A stretch of DNA of 64,000 bases from Isoetes taiwanensis. Its lineage: Eukaryota > Streptophyta > Lycopodiopsida > Isoetales > Isoetaceae. The DNA lies in the NCBI GenBank assembly GCA_021234155.1, contig JAJEKV010000020.1, positions 20,699,018 to 20,763,017 of the forward strand, given 5' to 3'. A program made the translations under genes and the position numbers. Under the pieces are notes generated by a model that saw nothing but the letters and a program-made list of their open reading frames with translations, was not told the DNA's origin and ran no database searches. The number at the start of each line of letters is the position of its first letter. The first letter of the stretch is position 1. Of this stretch, positions 1-64,000 are shown piece by piece.

Positions 1-1380
1 TTCTAAACAAGCAAAGAGGCAATGTTTAAAGAGATTTGAAAACAAAAGACAACAAAAGAGGGTAGAATAACCAATCATGGGGAAGCCACTAGGAATATCC
101 CAACCAGGGTTTTGCAGGCCACTGATCAAGAACAATTGTTGAGCCTCCCCGATATACTGCCCATTTCTTCTGGACCCTGGTCTCCCTATCTAACCTTATA
201 TAGCTCATCTCGTTGCCATGTCAGTTGTGTTGGCGTGAGGTTTTTTTGTACCGAGAAAAGAGTGTCCTGGAGGTGACTACCACGTTGCAAAAAATATGGC
301 TATTCCAGAATGCCGAAAAATATACCAGAAGATGGCATGGTCGGTTGGGCTAGTGAGCTCCTACCCTTTGTGATGTGAAAGATCCTGGGCTTTGATTATG
401 CATGATATCCGTAGAAACATGAGCAGCTGCGTCGGTATCGGAAGCAGAAGGTATTTCTTGGACCCCCACAAGATGCAGGTTCATGTGGCGATTCCTGCTC
501 GAGAGCTAATATGAATCTATACTCTATGTGCTATCTGAAGTTTGTATGTTATATGAACTTGATATGCTGGCCCCGGTGTTTGCTCCTAAACTACCTCGTG
601 CATTGGTACATCTAAATCCACATGCGACTGTGTCTCCTGGACTATAGCATCTCTTTGCTGTGTGCGTCTGTCTGCTAGGAGGGGAACTAGCAGGTCGTAC
701 ATATTCCTTTATCAAGAACTGCAAGAGCAACTTATCCCAAAACCAACACCATGCATGGACCCAATTGGATTGTGGAAGGTGCAATTGCACCTATTTTGGA
801 GTGGGAGAGGTTGTGAAGCTAAGAGGAGACAATATATGGAGTTGACAAATGTGGTGGTCCATTGGAGAATATTTGGTGGCCTATTGGGTCAAAATAACCA
901 CACGACTTAAAATCCTCATACCAAAGTTAATTTGTCAAAATGGCTGGTTTTTGGTATCAGTTGAAAGCTAAACTATCGATTTCCAATATGCTATATGAAA
1001 ATACCAAGGCACTGCTATGGTATTTATACCGGTTGGAGAGAGTGGCTCGAATATCTATAAGAACCTTGAGAATTTTTGACATGCATATGATCTTATTTAT
1101 TTAATTTAACCTTTGAAAATTGTTTGTAAGACATTAAAATATGGCGCGACAGATAATGGGATCTTCACGTGAACGTAAATAATTGCCATATTTTTTTTTG
1201 GGCTTTTGGTCGAACATTTGATCAAATTGGATTGATCATCCAAATTCTGCATTCAAAAGGCCGCACAACTTGACTACCTTGAATTAGGTTGGTTTTGATC
1301 CAAAAATTAGTTGCGGGCATATATTTATGAAGTTATGCCTTTTTTCCAAAAGAGTCTTTATTTTCTTATTTAACCAAAAC
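1..1380. other. AT-rich sequence, nothing recognised
   Basis: I see no convincing coding region, RNA gene or element end here. The open frames are short, overlap on both strands and match no family I know. Confidence 0.5.
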
Positions 1381-1612
1381 TTGATTTTATAGAATAGAAT
1401 AGAATAGAATAGAATAGAATAGAATAGAATAGAATAGAATAGAACAGAACAGAACATAATAAAATAGAATGGAATAGAATAAAATAAAATAGAGTTTTTA
1501 TCGCCACAGAGACCAATCGGTCTATGGGACCCAAAAGAGAGCGCAACATACTTATTACACCATGAGTTAAAAAATGACCACACCCCGAAAGGTTTTCGAG
1601 GGAAAACCTGTG
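1381..1612 (-). mobile_element. 3' end of a non-LTR retroelement with (TTCTA)n tail
   Basis: Read on the minus strand, a block ending at a GGTCTCTGTGGCGATAAAA-like stretch (about 1496-1525) is followed by a pentanucleotide microsatellite, GAATA repeats on the plus strand at about 1391-1495. The block resembles a second segment at 35553-35690: both carry a CAGAGACCAA motif, then GACCCAA, GCGCA and GAGGGAAAA blocks in the same order. A conserved 3' end followed by a simple repeat is typical of tails of LINEs and LINE-mobilised SINEs. The family is not identified. Confidence 0.45.
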
Positions 1613-1995
1613 GTAATAATAAGGAAGGAAGGAAGGAAGTATATTTTAACGTCCACGGAGGCCAACTGGCCTATGAGACGGTGATAATTTCCAAACACAA
1701 AAGAAAACAATAGAAACCCTGTACAATGTGTCTCTACCACTGGGATGAAAAAACCCCCATATGGGAGGAAAAACCCTTGTAGTAGGCGTTGAGAGGCCCT
1801 ATCTGGGCGCTCAAATTCCCTGTGCTGTGAGGGATTCCCTGACGGTGGAGACTTACTTGCGGGGAATGTAGGACGAGGCGTGCCACCATTGGCGGCGGCC
1901 AGTTGATGAATTGCTATCTCGAGCATCCGAGATCGGCATGAGCTGCTTTCCGATGTGTGCATATGCGGGGCATTCCTATAGAGCATGGTGTTCAT
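1613..1995 (-). mobile_element. Second non-LTR 3' end with (TTCC)n tail
   Basis: It abuts the previous segment. GGAA repeats at 1621-1640 are followed by TTTTAACGTCCACGGAGGCC, the same 3' terminal motif with a different simple-repeat tail. A minus-strand open frame (1567-1995, 142 codons) overlaps it but matches no family I know. Two elements of one family, with different tails, appear to have inserted side by side. Confidence 0.4.
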
Positions 1996-2542
1996 CTTCT
2001 ACTATCGCATGTGACAAAGACCGGCATAATCTCTCATGCTTGGGGGATTCCACGCCCCTCCATCCGCACCCAGGCCCCTGTCTCAATTCGAGATGGTGGG
2101 ACCACTGTCCTTATTGCAGCTATAGCTCTCCATTTCTTGGTAGAGATGTGTGCCTTCGTGATATTGGTGGGGGCGTGTTCAAGCGGCGGATTGACTGCGT
2201 GTGGTAGTGCTCGCTTTTTGGGCTTTGCAAGAGTGGGCGATCCCACGGAGAGGCAGCAAAGTGCTCATTCAAATGCAGCTCCTGCTCCGCGATATCCGAC
2301 ATATCCATAATGTGTTGATAGTCTATGGACCATCTTGCGAACCATCCCCTACAATGCTCCTGCCACACTCTACTGTCAAACTGTACAAATATACATATCA
2401 AGTAACACACAGATAAGTCAGCCGAGTGTCAGGGGACATAGTTGGTCCCGCAAATCCATGACCTTCTTAAGGTATAATATCAACATCCGAATCGAAGCCA
2501 TATTATCACATGTAGAGGCTGGCCAGACCTCACCAACTCAGC
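1996..2542. other. Unassigned flank of transposon copy A
   Basis: Only short overlapping open frames are visible. This sequence together with 23902 onward is the site into which copy A inserted. Confidence 0.4.
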
Positions 2543-2546
2543 ATAT

Positions 2547-2582
2547 GGGCAAAAGTATGCTGGTGGGTATCAAATAAATGCG
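2547..2582 (+). repeat. Left terminal inverted repeat, copy A
   Basis: This pairs with 23862-23897 in inverted orientation. It is followed directly by a cluster of CAGCAC words (2583-2606), which recur in the subterminal regions of copies B and C. Confidence 0.85.
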
Positions 2583-2872
2583 GTTCAGCACCCAGCACCA
2601 GCACCCTTCATACTTTTTTTTCCACCCTTCACCAATTATAGTCTAACATATTTTATGCCCGTTACTTCACATAGACCGTACCCATTCTAATCATAACCTG
2701 CTTACCGCCCACCGTAAGTAATGAATGTGACCCGAAGGGTATCGAATTTTAAATTTGTAAATTGCAACCGTCTGTCTGTTCCCCAACTTTTGCTACTCCA
2801 GCCAAATAGCCCGCGGAGAAGAAGCTTGAGAATCTTCACATTCACTCTAGTATTCCAAAACTCAAACGCACT

Positions 2873-4856
2873 ATGGTGAAGAAGGTTGTTACTCCGCCGG
2901 CTCAACCAGTAATTCTAACGTATGCCATGCGCAGGGTAAGCAAAATGCATTAGCAATTTTGATATGGGCTTAGGGTGCCATGTTAATTTGTTTTTCTTAC
3001 TTTCTTCTAACCCAGAAGGAACGTGCCCCTGAGATCGGACCTGGCTGATTGCCGAACAGAGGAGGACTTTCATGCTTATGCGGGTCTACCAAACGATGGT
3101 GTACATCCCTCTCAATTTCGAACGGATGTCATTTCTGCTGCAGAGTATAATGAGGTTTGGGGTACCAATGGTGTCATTCCCAACAAAACATCAATTGACA
3201 AGGTAAGGCCAGAGCATGAAGAAGCTTTAATTGAACTGCTGAGCAAGATATACCCAGAAGGGTTGAAGAATAGAGAAGTAAGGAAAACGGTTTCCTATCT
3301 ATTTGCAGTCAACAACTGCCAGAGGGCCAAGCAGGATCCAGAAAATTTCAAGGTTAATTGGGCAGCAGTGGCAGCAAAAAGTAGGGCCTATTCGAGCAAG
3401 GTTAAGAGTGAACCCAGCACCAGTGGCCTTGTGAGCATAGCAGAGCCCAGCAAATCACAGCAGACAATAGCACCTGAAAGCATAGCAGAAAGGCCAGCCT
3501 CAGCAGGCACTGGTGTAAAATTAGAAGGGAGGTTGTCATTCAGGAGTACTGCAATGTGCCCAGCAGTGTTCTCAGCTTATGGGAAGAATATTGCCTGCCT
3601 GGAAAGCATGATCCAAGGTATATAAGATGCCTTAAAAATGCAACAAAGTAATCTAGTGTCCAAGAAGGAACTAGTTGCACAATCTCAGGCAAAGGGCACC
3701 TTCTTCCGGCTGCAGAGGGGAAGTTGCAGACTATAAAGGACAATATTGCACGTCTTCAAGCACTGTCAGATCCTAATGCAGGTGCCTCTACTGAGATTCA
3801 TTCTTTGGAGAGGGAGAAAGATATGGCAGAGTATATGCTGAAGTCCCTCCTTGAAGTGGGGGGTGGGCCAATAGATGAAACCATGGTACAAAAGGTGGCT
3901 GCACTAACTGCTGAGATTGCCAACAACGAGTCCCTCCTTGCAAAAGCCCAGCAGCACTTACAGAATGTCACCAGGCTGAGGGAGATGACCAAGAGAAATG
4001 ATCAACTGGTCAGCATCACTCCAATACGATTCCGCTTGCCAATGGGAGATGAGGAGAGATGCTCCACTTGTGGTCTTGCATTCCAGGATGATTACACCCT
4101 CAGCCTGCGGATGAAATGTGGACATCATTATCATGTGAGCTGCCTCAGTTTGCTAATGGAAAAAACATGCTGCCTCGAGTGCTCAGAGACTATTCCTACA
4201 GGGTTCATGCAGGAATTGGGGAAGCTTAATATAGTAAAGCAGGAAGTGTTATATGCTGGAGCATCTCACAAAACTGAGAATAAGATAATTGATGTTGATG
4301 AGCATGTAGCCACAACTCCTGATAGTAACAGGAAAAGGAAACAAGTTAATACACCAAGAAGTAAAAGGACCCCAGGATCAGCTAAGCACAAGTCTACAAG
4401 GGTTCAAACTCCACAGCAAAGACATGGAAAAAAAGGTACATGCCTATTTTCAGGGTCTCAATTTGAATTGGCAACATTAGAAGATGCTGTAAACATTGGA
4501 CAGCAAGCTACCAGCAGTCTGCAGCACACTGCAGCACTTGATAGCACAGTGCTGAAGACACCAACCCATGCAGAATCTAAGGGAGATTCAAGTAGTACTG
4601 ATGATGCTGCCAATTATCTTGTAGTTCCAAATTCTGCAGCTGCCTCTACAAAGGCCTCCTCTAAGTTGCTGCAGGGAAGGAAAACAATGGCGAAGATATC
4701 GACAAGCAGGTTCAGGCAGTCGTTTCCAAGGTCAACAGGTTGACATGGTCAAGGACCAGGAAGGTTGTGGAAGAAGCGAGTGAGGGTGAGTCAGAAGTTG
4801 ATCTTGATGAAGACGTCCCTATAGAAGTAGCATTTGGAAAAAAAAAACAAGGCTAA
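2873..4856 (+). pseudogene. Copy A accessory gene: helical N-terminus and RING-like finger
   Basis: This is the partner of the better preserved gene at 58537-60447. A 21-codon first exon (2873-2935) ends in a GTAAGC donor. In copy A the acceptor used in copy B is altered (CTAA in place of CCAG), so the frame is lost at the splice. A further stop lies at about 3624 in a segment that is open in copy B, and the frame is then shifted. The 3724-4743 part is open. It holds a coiled-coil-like stretch, then a RING-like cluster (about 4058-4190: CxxC, then CxH, HxxC and a final C-rich pair), then a basic, Ser/Thr-rich tail. RING fingers bind zinc and often act in ubiquitin or SUMO ligases; no activity can be claimed for this one. 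It probably continued into the phosphatase-like exons at 5499-6276. Confidence 0.75.
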
Positions 4857-5498
4857 TGTAATTTTGCCATATGTATTTCAGGCAGGCAAACCTTGATTGC
4901 TCAAGACAACCCTAAACCATCAGCCAAAAGGTTTTTGTTCAAACAATTAATATATTTGATCCCTGTTTTCTTCCACCATGAATGTGCAAATTTTGTTTGG
5001 ATAATTCATTCAACTTAGACTTGAGTAAAAACTTGTCTGCAGAAAAAGAAGGCAGCCAATGGTTATACTTAGTGAATCTGATGAAGAAGACAATGCCACT
5101 AAAGGAGTGCCATCACAACCTCTAACATACAAAAGGTGTCTGTTATCCTGTTATATTTCACCTTGTATATTCTCTACAAATTTCAGTTGGTAATTGGAGC
5201 ATATCTTTGCATGCAGGAGAACAAGGTAGGTTGTGAGTGATGAAATGGAGGATAAAGCATGGAAGGCCACTGCAAGGTTTACTGATAGCTAGGAAACACC
5301 AATACATTGGGGGCAGGGAGACACTAATACATATGTATCTGACTATGGCTATCAGCACTCTCCATCATCGGGTAGCAAACCTAAAGCAGAGTCTAGTAGA
5401 TCACAACAACGTCCAGCACATCTCGACAGCACTGCCCAGCACAGTCCAGCACAGCATGGCAGCAGAGTCCAGCACATCTCGCAGCACAGTCCAGCACA

Positions 5499-6279
5499 AT
5501 GCAGCACACATCGACAGTGGGTGCAAACGTTGAGGGATGGGAACCCAGACGGAACTTGATGGTGCTTGACATAAATGGTGTACTGGCACAGACACAACAG
5601 AGGAGAATGGGCCAAAAAATATTGCCTCCACCTCAAACGAACCATGTTGTAAAAGAAACTGCAAGTAAGTACCTCATTTGCAGACCAGGGTATCATGAGT
5701 TTGTGGAATGGGCACTGCAGAGGTTTGATATTGTGATCTGGAGTGCTTCTCTACTTCGGAACACAAGGGATATGGTGGATGCATTGTTCCCAGATTTGCG
5801 GACCAAATTCTTAAAGGTATATAGTTAAGAGCAGTGCTATGCATGTGAGCATCCAACTAGCATAGTAAAGCAACTTTTTTCCAGGGAGTTGAAGGTTGTA
5901 CTTGAGGATTTTCCTGAATATCATGGTATAATTTTCTTGGTAGATGACAGCCTACACAAAGGGTTTCTAAACCCTGCACACACAACCGTTCCTGTTATGC
6001 CTTTCAAGGGGCAGGAAGAGGAAGACTTTTTGCAGAAGGTTTGTGTGTCCAGCATTGGATTAGTTGTCTTCCTATACAGTTGAAGAAACAATCTCACAGC
6101 TAGACATCATTGATGCATGGTTGCAGAAGGAGACAGTTGATGTGCTGGATTACTATCTCAACAACTATCTTGTCTCGGCCTATTATCTCCTCAATGCTCC
6201 AAAAGAGGTACAAAGGCAGTTGTTGGGCACCATTCCCGAAGACTCTAACCACTCTGAAAACTTCAATGACTCCTGAAAA
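5499..6279 (+). pseudogene. FCP1/NIF-like HAD phosphatase domain, copy A
   Basis: Exon 5499-5816 encodes the start of an FCP1-type domain: LMVLDINGVLAQ near residue 25, then YLICRPGYHEFVEWAL and FDIVIWSASLLRNT. After an intron, 5889-6036 encodes IIFLVDDSLHKGFLNP, the usual FCP1 block with the Asp pair. In the catalytic loop DxDG(T/V) the second Asp is Asn (DING), as I recall for a plant subset of NIF-like proteins, so phosphatase activity is doubtful. An extra G at about 6037 and an in-frame stop separate the last segment (6064-6276), which copy B reads without a break. A Gln/His/Ser-rich linker made of CAGCACAGTC repeats (5400-5520) joins this to the RING part, and the frame suggests one fusion gene. 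Confidence 0.75.
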
Positions 6280-6492
6280 TACCATTGTACACTAGCCTTT
6301 TGTAATATATATGACTTACTTTATGTAATCTTGAGTATTGATTCCAAGTAATGTCTCTAATACATCATAAAAATTTAAGATAAAGGTCTTCAAAATTTAA
6401 GACAAAGGTCTTCAAAATTTAAGATAAATGCTGAAATGATGAAACAACTAGGTCAAACCATTTTCAACCTTCATATGGCAGGCTGTCAAGGA

Positions 6493-7770
6493 TCATCTGA
6501 TGGGTAGCCCCCTCAAGGGAAAACCTGTTGGTGTGGGAATTTGATTCATCTCAAACTTGATTGCTGTGACATGATGACTGTATTGATAAGTAAGACCTTT
6601 GTTTTGAAGTAGTTCCCAACTACCATTGGGTTGGATAGCATAGTATACACCAGCCAACACATGTTCATCGACATTAAAAGTCTGACCCCAACTATCATGT
6701 ACAATCTTGTCAAGAATATGCCTCGGCTTAACACACTTCACCACATAGAAGTCTGCATTCTCTTGATTGCCCTCCTCGGCTACAACTACAAAGTTGTCAC
6801 CTTCCTCTATGTTTCCACTAAGCCATTCCCCATCACCTTCAAAAAATGCCTCGTCAATTTCGTCATCAAGCTTCATAGGCTTTAGTGTCACATACTTCCA
6901 ATTCTTCAACTTGTGCCTATTCACACAACATGACCAGTTTCCCTTCAAACAGTTACCACAGAAACAACTTAAACCTCTATGAGCCACCCTTGTGGTCGAT
7001 TTGGACATGTATGTCCGGATGCTGTGTATTTCCTTAGTCCCTTCCACCCTGGCACAGTCCAGCCGGTTTGTCCTATCAACATCATCCTTTCCAATTAACC
7101 AGAAGTACCTGCAAAGAGACAGCAACAAGTATTGCAGCTCACAGACAGCATAATACAGCACTACTCATCATATTACAGCAGTTCACAGACAGCACTACTC
7201 AGCACATTACAGCACTACTCAGCACATTACAGCAGTTCATAGACAACATTACTCAACAGAATACAGCAGATGAAAGGATAATACCTTTTGATGTCCCCGT
7301 TGTTGGTACCTTCATTCCAACGAGTTGCGAATTCACAGGCATCAGCAGCACCCCTAAATCTCACCCCATCATACTTGAGCTGCTCTCTAGTGAATGCCCC
7401 TATAAGGACCGCCCCTTGTCCATCGTGCTCTCCCTTATCATGGACTGTCCAAAAGAAATTCCACACTATTTCCTTCCCTAGCTCATGGTGATATCTTGGT
7501 AGGAAATAGAATGGCCGGGCAGATTTGAATTGGCTAGAACAACCATCTGACCAAACTATATGCCTGGAGAATTCTACACCATTTGATACAAGCCATGAAT
7601 TGTGCTTCCTAAGACAGTGCTTCACAAAAAGAGTGTCATGAATCTTGTCATCACTTAAGTAAAAATGGGTTTCCTTCAATAGCTTTCTGATCCCAGAGCT
7701 TTTGTCTATCCTATACGTGATGTGGACGAGAATTGTTATCTAGTCATTGTACCAGTGCTGGTTCTGAACC
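6493..7770 (-). pseudogene. Transposase-like gene, 3' exons, copy A
   Basis: This is the C-terminal half of the transposase-like protein, cut from its 5' half by the insertion at 7783. Exon 7285-7770 holds the VWSDGCSSQFK block, the NFFWTVHDKG block (HGKG in copy B) and GEHDGQGAVL. An intron at 7109-7284 (GT-AG on the minus strand) is packed with CAGCAC words. Exon 6493-7108 starts YFWLIG and has a Cys-rich segment, CFCGNCLKGNWSCC, that could bind zinc. These blocks recur in copies B and C. I recall the same SDG...HGKG..DG pattern in multicopy animal proteins of probable transposon origin. The fold is presumably RNase H-like, but I cannot align it here. Confidence 0.75.
7109..7284 (-). repeat. 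Intron filled with CAGCAC/TACAGCA short repeats
   Basis: The intron between the codons for GDIKR and YFWL contains many copies of CAGCAC, ACAGCA and TACTCAGCACATTACAGCA. The homologous intron of copy B (about 62632-62762) has the same composition. The words match those beside the terminal inverted repeats. Confidence 0.7.
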
Positions 7771-7782
7771 TCCCTTTGTATT
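7771..7782. repeat. 12-bp target duplication, left
   Basis: TCCCTTTGTATT is repeated at 22073-22084 on the other side of the retro-insertion. Copy B has it once at the homologous place (about 63238), which serves as an empty site. Confidence 0.85.
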
Positions 7783-7859
7783 ATTATTATTTTTTTTTTT
7801 TTGAAGGAATGAAAGGTTTATATTCATAATATAGGAAGTATTACATCAGGATCCCATCT

Positions 7860-9501
7860 TGTGACGCTCCCTGCTAAACGTACGGCGCCCGGCCGTACAC
7901 TCGGCAGGAAATCCCCCATCCGGCTCAACAACCGCATGGGCCCTTCGTCTACCCCGCACTCTGAGGTGACTCTTAGTGCGGGAAGGGAACACGAAGGTGT
8001 CTTGCGCGCCCTTCCCCTATGGGCTCCTATAACAGCGGAAGCGATAACACGTCAGAACTAGCATCAACATATACAAATACTACCTCGAAGGGTAGTGCAT
8101 CACACATAAACCAAGGCAAAGATGATAATCACGAACCATAAAACATGAGAGCTCCTACCCCGCTCGGACTGTGGGAGGATGACCGACCGGCTAGGCCTCA
8201 AGATAGAGCGCGACCGAGTCATGGCAATGGCGGGGGCGGCATAGAACAATGGCTAGGGTTGACCACTCCATCCGCCCCTCACATTGCATACTTTGCAAAT
8301 GGGCTAGATCGGGCTCGACAGGACTCTAGCCTTCCTGATCACGCAATCCCATGGCATCACCCATCCGGGACTACTCCGGGTTGCATCTCCCCGTCCGATG
8401 AGGCGGGAAGGGTTGCATCTCCCCTTCCCGGATCTAGAGGTGCGTGGGCGGCTAGAGAATCGTGGGCGACACCGCATTCGCACTGCAGGCCAACCCCCAA
8501 AGCGAGAGCCAAGCCAACACTTGCGCTCTCGAGAGGCGGCAACACCATTGCCCCTGGAGAGGTGTCGGACCCATGCTCGGCCCATGCAGTGACCCGACCA
8601 TAAGCCTAGCCCACTATGGGATCCCCCGGCCCCCCACTCGGCGGGGATCCTCCCTCCACTTTCCCTCTAGCCCCAAGTATGCGGTGCTGAGTCATATCAT
8701 AGCCTCAATAGCTGGGTGGGCTCCTATGCACAGCCGCAACTAATAGGAACTAAGGGATCTACTCTAGGAGCATACTACATATGGCTCTAGGGTCTCTACC
8801 CCCTTCCCAATACAAGAGGAGCAAACATGATCAACCATCATCACATAATCATCACATCATGAGAATAATCATAAGAAGAACATCTTAACCTAATCATACA
8901 ACTAACTAATGGTTAGGGTTCCTTGATTAGGGTTCAAGATGTTGAATATGGGTTCTAGGATGGCTCTACTCTAGATACAAGATACTAGCACATCTGGAAT
9001 GCTAATTCCAGATGAGCTATCACAACTACTATCCTACATACCTGCTCCTGAAGCTCTCCCTCCAGATCCGTGTGCCTCCATGGTCTCCGACTCACGAGAT
9101 GCCGCTCCTACTCCAAGAACGAGTTCTACCCCGGCGGGCTGCTTTGCACCGGTCCTATGCCACGACAAAACGCGATGTTCAAAAACGGGGTTCGAGCAGT
9201 AGGTGAGTCTCCTCGGGTGCTAGGGCTGGAAAGAGGTCTAGGGTTAGGGTTTATGCCTATATAAGTTAGGTCCACCTAGGATGCCACGTGGCACCAATCG
9301 GGTGAGTCCTGTGTGGCGGTGCCCCAATAGGTCAAGGCCACGTGGATAATGGCTTAACCTATGGTTGGCTAAGTTATGAGAATAACTTAGCCATGCCCCC
9401 TAGTGCCACAACCTATGGTATACAAGGCTATGAAGATAGACTTGTATAGTGACGGATCCAGAATATAATTATTTATGGCGTATATTCCCCGGACCGTCAC
9501 A
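7860..9501 (-). repeat. 3' LTR of the gypsy element
   Basis: It matches 19397-21035 nearly end to end, with TG...CA termini and the inner inverted repeat TGTGACG/CGTCACA. Differences between the two LTRs are mainly small indels in GC-rich parts (for example 7870-7910 and 8160-8260). Confidence 0.95.
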
Positions 9502-9520
9502 TTCTCCCCCAGGACAATGC
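9502..9520 (-). promoter_or_regulatory. Polypurine tract of the gypsy element
   Basis: The minus strand reads CCTGGGGGAGAA directly before the 3' LTR, the place where plus-strand DNA synthesis is primed. Confidence 0.8.
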
Positions 9521-10357
9521 TTTGTCCCTCGGCATTAAGCTAAGGTGACGATCCTACCTTATGCCCGCAAAACATCATCATGTCATAACCTTTAATTTAG
9601 TTTAGCAATCAAGTTTTATTAGTTAAAGGTCAAAATTTAGGCTATATTTGTACTTATACAAAATTATATAGCCTTAACACCGTATTTCTTATAATAATTC
9701 AAAATACTATTATAAGAGTTATTAGGGTTCATAATCTAAATTATGGCTCCCCCTATCTTCTCGTAACGCGCTCCTCGTTGAAGTCCTCCTTCTACTTGCC
9801 TGCAAAAGGAGCACATTACGTTAGTTTAGTTAATAATTTGTGGTTTTAGGGGACCACCCCTTACCTCCTTGAGCCGAACCAACTTGGCTCAAGGTTGTCC
9901 TAATACCTTGCCCAAGATCATGGCCCTTTCGGATTTGAGCTTAGGGATCATTTAAGATGCTTCCATCATTGCCCATGATCGAGTGCTACCTTGTACACGA
10001 TCCCCCGGATCGAGTACACCCCAGTGCATCATGCCCCGAGGGTTTCAGCTAGGGAACGTCTCACGATCCCATCATCGCGCATGATCACTTTAACCTTCAC
10101 CATGACCCTCCTACGGCCCCAGTGTGCGTATCCCGCATCGTGGCATAGAGATCATCCGATCGATGTCCCATCATCGCCCACCATGCCTCATTCCTCACTC
10201 ACATGACCCTAATGGTCATGCGCACCTCTTGGTGCGTGTGGCCTAGAGAATGCCCTAAAGGCGTATCCCATCATCGCCCACACGATCCAAGGTTCTGGCA
10301 CATGCACCCTAGTAACTAGAATGCATGCGCCAAAGCTTAAAACTAACTAACAAAATA

Positions 10358-11539
10358 CTAGCTAACCACCGGAAAGTCGGGTTCCACCAAGCCTGGGAGA
10401 CGACTTCGCCCATCAAACTCCTTCATAAACTCTGGGTATTGCTTCTCCAAGTCTTGCTTCAATACCCATGTCGCATCTTCCACGGGTAAGTGCTTCCACT
10501 TAACCAAATACTGGAGGAACTGAGACCTCCTAGTCTTCTTGAATGACTTATCAAGAAGCAATTCAGGCACTATTTCTACTTGCTCCTCCGTCATTTCCAA
10601 CAAGGTTGGAGTATCCAAAACCTCCTCAGGGTTAGGATTGTGCCTTTTTAATAAACTTACGTGGAAGACCTTGTGAACCTTGAGATGGGCTGGAAGATCC
10701 AACTTGTAGGCTTGAGAGCCCACTCTCTCCAAAATCTTGAACGGACCAGCCCACCTAGGGGCAAGCTTCTTGCAGCTCCCAATCCGCAGCTTGGCTTGCT
10801 TCACCTTGATCTTCAACCAAACGGTATCGCCTACCTTGAACTCTCTTACGGTCCTGTGCTTGTCGGCTACACTCTTCTGCCGACTTCTTGCTGCCAATAA
10901 GTAACCCCTTACTTCTTCTACTAGCTGCTGCATATCCCCTAACATCTGCTGGGACACTTCTACCTTGGACCGCGAGATTGTGCCGGTATCCGGGGTTAAG
11001 CTTGGTACGTAATTTACCATGAAAGGAGACATCCGAGATGACTCACCTTGGCAATTGTTGTGGCCGAATTCCACCAAGTGGATGTACTCATCCCACTTGG
11101 ACCGCTTGTTCCACACATAACTTCAAGCATATCTTCAATGATCCGATTCGGCCTCTCCGTCCGCCATCTGTTTGGGGATGATATGCCGTGCTCATGGAGA
11201 GCTTCGTGCGAATGGTGCTAAAGAGATCCCGCCAAAAGGCACTCATAAACTTAGAATCTCTATCGATATTATCTCCCGGCATGCCATGGAGTCTGAAAAT
11301 CTCCTTACAAATAACTTGGCAGTATCTAATGCGGTGTCAGTAGTCTTGCAAGGCACAAAATGTGCCATCTTAGATAACTTATCTACGACAACCATCAATG
11401 CGTCCTTGCCTCGAAGAGTTCTAGGGAGACCTGTGATGAAATCCATGCTTATGACCTCCCACTTTGCATTTGGCACCCCCAATGGCTCAAGAGCACTGAA
11501 TCGGGTTGCTCTGCCTTGGTCTCTGCGACATAACCGCAA
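10358..11539 (-). pseudogene. Integrase core and chromodomain of gypsy pol
   Basis: Three open segments cover this part. 11243-11539 holds the first catalytic Asp (SMDFITGLP). 11088-11282 holds the second (DRDSKF) and AYHPQTDG. One base is missing just after AYHPQTDG, so the Glu that follows is out of frame. 10358-11116 continues the C-terminal part. It ends in a chromodomain (about 10430-10585) with YLVKWKHLPVEDATW. Of the three aromatic cage positions known from HP1, only the central Trp is evident; the first and last positions look like Val and Leu. Such a domain targets integration to particular chromatin in chromoviruses. Confidence 0.9.
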
Positions 11540-13110
11540 TCCCGAATATATGCAGCTATCTGCCTCTTCATTCCTGGCCAGAAGTAGCTACTTCGAATCT
11601 TGAAATAGGTCTTCATGAAGCCAGCATGCCCTGCTATTGGGCTGTTATGTGTGTCATGAAGAATTAGCTTCCTTACCCCTGATGATTCGGGCACACACAA
11701 CTTATGCTTGTGATACAACAAAGTTGCCTTCCTTCTTATAATGCTTGAAGGCTTCCCCTCCTTATCTGTTGCGGCTTCCTTGGAAAGACTTTTCCATACC
11801 TCCTTGAAGTCCACATCCGCTGGCAAGGACTCTTCAATCTTCTTGCCAAACTCACTCGAAAGAGTGGAAATCGCATTACAATCGCCCTTGTCCAAAATGG
11901 TCTCCCCGGAGAGGGCATCTGCTACAACATTAAGCTTACCAGGCTTATATACAATATCAAAATCATACTCCTCAAGGAATTCCATCCACCTCCTTTGCCT
12001 TAAGTTGAGGGAGTGGTCGGGTGAAGAGATCTTGAAGGCTCGTTGATCGGTATCCAACCAAACTTCCTTCCCGGCCAGATAATGCCTCCATATCCTCAAT
12101 GCCCTGACAATGGCTAGCAGCTCCTGATCATGGGTTGGGTAGCGTTGCTCGGCGTCGTTCATCTTCTTCGAGTCGTAGGCGACTACCCTTCCTTCTTGCA
12201 TCAAGACTGCCCCTGTTGCTATCTTGCTTGCATCTGTTGCTACCAACTTATCTTTACTCGGATCCGGAAGAACAAGCACTGGTGCTGTTGTTAAGGCCTC
12301 TTTAAGCTTCTCAAAAGAAGCTTGGACTTTCTCTAACCAATGGCTAGTCCAATCCTTAATCTTCTTGGCCTTAGTGAGGTCCGACAGAGGGGACGCCCAC
12401 TTAGCAAAGTCCTTCACGAACTTTCTGTAATATCCCGCCAACCCGAGAAAGCTTCTTACTTCTGCCACATTCCTTGGAGCTGGCCAATCAACTATTGCCT
12501 CAATCTTAGATGGATCTGTGGAGATTCCCTCGGATGTTACTACGTGCCCCAAATACTCCACTCGGCCTGTTGCAAAGTGGCACTTAGAGAGCTTCCCATA
12601 CAACCGATGACGTCTCAACTTCTCCAACACTTTCCTGAGATGCTGACAATGCTCCTCAAGGGACTTGCTGTCGATTAGGATGTCGTCGAAGAAGACAATA
12701 ACAAACTCATCCAAGAAGTCTCTGAAGATGTCGTTCATGAGGCGCATAAACGTTCTTTGGAGCATTCGATAGTCCAAAGGGCATTATCAGAAACTCAAAA
12801 TGACCATACCGCTAAAGCGGTCTTATGGATATCCTCTTCTTTTTATTCTTATCCGATGGTATCCTCGACCTCAAATCAATTTTAGAGAATACCTTTGCTC
12901 CTTGTAATCGGTCCATTAGATCATCGCCCCCTTGGCAATGCATACTTGTTCTTTATCGTCGCTTATTAAGTCGGGCGATAGTCTATGCACATTCTTAAGC
13001 TCCCATCTTTCTTCTTTACAAAGAGTATAGGTGCTCCGAAGGAGACACACTTTGTGCTCTTATAAATCCAAGCTCGAGCAATTCCTCGAAGCCGTTTCTT
13101 GAGCTCAATC
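11449..13110 (-). pseudogene. Reverse transcriptase, RNase H and integrase zinc domain
   Basis: The long open part 11449-12777 carries the RT active site VIVFFDDIL (about 12682-12700), the thumb, RNase H blocks ([17 protein letters not shown]) and the integrase zinc region [11 protein letters not shown]...DCGY. The last Cys of the HHCC finger is lost through a shift. Upstream fingers and palm (12778-13110, with KVFSKIDLRS and EFLIMPFGL) are in other frames with stops. The enzyme copied element RNA into DNA in virus-like particles; this copy cannot make it. Confidence 0.9.
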
Positions 13111-13636
13111 AATTACAGGGTGCTCATTCTATATGGCCTTCTTGGTAGGCTTCAGATCCCGAGCCAATGTGATCTCACATTCCACACCCCTATAAGGTGG
13201 CGTGCCGGTTTCATCCGAAATACATCCTTGAACTCAAAATAAGCCTTGCTATCTCGCCTTTGGCCCCTTTGGGTCATTTCCCTCCGCTTGCACGGCTCAA
13301 CCGATTCCATCCTCAAGATGTAGTCCACCTTATTCTTTTCTATACTCTTCCTTAGCCGCTTCAAAGAAATACACCGCATGGGAGAATCTAGCTTCTTACC
13401 TTTCACTATCGGTTTGTTGCCATCCGTGCCGCCATGGTGACTTCATTCCGGTCGCAATCAATCATGGCTTTGGTGGCTTCAAAAATTCCATCCCCACTAT
13501 CGGATCATATCTTCCATGTCCATGACTTCGCTCCCCATCGGCCACTTAGCCCCACTAAGGTCTATGTCAAAGGTGATCCTCCTCCCCTTAGTGTGCCGAA
13601 TGGCCGCCGCTTGCCATAGCTACGGCCTTGGCTTAG

Positions 13637-13745
13637 ACTTCAATACCTTGTTCTTCATTAGAGCGACCAATCTAGGAGATGCAAAATTATGAGAGCTACC
13701 AGTATCTATGAGGACTACATAAGGATTACTATCTATGATCCCATC
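13637..13745 (-). pseudogene. Aspartic protease motif of gypsy pol
   Basis: The frame reads VLIDTGSSHNFASPRLV with the catalytic DTGSS at 13683-13706. Flanking frames are broken, so only the motif region can be placed. Confidence 0.8.
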
Positions 13746-13774
13746 CGCCCGCGATGATGACAAATCGTGATTCT

Positions 13775-15031
13775 CTATATCACCGTCTCAATGTTTGCAC
13801 ATATGTGGCACTCACCATCTATGAAGTCCCGCCCTCCCCGCTGGTCGTCGTCCTCGTCATTCGTTGGGGAGTCCCAATCCAAGAGTTCTGCCAAGGCTGA
13901 CTGCATGACGAATGGACAATCATGTGTTCGGTGCCCTGGCTGGAAGCACCTGAAGCATAACTTTTTCTCAATGCATTCCTGTCTCTTTTCCTTCGGCAAA
14001 CTGTCTAGGAGACGCTTAAGAGCACTGCCCCCTGATGCATTCTGTGGCTTACGGTCCCCAAAAGCTTTGTTCTGACCCTTACCTTGCTGCTGACTCCCAC
14101 GATGGTGTAGGCTGGCTGATTGCTTACCCCGATATTGCCCCCGATCTTTGCACAACTCTTACCCCTGAAGGTTGACTGTTTCTCTGCTGGAGTTGCTGGT
14201 GCCTCTTCCAAACTTATAGCTTTATCTTCGGCCTGTGCAACTGACTTCGGGTTGATTGCTCTAACAAGCCTCTTGATATTGCTGTTCAACCCCTCAATGT
14301 AAGTATCCACGGCTTGCCTCTCTGAGACTCCAGGAACATGCAGCCTGAGCCTCATAAATTCTTCGGTATACTTAGCCACTGATAAGCTACCCTGATTCAA
14401 CCTGTAAAACTGTTGAATCTGTCTACTAGTATGAGATCTTGGCACATAGTGCTTCGGAAGGAAAGCCTTCTTTGAAGGTCTTAAACCTGCAATTGTTCCT
14501 CTTCAGCTTGTTGGACTTAGCATATCCCTTCCACCAGATCCTTGCCGGTCCAATAAGGTTAGCTGTAGCAACTTTCCCTATGTCCTTGTCTTTCATACCG
14601 TATGAGTTGCCAAATTCTTCCATTTCATCAAGCCATGCTTCAGCCTCCATGCCTGATCTGTCTTTCCCTGAGAACTGGTCGAGCTTCCTTGTCTTCCATA
14701 CATTGCTCATAGCACTATCCACCTTTTTCTGATAGTCATCTGTCTTTCTTGCTCTTTTCCTTGCTTTAGGTGTGCCCGACTGACTGTCGGAGCCAGAGCT
14801 GTCCTCACTGGAAGAGCTATCTGATGAGCTGGAGCTAGATGATGATGGACTCCTGGTTCTCCTCTTCCTTCTCCTATCCCTGACGTTCCCCTGGTTGCCC
14901 TCCCCTTCCTGCTGAGGGACTTCGTCACCACCCGGAAAACAAGGTGGAGGTGGAGGACCATCTTCCTGTGCATTCATGAGAGGTGTCGCCCAGTTGATGA
15001 GATGTTGCATTTGGTTCCTCATCTGCACCAA
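13775..15031 (-). pseudogene. gag with CCHC zinc knuckle
   Basis: Three overlapping open segments (14426-15031, 14005-14445, 13775-14155) in shifted frames make up gag. The first has an acidic, Ser-rich linker, then the capsid signature IGPARIWWKGY. The second has GSLSVAKYTEEFMRLR and YIEGLNSNIKRLVRA, typical of the retrotransposon gag domain. The third ends with a CCHC knuckle, CFRCFQPGHRTHDCP (13913-13956). The first segment's start is uncertain because the frame opens at TTG rather than ATG. Confidence 0.9.
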
Positions 15032-15379
15032 CCTTGGCGTTGGGACTCACCTGGTGACATATCCTGCTCAAAATCTTCTTGTTCTCTGCCAAACAAGTTC
15101 CTTGGTACCCAATTGCGTGGTCGGTGCTGGTCTTGAGATCCTGCACTTGAGTTCCTTGCTGCAAGGATTGATCATCAATACATTTTATTTGGGTTAGATG
15201 TTGATCAATTTTACTTGCAATTGAATTATCTTTAGTTATAAGAAATCATACAAAGCCTTACATTGACAAAACAGTTAATAGTCATTAATACATAAGGATT
15301 ACATGATAAGGTAGATATATCTTAGCATAATGGGTACACGAAACATTTAGCACAAAACTTAAGAAAATTTCACAATTAT

Positions 15380-15718
15380 TCAGTGGCCTCCCGAAAGCCT
15401 GAAGAAGTTCTTGACATCCCTGAATCGGAGGCCTTTGCCGAGGTTGCGCAAGATGTTCCTCGTCGATCTTCCTTCAAGTGCTCGGGCCATCTCCGGTTCC
15501 GGAAGTTCCGGTGCTGTTGCTGCTACCACTGAAAGTGTTGCGTCCCTAAGGTGCCCTCTCGCAAAGTCGAGGCAATGGAGCCTTGACGCCTCGTTGAAAA
15601 GAATGATGTGATCGGCATGGGCGTATATCTTCGAGTGCTGCCCGAAGCCCGAGAGTGCTATGAGAAGTGCCACGGATTCTTCCCCCCTTGGGTTGAACTC
15701 CTTGTGGAAGACTATCAT
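15380..15718 (-). CDS. Unassigned ORF upstream of gag in the gypsy element
   Basis: A 112-codon frame starts MIVFHKEFNPRGEES. It is hydrophobic in the middle (LLIALSGFGQHSKIYAHADHIILF) and ends before gag. Another open frame of 119 codons (15546-15905) overlaps it in a different phase, so the true product may be longer and frameshifted. I recognise no family. By position it is an extra element protein or part of a longer one that includes 16525-16920. Confidence 0.35.
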   Translation of the reverse strand: MIVFHKEFNPRGEESVALLIALSGFGQHSKIYAHADHIILFNEASRLHCLDFARGHLRDATLSVVAATAPELPEPEMARALEGRSTRNILRNLGKGLRFRDVKNFFRLSGGH

Positions 15719-16524
15719 TTGCCCTTGACTGAGGGCTGGAAGATAGTAGCGGCGTCGCCCTTCCCTTCCCTACGCCTCGCGATCCAAAGGTGCCCTTCCT
15801 CGGAAGCCGCTTCACCGTAGGCATCCACGCCATCGGGTCTTCATGATCCCTCCACATCTTTGGTTGCATTGTCCAAGTTGATGCTTCTTTGGACCCTTCC
15901 CTCATGCTCCCCGCTCGAACCGGTCTGCTTGAGCTTGGGCCCTTCCCCGGTTTGTAGAGTGTGCTCAGTATCTGCTTTGGAACTCCTCCTCCGAGATGAT
16001 AGGTTCCTGGCTGCCGATAGATCTCCCTTATCTGGCGATAGGTCTGCTATGTCCCGACATTGTCTCCCCAAAGATAAGAGTGTCTCTCCGCCACTCCCTT
16101 GGAATCTCCCGGTATGAGTAGTCGATGAGGTGCATGCTCTTCCCGTGTGCTATCATGCCCAAGAGCTCGTCGATTCAAGACCTTGTTCCCGACAAGGGAC
16201 AAGTTGAGGATGTCATTCGCAAAAATGTACTCCCCGGTCGATGACTATCGGTGACAAAAGCCGTGATGCCGACCGGTGGGTCTTAGAGTCGTTCTCATGT
16301 CGTCGTCATGCCTCAACGCATACCTCTGCATTCTTGTTGCCTCCCTGCTCTCCCATTCGGGTTCGGCTCCCCTAGCTGCTCGTAGTCTTCATGGATCTCA
16401 GAGAGATGGTGCCCCGGCGTCGTGCCATAGTATTCGTGAGGGGAGGACTCTATATTCAGGATTTGATCCTGGGCCCTACGGGTATCAAGTGGCGCTAAGT
16501 CTAAGGGCTGAACAGAGGGTTCTC

Positions 16525-16920
16525 CTACTCTGTTGATTGACTTATAGTGCATGAAGAGGGCAAGGGCTGTCTGAGCTGAAAGGTACCTATGCCTATTATG
16601 TCTCCCGCAGTCATGTAATCGGGCATGGTCCTAGTCCTATCCCATAGCTGCTTCTTGCCTTTGGATCCTGCCAACTCTCGACCTAAGGCTTGGGTAAGTG
16701 TCTCAAGAGAAACCCAATTCCCTCCCCTAGGAGGCAGTCTAACTTCCCAAGGCAGGACCTGCTGGTCATATTGGCACATAATGTCCGTGTAGTAGGGTGT
16801 TCTAGTCAAGGTTGCATGAAGATCAAACAAGTGATCAAACACAGAGAAGGCTTGATCTACAGGAAGCTGATGGATATGGCTTGCAGCATTGTACCATCTC
16901 TCGAAGTTGCTGGGCGCCAT
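16525..16920 (-). CDS. Unassigned ORF MAPSNFERWYNAA in the gypsy element
   Basis: A 131-codon frame begins with a good ATG. It is rich in aromatic and acidic residues (FSVFDHLFDLHATLTRTPYY) and has no motif I know. It lies between the H3-tail-like ORF and gag, a zone where plant gypsy elements usually have only a short leader. It could be an N-terminal extension of gag after frame repair, or a separate accessory protein. Confidence 0.45.
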   Translation of the reverse strand: MAPSNFERWYNAASHIHQLPVDQAFSVFDHLFDLHATLTRTPYYTDIMCQYDQQVLPWEVRLPPRGGNWVSLETLTQALGRELAGSKGKKQLWDRTRTMPDYMTAGDIIGIGTFQLRQPLPSSCTISQSTE

Positions 16921-17216
16921 TGAGTAGGCAAGGGTGTAGAAAATGGCTTACAAAGATCAGTTGAGGTTCAGAAAATCGCCTAAGGGGCTGGGAGCAGTTC
17001 TGTAGAAGGAAAAATGGCAAATGGGACCTATTTTTATAGACTATGGGTGACCTCGAGGTTCGTGCAAAAAGGTGCCTACCTAAGACGGCCTTGGTTCTAT
17101 GGCTCTGGGTGTCCAAATGAACTACCATGAAGTGCAAACTTAAGCAAAACAAAGCAAGAAACACTACATGGCAATTTGTTGGATCAAATTTGGCTAATTT
17201 GGGCCAAAGATGGGCT

Positions 17217-17520
17217 GACCCGGGTGAATCCGCGCGGATGGCCTCCGCGTCGCGGACGCAGACGCGTTTGGCGCGGTCTCACCCGGTTGGCCTGTTTTGG
17301 GCCAATTTTTGGTCATTTCTGGGAATTTAAAGATGCTAATATGGCTAATTGGGCCAATTCTAACCTAACTAGCAACTTATTTTGAGCAAAACTGACATCT
17401 AAAAGCATGATTTTGGGCCCGGTCCGGGTGAATCCAGCTGTAGCTTAGCCAGCGTCGGGACGCTTGAGGGCCTTAGGGCGGTCTCACCCGGTTGGCCCGA
17501 TTTTCAGCATTTTGATGATT
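17217..17520 (-). repeat. Pair of GC-rich direct repeats in the element's upstream zone
   Basis: Two blocks (about 17217-17330 and 17418-17520) share CCGGGTGAATCC at one end and GCGGTCTCACCCGGTTGGCC at the other. Each block is itself a loose palindrome, since GGGTGA pairs with TCACCC. Coding frames are broken here. The blocks could act at RNA level (packaging or dimerisation) or be a small inserted repeat. Confidence 0.55.
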
Positions 17521-17751
17521 TTTTTGCCAAAAATTTTGTTGTAGTCATGATTTCTAGGGTGTTTCTAGACATGCTATGAAGAATTCTACCACAATTGGGT
17601 TCTATTTCCTATATTTCAAGCATACAACATTTTTCTAATTTGCAGAGGAAAAGTAACTTTTATATTAATAAAAACACAATTACATGGGAGTTTCTCTTTT
17701 CTAACAAAATTTACAAAATTTGAGGCCTAAGGCCTCTCTGCGAATCCTCAG

Positions 17752-18165
17752 CTAAGTGAATATCCTTAGGCATAAGGGTAACTCTCTTAGCATGGATAGC
17801 GCAGAGGTTCCCTTCCTCGAAAGCTGGACCAGCTGCGCCGGAAGCCTCTTGCGGGGCCGGGTCATTAGAGGGGTAACCCTATAATCGGGTCCGAAACCTT
17901 CGCAACACCTCTCTAAGGAGGCGCTCGAGGGCGCCTTCCTTATCGAGATTCGTGCACATCCGGAAGTGCGAATCTCCCTAAACACCCGGCGTATGTGTTT
18001 GTTCGGCCCGTGGTGAACCCTCTTGGGTTTTTCCGGCCTAGGTGGGGGTGGCTTGGGCTGGTTCTTCTTGCCCGGCCGCCCTCCCCGACGGCCAGCTACC
18101 TCCCCGGCGGCAATACCACTCATTGTACCTCGTCCAGCGGCGAAGGTACTCCTTATATCTACCAT
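17752..18165 (-). pseudogene. Basic C-terminal continuation of the H3-tail-like ORF, shifted
   Basis: This 137-codon frame overlaps the end of the previous ORF in another phase. It starts TTG/GTG-like rather than with a clear ATG. It is Arg/Lys/Pro-rich (GRRGGRPGKKNQPKPPPPRPEKPKR, shown in part) and then has HIRRVFREIRTSG. The likely reading is that one base change near 18090 split a single longer protein. Confidence 0.4.
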
Positions 18166-18823
18166 CTTCCGGCTTAAACTTCGCGGTCCTGGCTGGAGCC
18201 GAATGCCCGCCCCCCCCTTTTTGCTTCTTCACCACCTTAGGTGGTTCCGGCCACTTGGGGTAGGGTGGCCTAGCGTCGGGGTCCTGCTGCCCCTCCTCCT
18301 CCTCTTCCTCCACTTGTGGCTCCTCCTCCGGCCGGGGCTCTTCAATAACGACGGTCCGGCGAGGCCCGTCGTTCCTTCTCTTCGTACGCCTTTCTTGCTC
18401 CCTCAGCTCCCTTTCCCGCTCCCGCTTCTTTCTGGCGGCCCTCTCCTCTGGCCACTCCGCGACTTTTTCCTTCCCCTTCTTTTTGGGCACTGAAGGGCCC
18501 GCTTCTTCGGTCGGTGGTGGTGCTTGCTCCTCCACACGTTCTTCAACTTGTTCCTCCACCTCGGTCTGCGAGGCCCCGGCGGGTGCGACTTCGTCCGTTC
18601 TTTGTGTTCCCCGCCGGCGAGGGGCTGCTCTTGGGGGCTGCTCGGCATCGTGGCTTCGCTCGGTCGCTGCCGCTGCCGCCGCTTGAGGGCGATTCCCTCG
18701 CCCTCCGGGCTTCGGTAGAAGGTGCTCAGGAACTTTCTTCACGTGCCGACCCGCTGCTACCTGCGCCATAGAGAGGGTGGGGCGCTCGCCAAACTTCCTA
18801 GCTGTTTGTTTGGTGCGTGCCAT
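18038..18823 (-). CDS. Retrotransposon ORF with a histone H3-identical N-terminus
   Basis: The first ATG of this frame (18821-18823 on the minus strand) has a purine at -3 and G at +4. It begins MARTKQTARK, then FGERPTLSMAQ. After Met removal, expected because residue 2 is Ala, the N-terminus would be ARTKQTARK, identical to residues 1-9 of histone H3, including the K4 and K9 positions. Beyond that there is no histone fold. The rest of the 261 residues is low complexity: Ala-rich, then Glu-rich, then a long Arg/Lys/Glu stretch with coiled-coil character, then acidic, ending near RYKEYLRRWTRYNEWYCRR. It is the first ORF after the 5' LTR and primer site. The same element carries an integrase chromodomain. 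That it mimics H3 is inference from the sequence. Confidence 0.8.
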   Translation of the reverse strand: MARTKQTARKFGERPTLSMAQVAAGRHVKKVPEHLLPKPGGRGNRPQAAAAAATERSHDAEQPPRAAPRRRGTQRTDEVAPAGASQTEVEEQVEERVEEQAPPPTEEAGPSVPKKKGKEKVAEWPEERAARKKRERERELREQERRTKRRNDGPRRTVVIEEPRPEEEPQVEEEEEEGQQDPDARPPYPKWPEPPKVVKKQKGGGGHSAPARTAKFKPEDGRYKEYLRRWTRYNEWYCRRGGSWPSGRAAGQEEPAQATPT

Positions 18824-19383
18824 ATCTTGTGGTTCAGGAATGGGTGACGTAAGGCTGAGCAAGAGAGAGGTGAAGGTGAAGGGTTGGAGAGAGAGAATGA
18901 GGTGTCAGATATTTAAAAAGGAGGGTCCCTGGGAATATTCTCCTACCATAATTACCCCTATTTATTAGCCCCCCTTATTAATTACACCATATTTAGCAAT
19001 TATTTAACTATTAATGTATAAATTAAACCTATATTAATTAATATTATACCTTAAATTTTCGAATTTTTCTAATGGTTTGAAGTGCTAATTATGAATTTGC
19101 GCCATTTTTCACCTGGGTCTCCGATTGGCATGATTCTTCGACCCATTTTAGGTGAAATTTGATGCAGATGCATAATTTTCACTCCAAATTTACTAGAAGA
19201 TGAGTTTGACTCACTCAACTTTCGTCTAACACTTAACCTAAGTCCTGACCCACTACCTAGGAGAAAATTTTTTCCCCCATTTTCGCGGTTCGATGGTGGA
19301 AATGTTTATTTCACACCCCTATAGGCCTGTTAGACTACTTTATGGTTATGGTCAGTGCTAGTTCTTGGTCAACCAAGAACATC

Positions 19384-19395
19384 GCTCTGATACCA
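19384..19395 (-). promoter_or_regulatory. Primer-binding site for initiator Met-tRNA
   Basis: The minus strand reads TGGTATCAGAGC one base after the end of the 5' LTR, the standard plant LTR-retrotransposon primer site. Confidence 0.9.
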
Positions 19396-19396
19396 T

Positions 19397-21035
19397 TGTG
19401 ACGCTCCCGCTAAACGTCTGGGCCCGCCGCACACACTCGGAAATCCCCATCCGGCTCAACAACCGCATGGGCCCTTTCGTCTACCCCGCGACTCGAGGTG
19501 ACTCTTAGTGCGGAAGGGAAACATGAAGGTGTCTTGCGCGCCCTTCCCCTATGGGCTCCTATAACGTGAGGCGATAACCGCGTCGAAACTAGCATCAACA
19601 TATACAAATACTACCTCGAAGGGTAGTGCATCACACATAAACCAAGGCAAAGATGATAATCACGAACCATAAAACATGAGAGCTCCTACCCCTGCTCGGA
19701 CTCGTGGAGGATGGATGGTGACCGCTAGGCCTCAAGATAGAGCGCAGCACCGGAGTCATGGCAATGGCGGGGCTGGCATAGAACAATGGCTAGGGTTGAC
19801 CACTCCATCCGCCCCTCCTGCATGCATACTTTGCAAATGGGCTAGATCAGGCTCGACAGACTCTAGCCTTCCTGGATCGCAATCCCATGGCATCACCCAT
19901 CTGGGACTACTCCAGGTTGCATCTCCCCGGGTCCGATGAGGCGGGAAGGGTTGCATCTCCCTTCCCGGGATCTAGAGGTGCCGTGGGGCGGCTAGAGAAT
20001 CGTGGCGACACACGCGATGCATGCTCAACCAACCCCAAAAACGAGAGCCAAGCCAACACTTGCGGCTCTCGGGAGGCGAGGCAACACCATTGCCCCAGAG
20101 GTGTCGGACCCATGCTCGCCCCACGGTGACCGACCATAAGCCTAGCCCACTATGGGATCCCCCGAAGCCCCCACTCGGCGGGGATCCTCCCTCCACTTTC
20201 CCTCTAGCCCCAAGTATCCGGTGCTGAGTCATATCATAGCCTCAATAGCCTGGTGGGCTCCTATGCACAGGCCGCAACTAATAGGAACTAAGGGATCTAC
20301 TCTAGGAGCATACTACATATGGCTCTAGGTCTCTACCCCCCTTCCCAATACAAGAGGAGCAAACATGATCAACCATCATCACATAATCATCACATCATGA
20401 GAATAATCATAAGAAGAACATCTTAACCTAATCATACAACTAACTAATGGTTAGGGTTCCTTGATTAGGGTTCAAGATGTTGAATATGGGTTCTAGGATG
20501 GCTCTACTCTAGATACAAGATACTAGCACATCTGGAATGCTAATTCCAGATGAGCTATCACAACTACTATCCTACATACCTGCTCCCCCGGCTCTCCCTC
20601 CAGATCCGTGTGCCTCCATGGTCTCCGACTCACGAGATGCCGCTCCTACTCCAAGAACGAGTTCTACCCTGCTGGGGCTGCTGCACCAGTCTATGCCACA
20701 ACAAACGATGTTCGAAACGGGGTTTCGAACGAGTAGGTGAGTCTCTGGGTGCTAGGGCTGGAAAGAGGTCTAGGGTTAGGGTTTATGCCTATATAAGTTA
20801 GGTCCACCTAGGATGCCACGTGGCACCAATCGGGTGAGTCCTGTGTGGCGGTGCCCCAATAGGTCAAGGCCACGTGGATAATGGCTTAACCTATGGTTGG
20901 CTAAGTTATGAGAATAACTTAGCCATGCCCCCTAGTGCCACAACCTATAGTATACAAGGCTATGAAGATAGACTTGTATAGTGACGGATCCAGGAATATA
21001 CGTATTTATGACGTATATTCCCCTGGACCGTCACA
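19397..21035 (-). repeat. 5' LTR of the gypsy element
   Basis: This is the 5' LTR because the primer-binding site lies next to it at 19384-19395 and all ORFs run from here towards lower coordinates. It should carry the promoter, but I did not find a convincing TATA box to report. Confidence 0.95.
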
Positions 21036-22084
21036 CATCTGGATCAGATTTGTATTCAGCACAAAAATACAAATATTTCAATACACAAAAAAAGATTACT
21101 ATAGGAGTAAACTCAACATCTTCGTCTTTCTTGTGCAAAGAAATATTTAAAGCTCTAGAAGCCAGATATAACTAATTGCACAAAGAAACTCTTCAGAATA
21201 AAGATGATTAGAAAAGAAACCAAAGTAACCTAAGAAGCTGCCACTCTTCTCAGGGAAGCAACCATTGCTTCCAAGAAGACCAAAACTGCAAGTAAATCAA
21301 CAATCTGTGAGATTGCTTTAGATGCTGCATTGTCGGGATGTGAAACAGTCAGCCTGAGTTGGTTAGACACATAGCCCAACTGCCAAGACTCCTCCCTTAA
21401 GTCTGGTTTATGATGTAAAGGCTTCTTCCTGTACACAAATAAATCCCTAGCTCGGCTCTCTAAATTAATCTCATTTCTTGTAGAAAGCCTGTAGAAATTG
21501 GATCATATACTCTGTTCTTTCCAAGAACCAGCTCTATACCTCTCCACCAGCAAGAGAGAAGAAAAGAAAGGAAAGGGTTCTTCCATCCGACCTTAAAATT
21601 TGGTTTAAGATATGAACTGCCAGCAAACATTACAACCTAAAGCTGCTTTTCTTAATAGCCTTGCGAAAATTTTGCTCCACCTTATAAGCTACTGTGCAAT
21701 TTCGGTGTGATCTAAAATAATAATAGAGGAAACTGCTGTTGCCAGATCCTTCCAAAATTATAAAGAATCATAATGCTTCCGCATTAGAGCAAAAATACCA
21801 CGTTAATGGTACTTGCAGGACCAAAAAGACCGCCAAGAAGCAGCTCTAAGCACAAAGAAACCAGCAATTCTTATTTACCAGAAATCTTGAAGACAAAATG
21901 TCAGATCCCCAACTGGCACCCAAATTTTGACCTTGAATATCTCCTTTGCCGTAGCAGTGCCGGATCAGAGAGACGAGGGCGGCCTCCTCTCTCCTGTATC
22001 TGCCCTAGGCGCAGACGATAGCGCCAAGAAACGACATCCGTTCCAATCACCCCCGAAACTTTTATATGCAAATCCCTTTGTATT

Positions 22085-23587
22085 TTTATGCTGTAATTCT
22101 CTCAAAATCAATTACAGAAACAACGGTGCTATCTCGGATGTTGTCAAGGCAACTCCTGAATTGCAGGGCCTGCCATCTAGCCCTGTAATTATGTGGCACA
22201 AATATCTTCAATGTGGAACATAGATAGGAAATGAAATCCTTCACTGCCGTTCTCTTGTAAGACAATCTAAGAACTGGCTTTGGTTCCTTTTTTTTTTCCC
22301 CTTGCCAGTTGAGGTCTCGTCTTGTCCTGCAGTTTCAGACTGTGTCCCACCAGCTACCTTGGATTTCTTACTTTTGTTTCCCTTCTTGGTCGCATTGGAT
22401 CTTTTCTTTCTGCTGCCACCTGGTACTTCCTTGGTAACACAGTCTGCAACTCCACCAGCTTCTTCTGTCTCCACTGGAATTTGTAGCAAGGTCTGTAGCA
22501 TAAAACAGAAGATTAGTGCAAGTTGAAAGCACAAAAGCAGGATTCAACGGATGACAGCACATCTCAGCATATTGCAGCACGGAGCTTTTGTATGGAAACT
22601 TATACCTGTGTGACCTCCATAAGGTGCAAGGGATAAGAAATTTGGAAGCCTGAGTCTCCAACAGTGTTCACAACATCCTTCTTGCAAGGAGAGACTCTGC
22701 TATTTTGTTTCCAGAATTTTGTAATGCTTTGCTTGCAAGCAGGGGTGAGAGAATCGCACCTCAACCTCCTTTGGAAGCAAGACTACGGACCATATCCAAG
22801 AACGGCTTCCGATTTTCTTAATGCAGTAGTTGCAATTGTTGCCCTTTTGGAACCTATCATAAGAAATATTGCACATTATTCAATGAACCTCTCCTAGCCA
22901 GCAGCACTCAGTAGATATAAGCACCTTAAAGCATAAAGAAGCACAGACTTGATTTTGTGCACTCAGCAGATACAAGCATTTAAAAGCATAAAGAAGCACA
23001 GGCATGGAATCAAGAATTAGATTTAGATGTATCTAACAGCCCTGCCATAGTGGAATTGCATCTCGATTTTGTGGAAGAAGCCATCACCAGTGTCGAGGTT
23101 CTGGCTCTCCAAATATCATGGTTCCTTTGCCTCTTTGTGTCTACCATTGTCTATTTCAAGTTGTTGAGCAGCACCCCCGTTGCCTTGCACTCCTTTGGAT
23201 TTGGCAAAATTCCAGGTTCTGAGATTTCCATTTCGTGGTGATGAACCACCCTCTTCATCACATCGGCCTTGAGTTCGGGTGAATGTTTTTTGGTGAGCTT
23301 GTTGAAGTAATCAACTACAAGCTTGGCTATTTCTTGCCTGCGTCTCATGCTCAGATCTTCCCGTTCACCGCTGCTTTTCTCATCTTATTCCGTAATCTGT
23401 AATCTCTCTTTCTCTCTGCATCCAATTTCTTGTAAATTGTAGATGAAACTGGATCTTCACGCGATATTTCCTGTGTTGCATTGAGATCCAACAAATCTGG
23501 AACAATATATTGGAATTCATCAGGTCGAAAATCCAATGCTAAACGTGTGATTGCCTCCAGGCCGGTATCAGGGAGCGCCATGAATTT
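22085..23587 (-). pseudogene. Transposase-like gene, 5' exons, copy A
   Basis: This is the N-terminal half of the gene continued at 6493-7770. The likely start is MALPDTGLEAITRLALDF at about 23580; the longer open frame to 23698 begins at TTG. It then has an exon with basic KRDYRLRNKMRK, a block near 22660-22900 with a Cys/Lys motif (SPCKKDVVNTV, like SPCKKHVIKIW in copy C), a Lys/Ser-rich linker, and an exon (22241 and below) for KIFVPHNYRARWQALQFR and VSVIDF. Copy A has a stop just after VIDFERI where copies B and C read DFAENY. Confidence 0.7.
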
Positions 23588-23861
23588 CTTGACAGAGGGA
23601 GAATAAGTGAATTGGAGGGAGAATTTGTGCGGGCCATGAGATTGAAGTAGTTCTGGACTCGAATTTGCAACGTACAATTTGCGCGAAAATCCAGCCAAAA
23701 TCCCACAATCATTTTCCTAACGGTTCATTGCTGAGGTGGACGTGTGAGTACATGAAGGGCGTGGAAAAAATGACGGGCAGTTACACCCACCAGCACTTAA
23801 ATTAAGCAAAAGCAGGGGTGCTTTAAGCGGGCTAATACCCTGCTATAAGCATACGTCAGGA

Positions 23862-23897
23862 CGCATGCTTTTGATACCCACCAACATACTTTTGCCC
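23862..23897 (-). repeat. Right terminal inverted repeat, copy A
   Basis: This is the inverted partner of 2547-2582, followed by the target duplication ATAT. Inside it lie further CAGCAC and GTGCT words (about 23785-23830). Confidence 0.85.
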
Positions 23898-24059
23898 ATA
23901 TCGCGCCTAGATTTGGTCATATGCTGGATAGCCATGTAGGGTATGGCAGTCATCTTCAACGACTCCCATTTGGCAGCATCGACAGAGCCTGTCCTGCCGA
24001 AGCTCCCCAATCCATCTCCATGTCTCAATTCAGAGACAATGTGACACTCGTATGGATCG

Positions 24060-25080
24060 AGGCAATGTAATGAATCTGTGCCTTTTCATAGGCAGATAAT
24101 TTAAAACCCTCAATCATAACAACCTTAAAGGCATGAGAAGAAGCAGCATCAACATGAAGAGTAGAAGGAACAATAGATGCAGCTAATGGTGCTAACGACA
24201 ACACCATCGCAAGTGGAGGTAGAGCATCTTCCATAGCTGGGGAATGCAAAACAATTGGCAAAGGTTGATCATGAATAGATGAAGAAATAACAATGGAAGC
24301 TTGAAGCTGAAGAGATCGGGAAGGTTGAACAGATGCCTAAGATGCATGAGGGCCACAATGGAAGCTAGCAAAGGCCTCCTTATCATGAAACAAACGAGCT
24401 AATTCTGGACCATTCAAAGGCTTAAGATCCAACTTCTTATACCAAGGCCCACTTTTTATGACTATACACACTGGTAAGGACGAGTCTACTTGCATAGAAA
24501 CACAAATTCTCAGACCATTCATGATAGAGTGTGAAATACGAAACCCAAGTCCAGTTGCAATTGCTACGAAAAACTGATGAGCCATTAGACTTGGAGGAAA
24601 ATTAAGTATTGAGAACCAACAAGGTATATTTAATGCACGAACCATATCTGGTGTAAATCCAAAAGAGTAATACTGGTGCATTATACATTCCCCGCCAAGT
24701 GGATCAATCCTTTTAGATACCAGAGTGTCCACTGCATCAATATTATCAAACATAATTAGAACAAAGTTTTTTTGTGAACAGCTTGATGGAATGAGCTGAA
24801 GGCATCGCAAAAGACGAGAAAACCAAACACAAAATCGTGAGAAATCTAAGTAGACACCATTAAAATAGCCATGCACTGCACAAAAGAATAAGTTCTCAGG
24901 ACACGTAATATAAGCTTGATGATCTACCTCAACCACTAAGATACCAAAGGCTTGAACTATGTTCTGACAATCAAACTGATAAAATATGTCATCTGGAGGT
25001 AATTGTTATTGAAGCTGAGCCTGGTGAGCTATCATTGTGTCCAAACTTGGTGTCGACTCATCCTTACTCCTTTCAAGCAA
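24060..25080 (-). pseudogene. LINE ORF1-like (DUF4283-type) fragment
   Basis: The main frame, 24337-24936, has the pattern of the nucleic-acid-binding ORF1 product of plant L1-type LINEs: IPCWFSILNFPPSL...VAIATGLGFRIS, then RICVSMQVDSSLPVCIVI and WYKKLDL. Upstream it continues to about 25080 with one stop. No zinc knuckle or reverse transcriptase follows, so it is a 5'-derived fragment. The assignment rests on the pattern alone. Confidence 0.55.
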
Positions 25081-25249
25081 CACCTATAAAGCAGTTGATC
25101 CCCTAGCCTTCCTAGATGCAATATGTAGCAAAATAACAGGGGGTTCCAGGGGGATTTGATATAGATATAATTCTTGAAATCATAGACCATATCCCTAAAA
25201 CAATTCAATGGGTTATTATAAAAAAAAACATAGATTTAAGATAAAAAAT

Positions 25250-25345
25250 CGTCACATTAGCTCACTGGTTAGATTGGTTAAAGTAGTCTTATTAGGACAT
25301 TGAGTTATTTTGGTAGAGGTTCGAATCCCCGTATTTCATATTCTA
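25250..25345 (+). mobile_element. tRNA-headed SINE-like sequence
   Basis: A pol III A box TAGCTCACTGG (25258-25268) and B box GGTTCGAATCC (25318-25328) lie 50 bases apart, as in a tRNA gene. The intervening sequence does not fold as a good cloverleaf that I can see, so a tRNA-derived SINE head is more likely than a functional tRNA gene. The 3' end is not defined. Confidence 0.5.
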
Positions 25346-26410
25346 AAAGCTTAAGCGAAACCGTATAGAGGCTCGATATACCGTCAAAACCTTAGGCAAA
25401 CTCGTATTCGACATCTTAAAATCATAGGCGTCCCCAATCATAATTGAGCATAATCGAAACGAGAGGTGTCCAGAGGCTGCAACATACAGTCTGGGCCGTC
25501 GGATTGACAGATCCGACGACTGTGGTAGTCCAAGGTGCACCTCGTTTAGAATATGTAGGTGCATTAGATATATCCTTACAGAGCCAATCACTCTTTGATA
25601 TGAAACTTATGTACAACTTACATTTGATCAGAAGAAACTGGAAATTCCAATTAGCACTAGCTATCACACATGTTTTCAATGATGTTAAAATGCATACAGA
25701 CAACTTTTCTACGTAGAGTAGCAATAAGCTCATGGAAGACCACATTTTCCAAGAAATGATGAATGTATAAACTTCTACAATTTGGATCATGTACCTTATC
25801 ATGCAATAATGTGCAATGTAGTAGCAATAATCAAATCAATTACATGAATCAGTACAACCAATCTTATTTTATAAAGACTGAGCTTTATAAACCTGAGATT
25901 CATGTTCTCCTCAATGCGAGTTACATATACATGGTCAATCCATATGCAGATAGCAATCCTGCATTTAAATATTATGAACAGAAAGCAATTTCAACAACAT
26001 TCTAGTGGGCATTAAAGATGCCAAATGCCAGCATGATGTTGGCATAAGGTTTACAATTCTTAGGAGCCCCTTCCTGTAAAGCATCAGAGTTGCTCTTTGT
26101 GGGGCTGGAGTTCTTAGGTTTTTATATATGTTATTAACCCTTTTGCTTCTAGATCAATCTATTTCTATACCAAAATTTGGCCACATCAGGTTTTTTGTTA
26201 CCTTCAGTTTAGTAGGATTCTCTCCTATCTCCTTTCTTTACTTTAAATCTTTACAATTATATATAGAAAATAGACTTTTCTTAACAGTTAAAAAACCAGG
26301 ACTGCAAATCCTCGGCAAGGTGATTGCACACTAGATGCATATATTTATGCACGCAGCAGGTAAACTTCTTGAAAATGTCATGTCTCATATTTTCATCACA
26401 AGCTTTCATC
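25346..26410. other. AT-rich sequence, nothing recognised
   Basis: Open frames here (for example 25422-25802 on the minus strand) are short, lack family motifs and overlap others. No RNA gene or element end was found. Confidence 0.45.
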
Positions 26411-26413
26411 TTC

Positions 26414-27880
26414 CTAGTCTGCATCATCATAAATGTTTGAACCCAGCATGTATGCTGAGGAATTTTGGTCCTCCAACCTCAAAACATGTTCTAGGGCATT
26501 CTTCGCCATTTCCAATTTCATATGTATTTTACATGAACTCATTGTTGTCACAACTACACAAGGTTGAAATGGCATTGAAGTGACAAAGTCTTTTGCCACC
26601 GTTCGAACTTCCATTATATCCCCAAAGGGCAGAAGCAAAATGATCTCATGTTGGAAAGACCACATGTTCCATATTTATTGAAACATACTAATGGTGACCC
26701 TCGCTTATGAATCATGAATGGCTGCAAGCAAAAAGTAAATAAATGAATGTGAGAAAATCAAGTTTGATGCTGGCAAGTTGCATCGGCCTGAAGAATAAAC
26801 ATCCTCTCACACATGTCCCTGAGGATGAAACTAATACATGAATATGCATCCTATCTGGCAAGCATGTTGTATTTTTCCTCAATACACCTAGATGGGTGTC
26901 CTGCCCCACCACTGCGCATAGAAGTGAGGTTCCCCCTACCACTTTACAATAATACATGCCCACTTTCACAACGAGGCTTTGAACCCATTATCTTGGGTAT
27001 GACAGTTTAAGGTTTGTGCATTTCCAACAAATGCACATCTAGTATCAATACTCTGTGCATGAAACCATTTACCTTTTCCTATTTGGGATCGTAGACTGGC
27101 TAATGCATTTAGAACATAAAAAAGGTCCGTGTATCAGGTTTTACCCGTACTTTTCATTTGTTTGAAGATTATAATAGCTTATTTTGCTTCCCTTTTTTTC
27201 TTCCATAAAGGGAAGCTACAACCATCATCCATGATATATGTTTTGTGTAAGTATACTCTATAATACATGTTTTGCCATCATGTACTCTCCCACATTTAGC
27301 ATTATATCATCAAATACAATGACTACATATACATTTTGTCTTAAGTCCATTCAATAAGAGAATGGATTTATTTTACATGCCAATTTGCTTGATGCAGTGC
27401 ACACATTTGAAATGTTTGGAAAGATCATTAGATTTGGACTCATACGTTCCTATTACATCTATTGGAAAGTCACATCTTCGTTCTGGTAGATGGCGTGTTC
27501 TGTAATTAAAGCATTCCAAGAAACGACATTATGTAAACATAATTGTCAAAAGAATATTCAGCATCTTCTAAGCTTCTACAGTTGGTATACATGTCAATTA
27601 ATGTGTTGTCGATAAATTGATTTGGAATTCATCCACATGAGAATGAACCCAATTTGCTTGTTCCAGGATACCCAGACTGCCATGTGCACTAAAAACGCTT
27701 AAAAATGTGGTATCATTGGAATAGATATTTTCCTCTTGCATTGGACAAAATAAATTTAAAGCTCCTTATGATTACCTACTTTAGGCCAACCGCAGTTAAC
27801 TCTGCAAGATACTTTAAAATCATATTAATATTGCTTGTATATCCTACATTGGACATCACTTGTCTACTGAAATGTTATAC
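26414..27880 (-). pseudogene. PLS-class pentatricopeptide repeat pseudogene
   Basis: Read on the minus strand in three frames, the region shows successive PPR blocks: TTFLSVFSAHGSLGILEQANWVHSHV, then NTLIDMYTNCRSLEDAE, then NVVSWNALIT (about 27530), then LDFLTFIYLLFACSHS (about 26720), and finally the E-domain MPFQPCVVVTTMSSCKIHMKLEMAKNALEHVLRLEDQNSSAYMLGSNIYDDA, given here only as recognisable pieces of the family pattern. Such proteins edit organellar RNA. Several frameshifts and stops show it is dead, and no DYW domain is visible. Confidence 0.8.
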
Positions 27881-27889
27881 CGGCCACCA

Positions 27890-28320
27890 GATATAGTGTG
27901 GAAAAATAATGGATGAAGGATGGATGGATGAAGGTATAATCTCTTCCCGCAACAAGTAACGACATGATAAAAAATTTCAATGTCATGTGATATTAAAGGA
28001 AGCCATCTAAGTACTTGCATAGTAAGGTAGAAAGTTCACCTTCAAATTATTGTACTGCCCCATCATATAAATGCGAAAAATCCCCTTCCCAATGACTACT
28101 ATCACTGGATAAAGCCCTCCATCTTGATCACTTGTAATGTCCAAGTGAGTAAGCGAAGGACATAGAGCTGTCATTGGCCCATTCCTCCTTTGGGGCATCC
28201 GATACCACAAAAGCGTACATACATGTTAGCACACGCCAACAATACATATAATTCATATGCCCCTTCAAGATCGTCTCATCCATTATCATTGGAATATAAC
28301 CATAGATATACATAATGCTC
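27890..28320. other. Unassigned sequence
   Basis: Two overlapping minus-strand frames (28007-28210 and 28128-28355) share no motif with a known family. Confidence 0.4.
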
Positions 28321-28329
28321 AGAAATAAG

Positions 28330-29150
28330 GGTTTCCGCCGCGGGATCAGATTCAAGGGGGATGACCGACGGTAAAGACCTCTGGATAAGAACTGACAGAG
28401 TCATGCCATGGTGTTGGCTAGCAGAGAACATTGGCTATTGCATCTCTAGGTGGCTAGAGGATCGTGGCGACACACGTCTATACCCTACTTTAACCCTCCA
28501 GACAGTGAGTTGGGTTGACACTTGCAGTTCAATGAGCCACGACGACACCTGCAATCCAGGGGGCGTCACATCCATATCTGCCCCATACATGCTGAATGAC
28601 TATAAGTCTGACACACTATAAGGGCGCCAGTAGCCATACTTAGCAAGGCCCTACCTCCACATCTCCATTGCCTCCAATTTCTAGTGCTCTCAATCATAGC
28701 ATAACATCTACAACCAAGTGGAATCTATGCACTAGTGGGTTTATAGCTAGGATCGTCCATATAACTACTAGCTTTCAGGTCTCCCCCTTCTCACGAGCAC
28801 AAGAGGTGTATAACTGATATAACTGATATACCATACATCCATTCACAACTTCATAATGTAACATCTAACATCCATCTAATCATCCAAGAGTCATCTCCTT
28901 GTTAAAAATTATCTAGGTCCAGTTTGTTGGCTGGAACTATTGTCCGAGTTGTGTCCATCTTTCTGGTGTTGAAGATATGCTTCTTCTCTCTCAAGCTTTA
29001 CCAATCAATTTGAGAAAGATTGTGGTAGTTTGCCTTAAGGGATTATACCCCAGATAGCAGTCTCCCCCTTGGCCATGTGGCATCATCCTAGAGTTTCAAT
29101 TAGTAACTTAACTGCTATAACTGAGTTTTCCTTGCTAAACATTAACATGA
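28330..29150 (-). mobile_element. Diverged LTR fragment related to the gypsy LTR
   Basis: The order of words matches the LTRs at 7860 and 19397: GATGACCGAC, GAGTCATG, a GAACA(A/T)TGGCTA word, GGCTAGAG(A/G)ATCGTGG, then a block ending GGGCGTCACATC. Similarity is loose, so this is an older relative. No internal region is attached, consistent with a solo LTR or fragment. Confidence 0.5.
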
Positions 29151-29384
29151 ATAATTAGTATAACTATTAATTATTCATGGGGAGGTATCATGTATTTGCA
29201 CGGGCATGTACAAAGTACTAGAACGTCATATCACCCAAGTTTTTTAGCTGGCATTGTTGTTTCTTCATACTTTTTCCCATCCTCTTTCAACCAGGGAACT
29301 CCATCTGACAAAAGTTGCCACAATCATGGTTACTTCCAAACCTATAAATACCATAAAGGACAAGGTCAAAGGGTTTAAGGTGGC

Positions 29385-31065
29385 CATGGAATGGGGGAGC
29401 GCTTACATAAGATTTGAAATGGTGTGGAGCATGTATTCGTATATGCCACCGTATTTTGCTGACAGTGGCGTCCAAGATTTGGATCTGGAGGGGAATTTTT
29501 TTTTTTGTTTTGGCAGGGGCGGAACGGTAGCAAGGATGGCAACCATGGAGTTGGAGTCGGGAGCGGAGATCCAGGTGTCGGATTGGAGTGACCATGTTGG
29601 AGGCGAGGAGGAAGAATCGGCATGGGCGTCCTTCTTTGGGCTTCTGTTGGAGGTAAGTCAGAGCATAGTGTTAGCAGTTGTTTAAGCCTTAGATTCTGTC
29701 TGTGAATTTCGTTGCTTGTTGAAGCCTTAGATTTTGTCTGTGAATTTCGTTGTTGCCATCTCTGTTGGAGTTGCCAAAGGTTTCTACAATTCATAGGTAA
29801 GATGTTAAAGAGGCAGGCTAGGAAAGGGAAGGGGAAGAGTGGAGTGAATTTGTATGCTGGAAGCATAGATGAGGCCATAGATCTGTGTAGGAAGGGTAGG
29901 GGGAGTGCGAAGGGCAGGGAGGATGGGAAAATTGCAGAGGAGGGAACCGGGTTACTTGATGTTAGTGTGACTCTGGGATATGCAGGAATGGATATCCCAG
30001 AGGACATGTATGAGAAATAGGAAAGGATTTGTACCTGCGTTATGGTGCAGGGGATCTGAAGAATCTTGTTGTCTTGGACAACAAGAACATCCTGCATAGG
30101 GCTGCCTATTATGTGAATTATCATGGGAGGAAACAGATGTCTGCAAGTCTTGTGTACACAGTATGTCGAATGTTATGCACAAGGAAGTTTGTGCTATCTA
30201 GCCAATGGATCTTGCCGTCCAACACCACATTCATTTCTGAGCGCAGGGTGAAAGCAGCCTGGAGGATGACGTTGAATCCTGAACATGCTATGCCAAGGGA
30301 TGTTAGATGCATGCTCTTTGGTGTGCCTGCTGGGATGCAGCCAATGGAGAGGATTGGGAAGAGGTATTGGGACGATGCAGGCAGCGAGGGTGATGACGAT
30401 GCGCACTTTGTTGATGTGGAGGAGGAAGAGTTCAGGCCAGTTGTAGATGGAGATTTCAGCGGGCTTGATTACATACCCCTAGACTTGCTTGATCACACTA
30501 TGGTAGTGGGATAGTGCCCTTTTGTTGACTTGTTTTGTTCTTATGGCAGTGCGATAGTATCTTGTTCTTGTACTGTTTTGTTCTCATGTTTGTGTTTGTT
30601 GTATTTGGACTGTACATGGAATATAGATGTGTACTTTTATGTTAAATTCAAGGTTGTTTGAAGCTGATTTATAACAGTAGTTCGATGCTAAGTTCTATGT
30701 TGTTGAAGCTGATTTAGAAGAGCAGTGTCATACTGGTTATAACACATGCTCGCATTTAATTATGCAGGTATGTCGGGAATGGAGGCCAATGGGCACGTTG
30801 TGGCACCAGAAGTTATGGAAATAAGTGACAGCAATAGTGATGTAGCTGTGTCTGGCCCTCCTTCTCGTCCAAGTGCTCCGCCTCCTGTGCCGGTCACAAA
30901 TGCTCCTCATGTTGTTAATCCTGAAATGCCACGCATTGTTCCCATGGCAGTTGTAAACGGGCTGCCACATCCCAGCCCATTGCCCCCTGTTGCAAATCTT
31001 GTGGCAAATGGGCTGCCACATCCTGTGGTCGCGTCTCAATTGAGCATGTTGATGGAGAATGGTTA
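29385..31065 (+). CDS. Unrecognised spliced reading frame(s)
   Basis: Three long plus-strand frames lie in order: one up to a GTAAGT donor at about 29653, a second from MLKRQARKGKGKSG (about 29803) to 30020, and a third, 30029-30514, with 161 codons and an acidic C-terminus. A Pro/Val/Asn-rich frame follows at 30746-31066. Between the second and third frames a stop and a phase change interrupt. The composition is protein-like, but I know no family. It may be a decayed host gene or part of an unidentified transposon. Confidence 0.35.
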
Positions 31066-31264
31066 GGGGACGAATTTGTCAAAAAACTAGTAAAATCAAG
31101 CTTGCATTTCAGCAGTTTGAAAGTTTAAACCCAATTGGGCATGAGGCAAAAATAAAATTTTTGGCATCAACCCTTGTAAACCACACATCTCCCATCAATT
31201 TTTCCGATTGTACAGGGTTTATTAAGTTCTTAACTCGAGCAAAATATTGGTACTAACATGAGCT

Positions 31265-31420
31265 ACATTTTTTTCTTTTTTCTTTTTTGAAGGATGACAA
31301 TCCATTTTCAAGAAAATTTAAGATACATATACAATAGACCAATAGGTCTAGATGCTATTACAATAGAAGGCATCTAGTAGCATAAGCATGCATGCCAATT
31401 AAAGTAACAAATAAAAAAGA
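31265..31420 (-). mobile_element. Poly(A) end of a non-LTR element
   Basis: A T-rich run (31268-31290) is followed by GAAGGATGACAATCC. The retro-insertion at 7800 also has GAAGGA next to its T run. A GACCAATAGGTCTA word follows, as in other non-LTR 3' ends in this window. Confidence 0.4.
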
Positions 31421-31904
31421 AACTTTCTCACTTGCTTCTCACAAATATTTCTAGAATTGACAAATGTGCACCCTACTTTCTCGTGGTGGGAAGAACATTA
31501 TTCAACACTAATGAGATGTTTTGGCCAAGAATGTAGGGTAAAGCACATTGCTAGATCGTGGAAGATGGTTTAAGAGGTATTGAACATTTGTCCCTACAAG
31601 AATTTGTCAAAAACGTTAGTAAATTCAATGTTGCTAAAGGCGGCTTGATTACTTAAGGTGGCTTGAATTCAAAACTGCAATTGGGTCTGGTGGTTTAAGT
31701 ATTGTGTTTATGGAGTTTAATTAGTTGATTTTGAAACAACTAGAGTTCTATATATCATAAATGTATATAATAGAATATCCAAGAGATAGATAATCGACAA
31801 AATTTGGTGCAAACTCACACATTTGTGACATCTAGTTGTACAAAGGGGCCGATAGAAAACTATTACCAGCCCACGAAGAGGATTGATAAAGAGGAATATG
31901 CTAG

Positions 31905-32100
31905 TGATGGCAGATAGATAAATAGATGTATAGATAGATAGACTTTTAACGTTTACGGAGACCAACAAAGGGCCAAGGGACAGAAAGAAACTACTGAGAG
32001 CGAACCGAGTTGATAAGGGGGAACATGTTGATGGCATTGGTGGGTTGGCATACAGAGGGAGAATTGATGTGCAAGAAGCTAGAGAATAACCATGGGAATA
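31905..32100 (-). mobile_element. Non-LTR 3' end with (GATA)n tail
   Basis: GATA/GATG repeats at 31912-31940 abut ACTTTTAACGTTTACGGAGACC, the same 3' terminal motif as at 1642 and 35553. Confidence 0.4.
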
Positions 32101-32104
32101 CGGA

Positions 32105-32185
32105 ATCTTATGGCGGCCATCCGAAGGGCCGCCATTGGGAGGAAGCCACAAAGGCCCATAAAAAGGTACGTTTTATGGGCCCATG
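32105..32185. repeat. Two adjacent perfect hairpins
   Basis: ATGGCGGCC (32110-32118) pairs with GGCCGCCAT (32127-32135), and GGCCCATAAAA (32153-32163) pairs with TTTTATGGGCC (32171-32181). They lie about 670 bp before the kinase start codon, upstream of its likely first exon. Confidence 0.6.
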
Positions 32186-32639
32186 AAGCACTAGGGGAAA
32201 TCATGGCAAGGGTCGGCTAGTCCAAAGTGATGGGGCATTGGGGGGGGCCCAAATACAATGGCCCTAATATGGGGGCCATAATACGGGGGAGATTTGAAAG
32301 GCAAGAAAAGAGGAATGGACCCATGCAAAACATGAAGTCGTGTCGCAAACGTGGAAGCCGAGACGTTTTGGGGCCGTTGCTGGGCTTTGAAAAATGAGCT
32401 GCAACGTGGCCCCCCGCCATTGGATGTGCCACGTTAACCCGGGAGACGCGATGCCCGTCAAAATTTACCGCAGGAAGTTAACACGAAGAAGTTGCGATTT
32501 TTTTTTTAACGTGTTACCTTGTTACATACGACACCTCCCTTCCTACAAAAGATTCTTCACGCTTTTTCATTCTTGACCAAGCTCGTTCTACTCCGATGGC
32601 CGGACTTCGCTTCCATGGCGACCGTCTCCGTCCTTTTTA

Positions 32640-32844
32640 GGTATGGCTATGTCGCCCATTGCTTGTTTCTCTTTAATCTTTCTCGCTTCCCCTTTTTCTC
32701 TTGTTTTTTTTTTTTTTTTCATGGCATTTGCACTCAAATGCATCAAAATGTGTAGATGAAGGAGGCGCAAGAATTATGGAAGGGGCATAGAGGTTCGATG
32801 TAATATTCAAGACCATTAGCTTAGCGTAGTTGCAAAAAATTTAG
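32640..32844 (+). other. Probable 5'-UTR intron of the kinase gene
   Basis: A GTATGG donor follows CCTTTTTAG at 32640 and a TTTAG acceptor lies at about 32844, six bases before the ATG. No coding frame crosses it. Plant kinase genes often have a leader intron, but only the splice signals support it here. Confidence 0.4.
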
Positions 32845-32849
32845 GTGTA

Positions 32850-34744
32850 ATGGCGACTTCCGGACTTATTCTGCGTCCATTAGCACCAGAAGATAGATTT
32901 TCTGGCATACCTAGAGGATTGCCTCCTGTAGACGACGCCATTCAGATCTATTTGGTTACTTCTGGTTCTGTGATGCCAATGAGGGTACTGGCATCTGATA
33001 CCATATCCTCTGTGAAGATGAGGATTCAGGCACGGAATGGGTTTTATACTAAGCAGCAAAAGCTTGTCTATGGAGGCCGTGCTTTGTCTAGAGAGGATAG
33101 TCTCATCAGAGATTATGGCGTGTGCAATGGGGAAGTTCTACATCTTGTCCTTCGCTTGTCTGATATTGTTGAAGTTGCTGTAAAAAGCACAAATGAGGAT
33201 GAATACGTACTTAAGGTCCAACGTGCACGCAGTGTTAAAGATCTTAAACAGTTGATCTCTGAGAAGGACGGTTCGGCAGTGGATGATCAGCAGTTGATTT
33301 TGGATGGAAAATGCTTAGAAGATCAATACCCTATTGAGGATCTAGCATTAGAGGGGCGTGGTGCAGTGCATCTCATTGTTCAAAAAAGCGCAAAAATTAG
33401 ATCAAGACACGTTGGTGGTGATATTGAGATTTCTGTAACTGCTCCGATTTCTTCTGAGCAAACTGTTGTACCCTCTTATGCCTGTCAATTTGATGGGGAA
33501 TTGAAATTGCCAGAACCTTGTACAAATCATGTTAATCAGTATGAATTTGCAGCTATGCGAGAAGAGCTTTCTAAGATCAGTTTTCTGCTGGAACCTGCAC
33601 AGAAAAGTGTGTACTCTGACATTCCGACTGTTCTTTTTGATGCATTGAGCCAAGCCAAAGCTGGGCTTGATCATGGACATACTCCCATTTTGTCAACTGA
33701 TGGAACAGGCGGGGTATATTTTATGCAGGACAGCTATGGTTATAAGACTGTTGGTGTATTTAAGCCAGTAGATGAGGAGCCCATGGCTGTTAACAATCCA
33801 CGTGGTCTTCCATTGTCTATGAATGGTGAGGGCCTGAAAAGAGGAACCAGGGTTGGGGAAGGTGCAATGAAGGAGGTTGCAGCTTATATTTTGGACCATC
33901 CCCTCAATGGTCCCAGGTCTTTCTGTGGAAAAGACGAGGAAGGTTTTGCAGGAGTACCTCCTACCATGATGATTCGCTGTTATGATGAATCTTTCAGCTT
34001 CATTTCAAGTGGAAAGATTGAGCCAAAGCTAGGATCTTTTCAACAATATGTTAACTCTTTTAGTAACTGTGAAGACATGGGGCCTGCTAGTTTTCCTGTG
34101 AAAGAAGTGCACAAGATTTCAATTTTGGATATGAGGCTGGCTAACACTGACCGGAATGGTGGCAATATTCTTGTCTGCCGAAGTGATGTGAATAATGTGA
34201 AGCTTATACCTATTGACCATGGTTACTGCCTTCCAGATAAGGTAATCCAAACTTACTTTGTCTGCCGCTGTGGTTTTGTAATAATTCTATGAGTTCTGTA
34301 TTGATATTGCCCTTTACTGTGCAGTTCGAGGATTGTACATTTGAATGGTTGTATTGGCCACAAGCACGCATCCCATATGAAGCTGCAGAACTGGAGTATA
34401 TAGCAAGTCTTAATGCAGAGCAAGATATTGCACTTCTTGAGAAACATGGTTTCCAGTTAAGACCAGAATGTGCTCGTGTTCTTAAAATAGCCACAATGCT
34501 CCTCAAAAAAGGTGCTGCAGCAGGTCTCTCTCCATTCTTGATTGGTTCTATGATGTGTCGGGATTATGTAAATAGGAAATCTGATATTGAGATCATGATG
34601 GAAGAAACAGAAGATAATATTCTTCCTGCTTCTAGTGAGGAGGCATACATGGAAACCTTATCAGAATTCATGGACTACTATGTGGAAATGTCTGCAAAAA
34701 CAAATGCCCCTTCCAATGTACATCACATAGTTCAAGATTGGTAA
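32850..34744 (+). CDS. Phosphatidylinositol 4-kinase gamma with two ubiquitin-like domains
   Basis: Two coding exons, 32850-34241 and 34325-34744, are joined in phase by a GT-AG intron of 83 bp and give about 603 residues. Two ubiquitin-like domains occupy roughly residues 31-105 and 108-180. The catalytic part starts near residue 260 with GGVYFM and GVFKPVDEEP, followed by the catalytic segment LDMRLANTDRNGGNIL and the IDHGYCLPD activation segment, split by the intron. Exon 2 begins FEDCTFEWLYWPQAR, characteristic of the plant type II gamma group (Arabidopsis UBDKgamma4 is a relative). Family members have been reported to act as protein kinases, so the lipid activity is uncertain. The stop follows QDW within a GTAAGT-like sequence, so the true C-terminus could lie further on. 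This is the only intact host gene in the window. Confidence 0.92.
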
Positions 34745-35540
34745 GTTTGATGAGTTAGGGAAATTTTGCATGGTATTACAAGCTGGAATGCCATGCTTTA
34801 AAAGATGAAACTGACTTCATCATTGTTTATATCATCATTGAGAGTTGGTTCAAAAACTTTGTAATCATTTGTTAATACATGCCATTCTCTTGGTATATTC
34901 TTTATTCCTAATGGCTTTTCATTTCTTAGTTCAATCAGATTTTTGTAAATACCTTGAGCAATTTTTTGCATTATTGTTTGTTTTACAATATCATCATGGA
35001 TAAGAAAACAAAAGTTTTATGGTATAGTGGTACAGTGTTTGATTTTTGTCTCTCTTGTCTTTGAGTTGAAGTACTTCATTGTCGTTTTTATTGCTGATAA
35101 CTGTTTGTGCTTGCATATGACTCTTGGTGCTGACATTGTCATTTCGGAATGCTGCATAATTGAGTTTGTTCAGGGGAGTCAGACTTATGTACAATGCATA
35201 TCAAACATTATCTTTGATATTGTATTTTATCTTATTGCTACGAAGATACAGCCGATTTGATCCTAGTGGTCTAGTAATGAGCACAATGGCGGGTGGTCCA
35301 AAAATATAAGCACAATGGCAGATCGCATGGTTTGTTAGGGCTACGGTTGACCTTTGTCCGTAGATATTTCAAGTTTGAGCAAGAACACTTCTTAGTGCAG
35401 ACTACGGTTTATTTCAAACTGAAGCGAAGCTCTCTCTTGGATGAAGCTCATTGGAACCTTGGCATTATTTTTCATTCTGTTTTCTTGGCTGACTCCTATT
35501 GTCAAAGGGAGGCATAAAAACAATTTGGTGAAATAGAATT
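34745..35540. other. 3' flank of the kinase gene, nothing recognised
   Basis: T-rich sequence with short frames; part is presumably the 3' UTR. No clear element was seen. Confidence 0.4.
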
Positions 35541-35544
35541 AACT

Positions 35545-36190
35545 TGACTATTATCGTCTACAGAGACCAAAAGGATTATGAGACCCAATACAAGAAAGCG
35601 CACAAGGCCAATCGCTGCCTAGGATTAAAAAACCCCTCGAAAGATTTTTGAGGGAAAAACCTGAACAATAATTTTTGCTGGGGAACTGCATATCTGTATA
35701 TATAAATGTGATGAAGTAGGATTTATTTCATCCTTGTTGTCGAGAACCTCCAGGATAAAGGATGATAATGTCAATCACTGCAGGCGCCTGCAAGACCAAT
35801 TGTAGTGGCTAATTAAGTGTAATAAGGTTAAGATATCGTGCTCGTATAGCAAACGCCAAGCAAATCTGAAAGGTGTGGCGAATGATCTAGAGCCGTCCGT
35901 CAATCTGTGGCTTATGCTAGCAATGAGAATGAAGGAAACACTACAAGAAGCTCCTTCAAACAGAACCCCAAGAGGTGCTGTACATTCCGTGACTGCACCC
36001 AAGGAGGTATCACGTCCATCAATTACACCAATAGAACTAAGATGCTCGAGCCCGATTCTAGGGATGGCGTGCTTAGAAGCAAACCTACTATCTATAGAAC
36101 AAGCATTCAGACCACTATCGAGATGTGGCAAAGCATCTTTTCCAATTTCCAACTCCAATGATATAGAAATAAAAAATTCTTTACTGACCT
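35545..36190 (-). mobile_element. Non-LTR 3' part with conserved terminal motif
   Basis: TTATCGTCTACAGAGACCAA (about 35555) followed by GACCCAATACAAGAAAGCGCA and TTTGAGGGAAAAACC parallels the segment at 1496-1600. A 127-codon minus-strand frame (35775-36158) lies inside it. I cannot tell whether that frame belongs to the element. Confidence 0.35.
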
Positions 36191-36267
36191 TAGGGTAAAA
36201 TCACACCTCCGTCCAACCACGACCCTCCGCCATCCCCCCTCCCCAACCCCCCTCCCTTTTTTTGCTT

Positions 36268-36730
36268 GGGTTGTGTGTTACAATGGCCAGCAAGGTGATA
36301 TCACATTTGTGATGCCCACAAAAATCTAACATGTCATTAATTTTGGCTTTGTCACGGTGGACTCTGCCTTTTGCAAAGACCGCGAAACAGCTGCATTCTT
36401 CTTCAAAACGGCTATGTTCTACTTTGGCAAAAAGCTTCTTCAGACTGCAAAGGTATATCACAAACTTGATCTTTTGTGATTTGAAGATATCCTGTAAAGG
36501 GCAAACATTGTTCTTGCAATTTTGACTTGCCCTTAATTTTGTTTGAGATTCTGCCTTTTTAGCTAATCAGCCACAATGCTCCGTAATTTTTCAAAGTATC
36601 TTTGTTGGATTTTGTAGATGGAATCCCCGCCAATAGAAGAGCAATGCTGCCAATCAATACAATTGGAAGAGGAGATTTTAAGTAACTTACAATATTTGGA
36701 AGAAGAGATCGATATCCTCGATCGTCATTA
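36268..36730 (+). pseudogene. RRM-like remnant, unit 1
   Basis: One frame reads NGQQGDITFVMPTKI, a stop, then INFGFVTVDSAF...ETAAFFFKTAM and FGKKLLQTAK before a GTATAT donor. The order of a ribonucleoprotein-2-like strand, an FGFV core (RNP1-like), a helix with Ala and GKKL is RRM-like. After an intron, an acidic exon MESPPIEEQCC...LEEEIDILDRH ends at a stop (about 36730). The RRM call is by pattern only. Confidence 0.4.
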
Positions 36731-37891
36731 ACCTAGAAAGAAAACCAACAAACCTCCCTTTTATGATATATTTAGCAAATTTTAGGCTTATTCAAGTCTC
36801 ATCATGAGTGTTCATGTAGTTTTTATGCAAGAAATGTAATTGTAAGAAATGTAATTGACAACATTGTAAAACATTGGCTAGATAGTGGATTGACTTCCAT
36901 GTGATATTTAGAATATGATGTGACGATGAATAAAATAGTGTTCTTCAATACAAAAATATGTATTATAATCAATGACGAATTATAACCTCGGACACAAAAA
37001 AAATGTCATAGCATAAACTTATAATGGCTAGGCAAGTTCTTAATCTTTTTTGAAGACAAAATGTAAAAGAGTGTGTAACGTTCCTAACCGACATGCCCTT
37101 AACCAACTGGGCAAAACCGTCTAGATATTTATGAGTCGTTGCTTCTACCCATTTATGTCAGTGTCTCGAGAATGCAACACCAAGATCTACTCGAGCGGTC
37201 TCCCATTGGTTCGTTACAATCTCTCCCACTAGACTATACTTGTCCTTGAGCATTACAAACCAAGGCATGAACTACCGTCCAACGGTCCGGGTCATACTTG
37301 CCCCCATGAAGACTCGAACTCGAGCCCTGCTCTGATACCGAATGTAACGTTCCTAACCGACATGCCTTTAACCAATTGGACAAAACCGTGTAGACTTTTA
37401 TGAGTAGTCACTTTTATCCATTTATGCCAGTGTCTCGAAAATGCTCCACAGGCACATTCAAGGTTCGAATACTCGAGCGGTCTACCATGGGCTCGTTACA
37501 ATCTCTCCCACTAGAACTATGCTCGTTCTCGAGCATCACAAACCAAGTCATGACCTACCGGGTATTTTTTTAATCGAGGTGTACAATTGAGCACGTCACA
37601 TGATGTCGCGACATGGGGTGCTGATCGGGTGCTGATTACCCTTCTACTGCCCTTCACGTGCCCTTCACCCAATTTCCCTCACCCGCCAAATTTTCACCCG
37701 CCATGGATCCGAGCTTCCGGAACGGTTGATCATCAATTTCTTGCTGAGGTGCGGTCGATTTGCTAGCCATGTCATCAATCCCGATTATGCTGGTGCTTGA
37801 TTCCTTTTTCGAATTTGGAATTGGCGGCCTTATTTTCCTTTTTCTTGTTTCGAATTGCTTTCTGATTCTTTTCAGATGTTTTCAAACTCGA

Positions 37892-40800
37892 ATGGATTGG
37901 GAAGGCGCTTTTGTTTCTTCCATTTCAAAGCTTGGTTCTAGCTTTGATCCTAAAGATCTGCTATCCAGTTTGCACTATTTTCAAGAACAATCCCAGCAGT
38001 TTCTGCAGTTATGTTCTCGCATAGCAGGAACAATTCATTTTGACAGGCCTACTACTGATGCACATTCGGAAGAAATTGTTGGAGAATATGAAGGAAGCAT
38101 TCATCTCCATGGCATGCAAGGTTTGCATGCCCAATTCATTAATGTCTTATACTATTTTTCTAATGTGCTTGCTTTATTCTCACTTTTTAGATGCTTTTGA
38201 GGTTCATAGGACAGTGGATCCCACAGAAATACAGTTCAAAGGAAATGAACCTTATGACTTTAATTGGGCAGAAGATGATCTTCATTATTTTGGTGCTGAT
38301 TATGCATATAATGTAGGTGCTTCAAAAGAAAATACAAACACTCAATCCGTTACTGGTATGGAGTTCTTTTCTATTGTTTGCTTGAATCCATATTGAAGAA
38401 GAATAGACTTCATAATTTTCTTTTTATTTTTTGCTTTGCCATTGTGCGTAATGTGAGCTTCAAGTCCAACATGAGCAGTGCAAAGCACTCTTGAAACAGT
38501 TACTTGGCTTTTTTTGATCTGTCATGCTATCTGGTGTAATATTCTAAATCAGTGTTACTTGTACATATCATGCAGATCAGCATACTTCTTGCAAAGAAGA
38601 TTTACTAATAGTCTATAGGAATATCAGTGCACTTAAAAGAAAACAACAAAGAGCACGAAAGAGGGCAAGGGAAGCTGATGCAGAATCTGAGAGTATCAAG
38701 TATCAAAAACCATTGTCAGAAATGACGAACCATAATGGATTGACTAAAAGAAGAAAACAACAATTGTCTAAGAAGATTGCTAACTATGCTAATGAGGTAT
38801 GTCATAGGAACTCAGAAAAAGATAGGAAAGAGGTGCTTCGTGGTGTCTTTGCTAAAATTTACTGTTACAGTGGGAAGTTTTAAAATTAAAGGAAGTAGCA
38901 ACAATGACTCAGATAGTAGATAATTTGAGGAATTCCTTGTCCAAACATAAGCTTGACAGATCCACAGATGTGCTTAGAGCAAGGAACTCTGCCATAGTGT
39001 TTGCTGTTGACAGTGGGACAAACTGCTTGGGAACTTCCAAATGTTTGAACTTAAATAGAAGGTATGTGGCAACAGCGGACGTAGGGAGAGTAGTAGCGGC
39101 TGAAATTGAGATGGACCCCGGTCAATGTTCAAGAGGAAAAGCAGGTTTGATAAGCTTAGTAGGAAGGAACAAGCAAGAGTTCTGATTTCTGGACAATTCA
39201 CTCTCGAAGTTTCACCATGCAAGAAGCATGTGATAAAGATTTGGGAAGCCCTGTGTAAAAGTACCGCATCCTCTACATTTTTTGGAAGAAACTGAGGTGT
39301 GATTTGATTTTCTAGTTGCTTTGTTATTGCTTAAAAAGGTATTGATTGCATTTTTTTTTTTTTTTTTTTTCGGTGTGCATTCTATGAAAGGTTTAGAAGG
39401 GAAAAATCAAAATTCGAGATCTCATTCTCGACTTTCCATGCATTGAAGCCTCCATTTGTGAGGAAAGTGAAGGACGTGGAAACATGTTGTTGTGTGTACC
39501 ACATGAGACTAGACTTGGTTAGACAAGCACCGAATGGATAAGGTTAGATGCAAAAATCCATGGTGCTTGAATGCACTTGTACATGTGTTGTATGTGGTCC
39601 TGGACCAACATGTCAAGCACGTGATATGACATATAAATCTACAAGCGACATGTGGAGGTCATTGGTTTGTACTAAAGATATTGCAGATGAGTGGCATGAC
39701 CATAAATGCCCCGCTATTGTCATGTCGAATTGTGGCCCATCAAATTTACCCGTGTGTCCAAAAGAACTAAGCGGGGGGTTTAAGGCACATGATTGACCGG
39801 AAGACTTTTGATACAAATGAGTGTCTTTTATGCCTTTTTATGTTTGAAATGTTAATTGCTTACCTATTTTTCTTTTGCAGGTTTATGAATCATTAAATGA
39901 ACCTGATGGCAAAGGTGGTTTCATAGTGACACCAAAACCTGTTGTGAAGCTTGTGTACAAGTCAACTTCAACAGCAGATGTTTTAACAAATGCCAAGCAA
40001 GTCCTGAAAGAGTTCATCCCCCATAACTATGAGGCTAGGTGGCAGGCTACACAGTTTAGGCAGTGCTTAGCCACTTTTCCCAGAGACACCATAGTGTCAG
40101 TTATTGACTTTGCTGAGAACTACACATTCAAGATACAGCAGGAGATTCAAAGTTTACATTGGAGAAATGACCAATGCACCATATTGGTGCATATATCATA
40201 CAGGCATGCTACTCCAGAAGAGGTTGTGGCTGAGGACGAGAAATTTGATTGTAGCACTGAAAGACATATTATCAAAGAGACACATTTTTATATTTCAGAT
40301 GATAGAGAGCATGACACTTTGTTTGTGCAACATTGCCTTAAGAAGCATGCTGATCTACTAGCCAGCAAAGGTTTTAAATATAACAATCATGTTATGTGGT
40401 CTGATGGATGTGCACGTCAATTCAAAGGTGCAAGAACTTTTTTCTTTCTTGGCAGATTTTATAAAAATATGGGGATTCCTATCCATTGGAACTATTTTGG
40501 TTCTTACCATGGAAAAGGTACATACCAGCTTTCTTTAATATTAGATATTCTTGTTTGAACAGCACCAACTTATTGGGCATGTTTATTATGTAGGTGAGCA
40601 TGATGGTGCTGGTGCTGTTCTAAAGAGAGCACTCACTCATGAGATGTTAAAAAGAAATTCTAAACCATTAAGAGACACTCATGATGTTGTTATGTTCTGT
40701 AGAGAACACTTCAAAGATTCTGGGAAATGCAGGTACTGAAATTGTGTAATGGTGCTGACTTGGTGCTGATTTAGTGCTGTTCTTTCTAAAATAGCTTCTT

Positions 40801-41780
40801 GTTTTCTATTTTGACAGATATTTTTGGGAAATTGGAAAATATGAAGTTTGCAGAGATGAGATGTTTGATTGTGCAACACTTACAGGGTCAAGTAAGTTCC
40901 ATAGCATCAGACCAGTGAATTGCAAGGATCCCACCCAGGTTGCACATATGAATTATTCATGCTTTTGCCACTACTGCTGGCTGGGTAAGTACAGTAAATG
41001 CATGAACAAAGACAGGATAGGCACTTGGATTTTTTCAGAATTAAGGCCAGGTGTTGATGAAGAGGAACCTGTAGATGGGCCAGTGTATGAAGGGGATGCA
41101 GAATGGAAATCAGATATCATAGATGTTGGAGAGAACTTTGCAAAGGGTTGCTCCAAAGAGATAACAAGGAGAAAGTGGATTTCTATATCTTGAGATGTCT
41201 GACGTAAGTTAAACATGTAATTGAGAAGGCTTACAAAGATCCTTGGGGCCAAAAGTTTGGAAGGAGGGAGGTGGTTGTGACTGGTAAGTTTTATAAATAT
41301 ATAGAACAGAGCAGGTATGAACTTCTTAGGTTTGAACCAGATTGTAGTGTGTACAGCCATTTAGTAGTGGCATGTAATTTTGACATGAAAGACTTAGGTG
41401 GCAACATTTTTGAGTTGGAAACTGATGTGCATGAACATATTCTTGAAAGTCTACAAACACAATCTACTGTCCTTGCTCAATGTGATGTTGCAAGCAACAG
41501 TAAGCCAGAACCAAAGAGCAAGCAACAGTTAGTTAGCAAGTCAGGAGGCAAAAAAGAGGAGGCAAGCAGCAGTAAGCCAGCACCAAAGAAGCAAGGTTCA
41601 CTGAAGTCAGTGAAGTTAGTGAACAAGAAAAGACCAAAAACGCAAGGACCAAAAAAGTCAGGGTGTGAAAAAAAGCAGGAGGCAAGCAGCTCATTGACCA
41701 AGCAGAAAACAGGAAGAAAACAAGGTGACATTGGAGAAAAAAAACCTGCAAATAGCAAAAAACAAAACACCAAGAAATAA
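37892..41780 (+). pseudogene. Transposase-like gene of copy C, multi-exon
   Basis: Exons can be followed by their splice sites. The first has MDWEGAFVSSISKLG (37892), then DAFEVHRTVDPTEI (about 38191), a basic helical exon with KRKQQRARKRARE (38578-38796), WEVLKLKEV (38870), and FDKLSRKEQARVLISGQF. A Cys-rich stretch (39480-39640) may bind zinc. Exon 39875-40519 carries VSVIDFAENY, then MWSDGCARQFK and NYFGSYHGK. GEHDGAGAVLKR starts the next (40594), then YFWEIGKYEV with CFCHYCWLGKYSKC (40819-41190). The tail 41271-41780 is Lys/Ser-rich. Invariant Asp residues in DFAENY and SDG are candidates for metal-binding catalytic residues. A frame change at about 41150 and stops nearby suggest damage. 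It is the best copy for comparing the family. Confidence 0.75.
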
Positions 41781-41999
41781 CAAAGAAGAAATACTATTCA
41801 TTCATTCACATTGACTCACAATTCAATCACTCATAGAACTTAAACTTCAAGTGAATGAAACTTGAAAGCATGTAAATTTAAAAGCATGAAAACAGCAATG
41901 CAATTTTGATTATAAACTTGACAAAGGAATGCGAAATATGAATGATTGTGAACTTATTATCTTATTGCAACAATTCAAAGTAGAAACATCTAAATTACA

Positions 42000-42240
42000 A
42001 CAATTGAAATTCAATACTCTAATTGCAATTCAATACTCTAATTGCAATTGCAATTCAATACTCAAATTGCAAGTTTGCTCAAAATTTACTCAAATTGCAA
42101 AAGTTTACTCAAATTGCAAGTTTGCAAGTTTACTCAAAATTTACTCAAATTGCAAGTTTACTCAAAATTTGCTCAAAATTGCAATTCAATACTCAAATTG
42201 CAAGTTTGCAAGTTTACTCAAAATTGCAAAAGTTTAATAT
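42000..42240. repeat. Minisatellite between the converging genes of copy C
   Basis: The words CAAATTGCAAGTTT, ACTCAAAATTTACTCAAATT and CAATTCAATACT are repeated in irregular order over about 240 bp. Low-complexity translations from all plus-strand frames (Ser-Asn-Cys-Lys repeats) are an artefact of this repeat. Confidence 0.75.
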
Positions 42241-42333
42241 ATTATCGAATACAGCATTCATAAACATTTCAAGAGTTCTAAGTTCATAAACATTCATAAA
42301 CAGTTCAAAATTTCTAAGTTCATAAACAGCAGA

Positions 42334-44409
42334 TCATTTCTTTTCTTGCTTGACTCTCCTGGCCAAGTACCTCTCCACTGCATTTCCTTCTTCTTCTTCA
42401 CCTATGTCATCTGACTCATTGGACACCTCACTAGCATGAACTGTAGCAAAGAATGGTCGGACCATCAAGCACAACCTTGGGCAATTGAACACTATCCGCT
42501 GCTTCCCCGCAACACCGAAATTAAGGACGATATTAATGCAATTGAAATGAATTCCTTAATTGAAATTGCAAAACTTACATGCTTTGCTGATTTATCTACT
42601 AGGTTGACATCAAGTTTTTTCCGAAGGGGGTAGCACACGCCAAGAAAGGAATTAATGTTCGATAAATTCAAAGATGCAAATACCATAGATCTAATAAGAC
42701 ATCCTTACCTTTTGAAGTACTATGCAATGGACTGCCATCTTCTGCCATAAAAGAACAAATAATCAGCAAAAAGTGGAAGAGTTCAAATACAATTTAATCT
42801 TTCCAATTAGATAACATACCTTCAGTATTCAAGCCCAAGAGTTCATCACGTAAGAACTTTGCATTCTCCTCGACTGTGCTAAAACTTGGGCAATTTTGTA
42901 ATGTTGGGACTTTTGACAAACTTTATAATTCTCTCGAATCTGCAATGCAAAATAGCGGACAAGACATCAATAAAAGCAAAAACATAGAAACAGCACCTTT
43001 AAAGCACTTACAGTCAATGTCCTTAGCCTTCTTCAGAGCACTCCTTGTCATCCTCTTTCTCATTTTTCTTGCAGGTAATTCTGCTTCAGATTCAGATTCT
43101 GCAGAAGATTGCTCAACATTCTTCTTCCTTTTCATTATGTTGAATTCCTCAGATTCTTCAAAGCTCTTCTTCGTGAGATTCTTCAAATTTTCTTCAAAGA
43201 CCTCTTCTTCAACATCAATAATATTCTTCTGTTCACTCACATGGCCGAGCTCGACCAGAAGTGAATGTGGCACAGATTCACCACAACCAGAAACAATACA
43301 ATGCATGGACTCAAGCACAGCAGAAAAACAAAAAACATGGAATTTATGTGTGCACTTCAGTTCAATATGCATAGCATATTCATCACTGAAGGAAAAACCA
43401 CATATCTCACAAGTGTCTTTGCAGAGCTAAAAGAAAATTGTAAATACCCATTGTGATGTTAATGGGGTTTACCTTCTTGTTCTGCGCAGAAAGAAATCAC
43501 GGCTGCTCTTGCATGCCACAATTCCATGGCTTGCTCATATGATTTTACATCATTCTTTGTCATCTTGATCTGTTCTTTTATGTTCTTGAATCTGTCCTTT
43601 CCCATAGAAGAGAGTGTCTTGTCCAGTAAGCCTACCAGCACATCTTCCTCACACTTCATAACAAACCGCAGTCCTTTGCATTTTACGGATCATCGGCAAA
43701 AATGTTAATGTCATGTCCATTCTAGTCTTCCTTTTTTTTCTATGGCATCAGCCAAACCGTCATAAAGATGCCTTGGCTGTAGCCATGCTGCCCTCTAACC
43801 TAAGAGCATCATTTTCCAAATTGCAAAGCTTCCCTTCTGCTTCAAACTTCATTTCCTCCAATTTCTTAACCTGTGCAAGAACACTCTGTATGTTCATGTC
43901 GAAAGTATTCAGAGGTGTCCTTTTGGCCTTCTTCTTCAAGGAGTCCTGGTAGGCATCGGCAGCAAAGGAGGCCCAATTGACTCTAAACTCCTTCTTCCGA
44001 GCCAATGCAAATGGGCCAGATGTTGCCAAGCAAATGCCCGAGCAAATTGAGTTCGCACCTCATTATTCGGCAACTTCTTTTGATAAACTTTCGCCACAAG
44101 ATCCAATAATTCCTGCTTAAAGCTGTGTTTAATCTCCTTCACATTGATCTTTCCGTTATGAAGCGGAACTTTCCATACGGATAAGAAGTCGGATTCAGGG
44201 ACTTCTTCGCCTTTGATCTGCCTTGACTTTACGCGGAAGAGGGTAAACCACGAATTTTTCGAATTCAAATTATGTTCTGGCAAATACCTACAACAGAGAT
44301 CACATGAATTAGAAAAGGATAACGAAATAGAAAGAAAAAAAAACCAAACTTGCAGGCCGCAGCTCACCTTACGACCTCCGGAATCCATCGGCTTCGAGCA
44401 AGCAAGCAA
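42334..44409 (-). pseudogene. Copy C accessory gene: helical N-terminus and RING-like finger
   Basis: On the minus strand the gene begins near 44395 with an MDSGGRK-like exon, then exon YLPEHNLNSKN (about 44290) containing ELLDLVAKVYQKKLPNNEVRTQFARAF. That parallels the LLSKIYLEGLKNREVR segment of copy B. EFRVNWASFAADAY follows after a frame change at about 44030. A coiled-coil-like region and then a RING-like cluster, CEICGFSF, CTHKFHVFC and a C-rich end (43280-43430), match copy B. The C-terminal exons are acidic (ESEAELP, then EVSNESDDIGEEEEGNAVERYL) and end at 42334. No FCP1-like domain is present, unlike copies A and B. Confidence 0.7.
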
Positions 44410-45439
44410 GCAAGGAATCGATCAAGCAAAGAATCGGCCGAAAGCAAGCAAGGAGGCGGTTTGGAATTCGAAATGTAAGGGAATTAAAAGTTTACGACCG
44501 GTTCGAATGATTATCTGATGTTCGATCATTTCGCCAGAAAATCGAAGCTCACCTACAGACCGCACTGCACCGTGCGACACTTCGACCGGCCGCAAAGAAA
44601 ACTTCAATACGCCCGTCCTGGCACACTTCAAAACTTCAACACGCCCGTCTCGTAAGCGAACCAGCACCAAAATATAGGTGCTGATGACGTGCTGAAATTT
44701 CGCGTTTTTGTACACCTCAATTAAAAAACCACCCTACCATCCAATGGTATTCCGGGTTATACTTGCCCCCATGGAGACTCAAACTCGAGCCCTGCTCAGA
44801 TACCAAATGTAAGGTTCCTAACTCACACGCCCTTAACTAACTGGGCAAAATCGTCTAGACATTTATGAGTAGTCGCTTCTACCCATTTATGCCGGTGTCC
44901 CGGGAATGCTCCACAGGCACATTCAAGGATCGAATACTCGAGCGGTCTACCATGGGCCCGTTACAGAGTGAGGGAGGGACTGTGGGAGTGGAGTCAAACA
45001 CGGATTGAAAAATCAAATAAAATGTTAGATTAATACTAAAGAAAAGAATTGAATCGTGTTTTAACTATATTGAGCCAACATGGGAACCTGATAATCATGT
45101 GGTAAAAGAGAATTATTTCTATACGAACATATTATTTTCAAATAGAGGAGAGAATAATATGAAGGGAGAAGGGCAGTTTGAATATTCATTACAGACCAAC
45201 TGGTCCATAAAACAACACAGACCATTGCTCTATAGGTCTTGCATTCATTTATTAAGCTTACACAAAACATAAAATGCTAGAGTACACCAAATAATTTTTC
45301 TTTCACTATTGAAGCAAAGTGGACATCTCCATTATAACGAATAAAGTGTACAACAAAGATAATTTGATAGATCTCCATTACAATGAGCAAAGTGTACATT
45401 AAAGACAGTTTGATAGTAATACAAACTATTGATGTGTCT

Positions 45440-45994
45440 AGCTTGATATCCTGAATTTAAGGCCAATAACATTGTTGCTGCATTTGACGTTCTAATATGG
45501 CCATCTCTAGTTCTATGCCTTTAAATAGTGGGTCCAATATGTGGCCTAGTACAATGAGAGTTGCTTCCTTTACTATCACTATGGTCATGATACGTGAAAT
45601 TAGTCTTCGTTTCGGATCCAGAAGTTGATCCAACATTTTTTCTAGGTGCCCAATACTCTTGAGCATTATATAAAGATCTTCGAACATCATCAGAAGCTCC
45701 TTCCCATTTTTCATGGAAAAACTCTTTCTTAAAGCCACGTTGTAAAAAATCTGGGGTGCTTCCACTATTGCATGCTTCTCATAAATAAGACAATAAAACT
45801 CTTAGTGAAAAGTTATTTTTCTTACTCCCTACATATTGAAAAGGATGCAAAACAACATATTTTGGATTCAGAAATGATTTTCTGTGATCATCATCAATCG
45901 TGATAGTGTTATGCACACTATACTCTAGATATTGTCTCCATACCTTATTAAGATCTTTGATAAAAGAACGTCCTTTTATGGAAGAGATAAGCAT
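45440..45994 (-). pseudogene. Degenerate FCP1/NIF-like gene, unit 1 (C-terminal part)
   Basis: The frame 45779-45994 has FIKDLNKVWRQY and then TITIDDDHRKSFLNP...VLHPFQY, the C-terminal block of FCP1/NIF phosphatase domains. 45457-45765 continues with a helical tail (LEKMLDQLLDPKRRLISRIM). The N-terminal block lies at 50135-50335, separated by the inverted-repeat element, so unit 1 cannot encode an intact protein. Confidence 0.6.
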
Positions 45995-46974
45995 ACTCTA
46001 AATTTCTGCATTTCCTTTGACACCATAAGAATTTGAAAAATGTTCTCCAAACAGGTCAATAACCTTGTCTTTAACATTCATTAGGGCGGATTTGGGGTCT
46101 CAAAATGGCCCTTATCTTGGATGCCAGAATTCCACGTCATGTTTCTCGCGACCAATGATGTTTGCGCATTTTTTTCCAAAGTCAGTATTAGTTGGCAAGT
46201 AGAAAGAGGAGCAGGCTTACTTGGCATCCACATGGCGAAATTTCATAGGACATGTTTGTGCATTCATTGCAACCACATTAATGGCCCGCATTTTTCGAAA
46301 ATCGTATCGCGGACCAAAATAATGGCTACTTTTCCCGCCTACTGTGCACATGCCCACATGCACCAACCACTTTTTCAAATTTTGGCACCAAGATTTCCAT
46401 TGTTCACATTAGCGCCAAGCATGCATCCTCTCCGCCGCTTTTCTTCTTCATTTGGAATCCAAGTCTCCAATAGTGTCGTGTTTTTTTGGGGGCGAGCATA
46501 GAGTTAAGCAACAACGGGCGAGGCGATGTGCGGACAAGCAAACGTCGTTACATGCCATGTTTTTACTACCCAAATTTTCATTCCGAAGTTTTCCTACTTT
46601 TCAGCTCTTCCCATTCATCGTATTGCTTCCCCCATTCATTCTTACAATTCAACGAATCGACCAGTATCTCTAATTGCATCCATCATTGCTCCTAGTACTC
46701 CTACATTGCTTCTGCAGTTCATCACTTACAAAACAATAAAGGCATGATCTGGAAGGATATCTATCCATAGGCTTGTGGGTGAGAATGCTATCCTTAACGA
46801 AGGATGACTATGGAGTTACATCACGGAGTGACATTCATACGCAATGAATAGGTAGAACTATAGGGTTCAAAATAAATGCTATGGATAGTATATTGCAAAA
46901 AAAAAAAGGGAAGGGAGGGGGGGAAGGGGTTTGAAGAGGAGGATATTTGCAAATTTGCACCCTCAATAATACAT

Positions 46975-48600
46975 GGATCACACCATGCGAAAATGCATAT
47001 GCACTTTGTAAATGTGTAGTGAGATTTCGCGTCATGTGATCCTTGCTTCTTTTTTCTTCCCTCTTCTTGATTTATATTCACTCACTGAATCAAATATTTT
47101 TCTTTGGGCTATATTTATCAGATGTCGGGGATTTGGGACTAGGGAAAAGCATTACTGGCATCGTTGTTGTCTAACATATGGACATAAGAGACATGCTTTT
47201 CCAAGATATACATTCAGGGCAATGGGCATCTAGTTTTACGTTGTAAAATTGTGGGAGCCGAGCTTGAAAGTCATCCCATGACCTCGTTTAAGCGAATTGT
47301 GCAAGCCTTATGAGAATGGTGTCCTTGCAATGAAGAAATGTTTAATAAGACGTGCATCCAGGGTTGTTGAAAAAAATGAGTTACAAAATATTTGCTCCAT
47401 TAGAGGTGTTTACTAATGCCACGACACAAAAGCTCCAAAGACATATTGTATAAAATGTCGCTTTCATGAGCCTTTGGATCAGTTAACTCAAAGTGTCACA
47501 TATGGAAACATTGTTAGGTTTGATAAAATAACATAAAAATCTTATTTAATAAAGCTTTGGTTGTTGGTAAAGTGTTGGCTTATTGATTATGTGTTTGTAT
47601 TTTGCTTTGGGACCCTCTTCGAAAAACATAATTTTATATGCAAATGAGAGACTATTGATGAAGGACTTGGTGTTATTATCTATTGACAACAAACAAGAAA
47701 GTGGATCACACCATGCGAATTTAGTATATTCCAACCTTTTAGCTTATACAAAATTAAGCTTGGTGTGATCTTTTGGAAAAACATGACTTCCTATAGTAAA
47801 ATTACTTTGATTATCTTTTAATAAAAGAAATACATATGTGTCTTATTTGAAGTTAAGTGTGGATATGTGACGTGCTCATTTATTGATAAAGTGTTTGCTT
47901 TTTGAAAAGGGCTAATAACTTTATGTACTACTAGAGTTGGTAAAGTATTTTAGATGCAAATAGGATGCTTGATGTGATCCTTCTTAAAAAAAAGATATGC
48001 TCTTTGAAAAGGACTAATAACTTTATGCACTTGGGGTGGTAAAGCATTAAATGAGAAGGGGTACTTGTGTTTAATTTTAATTTGACAACAAATAAGAAAG
48101 TGGATCACGATCTTGAATTTAGTGTGTTCCATTTTTGTTGCATATGTACTATTAAGCTTGGTGTGATCCTTCTTGAAAAATAATATGCTCTTTGAAAAGG
48201 ATAATGACTTATGTACTTAAGAGTGGTAAAGCATTTTAGATACAAATAGGAATGAGTACTTGTGTTTAATTTTAATTTGACAACAAATAAGAAAGTGGAT
48301 CACACCATGCGAATTTAGTGTGTCCCTTTTTTTTTTGCATATGTATTATTCGCTTGGTGTGATCCATCTTGAAAAAAAAAATAGCTTTCAAGTAAAAGGA
48401 AAGAAAGAAATATCTTATTTAAAGTGTAAAGTGTTAGTATATAAAGTGTTGGTTTATTAAAATACTATTTGTTTACGCTAAGTTGTAAGTTGAATATTTG
48501 TGTTTCTATTTACTTTTTTACGCAAGGATCACACCAGGCGAATTTCTTATATGCAATTACTTCTGCGCATGAAGATTTCGCATCATATGATCCTCTTTAA
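46975..48600. repeat. Series of imperfect palindromes GGATCACACCA...
   Basis: Units about 68-75 bp long begin GGATCACACCATGCGAA and end in an inverted GGTGTGATC(C) or GCGTCATGTGATCC. They occur at 46975-47042, 47703-47770, 48104-48170, 48297-48363 and 48533-48595. Between them about 190-bp segments (TGCTCTTTGAAAAGG, ACAACAAATAAGAAAGTG) are repeated in tandem. Confidence 0.65.
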
Positions 48601-48999
48601 ACAAGGATGGCTTTGACCTTCAATGTTCATAAATTTTATGAATGTTTGCATATAAGAATGTCACATATCATATTTTCTTAAAAAATGGTCATCAAATGGA
48701 TAACTAGTCAAAGAGTTCTTCTACTACTTAAAGAGTTTCAAGACTCATTTTTGCTATAATTCAAATAGCAATAGAGTTTTAAAGGAATCTATTGTTAAAG
48801 GTAGTCAAAGCCTTCTTGTATTAGCGATATCTAAACACAAACACCATAACCTTTGTACTTCAAGAATGTATAAACCCTTCACATTGCAAAGTATAATGTC
48901 ATTTATTAGCATCTTCACGGACATTTCCCCTTCCTTATCGGAAGCAGCTCATCTCAAGGAACTGTATTCGATTCCGAATGCCTTCATCCTCTCTCAATC

Positions 49000-50044
49000 T
49001 CACAATATCCTAGGAGGCCGAGTTACCGTCACCACAAAATCGGACTAAACTTGAAACGTCCCGAAATGGCGGTTTCTTGCCACCCAACGGATCCAATGGA
49101 TATAAACCGCCATCCGCCCGGATGTCAACACTTTTTGAGCCCAGAAGACACAACACGCCGAGGTCTAAGTTCTTATTTCTTAGACCTCTTTTTTTGATTG
49201 AAGAAGACCGGAGCATATTCGTGAGTCGGGTTGGATCCTTATCCACACATCATTTGGAGCTTCCATATCTTGCGGGATCGCGACGGCGCGAAAATGAAGG
49301 TGTACAATTTGTATGCCCCAAACAATTAAACCGTGTGAGCCGAACGTCCGTACTAACCTCGTTTTTGAAATTTGCAACGTGCATATGGAAATCGAAAAGT
49401 CCATTCTCCTACAATCCATGCTTTTATACATTAAGCAAATTCAAATTTTGAATTGTAGGGGCGGAAAGCCCGTATTGGGATGAAGTAAAGATCCCGTTAA
49501 TCTTTGGTTAGCACATGGACAAATCCGCTAAGCCGGGGGCTAAAACCCTGGCTGGGCCGAGGCAAAAAAATTCAGCCCCGTTTTGGAAAATCAGCCCTTG
49601 CAAGATCCAACTTATGCGTGAGCTGATGCAAATTGAATTTTTAATCGATCTTGACTCCGCCGTAACTTCAGCGGAGGGCCTAAACTTCTCCATGTGAACC
49701 ACCCATAAGGCGCAGCCGCAATGCCTCGAAATGAAAGTCTGATACAAAGCTTCAACCTACACATTCAAATTTTGAAATGTGGAAGGCGGGAAGCTTGTAT
49801 GGCCATGGCCTCTAAATGAAAATAGTGCAAGAATCGGTAACACGCACGCTTGGTATCTGACAAACCAAGAGGCACCGCCATGAGTTGCAGGTATGCTATA
49901 ATGCAAGTGGCTTTTTAGAAGCGCCACATGTTGCATCAGCCTGTCTGACAACCAACAGAATTAAATACATAAGGCGCCATGAATGCGCAATCCCCCTTAT
50001 TCCGGGAGAATATTCCAAGTAAATCTGTAATGATGAGATTTTGG
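49000..50044. other. Inner right part of the inverted-repeat element
   Basis: GC-richer than its surroundings, with two loosely similar segments (about 49270-49460 and 49580-49790), each with CAAATTTTGAA(T/A) and GGCGG(A/G)A words. No protein family was recognised in any frame. Confidence 0.4.
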
Positions 50045-50134
50045 TATCCTAGGTGGCATGGGAAAAAAGGAGCGGAAATATGACGTGGAATGGCTGATAG
50101 GAGGCCATTTTCAGACCCCAAATCCGCCCTAATG

Positions 50135-50335
50135 GTTGTCCAAATTGCAATCTCTGTAAACTTTAAAAAGTGCTCGATAGAAGCAAGACAGTTCGGCTCT
50201 GACTATGATTTCATATCTATTATCTTCCATACGAGCACATTTTAAGAGAACCCCATTCATACCAAGAATAATAAAGTTCCTCGAGGTCTCGTGAAATGGT
50301 GGTGTTGCTTGTACAACTTCAATATCTATTAACAA
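50135..50335 (-). pseudogene. Degenerate FCP1/NIF-like gene, unit 1 (N-terminal block)
   Basis: The frame NFIILGMNGVLLKCAR...ELSCFYRALFKVYRDC is the first block of an FCP1-like domain in which both catalytic Asp positions are replaced (GMNG). It is cut at 50134 by the inverted-repeat element. Confidence 0.6.
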
Positions 50336-50702
50336 ATTAAAAGTTAATTAGTTCATTATGCAAAAATTAATTCTAAGGGGGCACAAAAAGAGCAATTTAT
50401 GATTAGATTGCATTGGATACAAGAACTATATCACAGAAATACTGTCACTGTTCTTGCCTTTCCAATGGTAAGAAATCTACAAAACTTACTTAGGCATAAT
50501 AAAGTTTATGAATATTTGGATATAATAGCATTTGGATATTTGTAATGTCTCTTTAATCCTTCAGCCATGATCATGTTCCTACAAATGCAAAAAACAATTA
50601 GTGGAAACATCGAACATATGTTCGATGTGGTACATCATGTTTCACCTAAATCAAGGCTCAAGTATGAACCATATTCATCAAGCCCCTCCCTTTTTTTTGC
50701 TT

Positions 50703-51166
50703 GGGTTGTGTGTTACAATGGCCAGCAAGGTGATATCACATTTGTGATGCCCACAAAAATCTAACATGTCATTAATTTTGGCTTTGTCACGGTGGACTCT
50801 GCCTTTTGCAAAGACCGCGAAACAGCTGCATTCTTCTTCAAAACGGCTATGTTCTACTTTGGCAAAAAGCTTCTTCAGACTGCAAAGGTATATCACAAAC
50901 TTGATCTTTTGTGATTTGAAGATATCCTGTAAAGGGCAAACATTGTTCTTGCAATTTTGACTTGCCCTTAATTTTGTTTGAGATTCTGCCTTTTTAGCTA
51001 ATCAGCCACAATGCTCCGTAATTTTTCAAAGTATCTTTGTTGGATTTTGTAGATGGAATCCCCGCCAATAGAAGAGCAATGCTGCCAATCAATACAATTG
51101 GAAGAGGAGATTTTAAGTAACTTACAATATTTGGAAGAAGAGATCGATATCCTCGATCGTCATTAA
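50703..51166 (+). pseudogene. RRM-like remnant, unit 2
   Basis: This is the second copy of 36268-36730, with the same stop after VMPTKI, so the stop predates the duplication. Confidence 0.4.
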
Positions 51167-51493
51167 CCTAGAAAGAAAACCAACAAACCTCCCTTTTATG
51201 ATATATTTAGCAAATTTTAGGCTTATTCAAGTCTAACCATGAGTGTTCCCGTAGTTTTTATGCAAGAAATGTAATTGACAACATTGTAAAACATTGGCTA
51301 GATAGTGGATTGACTTCCATGTGATATTTAGAATATGATGTGACGATGAATAAAATAGTGTTCTTCAATACAAAAATATGTATTATAATCAATGACGAAT
51401 TATAACCTCGGACACAAAAAAAATGTCATAGCATAAACTTATAATGGCTAGGCAAGTTCTTAATCTTTTTTGAAGACAAAATGTAAAAGAGTG

Positions 51494-52205
51494 TGTAACG
51501 TTCCTAACCGACATGCCCTTAACCAACTGGGCAAAACCGTCTAGATATTTATGAGTCGTTGCTTCTACCCATTTATGTCAGTGTCTCGAGAATGCAACAC
51601 CAAGATCTACTCGAGCGGTCTCCCATTGGTTCGTTACAATCTCTCCCACTAGACTATGCTTGTCCTTGAGCATTACAAACCAAGGCATGAACTACCGTCC
51701 AACGGTCCGGGTCATACTTGCCCCCATGAAGACTCGAACTCGAGCCCTGCTCTGATACCGAATGTAACGTTCCTAACCGACATGCCTTTAACCAATTGGG
51801 CAAACCGTGTAGACTTTTATGAGTAGTTACTTTTATCCATTTATGCCGGTGTCTCGAAAACGCTCCACAGGCACATTCAAGGTTCGAATACTCGAGCGGT
51901 CTACCATGGGCTCGTTACAATCTCTCCCACTAGAACTATGCTCGTTCTCGAGCATCACAAACCAAGTCATGACCTACCATCCAATGGTATTCCGGGTTAT
52001 ACTTGCCCCCATGGAGACTCAAACTCGAGCCCTGCTCAGATACCAAATGTAAGGTTCCTAACTCACACGCCCTTAACTAACTGGGCAAAATCGTCTAGAC
52101 ATTTATGAGTAGTCGCTTCTACCCATTTATGCCGGTGTCCCGGGAATGCTCCACAGGCACATTCAAGGATCGAATACTCGAGCGGTCTACCATAGGCCCG
52201 TTATA
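51494..52205 (-). mobile_element. TRIM retroelement with three LTRs, unit 2, uninterrupted
   Basis: This is the same element as 37074-44965 without the DNA transposon, 712 bp in total, flanked by GAGTG on both sides. The third LTR ends TTATA in place of TTACA. Confidence 0.85.
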
Positions 52206-52696
52206 GAGTGAGGGAGGGACTGTGGGAGTGGAGTCAAACACGGATTGAAAAATCAAATAAAATGTTAGATTAATACTAAAGAAAAGAATTGAATCGTGTT
52301 TTAACTATATTGAGCCAACATGGGAACCTGATAATCATGTGGTAAAAGAGAATTATTTCTATACGAACATATCATTTTCAAATAGAGGAGAGAATAATAT
52401 GAAGGGAGAAGGGCAGTTTGAATATTCATTACAGACCAACTGGTCCATAAAACAACACAGACCATTGCTCTATAGGTCTTGCATTCATTTATTAAGCTTA
52501 CACAAAACATAAAATGCTAGAGTACACCAAATATTTTTTCCTTCACTATTGAAGCAAAGTGGACATCTCCATTATAATGAATAAAGTGCACAACAAAGAT
52601 AATTTGATAGATCTCCATTACAATGAGCAAAGTGTACATTAAAGACAGTTTGATAGTAATACAAACTATTGATGTGTCTAGCTTGATATCCTGAAT

Positions 52697-55600
52697 TTAA
52701 GGCCAATAACATTGTTGCTGCATTTGACGTTCTAATATGGCCATCTCTAGTTCTATGCCTTTAAATAGTGGGTCCAATATGTGGCCTAGTACAATGAGAG
52801 TTGCTTCCTTTACTATCACTATGGTCATGATACGTGAAATTAGTCTTCGTTTCGGATCCAGGAGTTGATCCAACATTTTTTCTAGGTGCCCAATACTCTT
52901 GAGCATTATATAAAGATCTTCGAACATCATCAGAAGCTTCTTCCCATTTTTCATGGAAAAACTCTTTCTTAAAGCCACGTTGTAAAAAATCTGGGGTGCT
53001 TCCACACCATTGCATGCTTCTCATAAATAAGACAATAAAGCTCTTAGTGAAAAGTTATTTTTCTTACTCCCTACATATTGAAAAGGATGCAAAACAACAT
53101 ATTTTGGATTCAGAAATGATTTTCTGTGATCATCATCAATCGTGATAGTGTTATGCACACTATACTCTGGATATTGTCTCCATACCTTATTAAGATCTTT
53201 GATAAAAGAACGTTCTTTTATGGAAGAGATAAGCATACTCTAAATTTCTGCATTTCCTTTGACACCATAAGAATTTGAAAAATGTTCTCCAAACAGGTCA
53301 ATAACCTTGTCTTTAACATTGTTGTCCAAATTGCAATCTCTGTAAACTTTAAAAAGTGCTCGATAGAAGCAAGACAGTTCGGCTCTGACTATGATTTCAT
53401 ATCTATTATCTTCCATACGAGCACATTTTAAGAGAACCCCATTCATACCAAGAATAATAAAGTTCCTCGAGGTCTCGTGAAATGGTGGTGTTGCTTGTAC
53501 AACTTCAATATCTATTAACAAATTAAAAGTTAATTAGTTCATTATGCAAAAATTAATTCTAAGGGGGCACAAAAAGAGCAATTTATGATTAGATTGCATT
53601 GGATACAAGAACTATATCACAGAAATACTGTCACTGTTCTTGCCTTTCCAATGGTAAGAAATCTACAAAACTTACTTAGGCATAATAAAGTTTATGAATA
53701 TTTGGATATAATAGCATTTGGATATTTGTAATGTCTCTTTAATCCTTCAGCCATGATCATGTTCCTACAAATGCAAAAAACAATTAGTGGAAACATCGAA
53801 CATATGTTCGATGTGGTACATCATGTTTCACCTAAATCAAGGCTCAAGTATGAACCATATTCATCAAGCTGTAGTTCATCTAGCATTTTTTTAACCTCAC
53901 AATAAGTTTTTGAGGCATGAGGTTGAAAAGGAATTGCGTTTCTTTTATGAGTATGGAAAAGATTTTCACCTGTATTTTTGTGTTCTTCCTCTTGTGCTTG
54001 TTTTGGGGGCACAAAAGCTTCCTCTTACAACTGTACCTCACGCTCTTCCTCTTGTGCTTGCTTTGAGGAGCACAAACTTTCCTGTTGCAACTGTACCTTG
54101 CCCTCTTCTTTGTCATTATGTTCCACGTGTTGGTCTCCAGATTCTAGCATAACTTCCCCTTTCTCTTCATGAAACTATATGTAATGTGCTTCTTGTTCTA
54201 AGTTTTGGTCTTCAGACCCTCATTTTCCTATATCATGTACTTCTACATTCTTGTCTATATCTTCAGTACTCTGTGCTTGTTCTTCTTCCTCTTCTTCTTC
54301 CTTTCCTCTTTATCTACATCTACTACATCTTTATCTTCCTGACCAAGAGAGTCATTATCAAAATGATCTTTCAGAGACAGTGTATCTTTCAGAGATGGTG
54401 TAGATAGAACTTGTTGTGCAGTCTGAAAATCTGTAGATCTAGATTCTGGTTCTTCAACTACATTCGGTACACTAAAATCTACCCGTTCTTTTTCGTCAAA
54501 ATATGAAATAAAGGCAGTTTTAAAATCCAAATATAATAGCTTCAATTGCAGTCTTCTAAATAGAATTATCTGTCGAGGCAATCACTTGTTGACCATAAAG
54601 CAATGCTTCCCGAGCAATATTGCTTCTACAATTAACCTCCATAATTGTTTGGTTTGCCCTAGAGAGAGAGAGAGTCAATAAACCTAAGTATACCATTTCG
54701 CAATATCAAACCTTTGATAATTGTTCCACCTTGCAATCCACTGGCCATTGAATAACTCATTGGCTTCATATTTAAATCCAACTATTTGGAATCTTCAATT
54801 TGCAAGACCGGATCATAATCCAAAGCTGGGTCATCTGTCCTAAAGTAAAGTGAACAGTTCTTGTATAATAAAGGTTCCAACAATCCTTTTACATCCTTTG
54901 AAATAGTGTAAGGATGACAAAGGTCTTTAGAGCAAGAACACCTTTATCTATTGTGATAGCTTCATGGTAACCAAAAAGAATGTGCACTTTTCCCTCAATA
55001 AATTTCAAGGTTTCTAGGCAATCATGTATCTCGTATGGTGTCAAGGAGAAGAGATAAGAATATGAGATCTGCAAATTCAATAAGCAATGCACCAGCTATA
55101 AGCAAACAATAATATTAGGATTTAAAGCAAATCACAAAGTATATCTTTATTGATATCAGCAAACAATCCAATGATGTCTTCAAAATCTTTTTTGTTCAAC
55201 CTTCTTGCGTGTGAACTACAATTATTTATAGCTCCATCTTTCTCAAAAATCGGTTGTCATCTCTCGTCTTACTGGCCTTTCACCCTATGCTATATACAAA
55301 TAGCTTTGTGGTGCGTTATAACATGATCATGATATGTATCCTACATAACTTCAAGCTGATCAGTGGCAAGGCTGGGCATATTCCCAGTCTTACTTTTATC
55401 CAAGACCTCTTTACACCAACTTGAGCAATAATCTCTAAGCTGCTCTCATGACGAGGAGATTGTAGGACTGTGAATAATTTTGATAAAGTCAAAGCCTGAT
55501 CATGTGTATAGTTTCTCATGTGACTTAGTATGCTTTTTTCAATATTCGACATTCTTTAATCCGGTCAGCATAATCTGTCACAAATTCTATCCTTTGTCTA

Positions 55601-57112
55601 GTCTTCCCTTTGCTCCAAGCAATTGAGCTTGTCAACAATGCATTAGCTACATCTTCTAACTCCTTAATCGTCAATTGTTGAGTTCAACGAAATAATAACA
55701 AATTTATGTCGTTTCCACTTCTAGCACTTTCCATATTTCCCTGTGAACCTGGCAACTCACCTTTGTTATAGAGATCAATTGGTCTACTCCACTTATCAAA
55801 TATACTTCTCTCTGTCGTTAAAAGATTGTAGATCATAGAAACTGATGCCTTCTCCCAAAAATGTGACTTTTGCAATTTGGCCGAACTCCTGCATTGTGAA
55901 AATTAAAAGCCACTAAAAATTCTTAAAACATATTGGAAAATTGAAAATGAAATCAAGTTACAATAAACGACGAAATAAGAAATACACCTTAAATGTTGTA
56001 TTTGTTGCCTTTCCTTGAACAAGTTTTGGAGGGCATTTCATTATTTCAAATTGTGCTCTCACATGCTCAAATTGATCTAGAAAAGGTGTGATAGACTTTT
56101 TATTTTTATTTTTCTTGTTTGCCTCAGACGAGATTTTCATTATCTTTAGCATTGGAGTGTCGTGCACACATGCTCCCTCTTTGCTTGTATTATGAGCTTT
56201 CATTTGAAAGAAATTGCATTGTCCTCATCCAATGTTGACCAGCAATTATTACAAACTTTGTATCTTTACTACAAACGTCACCCAAATTCTTTATGGAACG
56301 AGGTCGCAAAGTATTAGGATCTATAGGCAATCGGTCAGCCGTCTTTGGTAGGATGTCGCAACATTTTATTCCTCAGCCATTGCAAATGACTTGGGTTATA
56401 CTTCCTATAGTTCCATTGAGAAACAACCCTTATATCATCATCTAATTCTCAATAATAACATCATTTGCAGATCCTTTATGGGATTCGCATCTATGCGTCT
56501 TCTTTTTGTTACAAGCTTCCCTATGCCCTCTTCATGAGATTTTTTTCCCGTCCTCTTTATACTTTAAATTTTTTTCTTCTCCCCTTCTTGAGACTTTCTT
56601 TTCCTTTTTTGTACATCATCAATACCCTTCCCCTTCTCCCCTTCATGAGACTTTCTTTCTTTTGTGCATCATCTGTACCTTTTTCTTCTCTCCTTCTTGA
56701 GACTTTCTAATTTTTTTTTTGTGTATCATCTTCCTTCTCCCCTTTTGAAGCATTTTTTTCTTCTTCAATAATTAGAATAATTTTGAATACCTTTAGGCTT
56801 CTTATTTGCAAATTTTGCATAAACTTGAGAACCTGTATCCTCTCTCGATAATTTGACACAAACCATACGAAGTCAATCCTTAAGATCATCATGGGAAGGC
56901 ATACCAGCTGCTTCTAAATCATCATAGTTAGGCAACTTCCAACCATAACGTCTACAACTGACCTTAATTTCTTCGGTCTGCGCCACCTTAGTGACATCAA
57001 AATTTTCGAAGCACAAAGTATATCCATAAACTTTATTATCCATCGTACCTGCCACCAAAGCCTCAAGGACACAATTGCCATCTTCTCCAGGCACACCATC
57101 AAGTTTTAACAA
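52697..57112 (-). pseudogene. Degenerate FCP1/NIF-like gene and upstream exons
   Basis: Unit 2 and its upstream flank hold more of this gene. 53240-53521 has IILGMNGVLL (DxDG replaced), an in-frame stop follows, and 53021-53236 has LNKVWRQYPEY and TIDDDHRKSFLNP. 52697-53005 is a helical tail. Upstream on the same strand are exon-like frames: 54255-54581 (acidic/basic linker), 54889-55092 (PYEIHDCLETLKF), 55684-55875, 55958-56203 and 56873-57112 (MLKLDGVPGEDGNCVLE...). Their splice sites are not all clear. Loss of the catalytic Asp residues and the stop argue for a pseudogene, or a protein-binding pseudophosphatase if an intron removes the stop. Confidence 0.5.
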
Positions 57113-57299
57113 TATTCCATAAATCTATTAATTTTTATCCAACAAGCAGACCTCACCCCTCTATGACCTCAAAAACGATTTCTTCTGTAATAGATCTTGC
57201 TTCATATCGTACCCTTCAAAACTAACATCTTCCAACAAGATTGCTCTGAATTTTGCATTCATATCTGTAAAGAAAAAATATGGAGACAAATATTAATAA

Positions 57300-58265
57300 A
57301 AATAGATATGTCCTGTATAAGGTTTAATGCAAAAAACTACTTCAAAATCTTCAACTCCCAACATACGTTGGAACTGATTCACATTAAGAAGAATAAGTAT
57401 TATCCTAAATATTCATAAAGACCGCAATAGGTCTCCACAATAAACATAAATGTTCTTCGCAATTCAACAATAGTCAATTTCCAAAGCCAATTTGTGTTGG
57501 AAGTTCTAGAAAACTCCATTTCCAAGCTAAATGCCAATTTTGTATACCTAGCAACTTCATTTATAATTCATTCTTACTATCAACTTCTGTTGGAAGTTAT
57601 ATGAAACTCCATTTCAACCATAAAGCCATAAAACCAAACTTCGATACATGTTGGAAGCAAAGCTAAATCAATCTAAAGTTTTCAAAATTTCAACCATCAA
57701 AACATATAACTTTCAAAAGTTAGCCACAACTAGAAAGACCTATTTCAAAGCAGGTGGTGCTTCACAACATGGATCTCCCTTGATATTAGAAGCTTGCCTC
57801 CAACTTGTATTGGAAGTTCTTTGGAACTCCAACCTAAACTTCCAAACTTCCAACATCAGTTAGCTAAATCTCAACTAATTATTAACCTAGCAAAACTTAT
57901 TGGTGCTGAGTGCTGGCCCGCGTTTATTTGATATCCACCAGCATACTTTTGCTCCAAACCTAAAGTTGTGCCTTCAACTTCCATGTGTTGGATGGAGCAA
58001 AAAAAATTAGTAAACTAGCAACCACCTTCCACCGTTCGTTGTATGTTGGATTGGGGGGAACTAAGCTTGTAATATCAAGAGAGATGCATTTCATGAAGTA
58101 ACACCTATTTTGAAATGGGTTCTTTAATTCTTTACTTATGGGTAACTTCCAACTTAAGTTGGAAGCTATATATAGAAATGCCTAAGGTTAATTAATTAAT
58201 TTAGCTAGCTTGCAATGTGTGTTGAAAGTTTGGTGAGCACCTTTCTCAAGCCTAAATTTATGGCT
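57300..58265. repeat. Degenerate repeats of GTTGGAAG and inverted CCAACTTCC
   Basis: Short blocks such as TGTTGGAAGTTCT(A/T)GAAACTCC and CCAACTT recur at about 57368, 57496, 57589, 57645, 57793, 57970, 58145 and 58215, at 50-150 bp intervals and in both orientations. They surround the inverted left end of copy B. Confidence 0.5.
57899..57954 (-). repeat. Left terminal inverted repeat of copy B, inverted
   Basis: On the minus strand this reads GAGCAAAAGTATGCTGGTGG followed by ATATCAAATAAA and CAGCAC words, matching the left end of copy A (2547-2606). Relative to the rest of copy B it points the wrong way. Confidence 0.8.
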
Positions 58266-58536
58266 TCAGCTTCTAGTATATGACTATGTTGGATGGAGCT
58301 TCACCAATTATAGTGTAACCTATTTGACGCCCATCACTTTATATAGACCGTACCCGTTCTAATCATAACCTGTTTACCACCCACCGTAATGAATGTGACC
58401 CCAAGGGAAATGAAGTTTTGAATTTGTAAATTGCAACCGCCTGTTCCCCAACTTTCAGTACTCGAGCCAAAAAGCCTGCGGAGAAAGCTCGAGAATTTCC
58501 ACATTCTACTCTGGCATTCCAAAAATCAAATGCACT

Positions 58537-60447
58537 ATGGTGAAGAAGGGTGTTAATCCGCCGGCTCAGCCAGTAATTCTAATGGATGCCATGTGCAGGG
58601 TAAGCAAAATGCACTGCCAATTTTGATATGGGCTTAGGGTGCCCTGTTAATTTATTTTTCTTGCTTTCTTCCAGTCCAGAAGGAACGTGCCCCTGAGATC
58701 GGACCTGGCTGATTGCCGAACGGAGGAGTATAATGAGATTTGGGATACCAATAGTGTCATTCCCAACAAAACTTCAATTGACAAGGTAAGGCTAGAGCAT
58801 GAAGAAGCTTTAATTAAACTGCTGAGCAAGATATACCTAGAAGGGTTGAAGAATAGAGAAGTAAGGAATACGGCTTCCTATTTATTTGCATTCAACAACT
58901 GCCAGAGGGCCAAGCAGGATCCAAAAAATTTCAAGGTTAACTGGGCAGCAGTGGCAGCAAAAAGTAGGGCCTATTCGAGCAAGGTTAAGAGTGAACTCAG
59001 CACCAACGGCCCTGTGAGCATAGCAGAGCTCAGCAAGTCTCAGCAGATAATAGCACCTGAAAGCATAGCAGAAAGGCCAGCCTCAGCAGGCACTGGTGTA
59101 AAATTAGAAGGGAGATTGTCCTTCAGGAGTACTGCAATGTGCTCAGCAGCATTCTCAGCTTATGGGAAAAACATTGCCCGCCTGGAAATCATGATCCAAG
59201 GTGTGCATGATGCCTTAACAATGCAACAGAGTGATCTAGTATCCAAGAAGGAACTAGTTGCACAATATCAGGCAAAGGGCACCTTCTTTTCGGCTGCACA
59301 ACAGAAGTTGCAGACCATAAAGGATAATATTGCACGTCTTCAAGCCCTCTCAGATCCTAATGCAGGTGCCTCTGGTGAGATTCAGAATTTGGAGAGGGAG
59401 AAAGATATGGCAGAGTATATGTTGAAGTCCCTCCTTGAAATGGGGGGTGGGCCAATAGATGAAACCATGGTACAACAGGTGGCTGTTCTAACTGCTGAGG
59501 TTGCCAATAATGAGCCCCTCCTTGCAAAAGCCCAACATCACTTACAAAATGTCATTAGGCTGAGGGAAATGACCAATGATCAGCTGGTCAGCATCACTCC
59601 CATGCCATTCAGATTGCCAATTAGAGATGAGGAGAGATGCTCCACATGTGGTCTTGCATTCCAGGATGATTACATCCTCAGCCTGCGGATGAAATGTGGA
59701 CATCATTATCATGTGAGCTGCCTCAGTTTGCTCATGGAAAAAACATGTTATCTCGAGTGTTCAGATACTATTCCTACAGGATTAGTGCAGGAATTGGGGA
59801 AGCATGGAACAGTAAAGCAGGAAGTGTTATATGCTGGAGCATCTCACAAAACTGGGAATGAAATAATTGATATTGATGAGTATGTAGCCATAACTCCCGA
59901 TAGCAACAGGAAAAGGAAACAAGTTAATACACCAAGAAGTAAAAGGACCCCAGGATTAGCAAAGCACAAGTCTACAAGGGTTCAAACTCCACAGCCAAGA
60001 CATGGAAAAAAAGGTACATGCCTGTTTCCAGGGTCTCAATTTGAATTGATAACAGTAAAAGATCCTGTAGACATTGGAGAACAAGCTATCAGCAGTCTGC
60101 AGCACATTGCAGCACCTGACATCACGGTGTTGAAGACACCAATCTATGCAGAATTTAAGGGAGATTCAAGTAGTACTGGTGATGCTGCCAATTATGTTGT
60201 AGTTCCAAATTCTGCAGCTGCCTCTACAAAGGCCTCCTCTAAAACGGTTGCTGCAGGGAAGGAAAACGATGGCAAAGATGTCGACAAGCAGATTCTTAAA
60301 GTCGTTTCCAAGATCAACACGTTGACACGGTCAAGGACCAGGAAGGTTGTGGAAGAAGAGAGTGAGGATGAGTCAGAAGTTGATCTTGATGAAGACATCC
60401 CTATAGAAGTAGCATTTAGGGAAAAAAAAAAAAAAAAAAAAGGCTAA
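58537..60447 (+). CDS. Copy B accessory gene: helical N-terminus and RING-like finger
   Basis: Exon 1 (58537-58599) starts MVKKGVNPPAQP and ends at a GTAAGC donor. The acceptor at 58673-58674 joins in phase to SRRNVPLRSDLADC, giving about 611 residues to the stop at 60447. The N-terminal half is helical with ALIKLLSKIYLEGLKNREV and NFKVNWAAVAAK (also in copy C), then a coiled coil (about residues 200-290). A RING-like cluster follows (59636-59770): CSTCGLAF, MKCGHHYHVSC, TCYLECS. The tail is basic then acidic (ESEDESEVDLDEDIPIEV) and ends in a run of A (60421-60440). Slippage there, or splicing to 60626, could link it to FCP1-like exons. It may bind DNA or the transposase; this is inference. 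Confidence 0.75.
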
Positions 60448-60625
60448 TGTAATTTTGCCATATGTATTTCAGGCATGCAAACTTTGATTGCTCAAGAGAA
60501 CCCTAAACCATCAGCCAAAAGGTTTTTGTTTAAACAATTAATATATTTGATCCATGTTTCTTCCACCATGAATGTGTAAATTTTGTTTGGTTAATTCATT
60601 CAACCTAGTAAAAACTTGTTTGCAG

Positions 60626-61870
60626 AAAAAGAAGGCAGCCAATGGTTATACTTAGTGAATCTGATGAAGAAGACAATGCCACTAATGGAGTGCCAACACA
60701 ATCTCTAACATACAAAAGGCGCCATCCAGGATTTAGGTTTTAGGGTTGTTTTCCTGTTGTATTTCACCTTGTATATTCTCTACAAATTTCAGTTGGTGAT
60801 TGGAGCACCACCCTTGCTATTGCAGGAGAACACGGCAGGTTGTTAATGATGAAAGGAAGGATGAAGCACAGAAGGCCACTGCAAGGGTTACTGATAGCCA
60901 GGAAACGCCAATACATTGGGGGCAGGAAGATACTAATACAGATGTATCTGACTATGGCTATCAGCACTCTCCATCATTGGGTAGCAAAGCTAAAGCAGAA
61001 TCCAACAGATCGTAGCACAGTTCAGCACATCTGGGCAGCACAGTCCAGCACAGCATGGCAGCACAGTCCAGCACAGTCCAGCACACCTCGACAGTGGGTG
61101 CAAACGTTGAGGGATGGGAACCCAGACGAAAGTTGATGGTGCTGGACATAAATGGTGTACTGGCACAGACACAACAGAGGAGAAGCAACCAAAAAATCTT
61201 GCCTCCACTTCATACGAACCATGTTGTAAAAGAAACTGCAAATAAGTACCTCATTTGCAGACCAGGGTACCATGAATTTGTGGAGTGGGCACTGCAGAGG
61301 TTTGATATTGTGATCTAGAGTGCTTCTCTACTTCGGAATACAAGGTGGATGCATTATTCCCAGAATTGCAGACCAAATTTTTAAAGGTATATGGTTAAGA
61401 GCAGTGCTATGCATGCGAGCATCCAACCAATACAACAAAGCAACTTTTTTTCAAGGAGTTGAAGGTTGTACTTGATGATTTTCCTGAATATCATGGTATG
61501 ATTTTCTTGGTAGATGACAACCTACACAAAGGGTTTCTAAATCCTCCACACACAACCGTTCCTGTTATGCCTTTCAAGGGGCAGGAAGAGGACAATTTTT
61601 TACAGAAGTTTGTGTGCCTAGCATTGGATTACTTGTCTTCCCATACAGTTGAAGAGACAATCTCACATCTAGACATCACTGATGCATGGTTGAAGAGGAG
61701 ACAGTTGATGTGCTGGATTACTGTCTCAACAACTATCTTGTCTCGGTCTATTATGTCCTCAATGCTCCAAAAGAGGTACAAAGGTAGTTGCTGGGCATCA
61801 CTCCTGAAGACTCTAACCACTCTGAAGACTCCAATGACTCCTGAAAATACCATTGTACACCTTTTGTAAA
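60626..61870 (+). pseudogene. Copy B C-terminal exons with FCP1/NIF-like domain
   Basis: Exon 60626-60720 reads KRRQPMVILSESDEED in one frame. The next (about 60827) reads RQVVNDERKDEAQKA and runs, through one TAG (61016), into a Gln/His/Ser linker and LMVLDINGVLAQ. That continuity suggests the RING and FCP1-like parts were one gene. TGG in copy A is TAG here (61315-61317), and 7 bp are missing at about 61345. The second block, IFLVDDNLHKGFLNP (61459 on), is intact and reads into LDYLSSHTVEETI. The DING motif again lacks the second Asp. Confidence 0.7.
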
Positions 61871-61980
61871 TATATGACTTGCTTTTTGTAAAATGTCTCT
61901 AATACATCAAAATTTAAGATAAAGGTCTTCAAAATATAAAATAAATGCTGAAATGATAAAACAACTAGGTCAAACCATTT

Positions 61981-64000
61981 TCAACCTTCATATGGTAGGC
62001 TGTCAAGGATCATCTGATAGGTAGCCTCCTCAAGGAAAAACCTGTTGGTGTCGGGAATTTGATTCATCTCAAACTTGTTTGCTGTGACATGATGACTATA
62101 TTGATAAGTAAGACCTTTGTTTTGAAGTAGCTCCCAACTACCATCGGGTTGGATAGCATAGTATAAACCAGCCAACATATATTCATCGACATTAAAAGTC
62201 TGACCCCAACTGTCATATACAATTTTGTCAAGAATATGCCTCGGCTTAACACACACCACCACATAGAAGTCTGCATTTTCTTGATTGCCCTCCTCGGCTA
62301 CAACTACAATTCCTTTATGTTTCCACTAAGCCATTCCCCATCACCTTCAAAAAATGCCTCGTCAATTTCGTCATCAAGTGTTTCACCGGTAGACTTCATA
62401 GGCTTCAGTGTCACATACTTCCAATTCTTCAACCTGTGCCTATTCACACAACATGACCAGTTTCCCTTCAAACAGTTACCACAGAAATAACTTAAACCTC
62501 TATGAGCCACCCTTGTGGTTGATTTGGCCATGTATGTCCTGATACTATGTATTTCCTTGGTCCCTTCCACCCTGGCACAGTCCAGCCAATCTGTCCTATC
62601 AACATCATCCTTTCTAATTAACCAGAAGTACCTGCAAAGAGACAACAACAAGTATTGCAGTTCACAGACAGCTTTACTCAGTATAATACATCATTACTCA
62701 GCACATTACAGCAGTTCACAGACAGCATTACTCAGCAGAATACAGCAAGTGAAAGCATAATACCTTTTAATGTCCCCGTTGTTGGTACCTTCATTACAAC
62801 GAGTTGCGAATTCACAGCAGCACCTCTAAATCTCACCTTATCGTACTTGAGCTGCTCTCTAATGAATGCCAAGAACTGCCCCTTGTCCATCGTGCTCTCC
62901 CTTACCATGGGCTGTCCCAAAGAAATTCCACACTATTTCCTTCCCTAGATCATTGTGATATCTTGGCAGGAAATAGAATGGCCGGGCATATTTGAATTGG
63001 CTAGAACAACCATCTGACCAAACTATATGCCTGGAGAATTCTACTCCATTTGATACCAGCCATGAATTGTGCTTTCTAAGACAGTGCTGCACAAAAAGAG
63101 TGTCATGAATCTTGTCATCACTTAAGTAAAAATGGGAATCCTTCAATAGCTTTCTAATCCCAGAGCTTTTGTCTATCCTATATGTGATGTGGACGAGAAT
63201 TGTTATCTGGGCATTGTGCCAGTGCTGGCTCTGAACCTCCCTTTGTATTTTTATATTGTAATTCTCTGCAAAATCAATTACAGAAACAATGTTGCCATCT
63301 TGGATATTGTCCAGGGAACTCCTGAATTGTAGGGCCTGCCATCTAGCCCTGTAATTATGTGGCACAAATATCTTCAATGTGGAACACATATAGGAGATAA
63401 AATCCTTCATTGTCATTCTCTTGTAAAACAATCTAAGATCTGGCTTTGGTTCTTTCTTTTTTTTCCCCTTACCAGTTGAGGTCTCGTCTTGTACTGCAGT
63501 TTCAGACTGTGTCCCCAGCTACCTTAACTTTCTTACTTTTGTTTCCCTTCTTGGTCGCATTGGATCTTTTCTTTCTGCTGCCACCTGATACTTCCTTGGT
63601 AACACAGTCTGCAACTCCACCACCATCTTTTGTCTCCACTGAAATCTATGGCAAGATTTGCAGCATAAAACATAAGATTAGTGCAAGTTGAAAGCAGAAA
63701 AGCAGGATTCAGTGGATGCCAACACATTTCAGCATGTTGCGACATGCAATATAGAGAGTATTACCTTTTTAAACATTTTCCATTCAAGCAAGAACTCATG
63801 ATCCTCTCTTTCTCTTGGACATATAGGAAGAGCTATGACATTTTTGCAAACCACAACCCTCCAGAGCTTGCTGCGTGAGTCATATGTATGTTGGCTGGCC
63901 AAACACTTCTCACTAGGTCCACAAACCTCACAACAGCACTTGCACTCTTTACCATAAAATCCAGTTTTTGCTGACCTTAAAGCATTCAGGCCTACTCTGG
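61981..64000 (-). pseudogene. Transposase-like gene of copy B, partial
   Basis: Uninterrupted homologue of the gene in copy A. Exon 62859-63431 carries FVPHNYRARWQALQF, VSVIDFAENY, HFYLSDDKIHDTLF, VWSDGCSSQFK, and NFFGTAHGKGEHDG. The 62632-62762 intron is CAGCAC-rich. Exon 61981-62631 begins YFWLIRKDDV and includes CFCGNC-like Cys residues (here YFCGNC). The N-terminal exons lie beyond 64000. A frame change at about 62880 interrupts GQGAVL. It shows the DFAENY motif that copy A has lost. Confidence 0.75.

Follow-up and report, generated by a model that had tools for sequence, protein, structure and literature searches.

The locus described here raises the question of why a protein encoded inside a plant retrotransposon should begin with the exact residues of the histone H3 tail, and whether the element puts those residues to use. 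It lies in a window of 64,000 nucleotides of Isoetes taiwanensis DNA (contig JAJEKV010000020.1), in which MARTKQTARKFGERPT opens a minus-strand reading frame (18823..18038) that runs for 261 codons to its stop. The 261-aa product carries H3 residues 1-9 after the initial Met followed by a charged, low-complexity linker, and is shorter than the product of the corresponding frame in other copies. No ten-codon window in the family's protein is more tightly constrained than its first ten codons, MARTKQTARK (18794..18823, minus strand). An earlier note had described the frame as a retrotransposon protein with an H3-identical N-terminus, and the frame was indeed located inside an LTR element.

The reading frame with the H3-identical start

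The start codon of the window frame has a good context (purine at -3, G at +4), and no second MARTKQTARK-type start was found elsewhere in the 64-kb window. A base-composition model puts the expectation for the ten-codon pattern at 9e-9 in the window and at 1.5e-4 for each Gb of sequence. Prokaryote contigs totaling 257 Gb contained nine exact occurrences, seven of these inside H3 genes; the remaining two are chance matches against 0.06 expected at uniform composition, so that the base-composition model is too low. The frames opened by these two matches, both in bacterial contigs (L001:6061-6090 and L004:728-757), span only 28 and 19 codons respectively, and the flanking DNA examined shows no H3 fold. 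Even after allowing for the model's underestimate, a chance origin of the start in a single 64-kb window is negligible. None of 500 dinucleotide shuffles of the window ORF stayed open, and it is not a random open frame.

Searches with the window ORF (18038..18823) returned no Pfam family and no H3 match among PDB sequences. The exact ten-codon pattern was absent from viral collections, and a search there for relatives, in which records close to the window's genome may be missing, found none. A likeness of ORF residues 11-60 to H3 residues 11-40 was rejected as not significant, 164 of 1000 shuffles being equally good, and codon usage compared with the element's own gag/pol gave mixed values along the ORF that decided nothing. 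The structure predicted for the window ORF alone was of low confidence, with two long helices and the rest mostly unstructured.

The host element

The frame belongs to an element of ~13 kb on the minus strand (about 7860-21035), in which it is an accessory gene, the first after the 5' LTR and upstream of gag. The LTR pair, 1.64 kb each, comprises the 5' LTR at 19397..21035 and the 3' LTR at 7860..9501 (both minus strand; 92.4% identical, K2P 0.074), and a 5-bp CATCT target-site repeat flanks the element at 7855-7859 and 21036-21040. The 5' LTR is followed by the primer-binding-site-like TGGTATCAGAGC (19384..19395, minus strand), presumably of the usual initiator-Met tRNA type. The gag region consists of overlapping broken frames at 13775..15046 (minus strand; Ty3_capsid 3.4e-8, Retrotrans_gag 7.5e-7, and a zinc-knuckle-like piece below the Pfam cut-off). 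The end of RT, RNase H and the zinc-binding part of integrase were identified at 11449..12783 (minus strand; RT_RNaseH_2 3.3e-30, RVT_1 1.6e-12, Integrase_H2C2 4.7e-15), and the integrase C-terminus with a chromodomain (~10403-10576) at 10358..11122 (minus strand; SH3_Tf2-1 1.8e-23, Chromo 1.9e-11), gag and pol of the window copy being split into overlapping frames. The features of a chromovirus are thus present, namely LTRs, a primer-binding site, a target-site repeat, the gag-pol order and a chromodomain at the C-terminus of integrase. When set against HP1 positions, the integrase chromodomain presumably keeps one of the three aromatic cage positions. This would fit the type II chromodomains described in the cited part of PMC6317226.

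Between the histone gene and gag, a stretch of ~2.6 kb (15100-17700) holds several broken frames (e.g. 16947-16525), and the pieces of it that were tested gave no Pfam match. In the leader, between the primer site and the histone ORF, the segment 19076-19188 displays imperfect self-complementarity (~67% over 120 aligned positions, E 0.009).

Elsewhere in the window, a host gene at 32820-34744 (plus strand) combines a pair of ubiquitin-like domains with a PI3/PI4-kinase domain, a layout that we take to be that of plant PI4K-gamma. A repeat of more than 5 kb, about 87-94% identical, pairs 2627-7787 with 22073-22575 against 58299-63740; its first copy is interrupted by the chromovirus plus an extra ~1.1 kb, and its second includes a RING-like ORF (58651-60447; E 0.0019, below the cut-off). 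Dispersed segments that are near-identical (98-99.8%) were found at 36249-37559, 44733-46078 and 50132-53869, and within the last of these 50132-50683 and 53318-53869 (99.8% identical) may be the LTRs of a young element.

A decayed histone fold in the window copy

Just past the stop of the window ORF, and out of frame with it, lies a degraded H3 histone fold (17734..17979, minus strand; H3 residues 50 to ~134) with at least one frameshift and one in-frame stop. By tblastn, H3 residues 69-128 matched 17926-17750 (34 of 60 identical, E 8e-13), and the piece 17878-17714 matched both the core histone family PF00125 in Pfam (2e-8) and H3 in a PDB sequence search (3.5e-9). Frameshift-aware alignment of H3 with 18100-17680 scored 177, whereas the best of 60 shuffles reached 51, and a stricter frameshift penalty still covered H3 50-128 with one frameshift and one stop. 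The piece 18228-17755, in another frame, gave by itself no histone match in the PDB-sequence and Pfam searches, and the window copy's match to H3 37-68 was not significant on its own (29 of 200 shuffles equally good).

Together with the in-frame folds of other copies described below, these alignments mark the window copy as a disrupted form of a full-length H3-like protein, and a fold-less tail decoy is consequently no longer the leading reading. The proposal that the fold had decayed before insertion with the tail kept, argued from the window alone, was dropped after intact copies were found.

Copies across the assembly

A search for further copies in the assembly that contains the window (1110 contigs, 1.66 Gb in total) gave 9,936 candidates at first look and at least 146 scored places. 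Of these 146, 108 including the window copy were retrieved, about 88 from the top of the ranking and another 20 from near its bottom. The aligned start read MARTKQTARK in 66 of the 108 copies, MARTKQTYRK in 25 and otherwise in 17, counts that carry a slight bias toward kept tails since copies were ranked by similarity to the window ORF, itself perfect-tailed. The ten-residue start is kept in related copies, a point that the earlier note had proposed to check. One open frame of at least 340 aa was present in 58 copies, 55 of them 360-379 aa long, and 35 of the 50 copies lacking such a frame retain an exact MARTKQT[A/Y]RK start.

The open copies have a common layout of an H3-like start, a charged linker of ~260-270 aa and an H3 fold. 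Alignment to H3 from residue 37 was obtained for 55 of the 58 (51-65 identities over 83-99 residues), a partial fold only being found in the other three (L058, L091 and L095), and the H3-like C-terminal motif was reached in 47. All three open copies tested matched Pfam Histone (4.6e-29, 5.2e-28 and 6.9e-28), and a profile built from 47 of the 58 copies matched canonical H3 from the PDB at 3.6e-36 with no gaps in the fold. The contention that this was not a captured histone gene with its fold has to be withdrawn: the fold is there, out of frame in the window copy and continuous with the frame of the tail in the majority of the 58 open copies. A tail-only mimic devoid of a fold was likewise ruled out by the relic in the window together with the in-frame fold of the open copies. 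Loop 1 of CENH3 is longer than that of canonical H3. A CENH3 origin was provisionally rejected from the comparison with canonical H3, in which the alignment was gapless through loop 1 and no insertion stood there.

Two subfamilies were distinguished among the 58 open copies, K56M/K79R (29 copies) and K56Q/K79V (26 copies), with a kept tail in both. Tyrosine at the position of H3 A7 fell mainly in the K56M/K79R subfamily (17 of 20 such forms).

By the usual H3 numbering and residue roles, the residues of DNA contact and of the H3-H3' interface R63, K64, R69, R72, R83, C110, H113, K115, R116, T118, K122, D123, L126 and R129 were each found in at least 50 of the 55-58 readable copies. None of the 58 open copies retains K56, for which M or Q usually stands, K79, for which R or V usually stands, or the motif at 87-90 that governs chaperone choice; several of the usual modifiable lysines are missing, those left being K4, K9 and a small number in the fold. 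On this residue pattern, the product of intact copies is probably nucleosome-competent. AlphaFold modeled an intact copy with low confidence only (mean pLDDT 51); the helices of the model (278-297, 300-316, 321-341, 344-353 and 356-368) lie, at that low confidence, roughly at the positions of the H3 helices.

Signals around the gene also recur. In the window copy a TATA-like TTTAAATA (18910..18917, minus strand), a possible internal promoter, is located ~94 nt upstream of the ATG and is followed by a CT-rich stretch. A TATA-like motif 79-100 nt upstream of the ATG was found in 102 of the 107 copies with enough upstream sequence, compared to 9 of 103 in a neighboring control stretch, and all 99 copies whose start reads MART have a purine at -3. 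The primer site was identified 549-575 nt upstream of the ATG in seven of eight copies, including the window copy (572 nt). Eight short frames with their own ATG precede the ORF in the window copy, all downstream of the primer site; on a full-length element RNA they would impede translation of the ORF, and they count against the leading reading given below. Downstream pieces were analyzed for 20 open copies from the upper part of the list, and on the sense strand, at near-constant distance past the ORF, RT/RNase H and the integrase C-terminus were each identified in 17 and the chromodomain in 16, with none of the three domains seen in three copies; the histone gene and chromodomain were ~8.2-8.5 kb apart in 16 of the 20. 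Because both the upstream signals and the downstream domains recur across copies, the histone gene is part of the element and no peculiarity of a single copy. From the comparison of copies, the ORF is seen to descend from histone H3, to reside in the element and to have been retained in many copies.

Selection on the tail and the fold

Among the 58 open copies, pairwise dN/dS was lowest in codons 1-10 (0.05, dS 1.08) and in the fold (0.09), and reached 0.18 in codons 11-30 and 0.10-0.14 over the remaining linker. These estimates come from non-independent pairs of open copies only, drawn from a ranking by likeness to the perfect-tailed window ORF and with synonymous sites near saturation. On a tree of the same 58 copies built from codons 31 onward only, with changes counted by parsimony, synonymous and nonsynonymous changes numbered 96 and 9 in codons 1-10, 83 and 48 in codons 11-20, and 520 and 196 in the fold, and codons 1-10 had the lowest nonsynonymous share among 36 ten-codon windows. 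Seven of the nine nonsynonymous changes in codons 1-10 were Ala/Tyr exchanges at residue 8 (H3 A7), and H3 K4 and K9 were invariant in all 58 copies. Residue 11, at the place of H3 S10, varies freely (8 synonymous and 17 nonsynonymous changes), and S10 is not kept. The contrast between 96/9 and 83/48, together with the free residue 11, indicates that the constraint drops where H3 identity ends. The test for purifying selection on the first ten codons, which the earlier note had proposed, is clearly positive within the I. taiwanensis genome. According to these substitution counts, purifying selection is acting on both the tail and the fold of the element H3, and the near-unchanged first ten residues suggest that the element uses them to act on host chromatin.

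In 13 copies (among L012-L039 and L118-L135), pS was 0.36 for the histone ORF compared to 0.23 for the chromodomain, and nucleotide divergence in the same copies was 0.085 in the leader and 0.059 at the integrase end, well below the pS of the histone ORF. Recombination between subfamilies or constraint on the leader are candidate causes of this excess divergence.

Possible roles of the element-encoded H3

The reading that we favor, with moderate confidence, is that a chromovirus-like Ty3/gypsy family encodes an H3 variant that enters nucleosomes and shows a K4/K9 tail to the host. The family would have acquired a histone H3 gene and retained it, in an accessory role, in the interval from the 5' LTR to gag and downstream of the conserved TATA-like box; the intact product of this gene, of ~360-380 aa, is composed of H3 1-9, a linker replacing H3 10 to ~36 and a complete H3 fold. 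An N-terminal Met is generally removed before Ala, and a free ARTKQTARK end would then be offered to K4- and K9-directed proteins, as the position of the constraint suggests. The conserved contacts point to a protein that could pair with H4 and enter the nucleosome as an H3 variant, presenting the K4/K9 tail to host writers and readers without K56, K79 or a recognizable K14-K36 region. Chromatin on or around the element might in this way partially escape normal silencing or attract the element's machinery. The chromatin-directed role put forward in the earlier note is plausible.

Incorporation into nucleosomes is ranked above a soluble tail decoy because the fold is constrained too. Such a decoy, whose free N-terminus would bind or titrate H3K4/K9 readers and writers outside nucleosomes with the fold serving for H4 or chaperone binding only, seems rather unlikely; it would explain why codons 1-10 are constrained above the fold and why the residue after K9 is free to vary, but would need neither the strong purifying selection on the fold nor the kept DNA-contact residues. 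It also draws on an engineered editor in which endogenous DNMT3A is stimulated by Dnmt3l carrying a fused 12-aa H3 tail; a 30-aa tail was more potent there, full H3.1 with its globular domain was not, and a critical role of the free N-terminus is suggested by the authors (PMC11875203). In that setting, a transplanted H3 tail can act outside its own histone. A self-targeting pair, in which the integrase chromodomain would read nucleosomes containing the element's H3 and bring new copies near old ones, appears improbable: the two genes do reside in one element at the near-constant spacing given above, but the chromodomain, with one of three cage aromatics in a comparison with HP1, would be of type II, for which the cited part of PMC6317226 gives the binding partner as unidentified.

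Improbable to much the same degree is a packaging protein, charged and histone-like, that would compact element RNA or cDNA in particles with its tail as a processing or import signal, since the highly charged linker and the location of the gene upstream of gag would agree with it but H3 1-9 would be left unexplained as the most constrained part. Passive capture, with a host H3 gene hitchhiking in the element without function, is highly improbable; ample documentation exists for host sequences captured by plant LTR elements, 1343 of them in sorghum (PMC13317346), the window copy is broken and 50 of the 108 copies are broken by the open-frame measure, but a passenger is contradicted by dN/dS of 0.05-0.09, near-saturated synonymous sites, long frames in 58 of 108 copies and the conserved TATA-like box. 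A chance match of ten residues has a probability close to nil. Such matches do occur, as the two in 257 Gb demonstrate, but the expectation of 9e-9 in the window, the H3 fold in the same gene and the 66 exact and 25 MARTKQTYRK starts among 108 copies refute it, in agreement with the earlier note.

Going beyond the favored nucleosomal variant, the element might run its own chromatin state by making an H3 variant and depositing it on its own copies, with the tail read by the integrase chromodomain or by host K4/K9 machinery. This is unlikely on the sequences at hand; if true, the selfish element would have created an epigenetic address of its own and maintained it in two or more diverged subfamilies.

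Comparison with known systems and implications

Histone mimics such as influenza NS1 and others carry short H3-tail-like sequences within other proteins. The Isoetes element shares with them the use of an H3-tail-like sequence by a parasite, and differs in encoding a whole H3 homologue with the tail at its N-terminus. Multi-copy H3-like genes carried by transposons are also found in fungi, where hAT DNA transposons of Pyrenophora tritici-repentis carry H3L and hAT elements of Pseudocercospora carry H3-like copies (PMC3538342, PMC6710886). In the parts of these reports cited here, the Pyrenophora H3Ls are expressed, with N-terminal tail insertions in 26 of 26 and a variable fold, and 90% of the H3-like copies of P. 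fijiensis are truncated; the authors' view is of transduplication with possible drift in Pyrenophora and of RIP-inactivated copies in P. fijiensis (PMC3538342, PMC6710886). The Isoetes element differs from these DNA transposons, as there described, in being an LTR retrotransposon and in the concentration of its purifying selection on H3 1-9.

DNA viruses encode histones as well, including the bracovirus CvBV-H4 with an extended tail and single viral H3s, and have in common with the element a captured histone with a long N-terminal region; the viral proteins are thought to enter host nucleosomes, according to the cited sections (PMC9145170). The xenomavirus H3 tail is given in the same sections as highly divergent, whereas the element has kept its first nine H3 residues (PMC9145170). 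With the plant chromoviruses Tekay, Reina, CRM, Galadriel and Tcn1 the element shares LTRs, a tRNA-Met-type primer-binding site, gag, RT, RNase H and a chromodomain at the integrase C-terminus, and the cited parts of their descriptions mention neither an extra gene nor a histone gene (PMC6317226, PMC3350952). The word "histone" is absent from the main text of a 2026 review on plant gene capture (PMC13317346). A retrotransposon-encoded histone was found in none of the matches listed from titles and beginnings of abstracts in the open-licence literature.

Transposon silencing acts largely through histone-tail marks. With an H3 variant in an LTR retrotransposon on which selection is sharpest at the residues of the K4 and K9 marks, the idea that a parasite may rewrite its own silencing chromatin from within the nucleosome becomes directly testable, and the family would provide a natural experiment on what H3 residues 1-9 do when severed from the remaining tail.
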